Source: Tsukamurella tyrosinosolvens (lineage in GTDB: Bacteria > Actinomycetota > Actinomycetes > Mycobacteriales > Mycobacteriaceae). Taken from it: a DNA stretch of 64,000 bases. Numbering within the stretch: position 1 is the first letter of the stretch; every line of letters starts with the position of its first letter. A model generated the notes under the pieces. It was not told where the DNA came from. It made no database searches and saw only the letters and a list, made by a program, of their open reading frames with translations. The position numbers and the translations under genes are program-made. Positions 1 through 64,000 of this stretch are shown piece by piece. The stretch covers positions 1,488,001 to 1,552,000 of the forward strand of contig NZ_FNSA01000003.1 in the NCBI RefSeq assembly GCF_900104775.1, read 5' to 3'.

Positions 1-975
1 CGCTTTGAAGGCCCGCGCGAAGCCCGAGGCGTCGGGGAAGCCCCACTGCGCGCCGATCGCCGCGACGGGCCGCACCGCTTGGGCGGGATCGGCCAGCGCC
101 GCGCTCACCGCGTCCATCCGGCGGCGCCGGATCCACGCACTCGGCGTCGACCCGCGCTCCGCGAACAGTTGCTGCAGGTACCGCACCGAGACGTGCTGCG
201 CGGCGGCCACGGCCTCCACGCTGAGGCCGGGGAGTCCCAGGTGCGCGTCGATGTACGCCGTCGCGCCGGCGAACACCACATCGGCCGTCGGCACCGCCTC
301 CGCCGGCTCGAGGCGGCGCATCAGCGTCGCGTCCACCAGTTCCAGGACCGCGTGCACCGCCCGCGGGTCGGGATCCACCCCGCCCGTCCGCAGCTGCCGC
401 CCGAGCCCGGTGAGCAGCGACGAGGCGAGCGCGCCCAGCCCGTGCCGGCCGGAGATGCGCTGCGCCGTCAGCCCGGCGACCTGGCGCGGCGTCAGCCCCA
501 GCCGGTCCCGTGGGATGAGCAGCACGAACATGCTGAAATCGTCGGCGAAGTCGAGCGAGTAGGCCCGGGTGGTGTCGTAGATCGCGAGATCGCCGGGCGT
601 CAGCGCCGCCTCGCGCCCGTCCTGCGTGAGCACGCTGTACCCCTGCAACTGCACGCCCAGCTTGTACACACCCGGGTCCGCATCGGCGATGGTCCCGCGA
701 TCGCGCCACACCGTCACCGGGCCGCGCGCGACCTCGGTGGCCGCCGCCGCTCCGAGGTCCTGGCTGCGCACCAGCCCGCGGAAGGAGGACGCGGACCCGG
801 CACCGTCGAGCGCGGCGCGGCGCGGCGACGGGAGGACGGGGGAGGACGTCCCGTCGGGGTGCGGCGCGGCGCGCAGCGGCACGAAGGCCGTGTTCACCGC
901 TTCCTGCCAGGCGTCGAACCGGTCCGGCGCCGCGAGGGTGGCGGCGTCGAAGACCTCGACCGCGCCTGAACTCAT
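1..975 (-). CDS. AraC-family transcriptional regulator (3' end cut by window edge)
   Basis: Reading the minus strand from ATG at 975 gives 325 open codons up to the window edge. The N-terminal two thirds resemble the AraC-binding-like ligand domain (NphR/Feh-type, AraC_binding_2). The C-terminal part has an AraC-type helix-turn-helix, including VEAVAAAQHVSVRYLQQLF followed by GSTPSAWIRRRRMDA and the second helix region GFPDASGFARAFKA near the edge. The start is preceded by a GGAGAAGG ribosome binding site. It diverges from a GMC oxidoreductase and an aldehyde dehydrogenase, so it probably controls them in response to an alcohol or choline-like substrate. The target is inferred from position only. 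The last few codons lie outside the window. Confidence 0.85.
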   Translation of the reverse strand, partial: MSSGAVEVFDAATLAAPDRFDAWQEAVNTAFVPLRAAPHPDGTSSPVLPSPRRAALDGAGSASSFRGLVRSQDLGAAAATEVARGPVTVWRDRGTIADADPGVYKLGVQLQGYSVLTQDGREAALTPGDLAIYDTTRAYSLDFADDFSMFVLLIPRDRLGLTPRQVAGLTAQRISGRHGLGALASSLLTGLGRQLRTGGVDPDPRAVHAVLELVDATLMRRLEPAEAVPTADVVFAGATAYIDAHLGLPGLSVEAVAAAQHVSVRYLQQLFAERGSTPSAWIRRRRMDAVSAALADPAQAVRPVAAIGAQWGFPDASGFARAFKA

Positions 976-1154
976 CGTCCTTCTCCTTCGTGTCCCTCCA
1001 TGTCACCACAGATCGGGCCTCGGGCGTGACGCGCATCACGTTTCCGCGTGTGGGGCACAGCGGCGTGCGGGTCACGCCAATGCCGGGCGCCCGCTGCGCC
1101 GCGAGGCTGGAACCCGTCGGCCGAGTCGGCCGGATGCAACAGCGAGGAGCGGAC

Positions 1155-2672
1155 ATGCCCACAGGGGAGAGCGATTACATCGTCATCGGTGCCGGGTCGG
1201 CCGGCAGCGTCGTGGCCCGGCGTCTCGTCGACGCCGGGCACTCGGTGCACGTCATCGAGGCCGGGGCCGTCGACGCCGATCCGAACATCCACAGCCCGCA
1301 GGGGTGGCCGGCGCTGCTGCAGGGCCCGAACGACTGGGCGGTGATGACCACCGAGCAGGAGCACGCCGCCGGGCGGTCGCTGTTCTGGCCGCGCGGCAAG
1401 GTGCTGGGCGGGTCGAGCTCGCTCAACGGCATGATCTACATCCGCGGTCATCGCGACGACTACGACGCCTGGGAGGCCGCGGGGAACGAGGGCTGGGGCT
1501 GGGGCAGCGTCCTCGAGTTGTTCAAGCGCAGCGAGGACCACGAGGACGGCGCGTCCACCTGGCACGGTGCGGGCGGCCCGTTGCACGTCTCGGTGCTCCG
1601 CGATCGGCACCCCGCGGCGCAGGCCTTCGTGGACGCCGCGGTCGCCGTGGGCCACAAGCCGACGGAGGACTTCAACGGCGAACTCATGGAGGGCGTCGGC
1701 TTCAATCACGCGACGATCAAGGACGGTCGCCGTCACAGCGCGTGGCAGGCCTTCGCAGTGCCGGTGCTCGACTCCCCGCGGCTCACGGTCACGACCGGCG
1801 CTCTGGTCACCCGGATCGTGCTCGACGGCGGCCGCGCCGTGGCGGTCGAGTACCTCGCCGACGGTGAGCTGCGCACCGCACGGGCGAGCGCGGAGATCGT
1901 CCTCTCCGCGGGCGCCATCGGATCGCCGAAGATCCTGCAGCTCTCGGGCATCGGCGACCGCGCCGACCTGTCGGCGGTCGGTGTCGAGACGCTCGTCGAC
2001 CTGCCCGGCGTGGGCAAGAACCTGCACGATCACCTCCTCGTCGGGAACCTCTACGCGACGGCGGACGCGCTCGTGCCCGGGCAGAACAACCTGCTCGAGG
2101 CCCAGCTCTTCGCGCACTCGCAGCAGACCGATGATGCGGCACCCGACCTGCAGCCGCTCTTCCTGCACCTGCCGTATCCGACCGACGGCGGCGACGCCCC
2201 GGCCGACGGCTACACGATCGCGCCGGGTCTGGTGGCGCCCCGATCGCGCGGCACCCTGCGCATCGCATCCGCCGATCCCGCCGCCGCGCCGCTCGTGGAT
2301 CCCAACATCCTCGCCGACGACTACGACGTCGAGGCGCTCGTCGATGCGGTGATCCTGTGCCGCGAGATCGGCGCACAGGACGCCTTCGCGGCCTTCCGGC
2401 CCACCGAGTACGTCCCGTCGTCCGAACCGGCCGACCGGGACGCGCTGCGCGCGCTCGTTCGGCGGCTCGCCGGCACCTATCACCACCAGGTCGGTACCTG
2501 CGCGATGGGCGTCACCGACGACTCCGTCGTCGACCCCGCCCTGCGGGTGCGCGGCGTCGCCGGCCTCCGCATCGCCGACGCCTCGATCATGCCCGTCGTG
2601 CCCCGCGGCAACACCAACGCGCCCGCGATCATGGTCGGCGAGAAGGCCACCGACCTCCTGCTCGGCCTGTGA
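1155..2672 (+). CDS. GMC family FAD-dependent alcohol/choline dehydrogenase
   Basis: A 505-residue glucose-methanol-choline oxidoreductase. The Rossmann motif GAGSAGSVVARRL sits near residues 11-23, the GMC signature 1 region (WPRGKVLGGSSSLNGMIY) near residues 77-94, and the GMC signature 2 (GAIGSPKILQLSGIG) near residue 255. The C-terminal active-site region has HHQVGTCAMG with the catalytic-type His, then RGNTNAPAIMVGEKATDLL. The start at 1155 was chosen over an upstream in-frame ATG at 990 because GAGGAG precedes it and the FAD motif follows directly. The family oxidises alcohols or choline to aldehydes with an electron acceptor. The aldehyde dehydrogenase 35 bp downstream would complete oxidation to an acid. 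The substrate is not determinable; choline to betaine or a glycol/alcohol pathway are both possible. Confidence 0.9.
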   Translation: MPTGESDYIVIGAGSAGSVVARRLVDAGHSVHVIEAGAVDADPNIHSPQGWPALLQGPNDWAVMTTEQEHAAGRSLFWPRGKVLGGSSSLNGMIYIRGHRDDYDAWEAAGNEGWGWGSVLELFKRSEDHEDGASTWHGAGGPLHVSVLRDRHPAAQAFVDAAVAVGHKPTEDFNGELMEGVGFNHATIKDGRRHSAWQAFAVPVLDSPRLTVTTGALVTRIVLDGGRAVAVEYLADGELRTARASAEIVLSAGAIGSPKILQLSGIGDRADLSAVGVETLVDLPGVGKNLHDHLLVGNLYATADALVPGQNNLLEAQLFAHSQQTDDAAPDLQPLFLHLPYPTDGGDAPADGYTIAPGLVAPRSRGTLRIASADPAAAPLVDPNILADDYDVEALVDAVILCREIGAQDAFAAFRPTEYVPSSEPADRDALRALVRRLAGTYHHQVGTCAMGVTDDSVVDPALRVRGVAGLRIADASIMPVVPRGNTNAPAIMVGEKATDLLLGL

Positions 2673-2707
2673 CACCCCACCGACGACCATCTCGAACGGA
2701 GCCCCTC

Positions 2708-4126
2708 ATGACCATTCTCGAAGCCATCCAGCCCGCGACCGGCGGACGTACGATCACCGACCCGGCGACCGGCGAGGCCGTCGGCCGGGTCGCGGAACCC
2801 GGCGTCGCCGACCTCGACGCCGCCGTCGCTGCGGCCCGTGCCGCCCAACCGGGATGGGCCGCGCGGGGCGACGCCGGGCGCGCGGCGCTGCTGAGCGCGG
2901 CCGCGGACGCCGTCGAGGCGCACGCGGAGGAACTCGCCGTGCTGTTGTCGCGCGAACAGGGGAAGCCGCTGAACGGGCCCAACGCCCGGTTCGAGCTGGA
3001 GGCCTGCGCCACCTGGCTCCGTGCGACGCTCGCCGTGCCGCTCGACCCCGAGGTGGCGGTCGACGACGGCGAGACCTACGCGGAGATCCACCACCGCCCG
3101 CTCGGCGTCGTCGGTGCGATCGGCCCGTGGAACTGGCCGATGATGATCTCGATCTGGCAGCTCGCCCCCGCTCTGCGCATGGGGAACACCGTCGTGATCA
3201 AGCCCAGCGAGTACACCCCGCTCTCCGTGCTCGCCTTGGCGCACGTGCTGAACACCGTGCTCCCCGCCGACGTGCTCGTCGCGGTCCCCGGCGGCCGCGG
3301 CGTCGGTGAGGCCCTGTCCTCGCATCCAGGTATCGACAAGCTCATGTTCACCGGCTCCACCGTCACGGGAAAGGCGATCATCCGCGCCTCGGCGGATTCC
3401 GTGAAGCGGGTCACCGTGGAGCTCGGCGGCAACGACGCCGGCATCGTCCTCGACGACGCCGATCCCGCCGCGATCGCCGAGGGGCTGTTCTGGGGTGCCT
3501 TCATCAACACCGGCCAGACGTGCGCCGCGCTCAAGCGCCTGTACGTGCCGGATTCGCTGTACGACGCCGTGTGCGACGAGCTGACGAAGGTCGCCGCCGA
3601 GATGCCGATGGGCGTCGGGCTGGACGAGCAGAACGTACTGGGGCCCTTGCAGAACCGCCAGCAGTACGACATCGTCGCGGGTCTGGTCGACGAGGCGCGC
3701 GCGGGCGGCGGCCGGGTACTGATCGGCGGCGACCCGGCCGACGGGCCCGGCAACTTCTACCCGGCGACGCTGGTCGCGGACCTGCCGAACGACAATCCGC
3801 TCGTCGCTCAGGAGCAGTTCGGGCCCGCACTGCCGATCGTCCGGTACTCGAGCCTCGACGAGGCGATCGCCTGGGCGAACGGCCTCAACGTCGGTCTCGG
3901 TGCCTCGGTGTGGACCCCGTCGCCTGCGCGCGCCCGCGACGTGGCCCTGCGGCTCGACGCGGGCACCGTGTGGATCAACGAGCACGGCGCCATCGACCCG
4001 CGGGTGCCCTTCGGCGGCGCCAAGCAGTCGGGTTACGGCGTCGAGTTCGCGCGCGCGGGCCTGCTCGAATGCGCCCAGCCCGTCGCGATCAAGGGCGCTG
4101 CGGGCTCGTTCGCCCCATCGGCCTGA
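2708..4126 (+). CDS. NAD(P)-dependent aldehyde dehydrogenase
   Basis: A 472-residue aldehyde dehydrogenase of usual family length. PWNWPMMI and KPSEYTPLS form the cofactor-binding region. FTGSTVTGK follows. The general-base motif is VELGGND, and the catalytic cysteine lies in NTGQTCAALKR, around residue 270. PFGGAKQSGYG sits near the C-terminus. The start at 2708 follows the GMC gene closely, and the two genes are in one direction with no terminator between them. They form a two-step alcohol to aldehyde to acid module. A betaine aldehyde dehydrogenase role is possible, but the gene could equally serve other aldehydes. Confidence 0.9.
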   Translation: MTILEAIQPATGGRTITDPATGEAVGRVAEPGVADLDAAVAAARAAQPGWAARGDAGRAALLSAAADAVEAHAEELAVLLSREQGKPLNGPNARFELEACATWLRATLAVPLDPEVAVDDGETYAEIHHRPLGVVGAIGPWNWPMMISIWQLAPALRMGNTVVIKPSEYTPLSVLALAHVLNTVLPADVLVAVPGGRGVGEALSSHPGIDKLMFTGSTVTGKAIIRASADSVKRVTVELGGNDAGIVLDDADPAAIAEGLFWGAFINTGQTCAALKRLYVPDSLYDAVCDELTKVAAEMPMGVGLDEQNVLGPLQNRQQYDIVAGLVDEARAGGGRVLIGGDPADGPGNFYPATLVADLPNDNPLVAQEQFGPALPIVRYSSLDEAIAWANGLNVGLGASVWTPSPARARDVALRLDAGTVWINEHGAIDPRVPFGGAKQSGYGVEFARAGLLECAQPVAIKGAAGSFAPSA

Positions 4127-4184
4127 ATGCTCGCGCCCGGTCTGCCGGAAACACGCTGGCCACGGCGGGCCTACGAGCACGGCA

Positions 4185-5411
4185 CTACACGGTTTCGCCG
4201 TCGATCGCGCACAGCTTTCGTCCTGCAGTGCTGAGCCGGAAGCGCAGCGGTCTCAGGGAGACGATCTCGACCAGCCCCGCATCAACGAGGGTCTGAGTCT
4301 TCGTCCTGACGGTGCGTTTGGAACGAGGTCCGGCGTCCGTGAGCTCGTCGAGTGTGACGGCGCCGGTGTACCCGAACAAGGCCACTTGCCCAAGCGCATA
4401 GAGGATTCCCCGGTGGTCGTCGTCGACGGGCGTGTGGGCCGGCGCGGCCTCGCCCACGGCGTCGGTCAGTGCGTCGAGCGCTGCCCTCCGGTCGGCGAGG
4501 TCGGTCGTGACGCGGTGCAGCGACTCCGAGACGATCTCCAACAGGGTCTCGACGAACGGCGTCGCGTCGGCGCGGTTGAGCGGATGTTCGACATCGGCGA
4601 ACGCCTGGTAGTACCGGTCGCGGTTATCGAAAATTGTCGAGGACAGCGCGAACCACGAGATCGGCGAGAGCCGCTCGGCGAGGTCGAGTGCCAGAAGGAA
4701 TCGACCGGTTCTGCCGTTGCCGTCGTAAAAGGGGTGAACGACCTCGAAGATCAGGTGCGCAATCGCCGCGCGGATGAGATGCGGGACCTCGTCGTCGCGG
4801 CGTTGGGCGAGCATGACCGTCAGACCTGCGTCGATCGCGGCCTCGGGCACCACACCCGTGTGGACCACCTTCTGCCCCGAGGTGATCCTGACTATGTCTG
4901 CTCGGAACCGGGCACCGTCGGGCGCATCTCGCGGGTCGATCTCGCCGTGCGTCACCGCGTCGTACAGGCGACGGACGTCATCGAGGGTATCGGGAGGCGA
5001 CACGCTTCGGTCGCCCAGCGCGGCGTAGAGCCGGACCATTTCCCGGAACCGGCGATCGCCCGCCGGCTCATCCGTCAGCGACTCCAGGGCGTCGGCGATC
5101 TCGCGGCGCGTCGAGTGGACGTTCTCGATCTCGTTGGTCGCCTGGATCTCCTCGATGATCATCGAGGAGAAGTAGTGGCTCCGGGCGACCGGCAGGAGTT
5201 CGGTCCAGGTCTCCGCCACACGCGCATCGAGCATCATGATCCGCTCGGCCAGAGCCGTGATTCGTGGCGTCGTCAAGCAGAACAGCGCGTGTTCACCGAT
5301 GCGGAACTCCCACGAGAGCGCAGCGGGTGAGGACCTCCGCGATGCCTCCTCGGCATCCGCTCCGGAAGTGTCGCGTTGGTGAAATATCGATCTGAGCGTG
5401 CGGTACGCCAC
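4185..5411 (-). CDS. Fic-family AMP transferase with winged-helix tail
   Basis: A 408-residue Fic protein that would transfer AMP (or another nucleotide) from ATP to a target hydroxyl. The Fic core motif HPFYDGNGRTGR is intact at about residues 225-236. A Fic_N-type helical domain lies before it, with TNEIEN at about residues 90-95. TNEIEN fits the inhibitory motif [S/T]xxxE[G/N], so the enzyme is probably self-inhibited (class II, in which the inhibitory helix precedes the core). The C-terminal 70 residues look like a winged helix (LDELTDAGPRSKRTVRTKTQTLVDAGLVEI). The GTG start at 5411 was chosen because GGAGGG precedes it. The DNA upstream (5412-5533) is noticeably AT-richer than the neighbourhood, which hints at horizontal acquisition. 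No antitoxin gene is adjacent. The target protein is unknown. Confidence 0.88.
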   Translation of the reverse strand: MAYRTLRSIFHQRDTSGADAEEASRRSSPAALSWEFRIGEHALFCLTTPRITALAERIMMLDARVAETWTELLPVARSHYFSSMIIEEIQATNEIENVHSTRREIADALESLTDEPAGDRRFREMVRLYAALGDRSVSPPDTLDDVRRLYDAVTHGEIDPRDAPDGARFRADIVRITSGQKVVHTGVVPEAAIDAGLTVMLAQRRDDEVPHLIRAAIAHLIFEVVHPFYDGNGRTGRFLLALDLAERLSPISWFALSSTIFDNRDRYYQAFADVEHPLNRADATPFVETLLEIVSESLHRVTTDLADRRAALDALTDAVGEAAPAHTPVDDDHRGILYALGQVALFGYTGAVTLDELTDAGPRSKRTVRTKTQTLVDAGLVEIVSLRPLRFRLSTAGRKLCAIDGETV

Positions 5412-5533
5412 GATGCACCCTCCGATAAGTGGCAAGCCTGGACTGTTTGTCGAGTATGCCACGGAGTGGCTGTTACTTAAATGGAATTTTCCCCTGGTTT
5501 TGACAATAAGGATGATGCGGTGCCGTCCCGGTG

Positions 5534-6421
5534 TCAGCTGACGACGTCCTTCGTCCGGAAGCCGCGCACGGCGAGGGCGAAGAGGACGATGGCGATGCTC
5601 ACCGACAGCGACGCCCCCTGAGCCATCGCCGCCCACTCGATGCTCGGCTGCAGCAGGTCGGTCCAGGCGTACTGCCAGTGCGCGGGTAGCGCTGCGCGCA
5701 GGCCCCCGAGCGCGGTGACCTGGTCGAGGACGCTGCCGATCACCGTGAGGCCCACAGCCCCGCCGACCGCCGCGAGCGGCGCGTCGGTGCGGGTGGAGAG
5801 CCACAGGGCGAGCCCGGCGGTGGCCAGCTCGGAGACGATGATGAAGCCCGCCGCGAGCAGCAGCCGCCACAGGCCGTCGGCCGCCGGAATCGCGGTGTTC
5901 GCGGGCGTCTGCAGCGGCCCCCAGCCGTAGGCGAGGGTGCCCGCGATCAGCGCGACCGCCGTGAGCAGGGCCACCGAGGCGACCGACAGGATCAGCGCGA
6001 CGATGGCCTTCGTCACCAGCAGCCGCGTCCGCGGGACGGGCGCGGCCAGCAGGTACCGCAGCGACGACCAGTCGGCTTCCGAGGCCACCGCGTCGCCGAA
6101 GTACAGGGCCACCGGGATCACCAGCAGGAAGCCGGTTCCCGCGATGAGCACGGTGGCGGTCAGATTGAGCCCGGACGCGGTCGCGACGTCGAACATCGAC
6201 GGCCGTCCGTTGCCGCCGCTCCCGTCGTCGGTGCCCACGGCGAGCGCGATGATGAGCACGATCGGCAGCGCCGCGAGCAGGGCCGCCATCACCAGGGTGC
6301 GGCGGCGCTTCAGTTGGCGGGCGAGTTCCACGCGCACCGTCAGCGTGTGCCCTGGCGCGTAGCCCGGGGCCGCGCCGTGCGTCGCGTCGCGCGCGGCCGC
6401 GGAGTCCTTCGTGGTGGTCAT
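5534..6421 (-). CDS. ABC-2 type transporter permease
   Basis: A 295-residue integral membrane protein with about six hydrophobic segments. The first starts near residue 45 (LVMAALLAALPIVLIIALAV), and later ones include VLIAGTGFLLVIPVALYF and AIVALILSVASVALLTAVAL. The layout matches ABC-2 permeases. It is translationally coupled to the upstream hydrolase/ABC ATPase fusion through an ATGA overlap at 6418-6421, so the two form one transporter. The substrate is not evident from sequence. Confidence 0.85.
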   Translation of the reverse strand: MTTTKDSAAARDATHGAAPGYAPGHTLTVRVELARQLKRRRTLVMAALLAALPIVLIIALAVGTDDGSGGNGRPSMFDVATASGLNLTATVLIAGTGFLLVIPVALYFGDAVASEADWSSLRYLLAAPVPRTRLLVTKAIVALILSVASVALLTAVALIAGTLAYGWGPLQTPANTAIPAADGLWRLLLAAGFIIVSELATAGLALWLSTRTDAPLAAVGGAVGLTVIGSVLDQVTALGGLRAALPAHWQYAWTDLLQPSIEWAAMAQGASLSVSIAIVLFALAVRGFRTKDVVS

Positions 6422-8949
6422 GCCCCGTCTCCCGTCAGCTGGAGGAACGCGTCTTCGAGGGTGCGGGAGCCGCCCTCGCCCGCCTGCACGATCTCGTCGA
6501 CGGTGCCGGCGGCGATCAGCTCGCCGCGGCGCAGCACCACGACGTGCGTGCAGGTCTGCTCGACCTCGGCCAACAGGTGGCTGGAGACGATCACGGTGCG
6601 GCCGGTGGCCCCGTAGCGCACGATCGCGTCCCGCATCTCGCGGATCTGCGACGGATCGAGGCCGTTCGTCGGCTCGTCGAGGACCAGCACGTCGGGCAGG
6701 CCGAGCATGGCCTGCGCGATCGCGAGGCGCTGCCGCATGCCCTGCGAGTACGTGCGCACGGGGCGCTCCAGGGCGGAGCCGAGGTCGGCGATCTCGAGTG
6801 CCGCCTCCAGATACGCGTCCTCCGCGGGGCGGCCGGTCGCGCGCCAGTACAGGTCCAGGTTCGCGCGTCCCGACAGGTGCGGCAGGAAGCCCGCGCCCTC
6901 GACGAACGCGCCGACGCGCGAGAGCACCGGGGCGCCGGGACGGATCGCGTGCCCGAAGACCCGGATCCCGCCCTCGTCGGGCGTGATGAGGCCCATCAGC
7001 ATGCGTAGCGTCGTCGTCTTGCCGGCGCCGTTGGGCCCCAGGAGGCCCAGGACCTGGCCCCGGTCCACCCGGAAGGTCACGTCGCGCACGCTGTATCCGT
7101 CGCCGCCCGCGTATTTCTTGGACAGCCCGGTCACCTGCAGCGCGACGTCGGCGAGTGCCGGGTCGGCGGGTTCGGCGGACCGTGGTCGGCGCACCAGCAG
7201 CAGTGCCGCGGCGATGGCCAGGGCGACGAGCGGCAGCACCCACACCCAGGTCGGCAGGGGCGCCGGGGCGGTCTTCAACGCCGGAACCTCGGGAACCGTC
7301 AGTGGGCTCGTCACCGTGACCGTGTGCGTCGCAGGCGCGCTCGGCGAGAGGTAGGCGAGGTCGGTGGTCGCGAGCGCCAGCCGCATCCGGTGCCCGGCCG
7401 CGAACTCGTGGTCGATGACGGGCAGCCGGATCGTCGCGGTCGCCGAACCGCCCGTCACGGGTATGCGGATCGGCGCGGCGAGCTGCTGCGGCAGGATCTG
7501 GCTGCCCTCGGGGCCAACGTCGTAGAGCTTGGCGAACAGCACCGCCTCGGGTGCGGCGGAGTCGAGCCTGATCGTCACCGTCGGGGCACCGGTGACGGTG
7601 ACGGGCTCGCTCAGCGGCTCGGAGTCGACCACCGCGGCCTGTGCCGGGAGGTCGCGCGAGAGCCCGAAGGAACCGAGGGCGGCTGCGGAGGAGGCCAGGC
7701 CGCCGAGGCCGGGGACGCCCGAGATCGACGGTGGCGCACCGCCCGCCGGGTTCTCCGCCCGCTGCGGGGTGCGCGGCAGGTCGACGGTCCGCGTGATGGT
7801 CCCGGCGAGGCCGGGGTAGGCGTCGGTGCTCGACGCACGGATGGTGCGCTCGCCGGTCTCGCGATCGACACCACCGGACCGGGAGACCTGGAACGCGGGC
7901 ACTGCGGGGGCATCGCCGCCCTTGAGGTAACGGTCGAACCACTCCGCCGTGCGGGCGTTCACGCGGGCGTCCTCGGCGCTGCCGGCGTCGTGGCCGCCGG
8001 CGATCCAGTCCACCGCGACGGGCGCGCCGTTCGCGGCGATGCGCCGTGCCGCCGCATCGGCGTGCTCCAGCGGGAACAGCGAGTCGAGCTCGCCCTGCGC
8101 GAGGTAGGTGGGGACGCGGATGTCCGCGCCCACCGTCGCCGGGCTACGGGCGGCCAGGAGTGCGCGGTCCGCGTCGGTGAGGGCGCCGCCCTGCGCGATC
8201 CGCGTGTACATCTCGCAGACGGCGGGTTCGAACCTCGCGCAGCCGCCGCCCATCGTGAACAGGATGCCCGCCCACTGCTTCTTGTAGACGCCGCCGGGGA
8301 AGAGCGCCTGCTCGAGGTCCCAGTAGGTGATCCGCGGGGCGATCGCGTCGACGCGCTTGTCGTGCCCCGCCAGGAGGAGAGCGAGCGCGCCGCCGTAGCT
8401 GCCGCCGGCGACACCGACGCGCGGATCGCCGGGCCGGTCCTGCTGCACGTCGGGGCGCGCGGCGAGCCAGTCGAGGAGCTTGCGTGCGTCCGCGACCTCG
8501 GCGTCGGGGGAATCGAGGCCGACGAGGCCCGTCGACTTCCCGAAGCCGCGGGCCGTGTACGTGAGCACCGCGTAGCCCCGCCCGGCCAACTGTTCGGCTT
8601 CGTCGCGCACGTCCTCCTTGGAGCCGCCGAAGCCGTGCGCGAGGAGCACCGCGGGGGCGGGGCCGGCACCGTCGGGCCGGAAGAAGGAGGTGTCCAGTTC
8701 GACCCCGGCCCCGCCGATCGTCTGGTCTGTGCGCTGGAACGACGGGGCGCTCCTCCCGCCCAGGCCGCAGGCCGCGAACGCGGCGAGGAGGATCGCGACG
8801 GCGACCAGCGCGGCACCGGTGACGAGCGGGCGCGCTGCGGCGCCGCGCAGAGCGCGAGGTGGGGGCACTCGACCAGGATATGTGCGCTCGTCGGTGCTCG
8901 CCGCTGCCTGGATTCCGCTCACGGCGAAAAAGGCTTTGCGATAGGTCAT
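6418..8949 (-). CDS. Alpha/beta hydrolase (S15/CocE-like) fused to ABC transporter ATPase
   Basis: An 843-residue two-part protein. Residues about 40-60 form a membrane anchor or signal-like segment. Residues about 75-545 are an X-prolyl-peptidase/CocE-like hydrolase, with oxyanion region LLAHGFGGSKED, nucleophile elbow GGSYGG at about residue 182 and the C-terminal jelly-roll typical of S15 proteins. A second hydrophobic helix (TWVWVLPLVALAIAAALLLV, about residues 565-585) leads into an ABC ATPase: Walker A GPNGAGKTT at about 637, signature-like YSQGMRQRL and Walker B VLVLDEPTNGLD. If both helices span the membrane, the hydrolase would be outside and the ATPase inside. The next gene is the cognate permease. 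Start choice is uncertain: GTG at 8868 is an alternative, and neither start has a strong ribosome binding site. Confidence 0.85.
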   Translation of the reverse strand: MTYRKAFFAVSGIQAAASTDERTYPGRVPPPRALRGAAARPLVTGAALVAVAILLAAFAACGLGGRSAPSFQRTDQTIGGAGVELDTSFFRPDGAGPAPAVLLAHGFGGSKEDVRDEAEQLAGRGYAVLTYTARGFGKSTGLVGLDSPDAEVADARKLLDWLAARPDVQQDRPGDPRVGVAGGSYGGALALLLAGHDKRVDAIAPRITYWDLEQALFPGGVYKKQWAGILFTMGGGCARFEPAVCEMYTRIAQGGALTDADRALLAARSPATVGADIRVPTYLAQGELDSLFPLEHADAAARRIAANGAPVAVDWIAGGHDAGSAEDARVNARTAEWFDRYLKGGDAPAVPAFQVSRSGGVDRETGERTIRASSTDAYPGLAGTITRTVDLPRTPQRAENPAGGAPPSISGVPGLGGLASSAAALGSFGLSRDLPAQAAVVDSEPLSEPVTVTGAPTVTIRLDSAAPEAVLFAKLYDVGPEGSQILPQQLAAPIRIPVTGGSATATIRLPVIDHEFAAGHRMRLALATTDLAYLSPSAPATHTVTVTSPLTVPEVPALKTAPAPLPTWVWVLPLVALAIAAALLLVRRPRSAEPADPALADVALQVTGLSKKYAGGDGYSVRDVTFRVDRGQVLGLLGPNGAGKTTTLRMLMGLITPDEGGIRVFGHAIRPGAPVLSRVGAFVEGAGFLPHLSGRANLDLYWRATGRPAEDAYLEAALEIADLGSALERPVRTYSQGMRQRLAIAQAMLGLPDVLVLDEPTNGLDPSQIREMRDAIVRYGATGRTVIVSSHLLAEVEQTCTHVVVLRRGELIAAGTVDEIVQAGEGGSRTLEDAFLQLTGDGA

Positions 8950-9229
8950 CGGCGGCTGTCAGAGTGGGATCCGGCACTGCACGGGGAGCGGCCGGAGCGG
9001 GGTACCGCGACCGGTTCCGCGGGTTCGAACCGGCAGAACCGACCAGTGGCACGGCCCCACGGGGCCCAGAGGGTTCGAGTCCCTTGAACGCCGTTCCGCC
9101 GGAAGCGCGGGCGGCGGCGGCCCTGCGATGCCCCGGCCATTACCCGGGACATCCCGCCGTCGCTGCCCGCCCGGCGGGGCGGTGCCGCCGCCACCGAGGC
9201 CTCCGGGCCGCCACGAGAGGAGATCCACC
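8950..9229. other. Intergenic region with hairpins and tRNA-arm-like sequences
   Basis: This 280 bp gap separates two divergent genes. It holds a stem CCGGTTC/GAACCGG at 9011-9033, a GGCCCC/GGGGCC hairpin at 9053-9066 and a sequence resembling a tRNA T-arm at 9069-9085. I could not fold a full tRNA around that arm. The plus-strand gene that follows has a GAGAGGAG ribosome binding site. I saw no clear promoter. Confidence 0.4.
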
Positions 9230-9904
9230 GTGTCGATCATGACCGCAGTCCGCGGCCGACGCATCGTCGTGCCGGTGGGCCGCCGCGCCGTCGAGTACCG
9301 GGACGGCGCCGTCGCCCGCGTCCTCGGGCCCGGCCCTCATCGGGTCCGCCGGGCGCACACCGTCGTCCCGGTCGTCGTCGCCGAACGGCTGCTCGCCGTC
9401 GCGCCGCAGGAGGTCGTCACCGCGGAGTCCGTCCCGGTCCGGGTGTCGATGGCGCTGCGGGTCCGTGTCACCGACCCGGTCGCGTACCTCGAGCGCGCCG
9501 CAGATCCGGACGCCGTGGTCTACCTGGCCGCGCAGGTCGCGCTGCGGGAGGCGTTGGGCGGCATCGGCATCGATGACCTGGCGCGCCGCACGGCGGCCGT
9601 CGACGCAGAGTCGATCCGTTCGCGCGTCGACCCGACCGCCGAGGCCGTGGGCGTCGAGGTGCTCACCGTCGTGGTCAAGGACGTGGTGCTGCCGGCCGAG
9701 ATCCGGAGCGCCGCAGTGGGCCTGCTCACCGCCAAGGCGCGGGGCGCCGCCCGGCTGGAGGAGGCGCGCGCCGAGACGGCGGCGCTGCGGGCCCTCGCCA
9801 ACGCCGGCCGCATGCTCGACGGCTCGCCGGCGCTGGCCCGGATCCGGATGATCGAGGCGGCGCCGCCCGGCGCGACGATCGTCCTCAGCGATACGGGTCG
9901 GTGA
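9230..9904 (+). CDS. Small SPFH/Band 7 domain (slipin-like) protein
   Basis: A 224-residue protein made almost entirely of a Band 7/SPFH domain: RRIVVPVGRRAVEYRDGAV, VVAPQEVVTAESVPVRVSMALR-type strands, then an alpha-helical stretch (SAAVGLLTAKARGAARLEEARAE) as in stomatin and slipin proteins. Unlike typical slipins it has no N-terminal membrane helix, so it may be peripheral or cytosolic. The GTG start at 9230 follows GAGAGGAG at a 7-base spacing. The 3' end overlaps the convergent MarR gene by 20 bp. SPFH proteins scaffold membrane microdomains; a specific role here is not evident. Confidence 0.75.
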   Translation: MSIMTAVRGRRIVVPVGRRAVEYRDGAVARVLGPGPHRVRRAHTVVPVVVAERLLAVAPQEVVTAESVPVRVSMALRVRVTDPVAYLERAADPDAVVYLAAQVALREALGGIGIDDLARRTAAVDAESIRSRVDPTAEAVGVEVLTVVVKDVVLPAEIRSAAVGLLTAKARGAARLEEARAETAALRALANAGRMLDGSPALARIRMIEAAPPGATIVLSDTGR

Positions 9905-10313
9905 CCTCGCGCAGCTTCAGCAGCGCGGTGCGCAGGTCCCGATAGGCGGCGGCGCCGAGGTGGTCCTCCCATTCCCGCTCCACGAGGGCCACCTCGGCGT
10001 TCGCGACGGCGGCGACCCCGGCGCCACGAGCGGACAGGCGGATGAGCCGGGCGCGGCCGTCGGCGGGATCGGGGACGCGCTCCACGTATCCCGCGCGCTC
10101 GAGCTGATCGACCAGGAAGCCCGCGGTCTGCTTGGTGACCTGCGCCTGTTCGGCGAGGTCGGTGAGGCGGGTGCCCGCGGGTCCGATGCGTTGCCCGATG
10201 CGCGCCTGCGCGAGCGTGATGTCCGTGTAGCCCGCGTCTTTGGCCGCGGTCATGGCGCGCGTCTCCATGGCCCGGTACGCGACGAACAACATCACTCCGG
10301 TTCCGATCTCCAC
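9885..10313 (-). CDS. MarR-family transcriptional regulator
   Basis: A 142-residue MarR protein. The winged helix-turn-helix runs through LTDLAEQAQVTKQTAGFLVDQLERAGYVERVPDPADGRARLIRLS, with the D-x-R-A/R wing motif of the family. The annotated GTG start at 10313 is very close to the promoter of the divergent gene. Internal starts at about 10295 (GTG) and 10292 (ATG) are alternatives. It probably represses the divergent gene at 10376, and possibly itself, through the palindromes at 10315-10362. The ligand is unknown. Confidence 0.85.
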   Translation of the reverse strand: MEIGTGVMLFVAYRAMETRAMTAAKDAGYTDITLAQARIGQRIGPAGTRLTDLAEQAQVTKQTAGFLVDQLERAGYVERVPDPADGRARLIRLSARGAGVAAVANAEVALVEREWEDHLGAAAYRDLRTALLKLREVTDPYR

Positions 10314-10314
10314 C

Positions 10315-10362
10315 CTTGCAATGGTACAAGAGGCTGACTAATATTGGTCAGAGAATCTGACC
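10315..10362 (+). promoter_or_regulatory. Promoter with overlapping MarR-type operators
   Basis: A near-consensus promoter faces the plus strand: -35 TTGCAA at 10316-10321 and -10 TAATAT at 10339-10344, with a 17-base spacer. GGTCAGA-GAA-TCTGACC, a perfect 7-bp inverted repeat, sits directly after the -10 at 10346-10362. A second, overlapping dyad pairs CTGAC (10334-10338) with GTCAG (10347-10351). An imperfect palindrome CTTGCA-ATGG-TACAAG covers the -35. Binding there would block transcription. The neighbouring MarR protein is the obvious candidate to bind; that assignment is inference. Confidence 0.7.
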
Positions 10363-10375
10363 GATGGAGGTCGTC

Positions 10376-11020
10376 ATGGACGAGCAGCAGGCCTGGCGGG
10401 TGATCGCGGCGCAGCGGGTCGCCATCGCGGACCTCCTCGACGGGCTGACCGCGGAGCAGTGGGCCGCGCCATCGCTGTGCGCGGGCTGGACGGTGACCGA
10501 CGTCGCCGGCCATCTCGCGGCGGTGCTCCGCCCGGCGCCCGCGGGGGCGATGGTCTCGGCGGCCCTCCGAGCCCGCGGCCGGCTGCACGGCATGATCGAC
10601 CTGCTCTCCCGCGAGGCCGCGGCCGAGTACGGCACGCGGTCCGCCGCGATGCTGCGCGACGAAGCCGGTAACACCGCGCTGCCACGGCTGACGAACTGGC
10701 GGAACATCCTGTTCGACACGCAGATCCACGCCCAAGACATCGCCCGCCCGCTCCGGCTGGAGCTGCCGATGGACACCGCAGCTGCGGCGCAGGGCGCCGA
10801 GCGGATCTGGCGGGTCGGCCACCTGTTCGGCGCGCGGAAGAGGTTCGCGGGAATGCGGTTCGCCGCCACCGACGTCGACTGGTCCGCCGGTGACGGGCCC
10901 GTCGTGCGCGGTCCGATCGCCGACCTGCTGCTGGTGCTGTCCGGCAGGCCCGCCGGTCTGTCCGGGCTCGACGGTGCCGGCGTGCCCCTGGCCGTGGCGC
11001 GGCTCGGCGTCACCGGGTGA
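10376..11020 (+). CDS. TIGR03083-family (mycothiol-dependent/DinB-like) protein
   Basis: A 214-residue protein of the actinobacterial TIGR03083 / maleylpyruvate isomerase N-terminal domain group. The typical opening is EQWAAPSLCAGWTVTDVAGHLAAVL, with a conserved His in the metal-binding four-helix bundle. The family adopts the DinB fold, and some members use mycothiol. ATG at 10376 was chosen over 10364 because GGAGG lies five bases before it. It diverges from the MarR gene and is preceded by a strong promoter with palindromic operators, which suggests an inducible detoxification role. The substrate is unknown. Confidence 0.8.
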   Translation: MDEQQAWRVIAAQRVAIADLLDGLTAEQWAAPSLCAGWTVTDVAGHLAAVLRPAPAGAMVSAALRARGRLHGMIDLLSREAAAEYGTRSAAMLRDEAGNTALPRLTNWRNILFDTQIHAQDIARPLRLELPMDTAAAAQGAERIWRVGHLFGARKRFAGMRFAATDVDWSAGDGPVVRGPIADLLLVLSGRPAGLSGLDGAGVPLAVARLGVTG

Positions 11021-11029
11021 CCCGCGGCG

Positions 11030-12067
11030 TCAGTCGTCGCTGAGCATGTCCTTGACCATCGGGACGACCTTCTCGCCGTAGAGGGTGATCGACTCCATCA
11101 GGTCGGCGTGGGTCACCGGCTGGTCGTACTTGAGGTCGAACCGGTCGACGCCGAGCGTGCGGACCGTCGCCGCGATCCGGCGCGCGACCGTCTCCGGTGA
11201 GCCCAGGTAGAGCGAACCGGTCTCGACCTCACGCTCGAAGTCGCCCGGAGCGGGAGGCGGCCAGCCCCGCTCGGCCCCCATACGGCGGCGCATCCGCAGC
11301 CAGCCGTTGTGGACCAGTTCGCGGGCCCGCTCGTCGGTCTCCGCGACGAGCCCGGGGGAGTGCACCGCGATCGGTTTGCGGGGCAGTCCGAACTCGTCGA
11401 GCGCGCGGGCGAACAAGTCCGTGTAGGCCGCGAACCGGTCCGCCGGGCCGCCGATGATCGCGAGGAAGAGGCCGAAACCGTACCGGGCGGTGCGGACGAC
11501 CGATTCGGGGCTGCCGCCCACGCCCACCCACGCGCGAATGCCGTCGGCCGTGGTCGGGTACACCCGCTGGTCGGTCAGCGGCGCGCGGGTGGTCCCCGAC
11601 CAGGTGACCGGCTGCTCGGTGAGCAGCGCGGCGAGCAGCTCGAGCTTCTCCTCGAACAGCACCTCGTAGTCCTGCAGGTCGTAGCCGAACAGGGGGAAGG
11701 ACTCGGTGAACGAGCCACGCCCCGCAACGATCTCGGCGCGACCGTTCGACACGGCATCGAGTGTCGCGAACCGCTCGTACACGCGCACGGGATCGTCGGA
11801 ACTCAGCACGGTCACGGTCGAGCCGAGCCGGATGGTGTCGGTGCGCGCCGCGATCGCGGCGAGCACCATTTCCGGACTCGATACGGCGAAGTCGGCGCGA
11901 TGATGCTCGCCGACACCGAAGAAGTCGAGGCCCGCGCGGTCGGCCACGACGGCCTCCTCGACGAGGTCGCGGATCACCTGGGGATGCGGCAGCGGCTCGC
12001 CCTGTGCGTCCTTGGTGACGCCGCCGAACGTGTCCACGCCGAACTCGGGAAGCTTCATGTCAGTCAT
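11030..12067 (-). CDS. LLM-class flavin-dependent oxidoreductase
   Basis: A 345-residue bacterial-luciferase-like protein. Family features include FFGVGEHHRADFAVSSPEMVLAAIAART, the strand IRLGSTVTVLSSDDPVRVYERFATLD and the SNGRAEIVAGRGS motif. These enzymes use reduced FMN or F420. It lies 44 bp downstream of the SfnB-like gene in the same direction and so probably belongs to the organosulfur operon, which already contains two other LLM enzymes (SsuD and SfnG). The substrate is not predictable. Confidence 0.85.
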   Translation of the reverse strand: MTDMKLPEFGVDTFGGVTKDAQGEPLPHPQVIRDLVEEAVVADRAGLDFFGVGEHHRADFAVSSPEMVLAAIAARTDTIRLGSTVTVLSSDDPVRVYERFATLDAVSNGRAEIVAGRGSFTESFPLFGYDLQDYEVLFEEKLELLAALLTEQPVTWSGTTRAPLTDQRVYPTTADGIRAWVGVGGSPESVVRTARYGFGLFLAIIGGPADRFAAYTDLFARALDEFGLPRKPIAVHSPGLVAETDERARELVHNGWLRMRRRMGAERGWPPPAPGDFEREVETGSLYLGSPETVARRIAATVRTLGVDRFDLKYDQPVTHADLMESITLYGEKVVPMVKDMLSDD

Positions 12068-12111
12068 AGTACCGGTATAAACGGACTAGGGTCCGAATCT
12101 ATTCCGGTGGC

Positions 12112-13299
12112 TCAGACGACGCCGTGCAGCGGCGGCCGCTCCTCGTTGAGCGTGAATCGGCCCAGGTGGTGGAGCTTGTATCGCACCGGATCGTGCAGCG
12201 TGTGAGTGCGCGCATCGCGCCAGTACCGATCCAGGCCCGCATCGCCCGCGGCGCTCCGCGTGCCACTCACCTCGAACAGCGCCGACGGCACCTCGACGGC
12301 GGCGCGGTCCGCGAGCACTTTCGCGGTGGCGACGGCGAGGGAGGCCTCCGCCGCGGCGTCCGGTCCCGGCGTCGCGAACACGGCGTCCACCGCTCGCGCC
12401 GCGACGGTCAGTGCCGCCTCCGCGGCCCGCACCGTCACCGTCAGCTCGCCGAAGCGCTGGATCACGAGCGGATCGTCCTGCGCGCGGTCGACGCCGGCCT
12501 CGAACCAGGGCCGGGACCTGGTGCGGACGAAGTCGGCCGCGGCCTCGAGCGCGCCGCGGGCCACGCCGGCGTCGATGGCGACGTGCAGCAGCTGCGCGAA
12601 GGCTCCGTAACCGGTGGGCTCGGAGACCGCGGGGGTGCGGGGCAGGATCGCGTCGCGCGGGACTGCGACGTCGTCGAAGCGGACGGTGCCGCTGCCGGTC
12701 GTGCGTTGGCCCAGGCCGTTCCAATCGTCGGCGATGGCGATGCCGGGGGTGTCCGCGGGGACGAAGGCGACGACCTGCTCGTCGGAGTCCGCGTCGCGGG
12801 CGAGCACGGCGAGGAGGTGTGCGTAGGGCGAACCCGTGCAGTAGAACTTCTCGCCGTCGAGGCGCGCGCCTTCGGGGGTGCGCGTCAGCGTGGTCGCCAC
12901 ATCGGCGACCGTCCTGCCGCCCTTCTCGGACTGCGCGTTCGCGATCCGCGCCCCGTCGAGAACCTGCTCGAAGACCCTGCGCTGCAGCCCTTCCGGCCCA
13001 GCCAGGCGCAGGGCGGTGAGGTACACGTAGTGGCTGTGCGGGATCTGCGCGAGCGAGCCGTCGGCGGTCGCGAGGGTGCGGAAGACCTCGGCGACGACGG
13101 ACGGCGGCAGGTCCGGCCCGCCGAAGCGGGCAGGCACCGTCAGCGCGAACAGCCCGGCGTCGGAGAGGTATTCGACCTCGGCGTGCGGCAGTCGCCGCTC
13201 CCGGTCCCGCTCCGCGGCACCGTCGGCGAACCGCGCCGCGAGTTCCCGCGCCGCGTCGACGGCGGCCTCGGCGGAGTCGATCGCGGACGCGAGGGTCAC
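12112..13299 (-). CDS. sfnB: SfnB-like acyl-CoA dehydrogenase-fold oxidoreductase
   Basis: A 395-residue acyl-CoA dehydrogenase-superfamily protein of the SfnB / DszC-like flavin monooxygenase group. It contains LSDAGLFALTVPARFGGPDLPPSVVAEVFRTLATADGSLAQIPHSHYV-type N-terminal helices and FYCTGSPYAHLLAVLA, and it ends in RYKLHHLGRFTLNEERPP. The sulfur-acquisition branch (SfnB, TIGR04022 type) accompanies sulfonate and sulfone monooxygenases. The GTG start at 13299 overlaps the sfnG stop as GTGA (13296-13299), so the two are translationally coupled. Its exact reaction is not firmly established for the family. The symbol is by similarity. Confidence 0.75.
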   Translation of the reverse strand: MTLASAIDSAEAAVDAARELAARFADGAAERDRERRLPHAEVEYLSDAGLFALTVPARFGGPDLPPSVVAEVFRTLATADGSLAQIPHSHYVYLTALRLAGPEGLQRRVFEQVLDGARIANAQSEKGGRTVADVATTLTRTPEGARLDGEKFYCTGSPYAHLLAVLARDADSDEQVVAFVPADTPGIAIADDWNGLGQRTTGSGTVRFDDVAVPRDAILPRTPAVSEPTGYGAFAQLLHVAIDAGVARGALEAAADFVRTRSRPWFEAGVDRAQDDPLVIQRFGELTVTVRAAEAALTVAARAVDAVFATPGPDAAAEASLAVATAKVLADRAAVEVPSALFEVSGTRSAAGDAGLDRYWRDARTHTLHDPVRYKLHHLGRFTLNEERPPLHGVV

Positions 13300-14405
13300 A
13301 CCAGTGCCCCGGAGCGGCTCGCCTCGATCTCGCGGACCAACGGCAGCACCTTCTCGCCGAAGTACTCGATCTCCTCCTGGAAGTGCAGGAAGCCGCCCAG
13401 GATCAGGTCGACGCCGAGCTCCTTGTACGCGACGATCCGCTCGGCCACCTGTTCCGGCGTGCCGATCAGCTGCGTGCGGAAGCCGTCGTTGTACTGAACG
13501 AGGTCCTCGAACGACGAGTCCGCCCACATGCCGCGGCCGTCCGAGGTGGACTTGCCGGCCTGCTGGACCGCGTCCCGGAAGCCCTCGACCGCGGGCTTGT
13601 TCGCCTTCTCGACGATCTCGCGGAGGGTGTCGCGCGCCTCCTTCTCGGTGTCGCGGGCGATGATGAAGCCGTTGAGGCCGAACTTGACCTCGCGCTGCGC
13701 CTCCCGGGCCACTCGGCGCAGGTCGTCCAGCTGGTCGGTGACGCCGTCGAAATCCTTGCCGTTGGAGAAGTACCAGTCGGCGTACTTGCCGCCGTTGACG
13801 CGCGCGGCGGAGGAATTGCCGCCCTGGAACAGCTCGGGGTTGGGGCGCTCGGGGGTGTTGAGGGGCTTCGGCTTGAGCGTGAAGTCGCGGATGCGGTAGA
13901 AGTCCCCGCCGAAGTCGACGTTGTCCTCGGTCCAGATCTTGCGGATCACCTCGAGGAACTCGGCGCTGCGGCGGTAGCGCTCGTCGTGCTCGAGCCACGG
14001 CTCGCCGAGCGCCTTGAACTCGCCGGCGAACCAGCCGGAGACCACGTTGATCGCGAACCGGCCGTTCGAGAGGTGGTCGGCGGTGGCGCCGAACTTCGCG
14101 AGCACCGCCGGGTGCCACAGGCCGGGGTGCACGGCCGCGATCACCTTCAGCTTCTCCGTCGCGCCGAGCAGCGCGAGGCTGAACGAGGTGGACTCGTGCT
14201 GGTACTCGGCACCGTAGCTGGCCATGTACCGCACCTGCGAGAGCGCGTACTCGAAGCCCACGCGCTCGGCCGTCTGCGCCAGCTTCTTGTTGTACTCGAA
14301 GTCCCAGCTGGTGCGCTGCTCGATGTCGCTGGTCACCAGGCCGCCCGAGACGTTGGGCACCCAGTAGGCGAACGTGATCTGGTCGGCGATCTTCTCGGTC
14401 GTCAT
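13296..14405 (-). CDS. sfnG: FMNH2-dependent dimethylsulfone monooxygenase SfnG
   Basis: A 369-residue luciferase-like monooxygenase. The N-terminal FAYWVPNVSGGLVTSDIEQR, then GAEYQHESTSFS and the block GRFAINVVSGWFAGEFKALG, are hallmarks of SfnG. SfnG converts dimethylsulfone to methanesulfinate using FMNH2 from a separate reductase. It is coupled to the sfnB-like gene downstream and lies 21 bp after ssuD. Together the cluster would release sulfite from methylated sulfur compounds during sulfur starvation. No flavin reductase gene (SsuE type) is present in this cluster, so the reductant must come from elsewhere. Confidence 0.9.
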   Translation of the reverse strand: MTTEKIADQITFAYWVPNVSGGLVTSDIEQRTSWDFEYNKKLAQTAERVGFEYALSQVRYMASYGAEYQHESTSFSLALLGATEKLKVIAAVHPGLWHPAVLAKFGATADHLSNGRFAINVVSGWFAGEFKALGEPWLEHDERYRRSAEFLEVIRKIWTEDNVDFGGDFYRIRDFTLKPKPLNTPERPNPELFQGGNSSAARVNGGKYADWYFSNGKDFDGVTDQLDDLRRVAREAQREVKFGLNGFIIARDTEKEARDTLREIVEKANKPAVEGFRDAVQQAGKSTSDGRGMWADSSFEDLVQYNDGFRTQLIGTPEQVAERIVAYKELGVDLILGGFLHFQEEIEYFGEKVLPLVREIEASRSGALV

Positions 14406-14426
14406 CCGTGCAGTCCTTCTGTGCGG

Positions 14427-15611
14427 CTAGGAGGTGGGGGAGAGGTCGGGCAGGAAGGCACCGCGGACGGGCTCCGACGATGCGCCTGCCGCGTTGAGGA
14501 GGCCGCGGGCCGCGAGGCGGGGGCGGACGCCCTCGCCGAAGTGGTAGGCCTCCTCCAGGTGCGGGTAGCCCGAGAGGATGAAGTGGTCGAGTCCCAGCTC
14601 GGCGTACTCGGCGATGAGGTCGGCGACCTCGTCGTGCGAGCCGACGAGCGCCGTGCCCGCGCCGCCCCGGACGAGGCCGACGCCGGTCCACAGTCCCGGG
14701 TACACCTGGAGCGAGCGGGCATCCGCCGCCTCGTCGAACGCGGCGCCGCCGCCGTGCAGTTCGCGCATGAGTCGCTGCCCCTCGGACTCGCTCCGGGCCA
14801 GGTTGGCCTGCGCCGCGCGCACCGCCGCGGGATCCAGGTTGCCCAGCAGTCGGTTCGCCTCGGCCCAGGCCTCCTCGCTGGTGTCGCGGGAGATCACGTG
14901 CAGTCGGATGCCGTAGGTGAGCTCGCGGCCCTGCGCCGCGGCCAGCCCCCGGATCCAGTCCAGCTTCTTCTTCACCTGCGCGGGCGGCTCGCCCCAGGTG
15001 AGGTAGGTGTCGGCGTGCTTCGCGGCGACGTCGCCCGCGGCGGGGGAGCTGCCGCCGAAGAAGATCGGGGGCGCGGGGTCGGGGCGACGGGCGAGCAGGG
15101 CGTTCTCGGCGGAGACGTACTCGCCCGTGACGTTCACCGGCTGGGTCGAGGTGAACAGCTGCCGTGTGATGTCGAGGAACTCGCCGCAACGCGCGTACCG
15201 CTCGTCCTTGGTCAGGGTGTCGCCGAAGGCGCGCTGCTCGGAGGACTCGCCGCCGGTCACCACGTTGAGCAGGACGCGCCCGCCGGACTGCCACTGCAGC
15301 GTGCTCGCCATCTGGGCCGAGAGCAGCGGGCTGACCAGCCCCGGGCGCAGCGCGACCAGGAACTTCAGCTTCTCGGTGGCCTCCGTGAGCAGTGCGGCGG
15401 TGAGCCAGGCGTCCTCGCACCACAGCCCGGTCGGGATGAGGACGGCCTCGAACTCGTTCGCCTCGGCGGCCAGGGCCAGCTGCTTGAGGTAGTGCAGGTT
15501 CGCGGGGCGATCACCGCTCATCGAACTGCCGTGCCCGCCCGCCATGAGGTTCCGCGAATCGCCGTACGTGGGCAGGAACCAGTGCAGGTGGAGAGGTGTG
15601 CGCGAGCTCAC
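14427..15611 (-). CDS. ssuD: FMNH2-dependent alkanesulfonate monooxygenase SsuD
   Basis: A 394-residue SsuD-type enzyme that cleaves alkanesulfonates to an aldehyde and sulfite. Diagnostic blocks are LHWFLPTYGDSR, VLIPTGLWCEDAW with the family cysteine, KFLVALRPGLVSPLLSAQM, NVVTGGESSEQRAFGD and LSGYPHLEEAYHFGEGVRP. The GTG start at 15611 follows GGAAGG. It is the first gene of the minus-strand sulfur operon ssuD-sfnG-sfnB-LLM. It diverges from the carboxylic acid reductase gene, and the shared 166 bp upstream region carries palindromes. Confidence 0.9.
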   Translation of the reverse strand: MSSRTPLHLHWFLPTYGDSRNLMAGGHGSSMSGDRPANLHYLKQLALAAEANEFEAVLIPTGLWCEDAWLTAALLTEATEKLKFLVALRPGLVSPLLSAQMASTLQWQSGGRVLLNVVTGGESSEQRAFGDTLTKDERYARCGEFLDITRQLFTSTQPVNVTGEYVSAENALLARRPDPAPPIFFGGSSPAAGDVAAKHADTYLTWGEPPAQVKKKLDWIRGLAAAQGRELTYGIRLHVISRDTSEEAWAEANRLLGNLDPAAVRAAQANLARSESEGQRLMRELHGGGAAFDEAADARSLQVYPGLWTGVGLVRGGAGTALVGSHDEVADLIAEYAELGLDHFILSGYPHLEEAYHFGEGVRPRLAARGLLNAAGASSEPVRGAFLPDLSPTS

Positions 15612-15712
15612 GTCGGCCTTCCGTTGGGGGAGCGGTGGATACGAAGCGCCAGTTCACCACCGCGCGGTCCCGGAGGCCAGGTTTCGACTCGCGCTGCGTC
15701 GAACGTGCGGAC

Positions 15713-15734
15713 CTACCGGTCAGTAGCTAAGCTA
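15713..15734. promoter_or_regulatory. Palindromes between ssuD and the carboxylic acid reductase gene
   Basis: Two dyads lie side by side: an imperfect CTACCGGTCAGTAG (10 of 14 positions symmetric) at 15713-15726, and the perfect TAGCT-A-AGCTA at 15724-15734. They lie 44-65 bp upstream of the chosen reductase start and about 100 bp from ssuD. This is the kind of site a TetR-type repressor would use. No regulator gene is adjacent, so the binder is unknown. Confidence 0.35.
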
Positions 15735-15777
15735 GAGAAAGAGTTAGTTAGAGTTCCGTAGTGAAATGAGGTGTCAG

Positions 15778-18700
15778 ATGTCGATCGAAACGGTGTGGGG
15801 CGACGACCCCGCGATCACCGGCGCTGCCGCGGCCGGTACGGCCGATGGACGGGCCGAGCGGCTTCCCCAGGTGATCGCCCGGATCTTCGCCCGCTACGCG
15901 GACCGCCCGGCCTTCGCGACCCGCGACGGCGGACCCCGCGCGCCGTACGCCACCGTGACCTACGGCGAGGTCTGGCGCCGGGTCACCGCACTGGTGGCCG
16001 CGTGGCGCAGCGAACTCGAGCCGGGCGACTTCGTCGCGATCCTGGGATTCACCAGCGCCGACTTCGTCACCGTCGACCTCGCGACCACGCTGCTCGGCGC
16101 GCCGAACGTGCCGCTCCAGGCGGGAGCCCCCGCGGCGCGGATCGCCGCGATCCTCGATGAGACCCGGCCCAAGGTCTTCGCCGTCAGCGCCGACCAGGTC
16201 GGACTCGCCGAGCAGGCACTCGCAGAATCCGCCGCGACGCCCCGCGTCGTCGTCTTCGACGGTGAACACGCGGGCTACGAGGGCATCGAGGCCGACGTCC
16301 TCGCGGGCGGGGTCCTGCCCGCGCCGGAGTTCTACGCACCCGAGCCGGGGAACGATCCGCTCGTGACGCTCATCTACACCTCGGGCAGCACGGGCACCCC
16401 GAAGGGCGCGATGTACACCGAACAGCTGGTCTCCGACGCCTGGCTCAAGGTGGACAGCATCGTCGACATCGACCTGCCGTCCGAGTCGCTCCTGCACTTC
16501 CTGCCCATGAGCCACATGTACGGCCGGAACTGGCTCATCGCCGGCCTCGCCTCGGGCGGCACCGGCTACTTCGCCGGTGCGTCCGACATGTCGACGCTGT
16601 TCGACGATCTCGCCGCCGCGCGCCCCACCGCGCTCGGGCTGGTGCCCCGCGTGTGCGAGCTGATCCACCAGCGGTTCCTCGCCGCCGAGGCCGAGACCGA
16701 CACGGAGACCGCGCGCGCCGAGCTGCGCGACCGGGTCCTCGGCGGCCGCCTCCAGGCCGCGATGTGCGGCAGCGCCGCCCTGTCCGCCGAGCTGCAGACC
16801 TTCATGGAATGGCTGCTGGGCGTCGAGATCCAGATCGGCTACGGCTCGACCGAGGCCGGCGGCGTCCTCCGCGACGGCGCGATCGTCCGCCCGCCGGTGA
16901 CCGAGTACAAGCTCGTCGACGTCCCCGAACTGGGCTACTTCGTGACCGACTCACCGCACCCGCGCGGCGAGCTCCTGGTGAAGTCGACCCAGCTGATCCC
17001 CGGGTACTACAACTCCGACAAGCGGATTCGCGACGAGGAGGGCTTCTACCACACCGGCGACGTCATGGCCGAGCTCGCGCCCGACCGCCTCGAGTACGTC
17101 GACCGCCGCAGCAACGTGATCAAGCTGGCACAGGGCGAGTTCGTCCCGATCGCGCAACTGGAGGCGACCTACGCCGCGGGGCCCGACGTGCATCAGATCT
17201 TCCTCTACGGCACGAGCGAGCGCTCCTACCTGCTCGGCGTCGTGGTGCCCGCGCCCGGCCCCGACGGGGAGAGCGACGCCGCCGCCCGCGTCCGCGTGCT
17301 CGACGGCCTTTCGGCGATCGCCCGCGAGAACGACCTCGCCTCCTACGAGGTGCCGCGCGACGTGATCATCGAGCGCGAACCCTTCTCCCAGGAGAACGGC
17401 CTGCGCTCGGGCATCGGCAAGCTCGTCCGGCCGGCGCTGACCGCCCGGTACGGCGCCGAGCTGGAGGCGCTGTACGTCGCCGCCGAGGAGCGCCGCCGCG
17501 ACGGCCTGCGCGCCCTCGATGCCGACGGTTCCGTGACGGAGACCGTCGTGCGCGCCGCCGCCCTGACCCTCGGCGTGCTGCCCGAGGAGCTCGACGAGGA
17601 CACCCGGTTCCTCGACCTCGGCGGCGACTCGCTGTCCGCCCTGTCGCTCGCGACCACGCTCGAAGGGATCTACGACCTGCCCGTCCCGGTGCAGGCGATC
17701 GTCGGCCCCACCGCGACGCTGCGCGGCGTGATCGCGCACATCGAGGAGGCCCGGGCGGGCGGCGTGCAGGCACCCACCGCGGCGTCGATCCACGGCCCCG
17801 ACGCCGAGGTGGCCCGCGCCTCCGACCTGCGGCTCGACCGCTTCATCGCCCCGGCGCTGCTGGCGGCGGCACCGTCGCTCCCCGCCCCGCACGGCGAGCC
17901 GTCGACGGTCCTGCTCACGGGCGGCACCGGCTACCTCGGTCGGTTCCTCCTGCTCGAGTGGATGCGGCGCGTCGCCGCACACGGCGGCACCGTCGTCGCG
18001 CTGGTGCGTGGCGCCGACGCCGACGACGCGCGCCGCCGCGTGTTCGCCGCGATCGGTACCGCCGATCCCGCGCTGACGGAGGAGTTCACCGCCCTCGCCG
18101 AGCGTCATCTCGAGGTCGTCGTCGGCGACTTCGGCGCACCGTCGCTGGGGCTCGACACCGCGACCTGGGAGGCGCTCGCGGAGCGCGTGGACCACGTCGT
18201 GCACTGCGGCGCGATGGTCAACCACGTGCTGCCCTACGACCAGCTGTTCGGCCCCAACGTCGTCGGGACCGCCGAGATCGCGCGGCTCGCACTCACCGTC
18301 CGGCGGAAGTCGATCGACTACGTGTCGACGGTGGCGGTGGTGCCGCAGGACGACGGCCGCCTGCTGGCGGAGGACGACGACGTCCGCGTCGCGGGTGCCG
18401 AGCGGCGGATCGGTGCCGACGCCTACGCCAACGGTTACGCCGTGAGCAAATGGGCGGGCGAGGTCCTGCTCCGCGAGGCGGCCGATCTCGCGGACCTCCC
18501 GGTGCGGGTCTTCCGGTCGAACATGATCCTGGCCCACAGTCGATTCCGTGGGCAGTACAACCCGGTGGACCAGTTCACCCGGCTGCTCCTGAGCATCGCC
18601 GAGACGGGCCTCGCGCCCGCCTCGTTCTCCGCCGACCCGACCGGGCCGCGTGCGCACTACGACGGCCTACCGGTCGACTTCTCCGCGGAGGCGATCACCC

Positions 18701-19083
18701 GACTCGGCGCCGCGGGCCGCGTGGGCTTCCGCACGTTCCACGTGCTCAACGTCGCCGAGGGCGGCGCGGGGCTCGACGACTTCGTCGACTGGATCGCCGA
18801 GGACCGCCCGATCGAGCGCATCGCGGACTACGCCGAATGGCTCGCGCGATTCGAGGCGGCGCTGCGGGCACTGCCCGCGGAGGACCGCCACCGCTCCGTG
18901 CTCCCGCTGCTGCACTCCTTCGCCCGGCCCGCCGAGACCGGTGCGGGCGCGGCGCTCACCGCCGACCGGTTCCGGGAGGCGGTGCGCGAGGAGAACGTGG
19001 GCCCGGGGGACGTCCCGCACCTCGATCGCGCGCTGATCGAGCGGTACCTCGACGGATTCGCGGCGACGGGGTGGCTCGCGTAA
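15778..19083 (+). CDS. car: Carboxylic acid reductase (A-T-R)
   Basis: A 1101-residue carboxylic acid reductase, which uses ATP and NADPH to reduce carboxylic acids to aldehydes. The adenylation domain has LIYTSGSTGTPKGAMYTE near residue 200 and GYGSTEAGG. The carrier domain has LGGDSLSALSLA, with the phosphopantetheine serine near residue 618. The reductase domain has GGTGYLGRFLLLEW near 712 and the catalytic YANGYAVSK near 883. It needs a phosphopantetheinyl transferase, not present here. At 1101 residues it is somewhat shorter than the best-known family members (about 1170). ATG 15778 is preferred over 15766 because GAGG lies six bases before it. The substrate range cannot be read from sequence. 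Confidence 0.92.
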   Translation: MSIETVWGDDPAITGAAAAGTADGRAERLPQVIARIFARYADRPAFATRDGGPRAPYATVTYGEVWRRVTALVAAWRSELEPGDFVAILGFTSADFVTVDLATTLLGAPNVPLQAGAPAARIAAILDETRPKVFAVSADQVGLAEQALAESAATPRVVVFDGEHAGYEGIEADVLAGGVLPAPEFYAPEPGNDPLVTLIYTSGSTGTPKGAMYTEQLVSDAWLKVDSIVDIDLPSESLLHFLPMSHMYGRNWLIAGLASGGTGYFAGASDMSTLFDDLAAARPTALGLVPRVCELIHQRFLAAEAETDTETARAELRDRVLGGRLQAAMCGSAALSAELQTFMEWLLGVEIQIGYGSTEAGGVLRDGAIVRPPVTEYKLVDVPELGYFVTDSPHPRGELLVKSTQLIPGYYNSDKRIRDEEGFYHTGDVMAELAPDRLEYVDRRSNVIKLAQGEFVPIAQLEATYAAGPDVHQIFLYGTSERSYLLGVVVPAPGPDGESDAAARVRVLDGLSAIARENDLASYEVPRDVIIEREPFSQENGLRSGIGKLVRPALTARYGAELEALYVAAEERRRDGLRALDADGSVTETVVRAAALTLGVLPEELDEDTRFLDLGGDSLSALSLATTLEGIYDLPVPVQAIVGPTATLRGVIAHIEEARAGGVQAPTAASIHGPDAEVARASDLRLDRFIAPALLAAAPSLPAPHGEPSTVLLTGGTGYLGRFLLLEWMRRVAAHGGTVVALVRGADADDARRRVFAAIGTADPALTEEFTALAERHLEVVVGDFGAPSLGLDTATWEALAERVDHVVHCGAMVNHVLPYDQLFGPNVVGTAEIARLALTVRRKSIDYVSTVAVVPQDDGRLLAEDDDVRVAGAERRIGADAYANGYAVSKWAGEVLLREAADLADLPVRVFRSNMILAHSRFRGQYNPVDQFTRLLLSIAETGLAPASFSADPTGPRAHYDGLPVDFSAEAITRLGAAGRVGFRTFHVLNVAEGGAGLDDFVDWIAEDRPIERIADYAEWLARFEAALRALPAEDRHRSVLPLLHSFARPAETGAGAALTADRFREAVREENVGPGDVPHLDRALIERYLDGFAATGWLA

Positions 19084-19162
19084 TCCGCCGTCCGCGGTGT
19101 GACACGCGCGCCGCGGAACGGCCAGTCATCCACAACTAAGCGTATGTAACTTCTTTTCTCCA

Positions 19163-19199
19163 CAGGGCCCGCCCGGGACGCCGTTCCGGGCGGGCCCTG
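19163..19199 (+). terminator. Strong hairpin after the carboxylic acid reductase gene
   Basis: A perfect 14-bp GC-rich inverted repeat, with arms 19163-19176 and 19186-19199 and a 9-base loop, lies 80 bp after the stop codon. There is no T-run, as is common for actinobacterial terminators. Confidence 0.7.
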
Positions 19200-19263
19200 C
19201 ACGCGAGACTCGGCGACGACGGCCGGGAACCGCCGACCGTCGCGAATCGACGAGGAGGCGACC

Positions 19264-19827
19264 ATGCCCGGGGTGCTTGTTTTCGCAGCGGGGAACGTCA
19301 CGAATGATCTGACCTACCGGGAGTCGGCCCGCGATCAGCGGCACGACTTCCTGAGCTTCACGATGGCGGCCAACAACGGCTACCTGGACGACAACGGCGA
19401 GTGGAAGCAGACCAGCACGGTCTGGCTCAACGTCAAGGCCTTCGGCGCGCTGGCCCGCAACGCGCGCGCCGTGATCGCCAAGGGGCGGCCGGTCATCGTG
19501 CACGGCGAGCTCAAGCACGAGACCTTCGACGGTGCCGACGGGCAGCGCCACAGCTCGCTCGACCTCAAGGCCGACGCGATCGGCCTCAACCTGCGGATGT
19601 GCGCGAGCCAGTACGTCGGCACGGGGGAGCGGTACCGCGAGGTCACTCCGCCGCCGCTCGAGACGGTCTCGGCCGGGCCGGACACCGCCCCCGCCACCGG
19701 GGACGGCGGCGTTCACGGCGAGGGCGAACCCGGGCGCGACGGGCTGGTCGTCGTCCAGGGTTTCGCGGAGGGCGGCGACGCTGCCGGCCGCGAGCCGGCA
19801 GCGGTGGGCGGCGCGCCGGACTACTAG
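19264..19827 (+). CDS. Single-stranded DNA-binding protein paralogue (SsbB-like)
   Basis: A 187-residue protein with an N-terminal OB fold of the SSB family: AAGNVTNDLTYRES, FTMAANNGYLDDNGEWKQ, TVWLNVKAFGALARNA and KGRPVIVHGELKHETFDGADGQ. The C-terminus ends in GGAPDY and lacks the acidic DDDIPF-type tip that recruits replication partners. This suggests it is the accessory paralogue of mycolata rather than the housekeeping SSB. It is a single gene after a strong terminator. Confidence 0.85.
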   Translation: MPGVLVFAAGNVTNDLTYRESARDQRHDFLSFTMAANNGYLDDNGEWKQTSTVWLNVKAFGALARNARAVIAKGRPVIVHGELKHETFDGADGQRHSSLDLKADAIGLNLRMCASQYVGTGERYREVTPPPLETVSAGPDTAPATGDGGVHGEGEPGRDGLVVVQGFAEGGDAAGREPAAVGGAPDY

Positions 19828-19875
19828 GCCGGCGGCGCGATCTGCGCGTCCCGCCCTGGTTGCGAGGTGCTGCAG

Positions 19876-21111
19876 TCAGGCCCGGTTGCGGGCGCGACGA
19901 TCGTGGCCGGCGATCGCCACCGGTACGCCGACCGTGTGCAGCACGACGCTGCCCAGGACGACGAGAACGGCGAGGGTGAGCGTCAGGTCGGCGACCGGGC
20001 CGTCGGGCAGCGTGTTGAAGGCGATCAGCGCGAAGACGATCGTGGACGTGCCGCGCGGGCGGAGCCACCCCAGTTGGAGCACCTCCCGCCGCGGCAGGCC
20101 GCTCCCGGCCATCGCGACGCCGATCGGGAGCACACGGATCACGGTCAGCGCGGCGGCGACGAACGCGACGGTGCGCCAGTCGACCCCGTCGAACAGACCG
20201 ACCACCGCGACGGATCCGAAGACGAACCACATGGCGGCGGTGAGGAGGAAGCCCAGGTCGTCGGTCAGGCCCACGTCGTCGGAGGTGTCGGTGCCCCGCC
20301 GCAGGCGGTAGACGATGCCGCAGACGAACGCGGCGACGAAGCCGTTGCCGCCGAGCCCCACCGCCGCGGCGTACGTCAGGAGCGGGGTGGCGGCGATCGC
20401 CAGCCGGCGGCCGCTCTCCGAGGCGAGGCCCGCCGTTGCGGTGTACCGCACGCCGCCCGCGATCGCGGCGCCCAACGTTGCGCCCACCGCCAGCGCGATG
20501 GCGGCCTGCGGGGCGGCGGCGAGGAGCGCGGGCGCGGGATCGTCGTCGCCGTGGCCCGGGCCGGCCCAGTACAGCGCGAACAGGAACACCGGGGTCACGA
20601 GGCCGTCGGTGTACCCGGATTCGACGGTGAGCACGTCGCGGACCCGCGCCGGCACGTGGCGATCGCGGAGGAGCGAGGGCGCCGACGCGAAGTCGATCGG
20701 GGTGATCACGCACGCGACCAGCAGCAGTACCGCCCACCCCAGATGGGGGAGCAGGAGCCAACCCACGACCAGCGACAGGGCCAGGCTCACCGGGAGGCCG
20801 ATGAGCAGCGACCGGAGCACGAGCCGCGGGTGTCGGCCGAGGAGCGATCCGCGCACGTGCGTGGCGTCCACGAACAGCAGCACCGCGAGGATGATCTCGG
20901 CGGCGCGCTGCGCCGCGCCGGTGTTCAGCGCCTCCGCGATCGCGCCGTGCGCGCCGACCCCCACAGCACCGCCGGCCAGGACCATGACCAGCGGCGCGGA
21001 CACGCCCCACCGGTCCATCCGCCCCGACAGCAGGCACCAGGTCAGGAAGGTCGCCGCTGCGATGAGGGTCGCCGGAATCACGTCGCGATTATTCCGTACG
21101 CGGTTCCTCAC
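19876..21111 (-). CDS. Cation:proton antiporter (CPA1 type)
   Basis: A 411-residue membrane protein with about twelve hydrophobic segments. The central region ACVITPIDFASAPSLLRDRHVPARVRDVLTVESGYTDGLVTPVFLFAL resembles the Na+/H+ exchanger core. The CPA1 family typically has ND or D-rich ion-binding helices; here TPIDFASAP and ESGYTDG occupy those places. GTG at 21111 is the longest start; GTG at 21081 is an alternative. The gene diverges from narK. Ion specificity is not predictable. Confidence 0.8.
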   Translation of the reverse strand: MRNRVRNNRDVIPATLIAAATFLTWCLLSGRMDRWGVSAPLVMVLAGGAVGVGAHGAIAEALNTGAAQRAAEIILAVLLFVDATHVRGSLLGRHPRLVLRSLLIGLPVSLALSLVVGWLLLPHLGWAVLLLVACVITPIDFASAPSLLRDRHVPARVRDVLTVESGYTDGLVTPVFLFALYWAGPGHGDDDPAPALLAAAPQAAIALAVGATLGAAIAGGVRYTATAGLASESGRRLAIAATPLLTYAAAVGLGGNGFVAAFVCGIVYRLRRGTDTSDDVGLTDDLGFLLTAAMWFVFGSVAVVGLFDGVDWRTVAFVAAALTVIRVLPIGVAMAGSGLPRREVLQLGWLRPRGTSTIVFALIAFNTLPDGPVADLTLTLAVLVVLGSVVLHTVGVPVAIAGHDRRARNRA

Positions 21112-21129
21112 ACCGCGTGGTGCGGTGGC

Positions 21130-21156
21130 GTGAGTTCGAGTTCACGGGGCGGACAC
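21130..21156 (+). promoter_or_regulatory. Weak GlnR-like 11-bp-phased boxes upstream of narK
   Basis: GTGAG (21130-21134), TTCAC (21141-21145) and GACAC (21152-21156) are each separated by six bases. The AC-n9-AC spacing of GlnR sites is kept, but the match is degenerate. It is mentioned because a better match lies before the nitrate reductase gene of the same locus. Confidence 0.25.
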
Positions 21157-21232
21157 CGCGGGAACCGGCGGCGCAACATCGGCTGCCTACCTTCGACGCG
21201 AAAGAGATCGTCGACCATCGGGAGGTCTGGAC

Positions 21233-22645
21233 ATGAGCCGATCACACACGATCACGGACTGGGATCCGGAGAACCGGCAGCAGTGGGAATCGGGCGGGGA
21301 GAAGATCGCCAAGCGGAACCTGCTCTGGTCCGTCGTCGCCGAGCACGTGGGCTTCTCCGTCTGGTCCCTGTGGTCCGTCATGGTCCTGTTCATGCCGCAG
21401 GACGTCTACGGCCTGAGCACGGCCGACAAGTTCCTCATCGGTGCCACCGCCACCCTGGTCGGTTCCTGCCTGCGGATCCCGTACACGCTGGCCACGGCCC
21501 GTTTCGGCGGACGCAACTGGACGATCTTCAGTGCCTTCGTCCTCGCGGTCCCGGTGATCGCCACGATGGTGATCCTCGCCAATCCGGGGCAGCCGCTGTG
21601 GATCTACCTCGCCTGTGCCGCGCTCACCGGCTTCGGTGGAGGCAACTTCGCCTCGTCGATGACCAACATCAACGCCTTCTTCCCGCAGCGGCTCAAGGGC
21701 TGGGCCCTGGGGCTCAATGCGGGCGGCGGCAACATCGGCGTCCCCGCGGTCCAGCTCGTCGGCCTCCTCGTCATCGCGACCTTCGGCAACCGCGAGCCCT
21801 ACTGGGTGTGCGCCGTCTACCTCGTGCTGCTGGCCGTGGCCGGAATCGGTGCCGCGCTGTTCATGGACAACCTGCAGGTCCCCACGGTCGATACCGCCGC
21901 GATGCGCGCCGCGACCAAGGACCGCGACACCTGGATCGTCTCCCTGCTCTACATCGGCACCTTCGGCTCCTTCATCGGCTTCTCCTTCGCCTTCGGCCAG
22001 GTCCTGCAGGCGACGTTCCGGGCCGGCGGCGAGACGGCCGCGCAGGCCTCGCTGCACGCCGCGCAGATCGCCTTCCTCGGCCCGCTGCTGGGCTCGATCT
22101 CGCGGGTGTACGGCGGCAAGCTCGCCGACCGGCTCGGCGGCGGCCGGGTGACCCTGTACGTCTTCGCCGGGATGATCGCCGCCGGCGGCGTCCTCATCGC
22201 GGCGGCCACCACCGCGGGCTCCGGGGCCCCGTCCGGCGCGGTGCTCGGCGCCTACGTCCTCGGCTTCATCGCCCTGTTCCTGCTCAGCGGCCTGGGCAAC
22301 GGGTCGGTGTACAAGATGATCCCGTCGATCTTCGAGGCCAAGGCGCGCTCGCTCGACGCCGACGAGGCCACGCGCACGCATTACTCCCGCGCGATGTCCG
22401 GCGCCGTGATCGGTATCGCGGGTGCGATCGGCGGCCTGGGCGGCGTCGGGATCAACCTCGTGCTGAGGGCCTCGTACCAGTCCTCCGGTACCGCGACGAT
22501 CGCGTTCTGGGTGTTCGGCGCCTTCTACGTCCTCGCTGCTTTCGTCACCTGGAAGGTGTACGTGCGTACGCCGGCGCCGCACGGGCATGGGACGCTGGAG
22601 CACACGTCGCGCGACGATGCGCTCACCGTCGCCGACACTCGATGA
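21233..22645 (+). CDS. narK: NarK-type nitrate/nitrite MFS transporter
   Basis: A 470-residue major facilitator protein with 12 predicted membrane segments. It has the nitrate-porter signatures GFGGGNFASSMTNINAFFP and GLGNGSVYKMIPSIFEAKA, which bracket the conserved nitrate-binding arginine regions, and SCLRIPYTLATARFGGRNW in the first half. It starts with ATG at 21233 after GGGAGG. The stop overlaps an upstream in-frame ATG of hemD (ATGA at 22642-22645). As first gene of narK-hemD-cbiX it supplies nitrate to the reductases encoded convergently. Confidence 0.92.
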   Translation: MSRSHTITDWDPENRQQWESGGEKIAKRNLLWSVVAEHVGFSVWSLWSVMVLFMPQDVYGLSTADKFLIGATATLVGSCLRIPYTLATARFGGRNWTIFSAFVLAVPVIATMVILANPGQPLWIYLACAALTGFGGGNFASSMTNINAFFPQRLKGWALGLNAGGGNIGVPAVQLVGLLVIATFGNREPYWVCAVYLVLLAVAGIGAALFMDNLQVPTVDTAAMRAATKDRDTWIVSLLYIGTFGSFIGFSFAFGQVLQATFRAGGETAAQASLHAAQIAFLGPLLGSISRVYGGKLADRLGGGRVTLYVFAGMIAAGGVLIAAATTAGSGAPSGAVLGAYVLGFIALFLLSGLGNGSVYKMIPSIFEAKARSLDADEATRTHYSRAMSGAVIGIAGAIGGLGGVGINLVLRASYQSSGTATIAFWVFGAFYVLAAFVTWKVYVRTPAPHGHGTLEHTSRDDALTVADTR

Positions 22646-22671
22646 CCGCCCCACCGAAGGAGCCCGATCCG

Positions 22672-23799
22672 ATGACCGAGGCGCCCGCCCGCCCCCTCCT
22701 CGGATTCACCGTGGCCATCACGGCCGCGCGCCGCGCCGACGAGCTGGCCACCCTGCTCGAACGGCGCGGCGCCGCCGTGCTCGCGGCGCCCGCGATCGCA
22801 ATGGTCCCGCTCTCCGACGACGAGCGGCTGCGTGCCGCGACCGAGGAACTCCTCGCCACCCCGCCCGACCTGTTGGTCGCGACCACCGGCATCGGCTTCC
22901 GCGGCTGGCTCGAGGCGGCCGAGGGCTGGGGGCTCGCCGAGCCGCTGCTCGCGGCGCTCGGTGCCGGCCGCGTCATCTCCCGTGGGCCCAAGGCCACGGG
23001 CGCCCTCCGCGCCGCGGGCCTGCGCGAGGAGTGGTCGCCGGAGTCCGAGTCCTCGGCCGAGGTGCTCAGCCACCTCTCGGGCACCGACCTCACCGGGCTC
23101 CGCGTCGCGGTCCAACTGCACGGGGCAACCGACAAGTGGGACCCGAACCCCGGTCTCCTCGACGGGCTGCGCGCGCTCGGCGCGGAGATCGTGGAGGTCC
23201 CCGTCTACCGCTGGGAGCGGCCGGCCGACCTCACCGGCCTCGACCGGATCGTCGAGGCCATCGCCACCTCGTCCGTCGATGCCGTCACCTTCACCTCCGC
23301 GCCCGCCGCCGCCTCGGTCCTCGAGCGCGCCGCCGAGCTCGGGCTGGACGGTGCCGTCCGCGGCGCCCTGGGCGGGCCCGTCGTGCCGTACTGCGTGGGT
23401 CCGGTCACCGCGACCCCGCTCGACCGGCTCGGCGTCGCCTCCGTCACCCCTGAGCGCATGCGCCTCGGTGCCCTGGCGCGGCTCGTGGAACAGGACCTGC
23501 CCGACCGCCGTCCCGACCTTCCGGTCGCCGGCCACCGGCTGGGCCTCCGCGCGCGGGGCGCGGTCGTCGACGGTGAGGAACGCGAGCTCACGCCCACGTC
23601 GATCGTCCTGCTGCGCCTGCTCTCCCGCGAACCGGGCGCGGTGGTTTCCCGCGAGGACCTCCTCGCCGCGCTCGGTGGCGACGACCCGCACGCCGTCGAG
23701 GCCGCCGTCGCGCGGCTGCGCTCGGGCCTGGGGCACAAGGAGATCGTCGCCACCGTGGTCAAGCGGGGCTACCGCCTCGCGATCGATGAGGAGCACTGA
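22672..23799 (+). CDS. hemD: Uroporphyrinogen-III synthase fused to OmpR-type winged helix
   Basis: A 375-residue two-domain protein. Residues about 1-265 are a HemD fold: GFTVAITAARRADELATLLERRG, the ATTGIGFRGW loop, FTSAPAAASVLE and YCVGPVTATPLDRLGV. Residues about 285-375 are a winged helix like that of response regulators (LTPTSIVLLRLLSREPGAVVSRE, then VEAAVARLRSGLG and VVKRGYRL). No receiver domain is present. ATG 22672 was chosen because GAAGGAG lies nine bases before it; ATG 22642 is an alternative. The order NarK, HemD-wHTH, CbiX matches the Mycobacterium tuberculosis Rv0261c-Rv0259c block as I recall it. It may make the siroheme precursor, sense it, or regulate the locus. Confidence 0.85.
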   Translation: MTEAPARPLLGFTVAITAARRADELATLLERRGAAVLAAPAIAMVPLSDDERLRAATEELLATPPDLLVATTGIGFRGWLEAAEGWGLAEPLLAALGAGRVISRGPKATGALRAAGLREEWSPESESSAEVLSHLSGTDLTGLRVAVQLHGATDKWDPNPGLLDGLRALGAEIVEVPVYRWERPADLTGLDRIVEAIATSSVDAVTFTSAPAAASVLERAAELGLDGAVRGALGGPVVPYCVGPVTATPLDRLGVASVTPERMRLGALARLVEQDLPDRRPDLPVAGHRLGLRARGAVVDGEERELTPTSIVLLRLLSREPGAVVSREDLLAALGGDDPHAVEAAVARLRSGLGHKEIVATVVKRGYRLAIDEEH

Positions 23800-23800
23800 T

Positions 23801-24523
23801 ATGGGAACCCTCCTGGTGGCGCACGGCACCCGCAGCGAGCACGGCGTCGCGATGGTCGGCGACCTCGCCGCCGCGATGTCCGCGCGCCTGTCCGAGACCG
23901 TCCGCGTGGCCTTCGTGGACGTCCTCGGCCCGACGCCGGCCGAGGTCCTCGCCGAGCTCGATCACGAGCCCACGGTGGTCGTGCCCGCGTTCCTGTCCAG
24001 CGGCTTCCACGTGCGCCACGACCTGCCTCGCGAGGTCGCCGAATCCGGTCACCGCGCCGCCACGGTGACGCCCGCGCTCGGTCCGTCGCCGGAGCTCGCC
24101 CGCGCCATGCTCGGGCGCCTGCAGGAATCGGGGTGGCAGCGCGGCGACGCCGTGGTCATGGCGGCTGCCGGAACCCGCGACGTGCACGCCCAGGGCGAAC
24201 TGCGGCGGACCGCCGCGGCGCTCTCCGCCCTGGTGGGCAGCCGGGTGTCCATCGCCTTCGCCGCGCCCAGCCAGCAGAGCGAGGGCTACCCGTCGGTGCC
24301 GGAGGTCGTCGCCCGCGTCCGGTCCGACGGTGCGCAGTCCGTCGCGGTCGCGTCCTACCTCCTGGCCGAGGGCCTGTTCCAGCAGCGCCTGCGCGACGCC
24401 GGCGCCGACGTGGTCGCCGCACCGCTGGGCCTGCACCCGTCCGTGGTGCGCCTCGCGTGCCTGCGCCGCAGGCACGCCGGGATCGTCGCCCCGGCCGGCG
24501 TCGAAGCGGTCGCCGGACACTGA
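23801..24523 (+). CDS. Sirohydrochlorin chelatase (CbiX/SirB family)
   Basis: A 240-residue class II chelatase made of two CbiX-like halves. The first half has LLVAHGTRSEHG with the metal-ligand histidine and VVPAFLSSGFHVRHDLP with a second pair. The second half begins VVMAAAGTRDV, and YLLAEGLFQQRLRDAGADVV is its counterpart. The second set lacks the histidine of the first. The start at 23801 follows GAGGAG and a two-base gap after hemD. Its likely job is ferrochelation of sirohydrochlorin to siroheme, the prosthetic group of NirB in this locus. Confidence 0.85.
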   Translation: MGTLLVAHGTRSEHGVAMVGDLAAAMSARLSETVRVAFVDVLGPTPAEVLAELDHEPTVVVPAFLSSGFHVRHDLPREVAESGHRAATVTPALGPSPELARAMLGRLQESGWQRGDAVVMAAAGTRDVHAQGELRRTAAALSALVGSRVSIAFAAPSQQSEGYPSVPEVVARVRSDGAQSVAVASYLLAEGLFQQRLRDAGADVVAAPLGLHPSVVRLACLRRRHAGIVAPAGVEAVAGH

Positions 24524-24545
24524 GTCCCGGGGCGGCCCGCAGGGA

Positions 24546-25181
24546 TCAGGAAAGGTTCTGCACGAGGAAGATTCCGCCCCACAGCAGGACCCTCAGCACG
24601 GCCAGTACCCCCGCGACCAGGGCGAGCAGCGCCAGCGCCGGGATCCTCCGCGGCGGTCGGGTGGGGAGCGACTGTGGCGCGGCCGCCGGAGCTTCCGGGG
24701 TAGGGGCGAGTGCCTCGGCGAGAGCAGCGGCGAAGCCGGCCGCGGACTGGAACCGGAAGGCGGGGTCGCGCGAGGTCGCCCGTGTGAGCGCTGCCTCGAG
24801 CCCCGGGCCGAGATCGGGCCGCGCCCGCCGGGCGTTGGCGATCCCGAAGGAGTTCGGCGCCTCCCCGGTGAGGAGCGTGTACGCGGTGCTGGCCAGGGAG
24901 AAGACCTCGGAACGCGCGTCGGGCGGAGCCCCGGCGAAGATCTCCGGGGCGGCGTGCGCGCCCGTGTCCGGGACGTGGCTCAGCGTGGCTGGATCGGCGA
25001 GGGCGATGCGGCCGTCCGGCAGTTGAAGGATCGCGGCGGGACTGAGCCGGCCGTGCGGGCGGCCATCGGCGACGCGCTGGTCGACCTCGTCGGCCGCTGC
25101 CGAGACGACGTGCGCGACCTCGTCCGCGGGGAGCCGCCCGCTGGTGCGGACGCGGGTCGCGAGATCGTCGCCGTCGGTCAT
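24546..25181 (-). CDS. Tail-anchored pseudokinase-like protein 2 (C-lobe only)
   Basis: A 211-residue protein resembling only the C-lobe of an actinobacterial Ser/Thr protein kinase. HGRLSPAAILQ stands where HRDIKPxN would be, ALADPATLS where the DFG region would be, and AAPEIFAGAPPDARSEVFSLASTAYTLLTGEAPN matches APE plus helix F. The N-lobe with the glycine loop and lysine is absent, and the catalytic aspartate is replaced, so it cannot be an active kinase. A single C-terminal hydrophobic helix (IPALALLALVAGVLAVLRVL) suggests tail anchoring. It is paralogous to the next upstream gene, 12 bp away, and both follow nirD. Confidence 0.7.
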   Translation of the reverse strand: MTDGDDLATRVRTSGRLPADEVAHVVSAAADEVDQRVADGRPHGRLSPAAILQLPDGRIALADPATLSHVPDTGAHAAPEIFAGAPPDARSEVFSLASTAYTLLTGEAPNSFGIANARRARPDLGPGLEAALTRATSRDPAFRFQSAAGFAAALAEALAPTPEAPAAAPQSLPTRPPRRIPALALLALVAGVLAVLRVLLWGGIFLVQNLS

Positions 25182-25193
25182 CGGATCCTCCGG

Positions 25194-25889
25194 TCAGGAG
25201 CCGCTGAGGAACAGCGCCATGAAGCCGGCCGCGGCGAGGACGACCAGCAGCAGGAAGACGATCGGCAGCGCGGCCTCGGGGATCTCGAACCGGGGACCCC
25301 GGCCCTCCGCACCGGCCGGCGGCGGTGTCGCCGCGGGCGGCGTCGCGAGCTGCATCGTCGTCACGGGCGCGGGGGCGCGGACCGGGATCGACGACGGGGG
25401 GACGGGCTGGTCGAGCGCCTCGGCGAGCGCTGCCGCGAAATCCACCGCGGTCGCGAACCGGAGCTCCGGCGTCCGGGCCGTCGCCTGGAGCAGGACACCG
25501 TCGACCTCGGGACCGAGGTCGGGCCGGTCCCGGCGCACCGTCGCGAAACCGTACGGGTTCGGAGGGTGCCCGGTGAGCAGGGTGTACGTGGTGCTGGCCA
25601 GGGAGAAGACCTCGGACCGGGCGGTCGGGGCCGCACGCGCGCGGACCTCGGGCGCCGCGTAGGTCTCCGCCTCGCCGTCGTCCGCGTCGTCGGACGGGGC
25701 CGGGTCGGCGAGGTGGGCGCCGCCGGCCTCCACCTGCAGCACCGCGGGACTGATCCGCCCGTGCGGGGTCCCGGCGTCGACGCGGGCGTCGACGCCGGGC
25801 GCGATCGCGCCCATCAGGAACCGCACGTCGGCCGCCGCGAGCGGCCCCCGATCCTGCAGCCCCACGGAAGAATCGCCCTGACCGGCCAT
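25194..25889 (-). CDS. Tail-anchored pseudokinase-like protein 1 (C-lobe only)
   Basis: A 231-residue paralogue of the neighbouring protein. HGRISPAVLQV replaces the catalytic loop. AAPEVRARAAPTARSEVFSLASTTYTLLTGHPPNPYG is the APE/helix F block. FATAVDFAAALAEAL matches the end of the kinase C-lobe. It too lacks an N-lobe and catalytic Asp/Asn. A proline-rich linker leads to a C-terminal membrane helix (LPIVFLLLVVLAAAGFMALFL). It starts 44 bp after nirD in the same direction, so co-transcription with nitrite reductase is likely. The function is unknown; a membrane scaffold or sensor is one possibility. Confidence 0.7.
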   Translation of the reverse strand: MAGQGDSSVGLQDRGPLAAADVRFLMGAIAPGVDARVDAGTPHGRISPAVLQVEAGGAHLADPAPSDDADDGEAETYAAPEVRARAAPTARSEVFSLASTTYTLLTGHPPNPYGFATVRRDRPDLGPEVDGVLLQATARTPELRFATAVDFAAALAEALDQPVPPSSIPVRAPAPVTTMQLATPPAATPPPAGAEGRGPRFEIPEAALPIVFLLLVVLAAAGFMALFLSGS

Positions 25890-25933
25890 CGTCCACTCCT
25901 TCAGCTGTCAGGAGCAGAGTAGCGGTGCTGCGA

Positions 25934-26341
25934 TCACACCGTGCGCGGGCGGGGACGGAAGCCGAAGCGCACGTCGGGGGAGTTCGCGACGAAGACGGTC
26001 CCGTCGAGCGAGATCCGGGTGTCGTACACCGGGATCGAAACGCCCGGCGCGTCGAGGCAGCGGCCGTCGAGCAGGCTGAACGCCTGCTTCTTCAGCGGCG
26101 ACTGCACCACCGGGAAGCCGCCCCGGTCGCCGACGATGCCGCGCGACATCACCGCGGCTCTGCCGATGGGGTCGATGTTGCCGATCGCCCGGATGCTGTC
26201 GTCGGCCAGGCGGAACAGCGCCACCTGGGCGCCGTCGGGGAGTAGGACCGCGACGCCCCGGAGCGGTTCGAGGCGGGTCGCCGGGCAGGCGGCGGTCCAG
26301 TCGCGGGTCCAGCGGTGCAGGTCGAAGGGTGCGGTGGTCAT
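25934..26341 (-). CDS. nirD: Nitrite reductase (NADH) small subunit NirD
   Basis: A 135-residue Rieske-fold protein, the usual partner of NirB. Family features are VAVLLPDGAQVALFRLADDSIRAIGNIDPIGRAAVMSRGIVGDRGG and VQSPLKKQAFSLLDGRCLD. The Cys-x-His / Cys-x2-His cluster ligands of true Rieske proteins are absent, as is normal for NirD. It is coupled to nirB through an ATGA overlap at 26338-26341. Confidence 0.9.
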   Translation of the reverse strand: MTTAPFDLHRWTRDWTAACPATRLEPLRGVAVLLPDGAQVALFRLADDSIRAIGNIDPIGRAAVMSRGIVGDRGGFPVVQSPLKKQAFSLLDGRCLDAPGVSIPVYDTRISLDGTVFVANSPDVRFGFRPRPRTV

Positions 26342-28875
26342 GCGCGGTCCTCCCTCGGGGGCATGGACGGGGTCGGGGTGCCCAGCAGGATGGGCACCTT
26401 GCGGCCGTTCTTCTCGCCGAAGTCGACGGTCGGATCGGGGGCGCCGGGGGCGTTGACGAAGGAGACGAACCGGGCGAGCTTGTCCGGGTCGTCGAGGACG
26501 CCCTTCCATTCGCAGCCGTAGCCGTCGACGTGCCGCTCGACGGTGGCCTCGAAGTCGGCGTTGAGGCCGAGCGCGTCGTCGATGACGACCTCCCGCAGCC
26601 GGTCGATGCCGCCGTCCAGGGCCTCGACCCACGGCGCCGTCCGCTGCAGCCGGTCGGCCGTGCGGATGTAGTACATGAGGAATCGGTCGACGTACTTGAT
26701 CAGCGTCTCCCGGTCGAGGTCACCCGCGAGGAGCTGCGCGTGTTTCGGCGTCATCCCGCCGTTGCCGCCCACGTACAGGTTCCAGCCGGACTCCGTGGCG
26801 ATCACCCCGACGTCCTTGCCTCGGGCCTCCGCACACTCGCGGGCGCAGCCGGAGACGCCCATCTTGATCTTGTGCGGCGACCGCAGGCCGCGGTAGCGGA
26901 GCTCGAGGTCGATGGCCATCTGCACCGAGTCCTGCTGGCCGTAGCGGCACCAGTCGCTGCCCACGCAGCTCTTCACGGTGCGCAGCGACTTGCCGTAGGC
27001 CTGGCCGGATTCCATGCCGGCGTCCACCAGGCGCCGCCAGATCAGCGGCAGCTGGTCGACGGTCGCGCCGAACATGTCGATGCGCTGGCCGCCCGTGATC
27101 TTGGTGTACAGCCCGAAATCGCGGGCGATCTCGCCGATCACGATGAGCTGCTCCGCCGTGACGTCGCCGCCCGGCATCCGCGGCACCACCGAGTAGGTGC
27201 CGTTGCGCTGGATGTTCGCGAGGAAGTGGTCGTTGCTGTCCTGCAGCGACGCCTGCTCGCCGGACAGGATGTGGTCCGAGCTGGTGGACGCGAGGATCGA
27301 CGCCACGGTCGGCTTGCAGAGGTCGCAGCCCGTGCCCGAGCCGAAGCGGTCGATGAGGCCGGAGAAGGTGCGGATACCGCTCGCCTGGACGAGCTCGAAG
27401 AGCTCGGCCCGGGACTGGGTGAAGTGCTCGCACAGCGACTTCGAGACGGTGACGCCCTCGGCCTCGAGCAGCTGCGAGAGCAGCGGCACGCAGGAGCCGC
27501 AGGACGTGCCCGCGTTGGTGCAGCCCTTGAGCTCGGCGACCGTGCACGCGCCGTCGGCGATCGCCGCACACAGCGTGCCCTTCGAGACGTCGTTGCACGA
27601 GCAGACCTGCGCCGCGTCGGGGAGTGCCCCGACGCCGATCCCGGGGGAGCCGTCGCCCGCGGGGGCGATCAGCGAGACCGGGTCGCCCGGCAGCGACGAC
27701 CCGACGAGCGGGCGCAGCACGCCGTACTGCGAGGCGTCGCCCACGAGCACGCCGCCGAGCAGCGTCGAGGCGTCGTCGGAGAGCACCAGCTTGGCGTAGG
27801 TGCCGCCGATCGGGTCGCTGACCACCACGTCGAGGGCGCCGGGCGTGGTGCCCAGGGCGTCGCCGAAGGAGGCCACGTCCACGCCGAGCAGCTTGAGCTT
27901 GGTCGACAGGTCCGCGCCCGGGAACAGCGCGTCGCCGCCGAGCAGGCGGTCCGCGACCACCTCGGCCGTCGCGTAGCCGGGGCCGACGAGGCCGTAGCAG
28001 CGGCCCTCGATCGCCGCGACCTCGCCGATGGCGTAGACCGCGGGATCCGAGGTGGCGCAGGAGAGGTCGGTGATGACGCCGCCGCGCTCGCCGACGGTCA
28101 GCCCGGCCTCGCGGGCGAGCTCGTCGCGCGGTCGGACACCCGCGGCGAAGACGACGACGGCCGCGTCCACGACGCTCTCGTCCTTGAGCGTCACAGCGAG
28201 CCCGTGTTCGCCGGGGGCGATGTCGACGGTGCCGGACGAGAGGGTGATGTCGATGCCGAGGTCGCCGATCATGCGGGCCAGGTGTTCGCCGCCGCCGGTG
28301 TCGACCTGCTGCGGCATCAGCCGCGGGTTGACCTCCACGACGTGCGGCCGGAGGCCCAGCGTGCGGAGCGCGTTGGCAGCCTCCAGGCCGAGCAGGCCGC
28401 CGCCGACCACCATGCCGACGGGCTCGGCCGAGCGGGCCAGCGCGTCGTCCGCGTCGGCACGGAGCGCGTCCAGGTCGTCGAGGGTGCGGTAGACGTGACA
28501 TCCCGGCAGGTCGTGGCCCGGGACGGGCGGAACGAAGGCGTACGAGCCGGTGGCGAGCACGAGGGCGTCGTAGGCGACGGCGCCGTCGGCCGTGGTCACC
28601 GTCCGCGCGGTCCGGTCGATGCCGGTCACCTTCGCGCCGAGCCGCAGCTCCACCAGCGGATCGCCCGCGTAGTCGTTGCCGGCGAGCGCCAGCTCGGAGC
28701 GGTCCCACGCGCCGATGTAGGACGAGAGCCCCACCCGGTCGTAGGCTCCGTCGGCCTCCTCGCCCAGGACGACGATCCGCCAGGCCCCCGCCTCGTCGCG
28801 GGCGCGCAGCGCCTCCACGAACCTGTGCCCGACCATGCCGTGACCCACCACGACGACGGTGCGCTGGGTGACCAT
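26338..28875 (-). CDS. nirB: Nitrite reductase (NADH) large subunit NirB
   Basis: An 845-residue assimilatory nitrite reductase reducing nitrite to ammonium with NADH. The order is: an FAD-binding Rossmann domain (VVVVGHGMVGHRF); an NAD-binding domain; a BFD-like [2Fe-2S] segment with CSCND near residue 423 and CTNAGTSCGSC near 452-462; and the ferredoxin-like plus siroheme/[4Fe-4S] domains with CVGSDWC near 635 and CARECAEA near 677 supplying four cysteines. ATG 28875 follows GAGGAGAGG. An upstream in-frame extension exists but is not likely coding. It is part of the minus-strand operon from nitrate reductase to nirD. Siroheme would come from the convergent hemD/cbiX genes plus an enzyme encoded elsewhere. 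Confidence 0.95.
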   Translation of the reverse strand: MVTQRTVVVVGHGMVGHRFVEALRARDEAGAWRIVVLGEEADGAYDRVGLSSYIGAWDRSELALAGNDYAGDPLVELRLGAKVTGIDRTARTVTTADGAVAYDALVLATGSYAFVPPVPGHDLPGCHVYRTLDDLDALRADADDALARSAEPVGMVVGGGLLGLEAANALRTLGLRPHVVEVNPRLMPQQVDTGGGEHLARMIGDLGIDITLSSGTVDIAPGEHGLAVTLKDESVVDAAVVVFAAGVRPRDELAREAGLTVGERGGVITDLSCATSDPAVYAIGEVAAIEGRCYGLVGPGYATAEVVADRLLGGDALFPGADLSTKLKLLGVDVASFGDALGTTPGALDVVVSDPIGGTYAKLVLSDDASTLLGGVLVGDASQYGVLRPLVGSSLPGDPVSLIAPAGDGSPGIGVGALPDAAQVCSCNDVSKGTLCAAIADGACTVAELKGCTNAGTSCGSCVPLLSQLLEAEGVTVSKSLCEHFTQSRAELFELVQASGIRTFSGLIDRFGSGTGCDLCKPTVASILASTSSDHILSGEQASLQDSNDHFLANIQRNGTYSVVPRMPGGDVTAEQLIVIGEIARDFGLYTKITGGQRIDMFGATVDQLPLIWRRLVDAGMESGQAYGKSLRTVKSCVGSDWCRYGQQDSVQMAIDLELRYRGLRSPHKIKMGVSGCARECAEARGKDVGVIATESGWNLYVGGNGGMTPKHAQLLAGDLDRETLIKYVDRFLMYYIRTADRLQRTAPWVEALDGGIDRLREVVIDDALGLNADFEATVERHVDGYGCEWKGVLDDPDKLARFVSFVNAPGAPDPTVDFGEKNGRKVPILLGTPTPSMPPREDRA

Positions 28876-28999
28876 GGACCTCTCCTCTCGTCGGAAACCG
28901 TTGGCACCGAATCTAAGGAGGCGGTGTTGCGGGGCTGTGCCGCCGTGTTGCCCGTCGATCACGCCTTCCTCACGGGGAGTCGTGCGCGGGCGTGAGGAG

Positions 29000-30682
29000 T
29001 CAGGCCAGGCGTTCGGCGAGGTCCCCGGGGCGCGCGAGCGGGGGAACGAGGGCGACGGCGCGGCGGGCCACGGCGTCGCGCAGGTGCGGTGTCGCGACGG
29101 TCGCCGGAACGCGCCAGCGGCCCGCGCCGTCGGGCTCCACGGGCAGCATGCGCCAGCGGTCGTCGAGGTTGGCGTCGGCGAGGGGGAGCAGTTCGGCCGC
29201 GCGCGGCGCCTCGCAAAGGAGTGCGGCGCGCACGGGCCGCGCCAGGAGTGCGGCCCCCAGCATCGCCGCCATCGGGTTGCCGCCCAGGCCCAGCACGATC
29301 GGGCCGTCCGGCACCGTCGCCACGAGGAGGGAGCCGCCGGGGCGCACGTCCACCCCGTCGACGAGCAGCGTCGCGCCGGTCTCGGAGAGCGCGCCGCGCA
29401 GCCGGTCCGCGGCCCCGCGGCCGGTGGCGCCGATGATCGCGACGACGTCGGCCCCGTCGGGCAGGAGCGCGGCGCGGAAGGAGGCGGGCGCGTCCGGCAG
29501 GTGCGGGCCGCGCAGGACCTCGCAGCCGACGGCGCCGAACGTCGCGGCGACGGGGCCCCACGCTGTCTCCGGGAGGCCGGCGCCGCCCGTCGCGCCGACC
29601 TCGTCGCCGGAGGAGTGCAGGCGGATCCGCACGGGCCCGCGGGCGGCGACCGCGTCGACACCGGCCGCGGTCGCCAGGGAGATCAGCACCGGGTCGACCG
29701 CGGTGCCCGCGGGGGCGAGCACCGCTCCGGCCGGCCACGCCGAGCCCGCCGGGCGGACGTCGTTGCGGCCCGGATCGATACAGGTCAGGAGGGGGCCGTC
29801 CCGCGAGATCTCCTCGTCCCGGATCACGCGATCGGCCCCAGCGGGCAGGCGCGCGCCCGTCGCGATGCGCACCGCGGCGCCGACCGCCAGCGGCGGCGCG
29901 GCGTGGCCGGCGAGCGTGGCGCCGTCGACCGCCCGCCACGGCGGCGGGCCCGCCGCCGCCCAGCCGTCCATCGCGGACTGGTCGAACGGCGGGAAGGGTG
30001 CGGCGGCTGCGAGTGGCTCCGCGAGGACCGAACCGAGCACCGGCGGCCCGCCCGCCGCCGGCAGCGCGGGAAGGGTGGCCCGGAGGAGGCGGCGGACCGC
30101 GAGGGGCGATGCCTCGGCCCGGGCCAGGTCCCCCGGGGTGTCGACGTCCGCGAGCGGCAGGCGCAGTCGCGGTGCGTCGGGCGGCACGATCGCGCGGACG
30201 GGGCCGCCCGCGGCGCTGTCGATCCCGGCGACGGCGGCGCGGAGCGCGGCGGCGTCCCACACCGCGAGCAGGTACTGGGCGCGCCCGTGCCGGTCCTCGG
30301 CCAGGGCGACCGGCGCATCGGTCGCGGCGCGGAGCGCGGCGAGACGGGCGAGGTCCGACGCTTCCACGTCGGGCAGGTCCGCGGCCAGCACCGCGATCGT
30401 CCGCGCGCCCGGAGGAACGGCGGCGAGTCCGGCCGCGATCGCGGCGAGCGGCCCGCCGCCCGGCGGATCCTCCCGGACCACCGCGACGCCCGCCGGCACC
30501 GCCCGCGGCGGACCCACGACGACGGTCGGGGCCCCGCCGGCCGCGGCGACCGCGGCGTCGAGGAGCCGCCGTCCGCCGATCACGACCTCGGGCTTGTCCC
30601 GCCCGAGGCGGCGGGCGCCGCCACCGGCCACGACGACGGCCGCGTCGCAGGACGCGGCCGGGTCGGGGTCAGTAGACGTCAC
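29000..30682 (-). CDS. MobA-MoeA fusion for molybdenum cofactor maturation
   Basis: A 560-residue fusion. Residues about 10-195 are a MobA-like nucleotidyltransferase (VVVAGGGARRLGRDKPEVVIGG, VLAADLPDV). Residues about 200-560 are a MoeA-like molybdenum transferase (FDQSAMDGWA, VRIATGARLPAGADRVI, LGLGGNPMAAMLGAAL). MoeA inserts Mo into molybdopterin and MobA adds GMP to give the bis-MGD form. That is exactly the cofactor needed by the nitrate reductase whose 3' end this gene overlaps by 14 bp (30669-30682). The start is GTG. The two activities are inferred from the family. Confidence 0.85.
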   Translation of the reverse strand: MTSTDPDPAASCDAAVVVAGGGARRLGRDKPEVVIGGRRLLDAAVAAAGGAPTVVVGPPRAVPAGVAVVREDPPGGGPLAAIAAGLAAVPPGARTIAVLAADLPDVEASDLARLAALRAATDAPVALAEDRHGRAQYLLAVWDAAALRAAVAGIDSAAGGPVRAIVPPDAPRLRLPLADVDTPGDLARAEASPLAVRRLLRATLPALPAAGGPPVLGSVLAEPLAAAAPFPPFDQSAMDGWAAAGPPPWRAVDGATLAGHAAPPLAVGAAVRIATGARLPAGADRVIRDEEISRDGPLLTCIDPGRNDVRPAGSAWPAGAVLAPAGTAVDPVLISLATAAGVDAVAARGPVRIRLHSSGDEVGATGGAGLPETAWGPVAATFGAVGCEVLRGPHLPDAPASFRAALLPDGADVVAIIGATGRGAADRLRGALSETGATLLVDGVDVRPGGSLLVATVPDGPIVLGLGGNPMAAMLGAALLARPVRAALLCEAPRAAELLPLADANLDDRWRMLPVEPDGAGRWRVPATVATPHLRDAVARRAVALVPPLARPGDLAERLA

Positions 30683-33600
30683 GCACGTATCTCCGTTCGG
30701 CGGACAGCGCCGCCAGGTAGGCGTCCGCGCTCCGCGGGGCCATGTGGCCGTGTTCGGCGACGATACCGCGCAGGGCCTCGTCCACGTCGCGGGCCATGCG
30801 GGCCGCGTCGCCGCACACGTAGACGTGCGCGCCGCGCCGGATCCACTCCCACAACTCGGCGGCGTGCTCGCGCATCCGGTCCTGCACGTACACCTTCCGG
30901 GGCGTGTCCCGGGAGAAGGCGGTGTCGACCCGGGTGAGCACCCCGTCGGCCGCGAGGGCGTCCAGCTCCGCGCGGTAGTAGAAGTCCGTGGCCTCGTGCT
31001 GCTCGCCGAAGAACAGCCAGTTCGGCCCCGTCGCGCCGCTGCGTGCCCGGTCGTGCAGGAAGCCGCGGAAGGGAGCGATGCCCGTGCCCGGGCCGATCAT
31101 GATCGCCGGTGCGTCGGCGTCCTCCGGCGGGAGGAAACCGCGGGTCGGCTGCACGAAGACGTCCACCTCGCCGCCCGCGTCGAGGCCCGCGAGGTGCGTC
31201 GAGCAGGTGCCGCCGCGGCGCCGCCCGTCGTGCTCGAAGCCCACGACGGAGACGGTGATCGAGACGCGGTCGGGGTCCTCGCGCGGGCTCGACGAGATCG
31301 AGTACAGCCGCGGGGTGAGCGGCCGCAGAAGCTCCTCCCACTCCGCCGGTTCGGCCTCGACCGGGTGCGCGGCGAGCAGGTCGAGCAGCTGCCTGCCCCA
31401 GGTCCAGGAGGCGAACGTCGTGGGCTCGTCGAGGATCGCGCGCAGTTCGTCGCTCACCTCGCAGCGGTCCGCGACGAACCGCAGCAGTTCGGGGGTGATG
31501 CGCGTGAGGTCCTTGCGGTCCAGGTCGGCGGCGTCGCGCTGCACGCCGGTGCGGGCGCAGAACTCCTCGATGACGGCCCCCGAGTTCACCGGCCAGATCC
31601 CCAACGCGTCGCCGGCGCGGTAGGCGAGCGCGTCGGACGGGAGGGCGAAGGTGAAGCGGCGCACGTCCTTCGCCGACCCCTCGCCGGAGAGCAACTCGGA
31701 CTCGAGCAGCCGGGTGCGCAGCGGGTTGGTCCGGGAGTGACCCGTCGGCTCCGTCGCGGCGGGCTGCGGCGGCGCGGCATCCGGATCCAGCGCGGTCATC
31801 ACGGAGCCCAGCCAGGTGGCGGCGGTCTCGGCGTAGTCGGGCTCGCAGGACGCGCGCGGCGCGACCCGGGCGGCCCCGAGGTGTTCGAGGCGGGCGTCCA
31901 GCTTGCGGGCGAAGCCGCAGAAGTCGGCGTACGAGGGGTCGCCGAAGCCCAGGACGGAGAACCGCAGACCGCTCAGGTCGCCCGGCTCCGCCGCGGCCAG
32001 GGCATCCCACAGCGCGACGCCGTTGTCGGGCGCCTCGCCGTCGCCGGTCGTGGCGACCAGGAACAGCACGGTGCCCGTCAGCTGGGCGGGCGAGACCTGT
32101 TCGGCGCCGAGGACCGTCGCCGTCATGCCCGCGCCGCGCAGCGCCGCCGCACAGTCCGCCGCGTAGGTCTCCGCGGTACCCGTCTGGGACGCCCAGACGA
32201 CGGTCACCGTCGCCGCAGGTTCCTGCGGCGCGCCGCCGAAGACGCCCGCCAGGACGCCCTCGAGCCAGGCCCGGGCGATCGGGGCGAGCGGGGCGTCCCC
32301 GGGCACCGTCGGCACGCCCGACGGCGGCGCCACGCTCAGGCCCGTGAGCAGGCCGCCGAGGAAGCCCGATGCCTCGGCGGTCAGCTCGCCCGGGCCGGAG
32401 GCGTACGGCGCGAGCGCCGCCGCGAGCGGGGACGCCGGGGCCTCCGCCGGGGCGGGCGGTTCCGCCGGCACCGGGGTCAGCGCGACCGCGCTCACCTTGA
32501 ACTCGGGCTGCAGGGACTCGGGGTCGACGGCGTCGTTGGTCACCGCGTTCACGGCCACATCCTCTCCGAAGGCGTCGGCGAAGTGCATGGGGGCGAAGCA
32601 GACTCCGGGGCGGACGGCGTCGTCCACCGCGACCGGCAACGTCGCGCCGCCGCGTCTGCTGGAGACCCGCACCTGCGCGCCGTCGGCGACGCCGAGGCGG
32701 CCGGCGTCCTCGGGATTGAGCTGGAGGAAGGGCGCGGGGTTGAGGCGGTTGAGCTTGGCGACGCGGCCCGTCTTGGTCATGGTGTGCCACTGGTGCGCGA
32801 GGCGGCCGGTGGTGAGGATCAGTGGGTACTCGTCGTCGGGCAGTTCGGCGGGCGGTAGGTAGGGCCGGGGGAGGAAGCGGGCACGGCCCGACGGCGTGGC
32901 GAAGACCGGGCCCCGGTCGGGGTTGTCGGGGTCCAGGTAGCGGATCGGGTTCCGGTCGGGCCCGCCGGGCGCCGCGGGCCACTGCACCGGGCCCTGCGCG
33001 AGGCGGGCATGGTCGACGCCGCGCACGTCCCAGCCGGTCCGCGGATTGTGGAAGGCCTTGAGCTCCTCGAAGACCGCGGCCGCGTCGGGGTAGTCGAAAT
33101 CGGCGCCGTGCCCGAGCTCGGCGGCGATGAGGCAGATCAGCTTCCAGTCGGGCAGCGCGTCGCCGGGCGGCGGGGTGGCGGCCGCGGTGCGGGTGAGGGA
33201 GCGCTCCGAGTTGACCATCACCCCGTCGGTCTCGGCCCAGAGTGCGGCGGGTAGCACGACGTCCGCGTACTCCGCGGTCTCGGTGCCGGTGTACGCGTCC
33301 TGTACGACCACCAGCTCCGCGGAGCGCAGGGCGTCGATCACGGTGGAGCGGTTCGCCATCGACGCCACCGGGTTGCTGCAGATGATCCATGCCGCCTTGA
33401 CGGTTCCGGCGGCGAGCTCCCGATACATCTCGACGGTGCCCTGGCCGGCCTCGGCGCGGATCGTGCCCTCCGGCAGGCCCCAGAGGGCCTCGGCGCGGGC
33501 GCGGTCGTCGTCGTCGAGGACGGACCGCTGGCCGGGCAGGCCGGGCCCCATGTAGCCCATCTCGCGGCCGCCCATCGCGTTCGGCTGGCCGGTGAGGCTG

Positions 33601-34574
33601 AACGGACCCGATCCGGTCCGGCAGATCGCGCCGGTGGCGAGGTGCAGGTTGCAGAGGGCGATCGTGTTCCAGGTGCCGTGCGTCGACTGGTTCAGGCCCA
33701 TGGTCCACAGGCTCGTCCAGTTCGCGGCGCCCCCGATGAGCTCGGCGATGCGCTCGATGTCGGCGGCGTCGAGCCCGGTGATCTCGGCGACGCGATCGAC
33801 CGGGTAGTCCTCGAGGAAGGCGGGCATGGCCTCCCACCCCTCGGTGTGGGCGGCGATGAAATCCGCGTCCAGGTCGTTCCGGTCGGTCAGCAGGCGGAGG
33901 AGGCCGTTGAGCAGCGCGAGGTCGGTGCCGGGGCGGACGGCGAGGTGCAGGTCCGCCTTCGCGGCGGTGGCGGTACGCCGCGGGTCGACCACGATGAGCT
34001 TCGCGCCGGCCTTGACCCGGTCCATCATCCGCAGGAACAGGATGGGATGGCAGTCGGCCATGTTGGCGCCCAGGACGAGGAAGACGTCGGCGTGGTCGAG
34101 GTCGTCGTAGCTGCCGGGCGGGCCGTCGGAGCCGAGGGACTGCTTGTACCCGGTGCCGGCGCTGGCCATGCACAGCCGCGAGTTGGATTCGATCCACTTG
34201 GTACGGACGAAGCCCTTCGCCAGCTTGGTGGCGAGGTACTGCGCCTCCAGCGTCATCTGCCCGCTCACGTAGAGGGCGATGGCGTCCGGCCCGTGCTCGT
34301 CGCGGATCTCCCGTAGCCGCCGACCGGTCTCCGCGATCGCGTCAGCGAGGTCGACGGGGCCGCGCGGCGCGCCCCGGACCGTGCGAAGCTCGGCGCGGGC
34401 CTGCCGCCCGTCCGCGGCGAGCAGGTCGACCGTGGTGGTGCCCTTGGTGCACAGCCTGCCCCGGTTGGCCGGGTGACTCTTCGTGCCGACGGAGCCCGTG
34501 ACGGCACCGTCGCGCACCTGCAGGGTGAGGCCGCAGCCCACCCCGCAGTACCCGCACACCGTCTGCACATCCAT
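30669..34574 (-). CDS. Assimilatory nitrate reductase fused to CysJ-like flavoprotein
   Basis: A 1301-residue fusion. Residues 1-690 are a bis-MGD nitrate reductase of the NasA/NarB type. Its N-terminal [4Fe-4S] cysteines are in CGYCGVGC plus RGRLCTKG, and Mo-site motifs include NSRLCMASAG, CHPILFLRMMD and TRTGSGPFSLTGQPNAMGGRE-like blocks. After an Ala/Pro-rich linker, residues about 785-920 are flavodoxin-like (VVWASQTGTAETYA, VATTGDGEAPD), about 930-1150 a CysJ-type FAD domain (LTPRLYSISSSP, GGTCSTHLA), and the rest an NADPH-binding domain (IGPGTGIAPFRGFL, YVCGDAARMARDV). This would let NADPH electrons reach the Mo site within one polypeptide. ATG 34574 is preferred over GTG 34583. This fusion is an annotated but little-studied actinobacterial arrangement. 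Confidence 0.92.
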   Translation of the reverse strand: MDVQTVCGYCGVGCGLTLQVRDGAVTGSVGTKSHPANRGRLCTKGTTTVDLLAADGRQARAELRTVRGAPRGPVDLADAIAETGRRLREIRDEHGPDAIALYVSGQMTLEAQYLATKLAKGFVRTKWIESNSRLCMASAGTGYKQSLGSDGPPGSYDDLDHADVFLVLGANMADCHPILFLRMMDRVKAGAKLIVVDPRRTATAAKADLHLAVRPGTDLALLNGLLRLLTDRNDLDADFIAAHTEGWEAMPAFLEDYPVDRVAEITGLDAADIERIAELIGGAANWTSLWTMGLNQSTHGTWNTIALCNLHLATGAICRTGSGPFSLTGQPNAMGGREMGYMGPGLPGQRSVLDDDDRARAEALWGLPEGTIRAEAGQGTVEMYRELAAGTVKAAWIICSNPVASMANRSTVIDALRSAELVVVQDAYTGTETAEYADVVLPAALWAETDGVMVNSERSLTRTAAATPPPGDALPDWKLICLIAAELGHGADFDYPDAAAVFEELKAFHNPRTGWDVRGVDHARLAQGPVQWPAAPGGPDRNPIRYLDPDNPDRGPVFATPSGRARFLPRPYLPPAELPDDEYPLILTTGRLAHQWHTMTKTGRVAKLNRLNPAPFLQLNPEDAGRLGVADGAQVRVSSRRGGATLPVAVDDAVRPGVCFAPMHFADAFGEDVAVNAVTNDAVDPESLQPEFKVSAVALTPVPAEPPAPAEAPASPLAAALAPYASGPGELTAEASGFLGGLLTGLSVAPPSGVPTVPGDAPLAPIARAWLEGVLAGVFGGAPQEPAATVTVVWASQTGTAETYAADCAAALRGAGMTATVLGAEQVSPAQLTGTVLFLVATTGDGEAPDNGVALWDALAAAEPGDLSGLRFSVLGFGDPSYADFCGFARKLDARLEHLGAARVAPRASCEPDYAETAATWLGSVMTALDPDAAPPQPAATEPTGHSRTNPLRTRLLESELLSGEGSAKDVRRFTFALPSDALAYRAGDALGIWPVNSGAVIEEFCARTGVQRDAADLDRKDLTRITPELLRFVADRCEVSDELRAILDEPTTFASWTWGRQLLDLLAAHPVEAEPAEWEELLRPLTPRLYSISSSPREDPDRVSITVSVVGFEHDGRRRGGTCSTHLAGLDAGGEVDVFVQPTRGFLPPEDADAPAIMIGPGTGIAPFRGFLHDRARSGATGPNWLFFGEQHEATDFYYRAELDALAADGVLTRVDTAFSRDTPRKVYVQDRMREHAAELWEWIRRGAHVYVCGDAARMARDVDEALRGIVAEHGHMAPRSADAYLAALSAERRYVRDVY

Positions 34575-34597
34575 GCCGCCCACGGTGCCCGCGCGGT

Positions 34598-34635
34598 GTT
34601 TCCGGGGTCGGGCCGGATTGTTACGGCGATGTCAC
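34598..34635 (-). promoter_or_regulatory. GlnR-type box upstream of the nitrate assimilation operon
   Basis: Read on the minus strand, the boxes GTGAC, GTAAC, GCCCG and GAAAC each follow the last by exactly six bases. This matches the known GlnR layout (gTnAC-n6-GaAAC, repeated) in three of four half-sites. It ends 23 bp before the nitrate reductase start. GlnR activates nitrogen assimilation genes in actinobacteria. The site is close to the start codon, which would require a leaderless or downstream-start transcript, or a repressive role. Confidence 0.5.
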
Positions 34636-34800
34636 CTGCTCCGCGCCGGCCTGCACTACTCGGCGTGCGGTCGTCGCCCCGAGGGGCCGCCGGCGGGAAT
34701 CGAGTAGAGGGTCCTCGACGTCGAGTAGTCCGGCACGCTACCGGCGCGGTCGCGGTGGCGGTTGACTCACGGGATCAGCAGCGGCCCCGAAGGAGACATC

Positions 34801-35517
34801 ATGAGCACGAGGACAGTCAGGACCAGTCGCTCCTGCGGCGCGCGGTTCAGCCGGGCGGTGGTCGCCGGGGGCGCCGTCGCGTGCGGCGTGCTCGCCGTCG
34901 CGGCGCCCGCATCGGCGGTGCCGTCCGGCGGTCAGGTGCTGTGCGCCGTGGGGCAGCCGTGCATCGACAACCTGTATCAGACGGGGACCACGATCGTCGT
35001 CGAGTGGCGCGGCGATCAGGAGTGGGACGGGTACAACGTCCGGTGGAGTCGCCCGGGGCGGGCGGAGACGCAGCACGCCGTGGCCGGGGGCCGGGCGGGG
35101 AGCTTCCGGATCAACGACGTGCACCCGGGCGTCACCTACTCGGTGAAGGTCCAGGGCTGCGAGACCCACGTCCTGAGCAGCTCGACGTGCTCGCCCTGGG
35201 AGGAGGCGTCGATCACGGTCCGCTCGAGCCTGCCGTACGGCCCGGACACCTGTAAGCAGGGCTTCGTCTGGCGTGAGGCCCGCTCCTCCGATCATGTCTG
35301 CGTGACGCCGTCGACCCGGACCGCGACGGTCGAGGAGAACCGGCTCGCGTCGTCCCGCCGGCAGCCGGGCGGCGGGGCGTACGGGCCCAACACCTGCCGG
35401 CAGGGCTTCGTGTGGCGGGAGGCGTACTCCGGCGACGTGGTGTGCGTGACCCCGGCTTCGCGGACCCGTGCCGCAGCGGACAACGCCGCGGCGCCGAGCC
35501 GCCGGGTGCTCGGGTGA
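34801..35517 (+). CDS. Secreted protein with fibronectin-like domain and two C-terminal repeats
   Basis: A 238-residue exported protein. It has a twin-basic N-terminus, a hydrophobic segment VVAGGAVACGVLAVAA and an AxA cleavage site (APASA-V). A fibronectin type III-like beta domain follows (TIVVEWRGDQEWDGYNVRW, VHPGVTYSVKVQGC). The tail carries two copies of a roughly 30-residue motif, YGPxTCxQGFVWREAxSxDxVCVTP, at about residues 147-180 and 197-228, each with two cysteines. This motif is known to me from other actinobacterial secreted proteins but has no established function. The start at 34801 follows GAAGGAGA. Confidence 0.8.
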   Translation: MSTRTVRTSRSCGARFSRAVVAGGAVACGVLAVAAPASAVPSGGQVLCAVGQPCIDNLYQTGTTIVVEWRGDQEWDGYNVRWSRPGRAETQHAVAGGRAGSFRINDVHPGVTYSVKVQGCETHVLSSSTCSPWEEASITVRSSLPYGPDTCKQGFVWREARSSDHVCVTPSTRTATVEENRLASSRRQPGGGAYGPNTCRQGFVWREAYSGDVVCVTPASRTRAAADNAAAPSRRVLG

Positions 35518-35558
35518 CCCGCCGGGCCCGACCGACCGGTCCTTGATCGGGCGGGCCC

Positions 35559-36497
35559 TCAGCCGAGCAGGGGGAGGACCTCGGCGTGCAGCCGTTCCAG
35601 CTGCTCGCGGTCGGCGGCGACGTCGAATCCCATCGGGTTGAGCAGGATGGTCTGCGCGCCCGCGTCGACGACCTCGCGCAGGCCGTCGGCGACCTGTTCC
35701 GGTGTCCCCGTCACCGCGACGTCGCCGAACCGGGCCGCCATCGCGCCGTAGATCCGGAACAGTCCCTCGTCCGCCGCGCGGCGCGCGCGGTCGGCGTCGT
35801 CGTCGACGACCAGGTACACGCGCTTGCCGATCCGGAACCCGGCGTCGTCCCGGCCCTGCCCCGCCAGTTCCTCGCGGACTGCGGCGACCGCGCCCCGGAA
35901 GTGCGCGGTGGTCGACGACCCCGCGCCCATGAACCCGTCGCCGAGGCGCACGGCGCGGGCGAGCGCCTTCGGGGCGCCTCCACCGAACCACAGCGGCGGG
36001 TGCGGCCGCTGCACGGGCTTCAGCGGGATCGACACCCCGTCGGCGTCGCGGAACCGCCCGTGGAACGTCACGATCGGGTCGTCGGCCCACGCGGCCTTCA
36101 TGAGCTCGATGCCCTCGGTGTACGAGGCGATGAAGGTCTCGCGAGCGACGCCGAACGCGGCGAACGGCCGGAAGTCGCCGCCCGATCCCACGCCGAGGTC
36201 GAGGCGACCGTGGCTGAGCCGGTCGACCGCGGTGGCCGCGGCCGCCAGCTGCAGCGGATCGTGCAGCGAGGAGACGATGACCGCCACCCCGAGGCGCAGC
36301 CGGCTCGTGCACGCGGCGGGCCAGGACAGCAGCTCCAGCGGTGCGAGCATCGCCGCGCCGCCCACCGTCTGCTCCGACGTCCACGCGCCCTCGAAGCCGA
36401 GCTCTTCCGCGCGGACGAGGTAGTCCCGGACGCCGGCGGCGTCGAAGTCCCCGTCGAGGATCTGTGGGATCGAGACGGAGAAACTCGCGGCGGTCAT
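35559..36497 (-). CDS. LLM-class flavin/F420-dependent oxidoreductase
   Basis: A 312-residue luciferase-like protein. SIPQILDGDFDAAGVRDYLVRAEELGFEGAWTSEQ, LRLGVAVIVSSLHDPLQLAAAAT and HGRLDLGVGSGGDFRPFAAFG place it in the F420/FMN LLM superfamily. It is a minus-strand gene lying between the secreted protein and the exporter operon, 19 bp beyond the permease stop. It could be the last gene of the operon upstream of it only if transcription ran the other way, so it is best seen as a separate unit. The substrate is unknown. Confidence 0.85.
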   Translation of the reverse strand: MTAASFSVSIPQILDGDFDAAGVRDYLVRAEELGFEGAWTSEQTVGGAAMLAPLELLSWPAACTSRLRLGVAVIVSSLHDPLQLAAAATAVDRLSHGRLDLGVGSGGDFRPFAAFGVARETFIASYTEGIELMKAAWADDPIVTFHGRFRDADGVSIPLKPVQRPHPPLWFGGGAPKALARAVRLGDGFMGAGSSTTAHFRGAVAAVREELAGQGRDDAGFRIGKRVYLVVDDDADRARRAADEGLFRIYGAMAARFGDVAVTGTPEQVADGLREVVDAGAQTILLNPMGFDVAADREQLERLHAEVLPLLG

Positions 36498-36516
36498 GCC
36501 GCCACGCTACGACGGC

Positions 36517-37392
36517 TCAGCCGATCCTGCGGCCGATGCGCCAGGCGCCGAGGAGGACGAAGACCACGAACAGAACGGCGAACAACACCCAGATCGCCCA
36601 TTCCGGGACCTGCGCGGACGCGATGTGGGGGAGGAGCCCGTACTCCTCTTCGATCGTCCCGCGGGCCTGGTCGGACGTGCCGGCGAGGGCGTCGAGCGGA
36701 CCGCGAGTGAACGGGCCGCGCATCAGCGTCGCGGCCTGGTTCAGCGGGAGCACGTTCATGAACGTCACGACGCCGCTCGGTAGCGCCCCGACGGTGATGT
36801 AGGCGCCCGCCAGGAAGCCGCCCGCCGTCCCCACGATCGTCGCGACCGAGGTGAAGACGCCGGCGGAACCGATGAACGTGACCACGAGGCTCCAGATCGC
36901 GGAGAACAGCAGGCAGAAGCCGACCAGCTGCGCCAGTGCCTGCGCGAAGGCGCCCGCCGACAGCGCCGCCGAGTGGACGACGCCGAGATAGACGTCCGCG
37001 AGGACGAACACCGTCGTGCTCAGCGCGACCGACACCACGAACGCCCCGAGCAGGTAGCTCAGGATCATCTGGAGCCGGCTGATCGGGGAGACCAGGAAGT
37101 CGCGGAAGACGTTGCCCACCCGGTCGTTCACGAAGACCACCAGCGCGGACAGGCTGGTCGTCGCGGTGGTGATCATGACCAGGTTCGCGATCACCCAGGA
37201 GTACACGAAGGCGTCGACGTCGTCGGCGCTCGCGGTGGGCAGGGACTTCTGCAGGGCGTCCGTCTGCACGCCGCCGAGGAAGGCGGAGAACAGCACGAAC
37301 AGGATGATCGGCGAGAGCAGCGAGAAGAACACGGCCGCCGGATCGCGGAAGAAGACGACGACGTTGCGCCGGGTGAGATTCGCGAGCGTCAT
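36517..37392 (-). CDS. ABC-2 type exporter permease
   Basis: A 291-residue permease with six hydrophobic segments (AVFFSLLSPIILFVLFSAFLG first, then IANLVMITTATTSLSALVVFV). NDRVGNVFRDFLVSPISRLQMILSY is typical of DrrB/daunorubicin-type permeases. It is coupled by ATGA (37389-37392) to the ATPase gene. With it and the PKS/NRPS genes upstream, it probably exports the product of that assembly line. Confidence 0.88.
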   Translation of the reverse strand: MTLANLTRRNVVVFFRDPAAVFFSLLSPIILFVLFSAFLGGVQTDALQKSLPTASADDVDAFVYSWVIANLVMITTATTSLSALVVFVNDRVGNVFRDFLVSPISRLQMILSYLLGAFVVSVALSTTVFVLADVYLGVVHSAALSAGAFAQALAQLVGFCLLFSAIWSLVVTFIGSAGVFTSVATIVGTAGGFLAGAYITVGALPSGVVTFMNVLPLNQAATLMRGPFTRGPLDALAGTSDQARGTIEEEYGLLPHIASAQVPEWAIWVLFAVLFVVFVLLGAWRIGRRIG

Positions 37393-38756
37393 CGCGCACC
37401 TCCTCGCGTGATGGCGAGGAAGACGTCGTCCATCGTGCCGTGGCGGAACTCGAAATCGGTGATGTCGGTGTCGAAGTCGCGCAGGACCGCCCTGGCCTCG
37501 CCGCTGGACTCGACGGTGATCCTCCGCTCGGTGCCGTTGCGTCGCGCTCGGGGTCCGAACCGCTGGTCGAAGCGCCGCGGGTCCCTGAGCGTGACCCGCA
37601 GCTCGTCCTTCGCGTGTGCGCTCCGTAGCTCCGTCGGCGTTCCCGCCGTGACGATCCGGCCGTGGTCGATGATCGCGATGCGGTCGGCGCGCTCGGCCTC
37701 CTCCATGTAGTGCGTGGTGAGGAAGACGGTGAGCCGCAGGCGCTTCTGCAGGTCGAGGATGGTCGACCAGACGCGGTCCCGCGAGTCGGGGTCGAGCCCC
37801 GTCGTCGGCTCGTCGAGGAACAGGATGCGGGGTTGGTGGATCAGCGCGCGGGCGATGTCCGCGCGCCGCTTCTGCCCGCCCGACAGCGCCTTGTACCGGC
37901 GGGCGAGGAACTCCTCGAGCCCGAGCAGCGAGGACAGTCCGGCGATCCGCTCCTTCGCCGTCTTCGCGTCGATGCCGTAGAACGTCGCGCGCAGGGCGAG
38001 GTTCTCCTGCACCGAGAGCACCGGATCCAGCAGGGACTCCTGGAAGACGACGCCGATCGCGCGGCGGATGTCGAGGTCCTGTCGGCCCACCTCCAGTCCC
38101 GCGACGTGGATCGTGCCGGAGGACACGGACTTCAGCGTGGTGATGCAGCTGATCGTCGTCGATTTGCCCGCGCCGTTGGTGCCGAGGAAGGCGAAGGTGC
38201 TGCCGCCCGCGACGTCGAAGGAGACGCCGTCCACGGCGCGCACGTCGCCGTAGGTCTTGACCAGGTTCCGCACGCTGATGACCGGCGGGGCGCCGGGCCC
38301 TGCGGCGGGCATCGGGGGACCGGCGGGCGCGGGCCGGGCCGGCAGGGGTGGCGGGACGGCGGCCGGGGGACCGCCGTGCGGACCCGACGGTCGGCGCGCC
38401 GCCTGCGCGGCCGGTGGGCGGTCGGCCGGAGCCGCCGGAGCGGGGCGTGCGGCGGGCGGCGACACGGGGTGTGCGGCCGGGGCCGAGGAAGCGGAGGGGC
38501 GCCCTGCCGGCGCCGCCGGCGCCGCGGTCGCCTGCGGCACCGGCTTCGGGGGAGCCGCGGGGAGGGCCGCCCGTGCCGCGGGCAGCGCCGGACGCGCGAC
38601 GGGCAGGGGCCGCGATGCGGTGACCGACGGGCGCGACGCGCGCGTGCGTACGGGGAACGTGGCGGGAGTGCCGGGCGGCGCGGGGGTTCGGCGGCGCCGC
38701 TCGCGGAGCGTGGTCGTCGTCCGCTCCACCGGGCCGCGCGGTGACGTCGCGCTCAT
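37389..38756 (-). CDS. ABC exporter ATPase with Pro/Ala-rich N-terminal extension
   Basis: A 455-residue ATPase. Residues about 1-145 are a low-complexity Pro/Ala/Arg-rich extension with no fold that I recognise. The rest is a DrrA-like ATPase: Walker A GTNGAGKST, signature LSGGQKRRADIARAL, Walker B ILFLDEPTTGLDP and the switch H in FLTTHYMEEAERAD. The start at 38756 overlaps the NRPS stop as ATGA, so the extension is translated from a coupled start rather than being a mis-chosen start. Internal starts are possible. It partners the permease downstream. Confidence 0.85.
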   Translation of the reverse strand: MSATSPRGPVERTTTTLRERRRRTPAPPGTPATFPVRTRASRPSVTASRPLPVARPALPAARAALPAAPPKPVPQATAAPAAPAGRPSASSAPAAHPVSPPAARPAPAAPADRPPAAQAARRPSGPHGGPPAAVPPPLPARPAPAGPPMPAAGPGAPPVISVRNLVKTYGDVRAVDGVSFDVAGGSTFAFLGTNGAGKSTTISCITTLKSVSSGTIHVAGLEVGRQDLDIRRAIGVVFQESLLDPVLSVQENLALRATFYGIDAKTAKERIAGLSSLLGLEEFLARRYKALSGGQKRRADIARALIHQPRILFLDEPTTGLDPDSRDRVWSTILDLQKRLRLTVFLTTHYMEEAERADRIAIIDHGRIVTAGTPTELRSAHAKDELRVTLRDPRRFDQRFGPRARRNGTERRITVESSGEARAVLRDFDTDITDFEFRHGTMDDVFLAITRGGAR

Positions 38757-41700
38757 GAGGCCGCGCTCTCCGGGAGGTCCAGGGACGACGGCGCCGGCAG
38801 GTAGCCGCAGTCGATGAACCACTCGAAGTAGCGGCGCAGCAGCGCACCGTCGATCGGGGGACAGGAGATGCCGCTCCCCGCCAGGCCCTCCCGCACGTTC
38901 GCGTCGTCGAACGTCGCGTCGGGCATGTTGTCCAGCGGCGTCGCCGACAGGAACGGCGCCAGCGCGGCGGCCGTCTCGTCGCCCTCGCGCTCGGCCAGCT
39001 CCGCCGCTCGCTCACACCACTGCCCGAAGGGCAGTTCCTCGCCGGCGTAGCCGAAGTCGGACATCCAGCGCACCAGGTCCGGCACCGCCACCGTCTCCGG
39101 CGAGACGACGTGGAACGTGCGCCCCGCGAGCTCCTGCTGCCCCGCCAGGTGCGCGATCGCGCCGACCACGTAGTCGACGGGGGTGATGTCGGTCGACATG
39201 TCCATCGTTGGAGCCGCGCCGAGGGCGACCCCGAGCCGGATCGTCTGCCACAGGAAGTCCGACCGCTGGCAGGCGCCGGTGCGGCTGTGCCCCGCGACAC
39301 GGCCGGTGCGGTAGACGTACGTCGGCACTCCCCGCGAGCGCGCCTCGAAGACGAGCTGCTCGCCCACCCACTTGGACTGGGTGTACCCGAAGGTGAACCG
39401 CGGGTCCTGGACGGGGCTCCGGTCGTCCTCGGCGAAGACGGTGTCCTGCGGGTAGGAGAACCGCGAGAAGACGTACGTGGTCGAGACGAAGTGCACGGGC
39501 TTGACCGGGCCGTCGCACGCGAGTGCGAGGACCTGCACCGTCCCGTCGACGTTCGCGGACTTCAGGGTGGGGTAGGGCCGCAGGAAGTTCACGTCGGCGC
39601 CGCAGTGCACGATGCCGTCGGCGGTGGCCGCCAGGTCCGCCCAGGCCGCGTCGGTCACGCCGAGCCGCGGTCGGGTCAGGTCGCCGGGCACCGCGACGAT
39701 CCGGGCGGCGTGGGCGTCGTCCCAGATCCCGTAGTCGCGCATCGTCGTCCGGATCCGGTCGAAGCCGTCCTCGGGCGAGCCCGCGCGGACCAGGCAGTGC
39801 ATGGTGGCCGACGTCGTGGTCAGCAGCTCGGCGAGGAGGAAGGCGCCGACGAAACCCGTCGCGCCCGTGACGAAGAGGTGCCGCGGGTCGGTGGCGCTCC
39901 GCACGGGCGCGCCCGGCGCGGGCCGGATGTCGTCGGGGAGGACGACCTCGTCGGCGAGGACCAGGCTGCTCTCGAAGCCGGCGCCGCCCTGCTCGAGGAT
40001 CGCCGCCAGCCGCTCGATGGTGAGCTCTCCGGCGAACAGCGCCGGCAGCGGCACCACGCGGCCGAGCTTCTCCCGCACCCGGAAGACCAGCTTCGTCGCG
40101 AGCAGTGAGTGCCCGCCGAGGAGGAAGAAGTCGTCGCGGACGCCGGGAGCGGTGCGCAGCGACAGCAGGTCGGTCCAGATCGCGGTGAGATCGCGCTCCA
40201 GGTCGGTGCGGGCGGCGACGTACTCCGTGCCGCTCGCGGCGGCCAGGGCCACGGGCGCACCGCCGCGGGCGGCGAGCGCCTTGCGGTCGATCTTGCGGTT
40301 CGGGGTCAGTGGGAAGGCGTCGACGACCGCGAAGGCGCTCGGCACCATGTACGGCGGCAGGGTCTCCCGCAGGCCCGCGAGCAGGGCACCGGTGTCGCCC
40401 AGCTGTTCCGCAGAGCACTCGAGGAATGCGGTGACCGCGGTCCCGCCGGCGTCGACCGCGGCGATCGCGCGGACGCCCGGCAGGGCGGTCTCGAGCGCGC
40501 TCTCGATCTCGCCCAGTTCGACGCGGAAGCCGCGGACCTTCACCTGGGTGTCGATCCGGCCGCCGAACTCGATCCGCCCGTCGCGGAACCGGCGCACCAG
40601 GTCGCCCGTCCGGTACGCCCGTGCCGGAGTCTCTCCGGCCAGCTGCACGAAGCGGTCGGCGGTGAGCTCGGGCCGGTCGTGGTAACCGAGCGTCACCCCG
40701 TCGCCGACGATGCACAGCTCGCCGAAGACGCCGTCGGGGACGGGCGCGGCGGTGGCGTCGGCGACCACGATGCCCGTGCCGCGGATCGGGTGTCCGATCG
40801 GGATCGCGCCCGCGGCGACGTCGGCGCCGGTGACCCGGTGCACCGTCGACCATATGGTGGTCTCGGTGGGGCCGTACATGTTCCACACCTCGTCCGTGCC
40901 GGCCAGGAGGCGGCCCGCGAGCACCGCGGGCATCGCCTCGCCGCCGCACAGCGCGCGCAGTCCGCGGGTGCCGGTCCAGCCGGCGTCGAGCAGCAGGTGC
41001 CACGTGGTGGGGGTGGCCTGCATGACGGTCACCGCGTACTCGTCGAGCAGCGCCGCGAGCCGGTCGCCGTCGCGGGCGTCGTCACCGTCGGCGATGACGA
41101 CGCGCGCCCCGGCGGCGAGCGGGAGCAGGAGCTCGAGGATCGCGATGTCGAACGATGGGCTCGTGACGGCCAGGAGCGTGTCCGAGGGCGCCATGCCGGG
41201 CTCGGCGCGCATCGCCTCGAGGAACGTGACGACGTTGCGGTGGGAGACCCGCACGCCCTTCGGGCGCCCGGTGGACCCGGACGTGTAGAGCATGTAGGCC
41301 GTTCGGGTCGCGGGATCCTCGTCGGACGGTGCCGGGGCAGGCCCCGCCGGGGCGTCCGCGACGTCGAGCCAGGGGAGGTCGAGGCCCGGCACCTCGGCCA
41401 GGTTCTCGGCGGTGGTGATGAGCGCAGGGATGCCGGCGTCGGCGCAGATGAACGCGAGGCGCTCGGCGGGGTAGGCGGGGTCGAGCGGCACGAAGGCGTA
41501 GCCGGCCCGGAGCGTCGCGAGCATGGCGACGATGACGTCCGCCGACCGCGGCAGCAGCAGCCCCACGGGCGTCTGCGGCGGGGCGTCGAGGTGCTCCGCG
41601 ATCCGGGCGGCGAGGCGTCCGACGCGGGCGTCCAGCGCGGCGTAGGTGATCCGCTCAGGTCCGGCGACGATCGCCGTGCGGTCCGCGGCGCCGCGAGCCG

Positions 41701-43180
41701 CGGCGAGGACGTACTCGTCCAGCGCGGCGGTCGCGGGCTGTGCGATCGGTGGCTCGACCGCGAGCGGCGCGGTCGACAAGGGCAGCGTCGAGATCGACCG
41801 TCCCCCGGGGGAACCGGGCGCGGTGAGCGCGTCGAGCACCGCGACGAAGCCGTCGATCAGTGCGTCGGCGGTCTCCTGGTCGAACAGGTCGGCCGCGACG
41901 TCCAGGGTGCCCGACATCGTCGTGGGCGTGGTGGTCACGTTGAGCAGCACGTCGAACTTGGCGCAGCCGTTGTACAGGTCGCGCAGGTGCATCTCGGGCG
42001 CGCTGCGGTCCTCCTGCATGTTGAGGATCGCCTGGAACAGCGGCGGGCGCGCGGGGTCGCGGCCGAGGTCGAGCGCCGAGAGCACGCGGTCGAAACGCGC
42101 GTCCTGGTGGGCGAAGCCCTCGCGGACCTCGGCGTTCACCTGGGTGAGCAGTTCCTTGACGGTCCGGTCCTCGCCGAGCGTCACCGGCAGCGCGAGTGTG
42201 TTGAGGAACGGGCCGATCACCCGCTCGGTCCCCGGCCGGGAACGCTGGGCGACGGGGACCCCGACGACGACCCGGTCCTGCGCCGCCCACCGGGACAGGA
42301 CCGTCGCGTAGGCGCAGAGCACGGTCACGAACGGGGTGACACCGTGCTCGGCGCTGAACGTCCGGACGGCCGTGGCTCGCTCGGCGCTCAGCGCGAACTC
42401 CGTGCGGCGGCCCCGGTAGCCCTGGCGGGCCGGCCGGGGACGGTCCGTCGGCAGGGTCAGCGCGGCGGGCGCGTCGGCGAGCCGTTCCGTCCAGTACGCG
42501 ATGTCCGTGGCGTCGGCGTCCGCCTCCGCGTGCTCGCGCTCCCACAGGGCCACGTCGGCGTACTGGAACGGGACGTCGGGCAGCTGTTGCAGCCGGCCGA
42601 CCAGGCGGCCGGTCGCGAGCCGGCCGAGCTCGGCGAAGAGGATGCCGGTGGAGTAGCCGTCCGCCACCATGTGGTGCAGCGTGATCTGCACCCACGTGCC
42701 GCCGGAGGTGCTGCGCGCGAGCGTCGCCCGCAGCAGCGGCTCCCGCGCGATGTCGAAGGGCGTCCGCGCGTCCTCGTCGAACCGGGCCCACATCGGCGCC
42801 TCGTCGATCCCGTCGAGGACCGCGACCTCGGGCCGCTCGGCGGGTGCGATCCGCGCGACCGGCTCCCCGTCCTCCATGCCGAACCGGGTGCGCAGCACGG
42901 GGTGCCGCTCGATCACCTCGGCGAGGCAGTCGGTGAACACGTCGTGCGGAACGTCGATCGGCAGTCGGGCGACGCCGGACATGACGTGCATCGTCGTGCC
43001 GGGATGGAACTGCTCCAGGAACCACATGTTCTCCTGGGTGGCCGAGAGCCGGACGGCGTCGCCCTCGCGCACGCGGGGCGTGATCGGCGGCGCGGTCGAC
43101 GGGGCCTTGCCCAGCCGGGCCAGCAGCGCACGCCGCTGGGTGGGGCTCAGTGCCGCGAGGCGGTCTTCGATCTCGGTCAT
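38753..43180 (-). CDS. NRPS module C-A-T with terminal thioester reductase
   Basis: A 1475-residue peptide synthetase. The condensation domain has HHMVADG near residue 170. The adenylation domain has YTSGSTGRPKG near 630 and NMYGPTETTIW. The carrier domain has LGGHSLLATKL near 1025. The reductase domain has FVTGATGFVGAFLL near 1105 and a YTQSKWVGE Tyr/Lys pair. My manual alignment to GrsA reads specificity residues D-I-L-Q-L-G-M-I-W, close to the known glycine code. The reductase would release the chain as an aldehyde or alcohol, as no thioesterase is present. The start overlaps the PKS stop (ATGA 43177-43180), so the PKS probably feeds the C domain. Confidence 0.9.
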   Translation of the reverse strand: MTEIEDRLAALSPTQRRALLARLGKAPSTAPPITPRVREGDAVRLSATQENMWFLEQFHPGTTMHVMSGVARLPIDVPHDVFTDCLAEVIERHPVLRTRFGMEDGEPVARIAPAERPEVAVLDGIDEAPMWARFDEDARTPFDIAREPLLRATLARSTSGGTWVQITLHHMVADGYSTGILFAELGRLATGRLVGRLQQLPDVPFQYADVALWEREHAEADADATDIAYWTERLADAPAALTLPTDRPRPARQGYRGRRTEFALSAERATAVRTFSAEHGVTPFVTVLCAYATVLSRWAAQDRVVVGVPVAQRSRPGTERVIGPFLNTLALPVTLGEDRTVKELLTQVNAEVREGFAHQDARFDRVLSALDLGRDPARPPLFQAILNMQEDRSAPEMHLRDLYNGCAKFDVLLNVTTTPTTMSGTLDVAADLFDQETADALIDGFVAVLDALTAPGSPGGRSISTLPLSTAPLAVEPPIAQPATAALDEYVLAAARGAADRTAIVAGPERITYAALDARVGRLAARIAEHLDAPPQTPVGLLLPRSADVIVAMLATLRAGYAFVPLDPAYPAERLAFICADAGIPALITTAENLAEVPGLDLPWLDVADAPAGPAPAPSDEDPATRTAYMLYTSGSTGRPKGVRVSHRNVVTFLEAMRAEPGMAPSDTLLAVTSPSFDIAILELLLPLAAGARVVIADGDDARDGDRLAALLDEYAVTVMQATPTTWHLLLDAGWTGTRGLRALCGGEAMPAVLAGRLLAGTDEVWNMYGPTETTIWSTVHRVTGADVAAGAIPIGHPIRGTGIVVADATAAPVPDGVFGELCIVGDGVTLGYHDRPELTADRFVQLAGETPARAYRTGDLVRRFRDGRIEFGGRIDTQVKVRGFRVELGEIESALETALPGVRAIAAVDAGGTAVTAFLECSAEQLGDTGALLAGLRETLPPYMVPSAFAVVDAFPLTPNRKIDRKALAARGGAPVALAAASGTEYVAARTDLERDLTAIWTDLLSLRTAPGVRDDFFLLGGHSLLATKLVFRVREKLGRVVPLPALFAGELTIERLAAILEQGGAGFESSLVLADEVVLPDDIRPAPGAPVRSATDPRHLFVTGATGFVGAFLLAELLTTTSATMHCLVRAGSPEDGFDRIRTTMRDYGIWDDAHAARIVAVPGDLTRPRLGVTDAAWADLAATADGIVHCGADVNFLRPYPTLKSANVDGTVQVLALACDGPVKPVHFVSTTYVFSRFSYPQDTVFAEDDRSPVQDPRFTFGYTQSKWVGEQLVFEARSRGVPTYVYRTGRVAGHSRTGACQRSDFLWQTIRLGVALGAAPTMDMSTDITPVDYVVGAIAHLAGQQELAGRTFHVVSPETVAVPDLVRWMSDFGYAGEELPFGQWCERAAELAEREGDETAAALAPFLSATPLDNMPDATFDDANVREGLAGSGISCPPIDGALLRRYFEWFIDCGYLPAPSSLDLPESAAS

Positions 43181-46100
43181 CGGGGGCCTCCGGCGTTCGG
43201 TTCGGTGGTCTCGGACTCGGCGAGCAGGGCGGCGACCGCGTCGTCGTCCAGGTCGGCCAGCAACGCGGCGAGGTCGTCGACCTCGGCGTCGGGTACCGCG
43301 TCGTCCGACGGCATGTCGAGGGTGGCGAGCAGCTCGGCGGCGATCGTCGCCACCGTCGCTCCGTCGAGGAGGAAGGCGATCGACGGCGCGGCGCGGAACT
43401 GCTGCTCCACCCGGATCCGGAGCTCGGTGGCGAGCATCGAGTCCACGCCGAGCCGGCCGAGCGGCTCGTCGTCGGGGATGTTCTCCTCGGCCATCCGCAG
43501 CACCCTCGAGACGGTGAGGCGCACCCCGTCGGTCGCGATGGGCGTACGGTCCGCCGCCGCGACGGCGCCGAGCCGTTCGAGGATCGACTCGCCGTCGTGG
43601 TCGCCGTCCTCCTCCCCGCGGCCCAGGTGGGCGACGAGGATCGGGGTGAGCGCGTAACTCTCGATCACCGTGGGCCAATGCGCGGAGACCACCCCCTGCT
43701 GCACCTCGCCGGAGCCCAGCAACTCGGCGAGGAGCGTCATGCCGGTCTCGGGGTCGATGAGGTCGATCCCGCGCTGCCCGTAGAGCTCGCGCAATCCGAG
43801 GCTCGCGATCATGCCGGCGTCCCACGGGCCCCAGTTGATCGACAGGGCCGGCAGGCCCTGCGCCCGGCGGTAGTGGGCGAGCGCGTCGAGGAAGGCGTTC
43901 CCAGCGGCGTAATTGCCCTGCCCGGGCGACGGGATCACGGCGGAGATCGAGGAGAACAGCGTGAAGAAGTCGAGCGGCTCCCCGGCGGTCGCCTCGTGCA
44001 GGGCCCAGCCGCCGAGCACCTTCGGCCGGACCACCCGCTCGACCTGCTCCTGCGTCATCCGCACGAGGATCTGGTCGTCCACGGCGCCGGCGGAATGGAT
44101 CACGCCGCGCAGGGCCGGGACGCCCGCCGCGTGCAAGCGAACGAGAGTGTCGGAGAGTGCCCGCGCGTCCGTCACGTCGACGGGCACGACGTGCACCGTC
44201 GCGCCCGACGCCTCCGCGGCGCGCACCGCGGCGACACCGTCGCGCTGCGCGGCGTCGGTGAGGGCGTCCCACTCCGCCCGCGGCGGGAGCCCCGAACGGC
44301 TGGTCACGATCAGGTGGCCGGCGCCGCGGTCGGCGAGTGCGACGAGCACGAGCCTGCCGAGCGCGCCGAGACCGCCCGTGACGAGATAGGCACCGTCGGG
44401 ACGCATCCGGGCGGGGATCCGCCCGCCGGACCGGGCCGACGGGTACAGGCGCGCGACGAGTCGTGCGCCGTCCCGGTAGGCCACCTGATCCTCGTCCGTG
44501 CCGGCGACGGTGAGCTCGTCGAGCAGCATCGCCGCGCTCGCGTCCCGATCCCGCGGATCGAGGTCCACGAGCCGGGCCTGCAGCCCGCTCAGCTCGTGGT
44601 GCAGGACCCGGCCGACGCCGAGCAGTGAGGACTGCAGGAGGCCCGTCTCGGAGACGCCCGCGACGGGCTGTGCACCGTCCGTGACGAGGAAGGTGGGCGC
44701 CGCGAGCCCGCGCTGCTCCAGCTCGGCCGCGAGGTGCATCACCGAGAGCACGGCGTCGTTCGCCGCCCAGCGCAGCGGGTCCGCAGCGTCGGGGGAGGCG
44801 TCGAGCGACCACAGGTGGACGATGCCGCGGAGCCCCGCGTCGGGAACGAGCCGGTCGAGCGCGGAGGCCAGGGCGGCCCGGTCGGCCGGCGCGACGGCAT
44901 CGGCGGCGTCGCCCGCGCGGAGCAGCACCGGCGTGCCTCCCGCGGCCGCGAGCCGCCCGGCGAGGTGATCCGCGAGGCCGGTGCCGTCCGCGAGGAGCAG
45001 CCAGACGCCCTCGGCGGGGGTGCGCTCGGCGTCGTCGGCGGGCTGCGGCTCCCAGGCCTGTTCGTACACCCAGTCGGTACCCACCCGCTGCGGCGCCGCG
45101 GCCGCGTCGTCGAGGATCCGGACGGAGAAGCCCTCCACCTCGGCGAGCACTCGGCCGTCCTCGTGGGCGAGGACCACGTCGCCGCGGATCGTGGCGGGGT
45201 CGGACGATGCCCGGGCGGTGGCCCGCGCGACGACGGGGCCGTCGGGTCGCCCGTGGATCACGACGCGATCGACCCCGACGGGGATGAGCCTCGTGCCCTC
45301 CGACCGCTGGAAGGCCAACGGCAGCAACAGCTGGAAGGCCGCGTCGAGGACGCTCGGCTCGAGGATCGGGGCGCGTTCGGCGACGGGCTCCGCGGCGACG
45401 GCGCGGATCCGGGCCGATGCGGCGCCGTCGCCGACGGTCACGTCGTGCAGGAGGCGGTACGCGGGACCGTACGCGAAGCCCGCGTCGCGGAACCCGTCGT
45501 ACAGCGCGTCCTCGGCGACCGGCGCGCCCGCGACGGGGCCGACGTCGATGCGGGGCGCGACGGACGGCGCGGGCCGCAGGGTGGCCGTCGCGTGGCGCGC
45601 CCACCGGCCGCCGCCGGGCACCTTCCCGTGGATCGCGATCCGGCCCGAGTCGGCGTCGAGGCTCGTGTCGATCAGGTAGGTCCCGCTGCCGCCGTGCACG
45701 AGCGCGGTCTCGAACGCGACGTCGAGCAGCGTGCACGCGGAGGCCCCGTACTCGTCGCGCGCGACCTCCGCCGCGATCTCGACGTAGCCGGCGCCGGGGA
45801 ACAGCGTGGCGCCGTGCACCACGTGGTCGGAGAGCGATCGCGGCGCGGTGCCGTCCAGCAGCCGCCGCCACCCGGGCAGCGCGCCGTCGGATCGGTCGCC
45901 CAGGTAGGGCTCGGCGGTGACCGCGAGACGCTCCCGGCGGCCGGCGTCCCCCTCGGACCAGTACCGGTCCGTCTGCCACGGGTAGGTGGGCAGCGTGCGC
46001 ATGGGTGCACGGGGCGCGAGCGGGGAGAAGTCGACGTCGACGCCGCGCACCCACAGGTCGGCCAGCGCCGTGGCGAAGGACTCGGCGTCGTCACCGTCGC

Positions 46101-48651
46101 GGCGCAGCGACGCGGTCGTCGTCACCGTCCGCCCGCGCGCGGACGCGGCCTCCGCGATCGCCCGGCCGAGCACCGCCGTGGGGCCGATCTCCAGGAAGGT
46201 CGCCGCACCGTCGGCGAGGAGCGCGTCGGCCGCGGCGCCGAACAGCACCGGGCGGCGGATGTTGCGCCACCAGTACTCGGCGTCGTGCGGCTCGGAGCCG
46301 TCCTGCGGGACCGGGGCGCCGGTCACCGTCGAGTAGAGCGGGGTCGACGGTGCTCCGGGCGCGAGGCCGGCGAGGGACGTGCGGACCTCCGCTTCGAGCG
46401 GGTCCATGGCCCGGCTGTGGTACGGGACGTCGCCGGGGACGAGGCGTGCGAAGACGCCCTCGCCGCCGAGCCGCTCCGCGAGCGGTTCCAGGACGGGGAG
46501 CGCGCCCACGAGCGCGACAGAATCGGGGCTGTTGATCGCGGCGAACTCGACGTCGCCGCGCACCACCTCGGGCAGTTCGGCGGCGGCGGTCTCGCCGAGC
46601 GCGACGGCCAGCAGGCGGCCGCCCCCGCTCGCGGTGTGCTGGATGCGGGCGCGGTGCACGATCACGGTGATCGCGTCGTCGAAGGTCAGGGCGCCCGCCT
46701 CGAGGGCGGCGGCGACCTCCCCGGCGCTGTGCCCGACGATGAGGTCCGGCCGTACGCCGAAGGACTCCCACAGCCGGGTCAGCGCGTACTGCACGCCGAA
46801 GTTCGCGATCTGCGCCACCACGGATTCGGCCATCCGGGAATCCGTCTCGGGGGCCAGCAGTTCGGCGGTGAGCGACCAGCCCGTGAGCGGCGCGATCGCC
46901 GCGTCGCAGCGGTCGACCGCCGCTCGGAAGACGGCGTTGTGCCGCAGCAGGCCGCGGGCCATGCCCCACCACTGCGGGCCCATGCCGGTGTAGACGAAAG
47001 CCAGGGGGCGGGCGTCGTCGAGCGCGGAGCCCGACCGCACGGCCTGGTGCGGGGTCCCCTCGGCGGCGGCGCGCAGCGCTTCCGCGGCCTCGGCGTCGTT
47101 CGCGGCGACCACCGCGAGCCGCGCGGTGCGGTGCGCGCTGCGCCGGTGCGCGAGCGCCGAGGCGACCGGGGAGGCACCGTCGGACTCGACGAGCCCGGCG
47201 TAGGCGTCCGCGAGCTGCGCGAGGGCGGGCTCGCTGCGGGCCGCGAGTGGTAACACGGTCGCGATGCCGTCGCGCGCGGCGTCCGCGGGCGGCGGGGCGG
47301 GCGCGTCCACGGGGACGGACTCGAGGATCGCGTGGGCGTTGGTGCCGCCGAAACCGAACGAGTTGACGCCGGCCCGGAGGCGGCCGTCGGGGCGGAGCGC
47401 GGCGGGCTCGGTGGCGATCCGGAGCCGCAGCTCGTCGAGGTCGATGGCCGGGTTGAGCGCGTCGAGGTGCAGGTGGCGCGGTACGCGCCGGTGGCCCAGC
47501 GCGAGCGCGGATTTGATGAAACCGACGACGCCCGCGGCGGCCTCGAGGTGCCCCAGGTTCGTCTTGACGGAGCCGATCACGAGCGGGCGGTCCGCGGGGC
47601 GGTCGCCGCGGTAGACCTCACCGAGCGCGTTGGCCTCGATCGGATCGCCGACCGGGGTGCCCGTGCCGTGCGCCTCCACGTAGTCGACGGTGTCCGCGGC
47701 GATGCCGGCGTTCGCGAGCGCCGCCTCGATCGCGCGCTTCTGACTCGCGCCGTTCGGGACGGTGATGCCGTTGGTGCGCCCGTCCTGGCTGACGGCGGTG
47801 CCGAGCACCGTCGCGTAGATCCGATCGCCGTCGGCGCGCGCCTGCGCGAGCGGCTTGAGCACGACGAGCGCAGCGCCCTCGCCGCGGACGTACCCGTTGG
47901 CCGCCGCATCGAAGGCCCGCGACGTGCTGGTGGGGGAGAGGAATCCGCCCGTCGACGCGGCGACGGTGAAGTTCGGGCTGAGCATCAGGTTCACGCCGCC
48001 GGCGACGGCCAGGTCGCTCTCACCGTTCCAGATCGACTGGCACGCGAGGTGGATCGCCACCAGCGACGACGAGCACGCCGTGTCGACGGACATGCTCGGT
48101 CCGAGCAGGTCGAAGACGTGCGAGATGCGGTTGGACAGCATCGTCATGACGACGCCGGTCGCCGTGTGCGCGGCGACGGTCGGCGGCTCGGCGGCGGACG
48201 TCGAGAACTGCATCTGGCTGTAGTCGAGCGTGAAGCCGCCGGTGAAGACGGCGGTCTGGGAGCGTTCGAGGTCCTCGGCGCGCAGCCCGGCGTCCTCGAA
48301 GGACTCCCACGCGACCTCCAGCAGCAGCCGCTGCTGCGGGTCCATCGAGCTCGCCTCCACGGGGGAGATCCCGAAGAAGGCCGGATCGAACTCGTCGACC
48401 GGGTCGGTCAGGAAGCCGCCGCGGCGCACCCGGCTCTTGCCCGGCGTGCGCTCGGACTCGTAGTAGCGGTCGGTGCTCCAGCGGTCCGCCGGGATGTCGA
48501 CGATCGCGTCGCGGCCCTCGTCGAGCAGCGCCCAGAAGTCGTCCGCGGAGCGCACGCCGCCCGGGAGGCGGCATCCGATCCCGACGACGGCGATCGGTTC
48601 GCGCTGGGCCTCTGCTCGATCCGCGCGATTCTGCATGGCCTGTTCTCTCAC
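43177..48651 (-). CDS. Type I polyketide synthase, KS-AT-DH-KR-ACP
   Basis: An 1824-residue single-module PKS. The ketosynthase has Cys193 in DTACSSS, then EAHGTGTPVGDP and KTNLGHLEAAAG. The acyltransferase has GHSAGE near 639 and VPYHS where HAFH/YASH would sit, so malonyl versus methylmalonyl is unclear. The dehydratase has HVVHGATLFP near 942 and a matching DAAFQ. The ketoreductase has GGLGALG near 1424, VDD (B-type) and GNYAAGN. The ACP has GVDSM near 1737. There is no enoyl reductase, so an unsaturated acyl unit is expected. GTG 48651 follows GGGGAG. There is no loading module: it must use an acyl-CoA/ACP starter or act iteratively. Confidence 0.92.
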   Translation of the reverse strand: MREQAMQNRADRAEAQREPIAVVGIGCRLPGGVRSADDFWALLDEGRDAIVDIPADRWSTDRYYESERTPGKSRVRRGGFLTDPVDEFDPAFFGISPVEASSMDPQQRLLLEVAWESFEDAGLRAEDLERSQTAVFTGGFTLDYSQMQFSTSAAEPPTVAAHTATGVVMTMLSNRISHVFDLLGPSMSVDTACSSSLVAIHLACQSIWNGESDLAVAGGVNLMLSPNFTVAASTGGFLSPTSTSRAFDAAANGYVRGEGAALVVLKPLAQARADGDRIYATVLGTAVSQDGRTNGITVPNGASQKRAIEAALANAGIAADTVDYVEAHGTGTPVGDPIEANALGEVYRGDRPADRPLVIGSVKTNLGHLEAAAGVVGFIKSALALGHRRVPRHLHLDALNPAIDLDELRLRIATEPAALRPDGRLRAGVNSFGFGGTNAHAILESVPVDAPAPPPADAARDGIATVLPLAARSEPALAQLADAYAGLVESDGASPVASALAHRRSAHRTARLAVVAANDAEAAEALRAAAEGTPHQAVRSGSALDDARPLAFVYTGMGPQWWGMARGLLRHNAVFRAAVDRCDAAIAPLTGWSLTAELLAPETDSRMAESVVAQIANFGVQYALTRLWESFGVRPDLIVGHSAGEVAAALEAGALTFDDAITVIVHRARIQHTASGGGRLLAVALGETAAAELPEVVRGDVEFAAINSPDSVALVGALPVLEPLAERLGGEGVFARLVPGDVPYHSRAMDPLEAEVRTSLAGLAPGAPSTPLYSTVTGAPVPQDGSEPHDAEYWWRNIRRPVLFGAAADALLADGAATFLEIGPTAVLGRAIAEAASARGRTVTTTASLRRDGDDAESFATALADLWVRGVDVDFSPLAPRAPMRTLPTYPWQTDRYWSEGDAGRRERLAVTAEPYLGDRSDGALPGWRRLLDGTAPRSLSDHVVHGATLFPGAGYVEIAAEVARDEYGASACTLLDVAFETALVHGGSGTYLIDTSLDADSGRIAIHGKVPGGGRWARHATATLRPAPSVAPRIDVGPVAGAPVAEDALYDGFRDAGFAYGPAYRLLHDVTVGDGAASARIRAVAAEPVAERAPILEPSVLDAAFQLLLPLAFQRSEGTRLIPVGVDRVVIHGRPDGPVVARATARASSDPATIRGDVVLAHEDGRVLAEVEGFSVRILDDAAAAPQRVGTDWVYEQAWEPQPADDAERTPAEGVWLLLADGTGLADHLAGRLAAAGGTPVLLRAGDAADAVAPADRAALASALDRLVPDAGLRGIVHLWSLDASPDAADPLRWAANDAVLSVMHLAAELEQRGLAAPTFLVTDGAQPVAGVSETGLLQSSLLGVGRVLHHELSGLQARLVDLDPRDRDASAAMLLDELTVAGTDEDQVAYRDGARLVARLYPSARSGGRIPARMRPDGAYLVTGGLGALGRLVLVALADRGAGHLIVTSRSGLPPRAEWDALTDAAQRDGVAAVRAAEASGATVHVVPVDVTDARALSDTLVRLHAAGVPALRGVIHSAGAVDDQILVRMTQEQVERVVRPKVLGGWALHEATAGEPLDFFTLFSSISAVIPSPGQGNYAAGNAFLDALAHYRRAQGLPALSINWGPWDAGMIASLGLRELYGQRGIDLIDPETGMTLLAELLGSGEVQQGVVSAHWPTVIESYALTPILVAHLGRGEEDGDHDGESILERLGAVAAADRTPIATDGVRLTVSRVLRMAEENIPDDEPLGRLGVDSMLATELRIRVEQQFRAAPSIAFLLDGATVATIAAELLATLDMPSDDAVPDAEVDDLAALLADLDDDAVAALLAESETTEPNAGGPR

Positions 48652-48689
48652 GGCGATCTCCCCTGTCCCCTGGCCGAATACGGTCCGAC

Positions 48690-48722
48690 GGTCACTCCCC
48701 AGTCACCGTGCTTCCACTGTGT
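48690..48722 (-). promoter_or_regulatory. Three 11-bp direct repeats upstream of the PKS operon
   Basis: GGTCACTCCCC, AGTCACCGTGC and TTCCACTGTGT follow one another at 48690-48700, 48701-48711 and 48712-48722. They end about 40 bp before the PKS start. Eleven-base direct repeats with a TCAC core are the layout of OmpR-type (PhoP or GlnR) sites in actinobacteria. The third copy is weak. Confidence 0.35.
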
Positions 48723-49037
48723 CGTTCGGTCCTTAAGCCCCGCTTGTTACGCGCCAGTCGGTCCGAGGCGGCGCCGGCGCGGGCCGGGAGCCCGGGTGGG
48801 CGGGCCGCGCCGCACCCCTCGGATCGAGCGTCGTCGCACGAGTAGATCGCGGCCCGGGCGAGCGCCGCGAGAGTGGCCGACTACTCGATTCCGGCACCGA
48901 GTACTACCCGGGAGGGGAGCGGGGGCCGCGCCGTCGCGCCCGGTCCGGTGCCCGCCCACGGGCGCCGGTCGGTAGGCTGGTGTCGTTTGCCCCCGGCACA
49001 CCGGTGGGTCGTTTTCGCGTGAGAGCAGGCAGGGACT
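48723..49037. other. Intergenic region upstream of the PKS operon and the original ettA start
   Basis: No gene is seen. It contains the host promoter region of ettA: TAGGCT at 48973-48978 has the TAnnnT form of actinobacterial -10 elements and lies 60 bp before the remnant GTG. An imperfect dyad pairs ACTACTCG (48880-48887) with CGAGTACT (48898-48905). The same ACTACTCG/CGAGTAG motif recurs at 34655-34730. Confidence 0.4.
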
Positions 49038-49070
49038 GTGGCTGAATTCATTTACACGATGAAAGTGTAG
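49038..49070 (+). pseudogene. ettA: Displaced 5' end of ettA (ten codons then stop)
   Basis: GTG at 49038 encodes MAEFIYTMK, identical to the first nine residues of the intact EttA at 59481, then V and a TAG stop at 49068-49070. The nucleotide match to the intact start is 26 of 30 over 49034-49063 against 59477-59506. All four differences fall at third codon positions. This is the host start of ettA, cut off by insertion of the element. Confidence 0.85.
49053..49063 (+). other. attL core of the integrated element
   Basis: TACACGATGAA is repeated exactly at 59496-59506 in the same codon position of ettA. The 10,443-bp distance between copies defines the element. The crossover lies within or next to this 11-bp identity. 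Confidence 0.75.
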
Positions 49071-49205
49071 AAGCCGCTCCATCTCTCGTTCGAAAAGTCA
49101 ATAGACAATCCGGTATTCCCAGCTCAGACAGCGTGTTTACCGGCGTGCCGAATGTCTGAAATCCGGCATCATAACGGCAAGATCGGCAGGGTTTGCTACC
49201 TCGTA

Positions 49206-49223
49206 TGGGGCTATCGTGGGGCT
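49206..49223 (+). repeat. Left integrase arm-type repeats
   Basis: Two direct copies of TGGGGCT start at 49206 and 49217, eleven bases apart. The right end of the element has the same pair with the same spacing at 59417-59434. Paired arm sites at both ends are typical of tyrosine integrase att regions. Confidence 0.6.
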
Positions 49224-49267
49224 GCGGGGGCTATTTACTGCTAGACTGGCCCCAGGAGGTAAATGAA

Positions 49268-50329
49268 ATGGCGAGTCAGCGAACCAAACCGTCCGGTGCT
49301 GTGGTGTGGCGGGCGAGGTGGCATGGGAAGGAGAAGGAGTTCCCGACCGAGGCCGAAGCCCGCGAGTACGAAAACAACCGCAAGGGCAAGCGTCAGGCCA
49401 CCGTCGGCCCGCGCGTCGACACGTGGACAGTGCGGCGTGCCGTCGAAGAGCACATGGAGGCCGCGGAGGAAGGCAGCAGCACCCGCGCCGGTCGTAAGCA
49501 GCTCTTGGACAATCTCGGGGCTCTCGAGTACCTGAGGATGGATCGCGTTACGCGTGAGCACGTCGAGGAATGGATCGAGGAGCTGACGACGGGGCGTCCG
49601 TGGAAGGGTGATAAGCCGCTTGCGGTGTCTACGGTGCGGACCCTGCGCCGCATTCTCGCCAGTCTGTTCAACGCGGCCATCGAGGATGGGCACCTTGAGC
49701 GCAATCCGTGCCGCCTGCGCCGCGACAAGAAGGGGCGGACGGTGGCGCGTGCGATCTCGCCGTCGGAGATCCCGACCAAGATTCAGGTGCGCGAGTTGAT
49801 CGAGTCCACGACGGACCCACAGCTAGCGCTGATGTTTCGCGTGGCGGCGACAACAGGTATCCGCATCGCGGAGCTGACCGGCCTTCGCGTCCGCTCGGTC
49901 GATGTCGACGGCAGGCGCTTGCACGTCGAAGCGCAGAGCCGCCTGGGAGGTGCCGAGTGGGCGTGGTCAAGCTTGAAGACTCCGAACGCGATCCGCACGG
50001 TGCCGCTCACTGACGCGCTCGCGCTCGCCTTGAAGGACCATATCGACAAGCTCGACCGCGATCTCGACGCGCCGCTGTTCCTGACCCAGACCGGACGGCA
50101 GTTCTCTCCGACGAACGCGGGCAACCGCCTGCGGTCGCTCGGCGCACCGATCACCAAGTGGCACAGCTTGCGTCACTTCTACGCGTCGACCTTGTTTGAC
50201 CAGGGGAGAACTGCTGTCGCCGTGTCTAAGCTGCTCGGGCACGCCTCGCTCGCGGTCACGATGGAGACCTACCTCCACATCATCCCCGGCGAGGACGACG
50301 CCACCCGCGCTGCCCTGGCCGACCTCTAA
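49268..50329 (+). CDS. int: Tyrosine recombinase/phage integrase
   Basis: A 353-residue integrase. The N-terminal arm-binding region is KPSGAVVWRARWHGKEKEFPTEAEA-like. A SAM-like core-binding domain includes LDNLGALEYLRMDRVTREHVEEWIEEL. The catalytic domain has Arg in TTGIRIAELTGL, HSLRHFYAS (H-x-x-R), LGHASL and the nucleophile in TMETYLHI. ATG 49268 follows GGAGGT. It lies just inside the left attachment site, as expected, and points away from it. While integrated, the host ettA promoter upstream could read into it. Confidence 0.93.
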   Translation: MASQRTKPSGAVVWRARWHGKEKEFPTEAEAREYENNRKGKRQATVGPRVDTWTVRRAVEEHMEAAEEGSSTRAGRKQLLDNLGALEYLRMDRVTREHVEEWIEELTTGRPWKGDKPLAVSTVRTLRRILASLFNAAIEDGHLERNPCRLRRDKKGRTVARAISPSEIPTKIQVRELIESTTDPQLALMFRVAATTGIRIAELTGLRVRSVDVDGRRLHVEAQSRLGGAEWAWSSLKTPNAIRTVPLTDALALALKDHIDKLDRDLDAPLFLTQTGRQFSPTNAGNRLRSLGAPITKWHSLRHFYASTLFDQGRTAVAVSKLLGHASLAVTMETYLHIIPGEDDATRAALADL

Positions 50330-50551
50330 GGCGCGTATGTGACATTGGTCACAGCAATGGTGGCGACCAACGGATACGGGTCTGGTCGCGGTGCTGCGGC
50401 GACAGTGGCCGAGGGGCTGAGATAGGCAGCCGTTCGCCACGCGAACAGCTCAGAATCGTTTCCGCTCAACCTCCAAAACGACGCTAGTGTTCAGGGATCA
50501 AGTCCGGCGATTCCGGCACACATGACCAGCATCGACGTTTGGAGAAAACGA

Positions 50552-50737
50552 TTGAGTATCAACCTTATTGAGCGAACGGCGCTCACGCCGGAAGACGTGG
50601 CAACCCGCCTCGGCGGAAGTGCCCGCAAGGTCCGCCAGATGATGGCTGACGAACTGATGCCCGGTTTCCGCTGGGGCGGTAGCTGGCGAGTCTGGGATAC
50701 CGACCTTGCCCTCTACGAGAAGGGGCTCGCGCGATGA
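50552..50737 (+). CDS. Excisionase-like helix-turn-helix protein
   Basis: A 61-residue protein with an AlpA/MerR-type HTH_17 pattern: LTPEDVATRLGGSARKVRQMMADELMPGFRWGGSWRVWDTDLALY. The TTG start at 50552 is preferred because GGAG precedes it by seven bases. An in-frame ATG at 50522 would add ten residues but lacks a ribosome site. Its place after the integrase suggests a recombination directionality factor. The stop overlaps the next start (ATGA 50734-50737). The 222 bp between int and this gene shows no gene. Confidence 0.7.
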   Translation: MSINLIERTALTPEDVATRLGGSARKVRQMMADELMPGFRWGGSWRVWDTDLALYEKGLAR

Positions 50738-51228
50738 GCGACATCGCACGCGAGCTTCTACACGCGGACCGGAACAGCGGCCCCGGCATCCTGCATTACG
50801 AGTGGTTGCGGGGAGGCCTGGACGAGGGCGAGTTGACGCGCCATATCGGCGAGGTCTGGTCAGCCTCGGAGTTCCCCGAGGGTGCGCTAGACGACGATGC
50901 CTCTACGTCTCGGTGGGAGTGGGACGAGATGTTCCGCGCAGCCGGATACACGTCGGACGGCAAGCTCGCGGCCCCGCCCGAGACGATTAACCTCTACCGT
51001 GGTGGCTCGACCTGCGACGGCATGGCCTGGACCACCAAGAGGACAACCGCCGAGTGGTTCGCGCAGCGGTGGGGCGAGGGTGTCGTCTGGGAACACACCT
51101 TCTCTGGTGGCGAGTTGTTGGCGCGGATCAAGGGACGCGGCGAGAGCGAGTACGTGGTGTCTGCGGACGCCCTACTGCGCATGGCGACGGACGCGCCTGT
51201 GGTGCCGCCACTGCGGAGCGAGCTGTAA
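50734..51228 (+). CDS. Possible ADP-ribosyltransferase-fold protein
   Basis: A 164-residue protein. Features resemble the R-S-E class of ADP-ribosyltransferases: INLYRGG with Arg89, GMAWTTKRTTAEWFAQRW at about 97-113 where the STS strand and following helix would be, and GESEYVV with an E-x-E at 137-139. Phage proteins of this class modify host or rival proteins. The assignment rests on motif order only, with no structural check. It is translationally coupled to the excisionase-like gene and followed by an XRE regulator, an arrangement that would also suit a toxin-antitoxin pair. Confidence 0.45.
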   Translation: MSDIARELLHADRNSGPGILHYEWLRGGLDEGELTRHIGEVWSASEFPEGALDDDASTSRWEWDEMFRAAGYTSDGKLAAPPETINLYRGGSTCDGMAWTTKRTTAEWFAQRWGEGVVWEHTFSGGELLARIKGRGESEYVVSADALLRMATDAPVVPPLRSEL

Positions 51229-51296
51229 CTCGCTCGCGGCCCCTGCGGTCCCGGCCTACGATGAACGGTTACGCCGTCGATCACCAGGAGGTCCGC

Positions 51297-51785
51297 ATGT
51301 CCGATCACCCCGACGCCGAGATGCACCCCGAGCGCGGCCTTTGGGGCGAGGATGCTCGCAGGGCTGGCCGCGAGCTGTTCGCCAAGTACGCCCCCGGCAC
51401 CGTCTTCCGTCGCGAGGACGACCCGGACCACGGGCGCAAGTTCCTCGCGGCGTACGCGAGCGTCTGGGACGACATCGAGGCCGATCCCAGCGTGGCCGAG
51501 AACCTTCGGGTCCGGTCTGACTTCATGATCGGCATTGGGGAGCAGGTCACCCGGCGCGGCTGGTCCCAGGTCGAAGCCGCCCGGCAGCTTGGAGTGTCGG
51601 AATCGCGGGTGTCGGATCTCTTCGCGGGGAAGATCGGCAAGTTCACCCTTGACGACCTGGTGGCGATCGGCGTCAAGGTCGGAGTGCGCGCCGTGGTCGA
51701 GACCGTCCACGACAAGGCCGACGTTCACCGAGTGGCCGGGCGCGTGGCCGACTGGTCGAGCGAGCTGAATAGACGGCTCCAGTAG
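51297..51785 (+). CDS. XRE-family regulator (HTH_37/HigA-like)
   Basis: A 162-residue protein. The C-terminal half matches the XRE/HTH_37 pattern: VWDDIEADPSVAENLRVRSDFMIGI, then GWSQVEAARQLGVSESRVSDLFAGKIGKFTLDDLVAIGVKVG. Such proteins are antitoxins or repressors. ATG 51297 was chosen because AGGAGG precedes it; ATG 51261 is in frame upstream. It could be the element repressor, or an antitoxin for the ART-like protein encoded just upstream. Confidence 0.75.
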   Translation: MSDHPDAEMHPERGLWGEDARRAGRELFAKYAPGTVFRREDDPDHGRKFLAAYASVWDDIEADPSVAENLRVRSDFMIGIGEQVTRRGWSQVEAARQLGVSESRVSDLFAGKIGKFTLDDLVAIGVKVGVRAVVETVHDKADVHRVAGRVADWSSELNRRLQ

Positions 51786-51799
51786 CCCGACCGAAGCCC

Positions 51800-51823
51800 A
51801 AGTCTCCGACGTGTTGGAGACTT
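51800..51823 (+). terminator. Hairpin after the XRE gene
   Basis: AAGTCTCC and GGAGACTT form a perfect 8-bp stem with an 8-base loop, 15 bp after the XRE stop. The 3' arm ends in CTTTC. It is a possible terminator separating the immunity/excision genes from the small-ORF operon. Confidence 0.5.
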
Positions 51824-51914
51824 TCACCTCATGGCGGGAACTGGTCAAGTCGCTCGCCATAACCCATTTCTAAACCCATTGCAATTGATCCCAGGTGATT
51901 TACGCTGAGATTCA

Positions 51915-52091
51915 ATGGACGAATACAAGAGCCTTCGCGCTCTCACCCATAATTCCGGCGTGGACTATTCCGCTGCCGTTTCAGCGATCGAGACCGGCCT
52001 CATTCCTGGCCGCTCGGTCAATTCCCTCTATTACGCTGACCCTGCGGCATTCCGTCGGTGGGTCCGCGAGAACCGGAGCACCAATGACTGA
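51915..52091 (+). CDS. Small hypothetical protein, 58 aa
   Basis: ATG at 51915 opens a 58-residue frame beginning MDEYKSLRALTHNSG and ending RRWVRENRSTND. It looks like a minimal DNA-binding protein of the excisionase size class (SVDYSAAVSAIETGLIPGRS-type helix pair, then a short wing), but I cannot assign a family. It is the first of four frames that overlap end to start, with 8 bp shared with the next. Confidence 0.5.
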   Translation: MDEYKSLRALTHNSGVDYSAAVSAIETGLIPGRSVNSLYYADPAAFRRWVRENRSTND

Positions 52092-52293
52092 TTCATGCAC
52101 CTGTAAGCGCGACGAGCAGGAACTCGCAGAACGCGAACATCACCGCGTATCGGGGGAGCTATCCAAGCTTTTCGAGCTGACGTCCCCCTCCGCGCTGCGA
52201 TCATTTCGCGACCGTGTGGACGGCTACCTAGACAAAGATGTTATTCGTGGGCGTCTGCTCGAGGCCGTCAACTGGGAGGGCTGGCAGGAGTGA
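52084..52293 (+). CDS. Small hypothetical protein, 69 aa
   Basis: ATG 52084 overlaps the stop of the previous frame. The 69-residue product has CTCKRDEQELAEREHHRV near the N-terminus and is charged and probably helical. Two cysteines, C-T-C, at residues 5 and 7 might bind metal. No family is recognised. Confidence 0.5.
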   Translation: MTDSCTCKRDEQELAEREHHRVSGELSKLFELTSPSALRSFRDRVDGYLDKDVIRGRLLEAVNWEGWQE

Positions 52294-52487
52294 GCGCCGT
52301 TAGTTGGCACACTTCCCTCGATCCGGCTGCGGCCTCGCGTGAGAAGGCGGCGCATGACGCGATCCTCGAATACGCCCTCACGAAGCTCACTAAGCGGCGG
52401 CTCTCGCGTCTCCCACTTGCGACTCGCGCCGAGCTGGCAACGCTCCTGAGGATCGCTGTGGACGACCTGGAGAACGTCGATGCATAG
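52290..52487 (+). CDS. Small hypothetical protein, 65 aa
   Basis: GTG 52290 overlaps the previous stop as GTGA. The 65-residue product is mostly helical by composition (EKAAHDAILEYALTKLTKRRL, TRAELATLLRIAVDDLENV). No family is recognised. Tight overlaps on both sides support translation. Confidence 0.5.
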   Translation: MSAVSWHTSLDPAAASREKAAHDAILEYALTKLTKRRLSRLPLATRAELATLLRIAVDDLENVDA

Positions 52488-52794
52488 CCACGAACCTAGC
52501 GGCTGCCCGATCATTGGATGCGACTGGCAGCGGGCTGCGGCGCGTTTCTTCCCGCCGCAGTTCGATTCCGTCATCTGGTCCCTGTTTCAGCATTCGTTCG
52601 CGAAGGTCGATCGCGGGGCGCTGTACTCCGCACCGGGTCGAGACCTCATAGTGGAGGAGACCGGCCTGTCGTCCGCAACCGTCACCCGACGCATCGCGGC
52701 GATGCGGGCAGCCGGTTGGATTCGGTATGCGCACAGTGGGAGTGCGGACAATCCGGCTTGGTATGAACTGCGCATCCCGGACCGGACTGCCTAA
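52480..52794 (+). CDS. Winged-helix DNA-binding protein, 104 aa
   Basis: A 104-residue protein. LIVEETGLSSATVTRRIAAMRAAGWIRYAHSGSADNPAWYEL is a clear winged helix, like those in plasmid and phage replication or partition proteins. It overlaps the preceding frame by 8 bp. It may assist the replication protein encoded next or regulate the operon. Confidence 0.6.
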   Translation: MHSHEPSGCPIIGCDWQRAAARFFPPQFDSVIWSLFQHSFAKVDRGALYSAPGRDLIVEETGLSSATVTRRIAAMRAAGWIRYAHSGSADNPAWYELRIPDRTA

Positions 52795-52905
52795 CGTGCG
52801 CGCATTTCCGCAGGCCTATCGGCGTGTCGTCTAACTGTTGGTCTCGACACTCTTCGTGCTTCTAAAACAGAACCGATGGCGCTGTGTGGCCTGGCGCGAA
52901 ACGAT

Positions 52906-52922
52906 GAATAGAGTATCTATTC
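52906..52922. promoter_or_regulatory. Palindromic operator upstream of the replication gene
   Basis: GAATAGA-GTA-TCTATTC is a perfect 7-bp inverted repeat with a 3-base spacer, 65 bp before the replication gene start. It is a good candidate operator for the element's XRE repressor or for the winged-helix protein. Confidence 0.55.
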
Positions 52923-52936
52923 GCCTGAAATGAAAA

Positions 52937-52973
52937 GATCCCGCCCCATTGCTGTCCAGGCTAGGGCGGGATC
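52937..52973 (+). terminator. Hairpin in the leader of the replication gene
   Basis: GATCCCGCCC (52937-52946) pairs with GGGCGGGATC (52964-52973) over a 17-base loop. It ends directly before the GGAGAAG ribosome site. It may end upstream transcription, or act as an attenuator or as the target of a control RNA for replication. Confidence 0.5.
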
Positions 52974-52987
52974 GGAGAAGAACTGAC

Positions 52988-53902
52988 TTGAGTATAAGCG
53001 ATTCTCAGCGCCTGCGCTATGTGACCGATGTGAACGTGGAGCGATACCCCCACCGAAGGGTGGCAGCATACCCGGCCGCAGACGGGAAGCCTCGCACGTT
53101 CGCATGGTTGCGCACGCTCCTATGTGATCCGTCGGTTAGTGCTGCCGGGTACAGGGTGGGCGGGTTCCTGCATTGCATCGCTGACCAATACACGGTGGAC
53201 CCGTACTGCGGCGCGGAGTGGGCGGCTGGCGAACTGGGCGTGTCGGTCAGCACGGTAGAGCGCGGCCTCGAGAGCCTGCGCGGGCATGGCTACATCGTCC
53301 AGACAAAGCGGGGCGGATCCAAGAGCGGCAACGCCTCGGACTTCCTCTTGACCTTCCCGTCGATCGCGCCCGCGACGGGCGATGACGACGTACCCGTCAA
53401 AACTGAGGGGAACGCCAACGGTGTACCCGTCAATATTGCGGGGAACGTAGACGTACCCGTCAGAACTGAGGGGAACGTACCCGTCAATTCTGCGGAGGAG
53501 TGCCCGTCAATATTGACGGACCATCTCCCAATGCAATCTCCCAATAGAAACTCCCAATCTGAAGAACACTCGTCCGCGCGCTTCGCTGGCGCAGACCAGC
53601 GTGAGGGGATCTCCGAGGGATGGACGCCGAACAAGGCCCACGCTGCGAAGTGCCCGCGCGGCCTGTCCGTCGGTGAAGTGGGCGAGAAGTTCCGCGAGCT
53701 TGCTATTGAGCGCAAGCTCACCAGCGCCGACTGGGACAAGAAGTTTGGCGGGTTCCTCGGCTACCTCGATGGTGTGGTTGAGCGCTACGCCAGTCGCGAG
53801 CTGACGGGACCGATCGTTTGGGCCGACCATCTGGAGGACTACCTCTTTGGCGGTGCGGAGCAGTTCACGCCCAAGGGCTTGCGGATCGAGTGCCCGTTCT
53901 AG
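52988..53902 (+). CDS. Replication initiator-like winged-helix protein
   Basis: A 304-residue protein. The N-terminal third has a winged helix, WAAGELGVSVSTVERGLESLRGHGYIVQTKRGG, as in phage replication initiators. The middle (residues about 133-190) is low-complexity sequence with repeated VPV-x-TEGN units, because the DNA there is a run of iterons. The C-terminal part (VGEVGEKFRELAIERKLTSADWDKKFGGFLGYLDG) resembles the helicase-loader-interacting ends of phage replication proteins, a weak similarity. TTG 52988 was chosen because GGAGAAG precedes it by seven bases. It probably binds the repeats within its own gene. Confidence 0.7.
   Translation: MSISDSQRLRYVTDVNVERYPHRRVAAYPAADGKPRTFAWLRTLLCDPSVSAAGYRVGGFLHCIADQYTVDPYCGAEWAAGELGVSVSTVERGLESLRGHGYIVQTKRGGSKSGNASDFLLTFPSIAPATGDDDVPVKTEGNANGVPVNIAGNVDVPVRTEGNVPVNSAEECPSILTDHLPMQSPNRNSQSEEHSSARFAGADQREGISEGWTPNKAHAAKCPRGLSVGEVGEKFRELAIERKLTSADWDKKFGGFLGYLDGVVERYASRELTGPIVWADHLEDYLFGGAEQFTPKGLRIECPF
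53390..53563 (+). repeat. Probable replication origin: iterons plus 13-bp repeats inside the replication gene
   Basis: Four 24-base repeats beginning GTACCCGTCA start at 53390, 53423, 53453 and 53477. A fifth, partial copy at 53500-53520 contains the perfect 16-bp palindrome CCGTCAATATTGACGG (53504-53519). Immediately after, three copies of CTCCCAAT start at 53525, 53538 and 53551, exactly 13 bases apart, in AT-richer DNA. Iterons followed by 13-mers inside the initiator gene is the layout of the lambda origin in gene O. Confidence 0.65.
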
Positions 53903-53930
53903 TCCGCCAAGGCCGCGCCCGCCGCTCAAC

Positions 53931-53974
53931 CGAGCCGCATTCGAGCCCTAGTCGAGCCTCATTCAAGCCGCCGA
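53931..53974 (+). repeat. Four 11-bp direct repeats after the replication gene
   Basis: CGAGCC-type units start at 53931, 53942, 53953 and 53964 (the last as CAAGCC), one helical turn apart. They form a phased binding array just after the replication gene. They may belong to the origin or to a packaging or control site. Confidence 0.55.
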
Positions 53975-54170
53975 AAAGCCTCTGACCTTGAGGTTCGCCA
54001 AGGTGTCACGCCGAGGCGCTGCGGACGTGTTCACGCGAACACCGCTCTGACAGCTAGAGCGAACAGGCCTCGCAAAAACGGACCGCTGAAAGTGCCGGCG
54101 AACAACTCATTGCAGCTCAGAAGCTATGCAACTCCGTTAAGTAAGCGGACCATCACATTAGGAGAACAAG
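53975..54170. other. Noncoding region with inverted repeats before the structural genes
   Basis: No gene is seen. GTGTTC-ACGC-GAACAC (54027-54042) is a perfect dyad, and GCTCT/AGAGC (54044-54060) follows directly. These may be operators or part of a packaging recognition site. AGGAG before 54171 is the ribosome site of the next gene. Confidence 0.4.
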
Positions 54171-54485
54171 ATGACAGACGACTACAGGAACCTAGCTGAC
54201 CAGCTCGGTGATCACATGAGACCCGAGGACAGGCGCGGTCCCGCGGCCCACCGAAGCTACGGGCGATTCCAAAATGAGTGGGATGCAACCAGATTCAGCG
54301 ACACGCGCCACCGCGTGATGTCCCGCCGAACTACCTCGCTCGAGGACGCGCTACTCGAATTGCACGGCTACACACTGGAACCCGGCCAAACGTCGCGCGT
54401 CGAGAACCGGTATCTAGGCAATATTCGGGAACAGCGGTTCCCCTTCCATACAGCGCCCGAGGAGGCCACTAGCAATGACGACTGA
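54171..54485 (+). CDS. Hypothetical element protein, 104 aa
   Basis: A 104-residue hydrophilic protein beginning MTDDYRNLADQLGDHM and rich in Arg, Asp and Glu. It has no recognised domain. The ribosome site TTAGGAG is good. It overlaps the next gene by 11 bp, so it belongs to the scaffold/capsid operon. A head-assembly or size-determination role is possible from position only. Confidence 0.55.
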   Translation: MTDDYRNLADQLGDHMRPEDRRGPAAHRSYGRFQNEWDATRFSDTRHRVMSRRTTSLEDALLELHGYTLEPGQTSRVENRYLGNIREQRFPFHTAPEEATSNDD

Positions 54486-55422
54486 CTACATCATCGAGGC
54501 AGACGAAGCCGACGAGGACGACGTGATCGGCACCCGGCAGGATGTCGAGGAGGCCGACGACGAGGCCGACGAGCTGGAGTCGAACCGCGAAGCGCAATTG
54601 CGGGTGCGCCTGCGCGAGGTGGACGCGAGCATCGAGGCCGCCCGGAGCATTGCGGCAGATGCGGCTAGGTCCGTCGTGGCCGCTTTCGCAGCGCCGTACC
54701 TGGCGATCCCGGACGACCTGTTCGGCGTCGGTGGGTATGTGGCGGAGGACCTTCTACGGGAGGACGGCACCGTCGATTTCGCCGCCATGCACGACGCGCT
54801 GCGATCTCTGCTCGGTGAACGTCCGGGCCTCGCCGGTAAGCGCGCCGTGCCGTCGCCGGTCACGCCTGGCGATGCTGCCGACGCCGCCGATGCTCCGCGC
54901 GCGCATTGGATGCAGACAGTGCTCGATACCGCCCGTGAGGCCGCAGAGGCCGGGTCGGGGGAGATCGACGCCGACGCTTCAAATGAGGCACCCGCATGGC
55001 AGCTCTTGCGCGAGCAGGCCGACGCCGCGCCAAAGCGAGAGATCGCCCAGAGGTTGAGAGTGAAGGCGAGTACTTCCGAGCTGGAGCACATTGAGGGACG
55101 GCGCGACGCGATCCATCGAGCCCACATCACTGCGATCGCGGCCTCGGTCCTGGGCCGTGGCGAAGATCTATTCGATGTCGGCGGCTCGCAAGTGGCGGAC
55201 ATGCTCGACGGAACAGGCAGTGTCGACGCCGAACGTGTACGCGGGACTGCCCGTGAGCTGGCGAACAGCCGTCCCGGACTGCGCCGGGTTAAGCGACCGC
55301 CCGTGTACCCGAACACCGGAGTAGGCCAAACGCTGGTGGTCGATCGCGGCCCAACGGCTCCCAACGTCGTCGGTGTCGCGCTTAACGAAATGACCCGACG
55401 GAGGCAGCTCGGACTGGCGTAG
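54475..55422 (+). CDS. Scaffold-like protein with an internal domain duplication
   Basis: A 315-residue acidic, Ala-rich protein directly before the capsid gene, the usual place for a scaffold. The N-terminal 40 residues are highly acidic (EADEADEDD, EEADDEADELE). Two copies of a roughly 39-residue unit occur at about 81-119 and 231-269: both contain DLFxVGG, then V/ADxLxxxGxVD and end in RPGL. The unit reminds me of the C-terminal region of actinophage scaffold proteins. The duplication is evident from sequence; the scaffold role is inference. Confidence 0.55.
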   Translation: MTTDYIIEADEADEDDVIGTRQDVEEADDEADELESNREAQLRVRLREVDASIEAARSIAADAARSVVAAFAAPYLAIPDDLFGVGGYVAEDLLREDGTVDFAAMHDALRSLLGERPGLAGKRAVPSPVTPGDAADAADAPRAHWMQTVLDTAREAAEAGSGEIDADASNEAPAWQLLREQADAAPKREIAQRLRVKASTSELEHIEGRRDAIHRAHITAIAASVLGRGEDLFDVGGSQVADMLDGTGSVDAERVRGTARELANSRPGLRRVKRPPVYPNTGVGQTLVVDRGPTAPNVVGVALNEMTRRRQLGLA

Positions 55423-55432
55423 GCTGCAATCA

Positions 55433-55458
55433 CTTGCACACTGCGTCAAATGTGCAAG
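55433..55458 (+). promoter_or_regulatory. Inverted repeat between scaffold-like and capsid genes
   Basis: CTTGCACA and TGTGCAAG form a perfect 8-bp stem with a 10-base loop, 10 bp after the scaffold-like gene. It may be a terminator or an operator. The 90 bp before the capsid gene is AT-rich and could hold a late promoter. Confidence 0.4.
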
Positions 55459-55548
55459 ACTAAGAATGTCGGGTTGAGTGACTCCCCGTAGCGATGCCGT
55501 TCTGTGAACCTCGCTCATTGATATTTCCCTAGAAGCAAGGTTTACAAC

Positions 55549-56382
55549 ATGAGCAATACTACGCTCAATTCCGGTGCGATCCTTTCACCCGATGACATGA
55601 AGGAAAACTTCCTCGCACCGCTCGAAAAGAAGTCGATCGCCATGCAGGTTTCGCACGTCGAGCACGCAAATGCGGGCCACGCTGCGCTGCCGATGATGGG
55701 TAAGACTTCCGCCGAGTGGCTCGATGAAGGCGAAGAGCTGACAGTCGAGAATGTCCCTTTCAACGAAATCCGCGTGCCACACATGAACGCGGGCAAGCTG
55801 TTGACCGCGACCCGACAGCTGCTTAATGATTCGGCGTACGATCTTCCGACGCTGCTTAGCAATTCGCTTATCGATGCCTACGCCGAACTGGTCGATAAGA
55901 CCTTCTTTGGCACCACCACGCCAAAGGGGCCAAAGGGCATCGAGAGCGTAAGCGGTCGAACCATCGTCGAGGCCGACGAGTACTCGCTCGATCCGTTCCT
56001 TGACGCCCTCGGCGCGGTCGAGGCAGAGCGTGCAAACCCTCGGTTCATCGTCATGGGTCCGGAGCTGGCGACCAAGCTGCGCAAGCTCAAGGTCAGCGCG
56101 GGATCGAATCAGTACATTCTCCAGTCAGATCCCGGTTCCGCGTGGCGAAACACCATCGCGGGAATCCCGGTGCTTACGTGTGCGGATGTCGCTGCCGAGA
56201 CTGCGCATTTGATCGACCCCGACTATGTGTTCATGAGCGTTCGCGAGGATGTCGAGGTCGAGGCCGATGCATCCACCTTCTTTACGTCCGTGCGAACCGC
56301 TATCCGATCATTCGGGCGCATCGGCTGGGTATTCCCACGACCGGAGAAGCTGGCAGCGGTCAAGTTCAATGTCACGCCCTAG
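55549..56382 (+). CDS. HK97-family major capsid protein
   Basis: A 277-residue capsid protein. HK97-fold features include VPFNEIRVPHMNAGKLLTATRQLLNDSAYDLPTLLSNSLIDAYAELVDKTFFGTTTPKG (N-arm, E-loop and spine helix), RFIVMGPELATKLRKLK and IAGIPVLTCADV, with P-domain strands to the end. It lacks a long N-terminal delta domain and no prohead protease gene is nearby, so assembly would rely on a separate scaffold, plausibly the preceding gene. It is the only clear structural gene in the element. Codon use is much less GC-biased than in host genes. Confidence 0.85.
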   Translation: MSNTTLNSGAILSPDDMKENFLAPLEKKSIAMQVSHVEHANAGHAALPMMGKTSAEWLDEGEELTVENVPFNEIRVPHMNAGKLLTATRQLLNDSAYDLPTLLSNSLIDAYAELVDKTFFGTTTPKGPKGIESVSGRTIVEADEYSLDPFLDALGAVEAERANPRFIVMGPELATKLRKLKVSAGSNQYILQSDPGSAWRNTIAGIPVLTCADVAAETAHLIDPDYVFMSVREDVEVEADASTFFTSVRTAIRSFGRIGWVFPRPEKLAAVKFNVTP

Positions 56383-56392
56383 CTGAATACTC

Positions 56393-56440
56393 CTAGCAGG
56401 CTCCCAAACCGTAGGCATCCGGTATTTCCTGGCCTGCTAG
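56393..56440. other. Long-loop inverted repeat after the capsid gene
   Basis: CTAGCAGGC (56393-56401) and GCCTGCTAG (56432-56440) form a perfect 9-bp dyad around a 30-base loop. Its role is unknown; candidates are an RNA structure or a packaging signal. Confidence 0.35.
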
Positions 56441-56530
56441 ATGGCAGCATTGCGCCGCATCGAGTCAGTTCCTGGATAGCTCGGGCTCAATGCGGGCGGT
56501 CCTCCTAACCGTCGCATGCCGCCAATAGAG

Positions 56531-56563
56531 CAGCCCCACCATAGCAAGACCATGGTGGGGCTG
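56531..56563. terminator. Bidirectional terminator between capsid gene and minus-strand genes
   Basis: CAGCCCCACCAT (56531-56542) pairs perfectly with ATGGTGGGGCTG (56552-56563), followed by TTCCTTT. It lies between convergent transcription units and can serve both. Confidence 0.8.
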
Positions 56564-56573
56564 TTCCTTTGCG

Positions 56574-56762
56574 CTATCGGTTGGTCCCAAGCGTGCAACC
56601 TGCGGAGTCATATCCATATTTCTGGCAGATCTCGCGCGCCTTCTCGTTCGACTCTTCGAACTTCTTGTTGTCGCTGTTGATTGACCAGATAATGAGGATA
56701 ACGAGCGCCGCTAAGAGTACGCCCACCGCAACAGAAAGTGTGCGCTTGATTTCAGTGCTCAT
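56574..56762 (-). CDS. Small single-helix membrane protein, 62 aa
   Basis: A 62-residue protein. A basic N-terminus (MSTEIKR) and one membrane helix (TLSVAVGVLLAALVILIIW) are followed by a hydrophilic tail with two cysteines (EICQKYGYDSAGCTLG). No family is recognised. Small one-helix proteins in phages may be holin-like or act in superinfection exclusion; I cannot choose between these. A GAAGGG ribosome site lies rather far upstream. Confidence 0.55.
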   Translation of the reverse strand: MSTEIKRTLSVAVGVLLAALVILIIWSINSDNKKFEESNEKAREICQKYGYDSAGCTLGTNR

Positions 56763-56889
56763 AGTGTGCGGAATTCCCTTCGTTTGTTGTGGTTGCGAGG
56801 GTACCGCCGTCCGGGCGTGGCGATGTGCCTTTACTGAGATATTGCAATCCTGCACTATTGCTTAGCGAAATGATCGGGATGACCTGGTG

Positions 56890-58245
56890 TTAGCCCTTGA
56901 CGGTCGCAAAGATGCGGGCAAAGTCCTGTTGCGACTTCGACATCTGCTCACGCTCGATGCGGGTGCCCTGCCCAACTGTGGCAATGTCCTCGATCTCGCA
57001 CCCGATGCTCGCACCGTGCGCGCTCTTAGCGTGCTGCTTCGGTGCCGTGACGGCTTTGCGTGTACGCCTCACGCGCGGCTGCAATACCTGTAGTGCCTGC
57101 TGGTCGATATCGAGAGCGATCTCCCAGAGGTGGTGCATCGAGGGCATGAACATGCGGGCCGTCACGTCCTCGCCGCGCCGAGTGCGGATGACGCGACCCA
57201 TGATTTGCGTCATGAGCAGCGGAGTCGCCTTATTTGTGGAATAGACAAGCGTCGTGAGCCGGGGGATATCCGTGCCCTCACTGACCAGCATCACGGAAAT
57301 CAACCATGGATCGGACGACCGGCGAAACCTGTCGATCACTGCGGCCCCGTCGTCGCTGCCGACTGCCACAGGTGCCTCGATTCCCGTGGTCTCCGCGAGG
57401 ACTCGGCGGACCATGTAGGCGTGCTCGACATCGCGCGCAACGATCAAGCCGCCCGCATCGGGGATCTCGCGCCGCTGCATCATCAGGTGCGCGTGTGCCT
57501 CTGCCAGCACTCCGCGCAACCACTCGCCATCGTCCAACGTCGACCGCAGAACGGACCCGCGAGCCGACCGGGGGATAGGCCGCTCGATGCTCACCTTGAC
57601 CGACTGCGGACCCTTCGCGTCCTGCCAGTTCGCAGTGGTCGACACCGCCACGAACTCGACAGGCCGACACACCTTGTCGCGCAAGGCATCGGCGTAGCTG
57701 TAGGACACATCCGCGATCATTTCCCCGTCGGCAGTCCACCGCGCGAACGGGATCGCCTCGCGGGCATCGGTGCGCCAGGGCGTGCCCGAGAGCAGTAGCC
57801 GCTTGCGAGCGCCCGAGAAGGCCCGCGTGAGCGCCAGGCCGTACTTGGAGTCCTCGGCGGCGTGATGCACTTCGTCAAGGATCACCAACGTGCCCGAGCG
57901 CCGGGTGTCTCGGTCGATCGCCTCGCCGATCCGCGCGCCCGTCGCGCCCAACAGGCTGGCGTACGTCAGGACCAGACCCTCGCAACCGTCCGTGTCGATG
58001 CCCTCGGCTGGCAGAGCTGCCGCGAGCTTCAACAGGCCGTGAGCCGCCCACTGAGACGCCACAGCGAGCGTTGGAGCTACCACGATCACCCGGCGGGCCT
58101 TGCCGCTGTCGAGGTACTCGCGAGCCGCAGTGAGGGCGAACGTCGTCTTGCCCGCACCAGGACAAGCGACAGCAAGAAAACTCGAGCGACGGGAAATACG
58201 GAACTGCTCGACGGCCTCACGCTGCCATTCGCGGAGTTGCATCAC
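56890..58245 (-). CDS. DEAD/DEAH-box superfamily 2 helicase
   Basis: A 451-residue SF2 helicase. The Q-like opening is LREWQREAVEQF. Walker A is CPGAGKTT near residue 30, motif II is DEVHH, motif III is LLSGTPWR, motif V SEGTDIPRL and motif VI QIMGRVIRTRRG. The C-terminal 70 residues are basic and unrelated to the core. It starts three bases after a 109-residue gene, so the two are co-transcribed. Helicases of this form occur in phages and satellites for replication and in defence systems. Its role here is not determined. Confidence 0.85.
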   Translation of the reverse strand: MMQLREWQREAVEQFRISRRSSFLAVACPGAGKTTFALTAAREYLDSGKARRVIVVAPTLAVASQWAAHGLLKLAAALPAEGIDTDGCEGLVLTYASLLGATGARIGEAIDRDTRRSGTLVILDEVHHAAEDSKYGLALTRAFSGARKRLLLSGTPWRTDAREAIPFARWTADGEMIADVSYSYADALRDKVCRPVEFVAVSTTANWQDAKGPQSVKVSIERPIPRSARGSVLRSTLDDGEWLRGVLAEAHAHLMMQRREIPDAGGLIVARDVEHAYMVRRVLAETTGIEAPVAVGSDDGAAVIDRFRRSSDPWLISVMLVSEGTDIPRLTTLVYSTNKATPLLMTQIMGRVIRTRRGEDVTARMFMPSMHHLWEIALDIDQQALQVLQPRVRRTRKAVTAPKQHAKSAHGASIGCEIEDIATVGQGTRIEREQMSKSQQDFARIFATVKG

Positions 58246-58248
58246 TGC

Positions 58249-58578
58249 CTACTCTGCCTCATGCTCTCGCTCGATCTGCGCGAACTTCTCACGCGTCGCG
58301 TCCTTGATGAACTCGACAGTCCGGTCGTGGGCGAGTGCGGTACCTCGGTATTCCTCGCCGAGTTGTCGCACCGACACCTCGTATACCTGCTCGTACAGCT
58401 CGCGCGGAATGGCGATGCTGTCCTCGGCAATAGCGACATCAGCTTCGGCGAGAACGTTCTCCACGCTTGCACTCAACTCCGACTCGCGCTCTTGCGCCTC
58501 GCTTGCTCGCTTGGCGAGTTCGCCGAGTTCATGAAACATGGCCTCTGCTTGCTCGCGAGAGATCTCTTCATTGCTCAT
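58249..58578 (-). CDS. Helical hypothetical protein, 109 aa, partner of the helicase
   Basis: A 109-residue protein with a high Glu/Ala content, probably helical or coiled coil (REQAEAMFHELGELAKRASEAQERESELSASVENVL). No family is recognised. ATG 58578 follows AAAGGA. It is the first gene of the minus-strand pair with the helicase, with a good promoter candidate upstream. Confidence 0.6.
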   Translation of the reverse strand: MSNEEISREQAEAMFHELGELAKRASEAQERESELSASVENVLAEADVAIAEDSIAIPRELYEQVYEVSVRQLGEEYRGTALAHDRTVEFIKDATREKFAQIEREHEAE

Positions 58579-58633
58579 GTTTGTTCGTCCTTTCGTGAGG
58601 TGTGTGCACAGAATTCCTGTGCCGTGAGCCGCA

Positions 58634-58662
58634 ATCAAACCACGGTTCATGTCAGGCGTCAA
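58634..58662 (-). promoter_or_regulatory. Candidate promoter of the helicase pair
   Basis: On the minus strand TTGACG (58657-58662) and TTTGAT (58634-58639) are separated by 17 bases, and lie 56 bp before the 109-residue gene. The -35 is near consensus; the -10 is weak. Confidence 0.4.
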
Positions 58663-58887
58663 AGCTGGTCACCCTGGGGGAGTATCCCCTGGTCCCCTAC
58701 GGTTCCCGTGACGCTCATCCGGTGTCTGCCAGTGCGTATACGGGTTATAGGGGTGCCGAGATCAGCACGAATCAAAGCAATTCCCCACCTGCCCGGAGTC
58801 GTCAATTCTCAAATGGTCGAGCAATTACTCGGCGCATTCACAAGACCGCCTGCGCACTCAATTCGTGGCAGTCTTGATAAGGACAAA
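58663..58887. other. Noncoding stretch upstream of the helicase pair
   Basis: No gene is seen in this stretch. CCTGGGGG and TCCCCTGG near 58673-58692 form an imperfect dyad upstream of the promoter candidate, which could be an operator. The remainder shows nothing that I can name. Confidence 0.35.
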
Positions 58888-58931
58888 CGAAAGCCGCCCA
58901 ATCTTCTCGGGGAGAAGACGGGCGGCTTTCG
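58888..58931. terminator. Nested hairpin terminator after the 70-residue gene
   Basis: CGAAAGCCGCCC (58888-58899) pairs perfectly with GGGCGGCTTTCG (58920-58931). An inner hairpin TCTTCTC/GAGAAGA (58902-58918) stacks inside it. On the minus strand it follows the 70-residue gene. Confidence 0.7.
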
Positions 58932-58945
58932 TCGTTGTGGTGCGG

Positions 58946-59158
58946 CTACACCGCCGCGAGCACCATCTCGATCAACTGCACCGCTTGGTCGCGGGTCAGC
59001 TCGATGGTCGAGTGGTTGGCGTCATCGCCCCGCCCCTCGGACATGAACAGCGCGATCCGCTCGCCGTCGTCATCGTGGACTCGGGCAACCTCCAACGTGC
59101 CGCCGCAGGGGCTCTCGCTAAAGATGACGCCTTCGGTCGCGATCTCGGGCAGGTGCAT
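58946..59158 (-). CDS. Hypothetical protein, 70 aa
   Basis: A 70-residue acidic protein, MHLPEIATEGVIFSESPCGG, then VHDDDGERIALFMSEGRGDD and a C-terminal helix QAVQLIEMVLAAV. GGAG precedes the start by eight bases, and the strong terminator follows the stop, which supports a real gene. The function is unknown. It is the last gene before the right end of the element. Confidence 0.6.
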   Translation of the reverse strand: MHLPEIATEGVIFSESPCGGTLEVARVHDDDGERIALFMSEGRGDDANHSTIELTRDQAVQLIEMVLAAV

Positions 59159-59480
59159 GGACAGACTCCAATCGGTTGGGGGAGTGGGGAGAGGGGCCGG
59201 ACTCGGCTGCATCGCAGACGTTAGGCGCTCTGTCCGAGATTGTCGATAGATAAGTCGAAGATGCATGTACTGGAATTTCAACTCCGAGATGCAACTCGCA
59301 CGCGGCATGGCTGGATGCCGCGATACTCCGTCGACCGCCTAGGCTGGAGTCATGCAAGCTCACCTCTCATCGCCCCACGCTGCCTTGGCAAAGGCGGCAG
59401 TGTTGGCGAGCCCGTGTGGGGCTGGAGTGGGGCTAGAGGGCGTTACCAACGTGAAGTTCGCAGGTCAGAAGGGTTAGACT
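59159..59480 (+). promoter_or_regulatory. Right end of the element: substitute upstream region for ettA
   Basis: No gene is seen. TAGGCTGGAGTC at 59340-59351 closely matches TAGGCTGGTGTC at 48973-48984, the host -10 region left behind at the other end. The element thus appears to bring its own promoter. AGAAGGG (59468-59473) provides a ribosome site seven bases before the ettA GTG. The attP arm repeats lie between. Confidence 0.5.
59417..59434 (+). repeat. Right integrase arm-type repeats
   Basis: TGGGGCT starts at 59417 and 59428, the same sequence, orientation and 11-base spacing as the left pair. The flanks also agree (GT[A/G] before the first copy). Confidence 0.6.
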
Positions 59481-61154
<1,674 letters not shown>

Positions 61155-61166
61155 CCTCGGTCCGCG

Positions 61167-61207
61167 AACGACGACGCCCCCGGCCCCGTGCCGGGGGCGT
61201 CGTCGTT
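61167..61207 (+). terminator. Strong terminator after ettA
   Basis: A perfect 17-bp stem, arms 61167-61183 and 61191-61207, with a 7-base loop, lies 12 bp after the ettA stop and is followed by CATTA. Confidence 0.85.
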
Positions 61208-61346
61208 CATTACTGGCCCGTAGCCCCCACCCCCGCCGTAATGTGGTGCCCGGAGCTCACTGGCTCCGTCACACCTTGGCAACGGCGCCACGTGCTGACC
61301 CGGCATTTGGCGTGCGCTGCCTCGACCCCGCAGGAGGAGCACGCCC

Positions 61347-64000
61347 GTGGCGCAGTCCGCGATCGATCCGTCCGTCTTCACTCGCGTCGCGTCCGTCGTG
61401 GCCGCGCAGCCGCCCGGAAGGTCACCGTCGGACTTCGTGGCCTGGCTGTCCGAGGACAACGCCCGAATCCTCGGATCCCGGGTCGACGGTGTCGGCACCG
61501 GCGTCCTCGCCGACCCCGACGCGAAGCTGTTGGCCGTCATCGACGCGATGCCCGCGCCCGAGCCCGGCTCCATCGCCGTGGTGGAGCTCGCCCAGCCGCT
61601 CGGCGACGCGGCGGGCTCGCCCTTCCTCCTGGCCGCGGCGCCCTCGGACGGCGGCCCGGTGGAGCTCTTCGCGATGGCGCTCACCGTGCTCGGCCTGCAC
61701 CACAACGTCTTCGGCATCCCGATGGTGGGCGCGAAGATCGAGCGCGTGCTGGCCCGCATCGGCGTGGACCGGACGGACCCGGCGAACCAGCGCCTCATGG
61801 AGTACATCCAGACGTACCCCCGCCTGCGGCTCGTCGTCGCCGACGAGGACGAGCTGGCCCGCGTCTTCGGTGCCCTGCGCGACCTCGGCGACGACGACCT
61901 CGCCCTGTTCCTGCGCACCGACAAGCTGGCCCGGTTCGCGCGCGCTCTCGTCTACCTGCCCCGGGATCGGTACACCTCGCGGGCGCGCGGCGTTCTCATC
62001 GACGTGCTCGAGGACGAGACCGGCATGCACGTCGACCGGTTCACCGCCCGCGTCACCGAGTCGGCGATCGCGCGGATCCAGTTCGTGCTCCTGCCGCGCG
62101 GCGAGGACACCGTCCCCGTCTTCCAGGCGGCCGACGAGGCGCGGATCCGCGCCCGGCTCGGCGACGTGAGCCGGACCTGGGACGAGGACGTGCTCTCGGC
62201 CGCCGCGGCCGCCGGCGCGGACGCGGCCACCGTCTCCGCATACCTCCCGGGCATCTCGCCCAACTACAAGGAGGACCAGACCCCCGAGGTCGCGCTGCTC
62301 GACATCAACCGGATCGCCGCGCTCCCCGCACAGGGCAGCGACCTGGTCTTCTACGACCCGCCGGAGGGCCGCGGCGCCAACCTCGGGTTCACCATGTACA
62401 TGACCGGCGGCCAGGTGACGCTGTCCCAGGTGCTGCCGGTGCTGCAGTCCCTCGGCGTGGACGTGCTCGACGAGCGCCCGTACACGGTGCGCCGTCCCGA
62501 CGGTGCGCTGTGCTCGGTCTACGACTTCGGGCTGCGGGTCTCGCCGGTGCTGCGGGCGACCGCCGCGGAGGGCGTCGCGGAGGCGGACCTCCCCGCCCAC
62601 CTGGCGCGGCTGCGCCGGCTGGCCAGCGAGGGCGCGGCCGCCGTGTGGCGCGGCGAGGCCGAGGTCGACAGGTTCAACGAGTTGATCTTCGCCTTCGGCC
62701 TCGACTGGCGCCGGGTGGCGCTGCTCCGCGCCATCGGCCAGTACCTGCGGCAGTGCGGATTCCCGTACAGCCCGGGCCACATGGCGCAGGTACTGCTCGA
62801 GCACCGCGACGCCGTGCTCGCGCTGGTGCGGCTGTGGACCGCCACCTTCGATCCGATCGCGGCCGACTCCGATGCGGCCGCCGCCGCTGAAGCCGACCTC
62901 AAGGCCGCCTTCGCCGCGGTGACCAGCCTCGACGCCGACCGGATCCTGCGGGCCTACCTGCACGTCGTGCAAGCGACGGTGCGCACGAACTTCTACGCCG
63001 ACAAGCCGGTGATCTCCATCAAGCTGGAGCCCGGCCGTATCCCGGAGGCGCCCAAGCCGCGCCCGCGGTTCGAGATCTTCGTCTACTCGCCCCGCGTGGA
63101 GGGCGTGCACCTGCGCTTCGGCATGGTCGCGCGCGGCGGCCTGCGCTGGTCGGACCGCCGGGAGGACTTCCGCACGGAGATCCTCGGCCTGGTCAAGGCG
63201 CAGGCGGTCAAGAACGCCGTCATCGTGCCCGTCGGCGCGAAGGGCGGCTTCGTCGTCAAGCAGCCGCCGGAGCTCACGGGCGACGGTGCGGCCGACCGCG
63301 ACGCGCAGCGCGCCGAGGGCGTCGCCTGCTACCGCATGTTCATCTCGGGCCTGCTCGACGTGACTGACAACCTCGGCCCCGACGGGGACGTGCTCCCGCC
63401 CGAGCGCGTGGTGCGCCGCGACGCCGACGACACCTACCTGGTGGTCGCCGCCGACAAGGGCACCGCCTCGTTCTCCGACATCGCCAACGACGTCGCCGCC
63501 GGCTACGGCTTCTGGCTGGGCGACGCCTTCGCCTCCGGCGGCTCCGAGGGCTACGACCACAAGGGCATGGGCATCACCGCCCGCGGCGCGTGGGAGTCGG
63601 TGAAGAAGCACTTCCAGGAGATGGGCGTCGACACCCAGACCGAGGACTTCACCGCGGTCGGCGTCGGCGACATGAGCGGCGACGTCTTCGGCAACGGCAT
63701 GCTGCTCTCCGAGCACATCCGGCTGGTCGCGGCGTTCGACCACCGCGACATCTTCCTCGACCCGAACCCCGACGCGGCCACCGGCTTCGCCGAGCGGCAG
63801 CGCCTCTTCGACCTGCCACGCTCGTCGTGGAAGGACTACGACACGACGAAGATCAGTGAGGGCGGCGGCGTCTTCAGCCGCGACCAGAAGTCGGTGCCGA
63901 TCAGCCCGCAGGTCCGCGCGGCACTCGGCCTGGCGGACGACGTCACCGAGATGACCCCGCCGGAGCTCATGCAGGCCGTCCTCCTGGCCCCCGTCGACCT
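61347..64000 (+). CDS. gdh: NAD-specific glutamate dehydrogenase, large type (3' end cut by window edge)
   Basis: The frame from GTG 61347 stays open to the edge, giving 884 codons of what is usually a protein of about 1600 residues. It interconverts glutamate and 2-oxoglutarate. Marks of the large NAD-GDH family are HNVFGIPMVGAKIERVL, YLPRDRYTSRARGVL and the catalytic region GGLRWSDRREDFRTEILGL, then VGAKGGFVVKQ with the active-site lysine. AGGAGG precedes the start by nine bases. In mycobacteria this enzyme is under GarA control; no garA gene is in the window. No partial stop or frameshift is seen. Confidence 0.93.
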   Translation, partial: MAQSAIDPSVFTRVASVVAAQPPGRSPSDFVAWLSEDNARILGSRVDGVGTGVLADPDAKLLAVIDAMPAPEPGSIAVVELAQPLGDAAGSPFLLAAAPSDGGPVELFAMALTVLGLHHNVFGIPMVGAKIERVLARIGVDRTDPANQRLMEYIQTYPRLRLVVADEDELARVFGALRDLGDDDLALFLRTDKLARFARALVYLPRDRYTSRARGVLIDVLEDETGMHVDRFTARVTESAIARIQFVLLPRGEDTVPVFQAADEARIRARLGDVSRTWDEDVLSAAAAAGADAATVSAYLPGISPNYKEDQTPEVALLDINRIAALPAQGSDLVFYDPPEGRGANLGFTMYMTGGQVTLSQVLPVLQSLGVDVLDERPYTVRRPDGALCSVYDFGLRVSPVLRATAAEGVAEADLPAHLARLRRLASEGAAAVWRGEAEVDRFNELIFAFGLDWRRVALLRAIGQYLRQCGFPYSPGHMAQVLLEHRDAVLALVRLWTATFDPIAADSDAAAAAEADLKAAFAAVTSLDADRILRAYLHVVQATVRTNFYADKPVISIKLEPGRIPEAPKPRPRFEIFVYSPRVEGVHLRFGMVARGGLRWSDRREDFRTEILGLVKAQAVKNAVIVPVGAKGGFVVKQPPELTGDGAADRDAQRAEGVACYRMFISGLLDVTDNLGPDGDVLPPERVVRRDADDTYLVVAADKGTASFSDIANDVAAGYGFWLGDAFASGGSEGYDHKGMGITARGAWESVKKHFQEMGVDTQTEDFTAVGVGDMSGDVFGNGMLLSEHIRLVAAFDHRDIFLDPNPDAATGFAERQRLFDLPRSSWKDYDTTKISEGGGVFSRDQKSVPISPQVRAALGLADDVTEMTPPELMQAVLLAPVD

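What the first reader, a model, noticed from the sequence alone, without database searches (positions are those of the whole stretch)
49064..59506. Reduced, capsid-encoding element with no packaging or tail genes: a probable actinobacterial phage satellite
Seen: integrase, excisionase-like protein, replication protein, scaffold-like protein and one HK97-type capsid protein within 10.4 kb, with defined ends. Not seen: terminase, portal, protease, adaptors, tails, lysis genes. Capsid-forming phage-inducible islands are known to keep capsid and replication genes and borrow tails from a helper, but those described usually also carry terminase and portal. Keeping scaffold plus capsid alone would be a distinct, leaner strategy, for example to build a resized or interfering capsid around the helper portal.
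Basis: partly seen in the sequence, partly recalled or inferred. Interest (0 to 1): 0.88.

Follow-up and report, generated by a model that had tools for sequence, protein, structure and literature searches.

The report
Phage satellite carrying its own capsid
A 10.4 kb mobile element in a Tsukamurella chromosome carries genes to integrate, replicate and build a small phage-type shell, but none to fill that shell with DNA or fit a tail, so it probably borrows those from a helper phage, as many related elements in this bacterial order appear to do.

Summary
A 10.4 kb element interrupts the 5' end of ettA in a Tsukamurella chromosome. It encodes an integrase, probable Xis and Rep, a scaffold and an HK97-type capsid; no terminase, portal, connector or tail gene was found. 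It is neither unique nor an obvious decayed prophage. Of 49 loci with an intact capsid of this size (48 relatives plus this one), 17 carry both large terminase and portal; 32, this one included, carry neither (one keeps a terminase scrap). Of 29 lean chromosomal relatives, 16 are bounded by repeats at 8.2-10.3 kb. Twelve deposited 11 kb 'phages' of Mycolicibacterium aichiense have the same capsid type. Two of the three I read, plus two chromosomal relatives and two viral contigs, carry the exact cos site of phage Herbertwm, isolated on that host. Best reading: a satellite that builds its own small capsid and borrows terminase, portal, tail and lysis. For this element, helper, packaging site and mobilisation are inferred, and its capsid's place in the tree is unsettled. 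Its scaffold is a fused tandem duplication. Integrase-plus-capsid elements of Mycobacterium are already called candidate PICIs, so this is a variant of a known kind; I did not find the terminase/portal split or shared cos in print.

The parts
49014..49063 (+). attL: native leader, start codon (49038) and first codons of ettA, cut off by the element; core TACACGATGAA 49053-49063
   Evidence: direct repeat; same sequence runs on into ettA in 10 of 16 genus genomes
49265..50329 (+). tyrosine integrase (start codon uncertain)
   Evidence: PF00589 3.9e-19, phrog_1 2.8e-55
50522..50737 (+). Xis-like small HTH protein
   Evidence: HTH_17 1.1e-4 below cut-off, phrog_66 6.9e-4
50734..51228 (+). 164 aa protein of unknown function
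   Evidence: phrog_4776 1.2e-12, unknown function
51261..51785 (+). XRE-type HTH regulator or antitoxin
   Evidence: HTH_37 1.1e-10; DNA 72% identical to antitoxin/HTH genes of M. abscessus prophages
51915..52794 (+). four small overlapping ORFs (58, 69, 65 and 104 aa; the last a winged-HTH protein)
52949..53902 (+). probable replication initiator (start uncertain) with five short repeats in its coding sequence at 53387-53515
   Evidence: phrog_1032 1.4e-3; Rep-like clusters of relatives; repeats
54171..54485 (+). 104 aa protein of the c11 family, encoded just before the scaffold
   Evidence: 7.9e-7 to the c11 HMM (small database); c11 in 8 of 32 lean rows
54475..55422 (+). scaffolding protein, 315 aa, two fused copies of a ~150 aa scaffold
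   Evidence: phrog_4708 6.2e-5; scaffold HMM twice, residues 8-125 and 127-312
55549..56382 (+). HK97-type major capsid protein, 277 aa
   Evidence: PF05065 and TIGR01554; model pLDDT 84 matching HK97-type capsids
56574..56855 (-). 93 aa protein, hydrophobic stretch seen by eye
   Evidence: no family above chance
56890..58245 (-). helicase of the DEAD/ResIII kind
   Evidence: phrog_16 1.1e-36, PF04851 1.5e-13
58249..58578 (-). 109 aa protein of unknown function
58579..58945 (.). longest non-coding gap; only a guessed place for a packaging site
   Evidence: inverted repeat near 58671 seen by eye; no match in viral contigs or phages
58946..59158 (-). 70 aa protein of unknown function
59457..59506 (+). 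attR: element-supplied leader and start codon (59481) of ettA; core 59496-59506
   Evidence: direct repeat; EttA NF008775 915 bits from 59481

Best explanation
It is an integrated phage satellite of a lean, capsid-encoding class. Shown: a bounded element in ettA with an integrase, probable Xis and Rep, a duplicated scaffold and an HK97-type capsid, without detectable terminase, portal, connectors or tail; and many relatives with the same split. Inferred: when a helper phage infects, the element excises, replicates with its own initiator and assembles a small shell from its own scaffold and capsid around the helper's portal; the helper's terminase fills the shell at a site that imitates the helper's cos, and the helper's tail and lysis genes finish the particle. 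The helper-cos step is supported by exact sequence in some relatives, not in this element. At about 10.4 kb the shell would be near the T=3 size predicted for tailed-phage capsids.
For: Element and empty site. Terminase and portal: both in 17, neither in 32 of 49 rows. Sixteen of 29 lean chromosomal loci bounded at 8.2-10.3 kb by exact repeats of 18 bp or more (no shuffle control). The largest unassigned protein of ten lean loci: six hit primase or helicase families, one only a family of unknown function, three nothing, none portal or terminase. Own scaffold in 29 of 32 lean rows. Capsid dN/dS 0.08 in one close lean pair. Herbertwm cos, exact 20-mer, in two of three M. aichiense satellite records read, 2 of 29 lean chromosomal loci, 0 of 17 terminase-bearing loci, and in 3 stretches of the viral collection, one of them Herbertwm. 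Tape measure, adaptor and stopper of those satellites resemble Herbertwm's at 62, 50 and 45%, the capsid hardly (23% over 109 residues).
Against: No transfer, particle or excision data for this element. It lacks the Herbertwm cos and any recognisable cos, and has no small terminase, adaptor or stopper hit, unlike the M. aichiense satellites. Its capsid is only 33% identical at best to the other lean rows and its place in three trees differs. One lean element keeps a terminase scrap and some relatives are broken. No second copy of the element was found.
Confidence: 0.6

Rival explanations
1. A Ccm-like factor: the capsid protein, with its scaffold, does not form the whole shell but mixes with the helper's capsid protein and forces small capsids, as SaPIbov5 Ccm does with phage phi12.
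For: Ccm is an HK97-fold capsid homologue carried by a cos satellite that uses its helper's machinery; it sits in the pentamers of the small shell (PMC8569155 abstract) and could not form satellite-sized capsids alone (PMC5052747 passages).
Against: 29 of 32 lean rows, this one included, bring their own scaffold, which a mixing subunit would not need; the capsid of the M. aichiense satellites is only 23% identical over 109 residues to that of the candidate helper.
Confidence: 0.2
2. A decayed cf-PICI or small prophage that lost terminase and portal and no longer moves.
For: Terminase-bearing relatives of about 10 kb exist, one in the same genome. L102 keeps a terminase scrap; L082 has a broken portal and L092-L095 broken capsids. 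In one tree the window falls with 16 of the 17 terminase-bearing rows and four phages at 96/81.
Against: All called genes of the element have open frames; 32 of 49 rows share the same absence and none has just one of the two genes intact; one clade of all lean capsids is not rejected, p-AU 0.356; close lean pair under purifying selection.
Confidence: 0.12
3. A domesticated compartment of the encapsulin kind that stores something other than the element's DNA.
For: The fold search also returns encapsulins (9fy6).
Against: The sequence hits phage capsid families and, up to E 1 in Pfam, no encapsulin family; the gene sits with a phage scaffold, an integrase and a Rep; the best structural hits are phage and GTA capsids.
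Confidence: 0.02

Closest known systems
Mycolicibacterium aichiense 11 kb 'phages' (Alyssa1, WillG, JSForest1 and nine more; OR387110-OR387121)
   Same: Size, integrase, HTH replication-like gene, scaffold then HK97-type capsid, no large terminase or portal annotated in the three records read or found in the two tested
   Different: Serine integrase; they add small terminase, adaptor, stopper and a 649 aa tape measure; two of the three read carry the Herbertwm cos; capsid 27-28% identical
Candidate PICIs of Mycobacterium (PMC10654092; passages read)
   Same: Defined there as integrase plus major capsid gene; some said to have scaffold, helicase or terminase genes; phiRv1 and phiRv2 counted among them
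   Different: Most mapped ones with tyrosine integrase sit in tRNA genes; this one sits in ettA of Tsukamurella; the passages do not divide elements by terminase and portal
cf-PICIs (defined in PMC10690885, passages; primary paper not held)
   Same: Satellite with its own capsid that takes the helper's tail
   Different: cf-PICIs encode portal, both terminase subunits, protease, connectors and HNH; none found here
SaPIbov5 with Ccm (PMC8569155 abstract; PMC5052747 passages)
   Same: Satellite carrying an HK97-fold capsid homologue while borrowing packaging machinery
   Different: Ccm mixes with helper capsid protein; here a scaffold comes with the capsid; sequences not compared
MulchRoom and MiniFlayer, Streptomyces satellites (PMC10690885; part of Results, one Discussion section and passages)
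   Same: Actinobacterial satellites with their own capsid and scaffold
   Different: They encode both terminase subunits, portal and adaptor, lack primases, and are 14.8 and 17.4 kb with direct terminal repeats

Membership tests
candidate Mycobacterium-type PICI (PMC10654092) | integration gene and major capsid gene in one phage-like region | tested here: met
   integrase and capsid; host genus is Tsukamurella, outside that study's stated scope
candidate Mycobacterium-type PICI (PMC10654092) | induction and transfer by a helper phage | not testable with these tools
   needs an experiment; the paper also says it is undetermined
cf-PICI | own portal and large terminase | tested here: not met
   no hit in six frames
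cf-PICI | own small terminase and HNH endonuclease | tested here: not met
   no small-terminase HMM hit; no HNH family hit; a diverged small terminase cannot be excluded
cf-PICI | own capsid gene | tested here: met
SaPIbov5/Ccm type | HK97-fold capsid homologue without terminase and portal | tested here: met
SaPIbov5/Ccm type | cos site of the helper in the satellite | tested here: inconclusive
   Herbertwm cos absent from this element; other helpers unknown; present in some relatives
SaPIbov5/Ccm type | co-assembly with helper capsid protein | not testable with these tools
   needs particles
lean class as defined here | integrase, capsid of 268-291 aa, no large terminase, no portal | tested here: met
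lean class as defined here | capsid shares descent with the other lean capsids | tested here: inconclusive
   one clade not rejected, p-AU 0.356, but unstable placement
phiRv1/phiRv2 | relation of the capsid to phiRv capsids | not tested
   phiRv sequences were not fetched

The most novel reading that the evidence does not exclude
The lean elements are a satellite strategy of their own, distinct from cf-PICIs: a capsid lineage of Mycobacteriales that builds a complete, very small (about T=3) shell on the helper's portal and is filled at a counterfeit helper cos. In this element the scaffold has been duplicated and fused, so that one half could act as an inner size gauge for an especially small shell.
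Probability: 0.38. Interest if true: 0.8.

Novelty: new variant of a known kind. Interest (0 to 1): 0.62.

Why it matters
It would fill the gap between satellites that only remodel the helper's shell and those that make a whole packaged head. A foreign capsid docking on the helper's portal would test how specific the portal-capsid match really is. The M. aichiense records together with Herbertwm are a helper-satellite pair predicted from sequence and ready to test, and a genome near 10 kb would put these shells near the T=3 class that has been called missing among tailed phages (PMC7762592).

Tried and rejected
Close relatives of the capsid: the single protein found none in viral contigs or genome contigs; alignment A3 had no stretch conserved enough. 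Structure of the conserved 104 aa protein: pLDDT 60, no conclusion. A helper in the own genome: the only other capsid locus found there is a second ~10.3 kb element with terminase and portal. The terminase search (phrog_2) gave that locus and three weak hits (E 5.6e-5 to 8.8e-4), and the portal search (phrog_12) gave none, although it missed the portal of the second element too, so absence of a resident helper is likely but not proven. Shared DNA between the two elements: only short pieces, best E 0.07. A cos in the element: none recognised; the inverted repeat near 58671 is a guess. Defence cargo: the helicase hits PADLOC helicase models (PbeA best, 1.7e-15), but of eight proteins scanned no other gave more than weak hits (best 1.7e-3). 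The first label 'prophage' for the 17 terminase-bearing rows was dropped after their gene maps showed no tail-like block; this was judged by eye from maps of about 20 kb, and the only tail HMM run on all of them, a tape-measure HMM built from three satellites, hit just those three rows.

Rows dropped before counts: of 57 rows with a capsid ORF of at least 250 aa, 8 with long or odd capsids (L035, L045, L082, L097, L105, L113, L114, L115) were left out of the 49. In a later check, of these 8 L035 and L115 have terminase and no portal hit, L082 a portal in pieces, and five have neither; so single-gene loci exist outside the 49. L079 (lean) was missed by my gene caller and is not among the 32; L089 is cut by a contig end; L092-L095 have broken capsids. 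The two kinds are defined by terminase and portal, so the split informs only in that no row of the 49 has exactly one of them. E-values from my scripts are for small databases (16 proteins, six frames of 49 loci). The terminase and portal HMMs were built from these same loci.
Full report
WHAT IS THERE. The window lies in a Tsukamurella chromosome: an exact 27-base stretch of its ettA leader occurs in seven named genome records, all Tsukamurella. Between a PKS-like gene (by eye) and ettA sits a 10.4 kb element. Its ends are a 50-nt repeat, 74% identical, at 49014-49063 and 59457-59506, with the exact core TACACGATGAA at 49053-49063 and 59496-59506. GC drops to 0.575-0.661 inside against 0.717-0.768 on the left; the right flank is 0.637-0.667. 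The element splits ettA from its native leader and supplies a new leader, start codon and first codons, so EttA stays whole (NF008775, 915 bits).

THE SITE. I searched 16 genomes of the genus with the first 400 bases of ettA. In 10 of 16 the window's left flank runs straight into ettA. Four are occupied: the window's own genome and three others, in which the same leader is separated from ettA by about 10.9, 11.3 and 11.6 kb. Two could not be judged because the leader was not found in them. So ettA is a shared site of different satellite-sized elements.

GENES. Family searches identify a tyrosine integrase, a weak Xis, an XRE regulator, a weak replication initiator, a scaffold and an HK97-type capsid on the plus strand, and a helicase with small unknown ORFs on the minus strand. 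The capsid model (pLDDT 84) matches phage, GTA, cf-PICI EcCI2 and SaPI1 capsids, and also an encapsulin. At 277 aa the capsid is shorter than the 398-440 aa capsids of five full phages compared; I infer that it lacks the cleaved N-terminal domain and relies on the separate scaffold. Herbertwm, with a 327 aa capsid and a scaffold, still has an annotated protease, so whether the missing protease is a loss stays open. The 315 aa scaffold matches the relatives' scaffold HMM twice, at residues 8-125 and 127-312 (6e-18 and 1e-27); no other protein in the 42 loci of that file does so. Two other lean loci, L078 and L106, have two separate scaffold genes. The 104 aa protein before the scaffold belongs to a small family (c11) seen in 8 of 32 lean rows.

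RELATIVES. The single capsid protein matched in 18 of 101 genomes and a capsid HMM in 62 of 397 genomes of the order. I fetched 60 stretches of up to 20 kb around such places. With the window and two phage-collection records, 57 rows had a capsid ORF of at least 250 aa; 8 with long or odd capsids were set aside, leaving 49 with capsids of 268-291 aa. A six-frame search with HMMs for large terminase and portal, plus nine terminase and portal sequences from full phages, gave both genes in 17 of 49 rows (all at E 9e-180 or lower) and neither in 32, the window among them. One of the 32, L102, keeps a terminase-like scrap of about 70 residues. Because the HMMs come from these loci, an unlike portal could be missed; I therefore scanned the largest unassigned protein of ten lean loci against PHROGs at E 1e-4. 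Six hit primase or helicase families (L036, L037, L077, L084, L085, L087), one only a family of unknown function (L103), three nothing (L040, L078, L098), none portal or terminase. Scaffold is present in 29 of 32 lean rows and small terminase in 13 of 32, two of those weakly. Outside the 49, two set-aside loci with long capsids have terminase without a portal hit and one has a broken portal.

NOT SIMPLE DECAY. Exact flanking repeats of 18 bp or more bound 16 of 29 lean chromosomal loci at 8.2-10.3 kb and 10 of 17 terminase-bearing ones at 9.4-11.3 kb (no shuffle control, and the repeat of L086 ends at a second element beside it). In one close lean pair dN/dS is 0.08 for the capsid and 0.27 for the scaffold; two more distant lean pairs gave 0.33 and 0.50 for the capsid. 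In a tree of the 49 capsids the two kinds fall on two sides of one branch (0 of 500 shuffles as low), but that branch has support of only 33/59 and the window sits beside it on a long branch. With full phages and long capsids added, the window pairs with Moraxella phage Mcat9 at 98/92, probably long-branch attraction, while the other 31 lean rows stay together at 87/91. Without Mcat9 and the long capsids, the window falls with 16 of the 17 terminase-bearing rows and four phages at 96/81; one clade of all lean rows is not rejected (p-AU 0.356), nor firmly the window with all terminase-bearing rows (0.085). The class is thus defined by gene content; common descent of this capsid with it is open. 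Broken relatives exist (L082, L092-L095).

THE HELPER LINK IN RELATIVES. Twelve records of about 11 kb, deposited as phages of M. aichiense, carry this capsid type. I read three. Two of the three, Alyssa1 and JSForest1, begin with CGACCGGTCGGTTATGCGGG, which is the join of the two ends of Mycobacterium phage Herbertwm, 51.5 kb, isolated on M. aichiense in the same town, seen joined in an IMG/VR contig identical to Herbertwm over the compared stretches. The third, WillG, does not contain it. The exact 20-mer also occurs in 2 of 29 lean chromosomal loci (L044, L076; no others with up to three mismatches), in 0 of 17 terminase-bearing loci, and in 3 stretches of the viral collection: the Herbertwm contig and two contigs of 11.0 and 12.5 kb that are lean satellites by gene content. 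In these six satellites it lies 59-297 bp upstream of the small terminase. In the three records read, tape measure, adaptor and stopper resemble Herbertwm's (61-62% over 350 residues, 49-51%, 42-45%), while the capsid hardly does (23% over 109 residues, E 0.014) and one scaffold is 28% over 116 residues. This is what is expected if terminase, portal and tail come from a Herbertwm-like helper and the shell does not. No experiment on these records was seen; a paper search for M. aichiense with satellite and phage found nothing.

HOW IT WOULD WORK. I infer excision by Int and Xis on infection, replication by its own initiator, a small shell from its own scaffold and capsid on the helper's portal, filling by the helper's terminase at a cos-like site, and a borrowed tail and lysis. 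The published size model gives a mean genome of 11.8 kb for T=3 and 18.0 kb for T=4, with wide overlapping intervals (PMC7762592, abstract and two sections). For this element the packaging site and helper are unknown: it lacks the Herbertwm cos even with four mismatches and shares only short stretches with phage records, the longest in its XRE regulator.

A SECOND ELEMENT IN THE SAME CELL. The own genome has one other capsid locus, at C3 about 3.159-3.170 Mb: an element of 10.3 kb with integrase, terminase, portal, scaffold and capsid, bounded by a 47 bp repeat, with no tail-like block in the mapped stretch. It looks like a cf-PICI. No resident full prophage was recognised.

KNOWN OR NEW. By the definition in PMC10654092 (integrase plus capsid) the element is a candidate PICI of a sort already reported in Mycobacterium; the passages I read mention scaffold and terminase genes in some, and the word portal does not occur in the main text. 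It fails the cf-PICI definition as given in PMC10690885. SaPIbov5 Ccm is the nearest worked-out precedent, and other PICIs with capsid homologues are mentioned in PMC6092414 (passages). Searches pairing satellites with Tsukamurella, mycobacteria, cluster A and cos and actinobacteria in an open-access library listed no title on the terminase/portal split or the shared cos; subscription papers, the primary cf-PICI paper among them, were not available. I rate it a new variant of a known kind.

Noticed in passing
L118 about 4571-14602 (own genome C3, about 3.159-3.170 Mb): A second ~10.3 kb capsid element in the same chromosome, this one with large terminase and portal and no tail-like block: a probable cf-PICI.
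   Followed up: partly
window 49038-59506; L155, L156, L157: The 5' end of ettA is an integration site shared by different 10-12 kb elements in at least 4 of 16 Tsukamurella genomes; each supplies its own start codon for EttA.
   Followed up: partly
L044:6870-6889, L076:7518-7537, L166:3590-3609, L167:7626-7645, L024:1-20, L164:1-20: Exact 20-base copy of the Herbertwm cos just upstream of the small-terminase gene of lean satellites.
   Followed up: yes
L024:8361-10310: The M. aichiense satellites carry a 649 aa tape measure protein like the 807 aa one of Herbertwm, perhaps to make a shorter tail.
   Followed up: partly
window 50734-51785: The XRE gene is 72% identical in DNA to genes annotated as antitoxin or HTH protein, next to a RelE-like toxin, in M. 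abscessus prophages; with the 164 aa ORF before it, it could be a toxin-antitoxin-like pair.
   Followed up: no
window 56890-58245: The element's helicase has homologues in 295 of 301 genomes of the family, about 40% identical in those listed, one on the own chromosome: a relative of a host helicase.
   Followed up: no
L102 about 11050-11470: A lean element keeps a scrap resembling about 70 residues of a large terminase, a hint that some lean elements arose by loss or recombination.
   Followed up: no
L086 about 3985-19607: Two integrases, two primase-like genes and two WhiB-like genes in a row suggest two satellites side by side; only one capsid lies in the fetched stretch.
   Followed up: no
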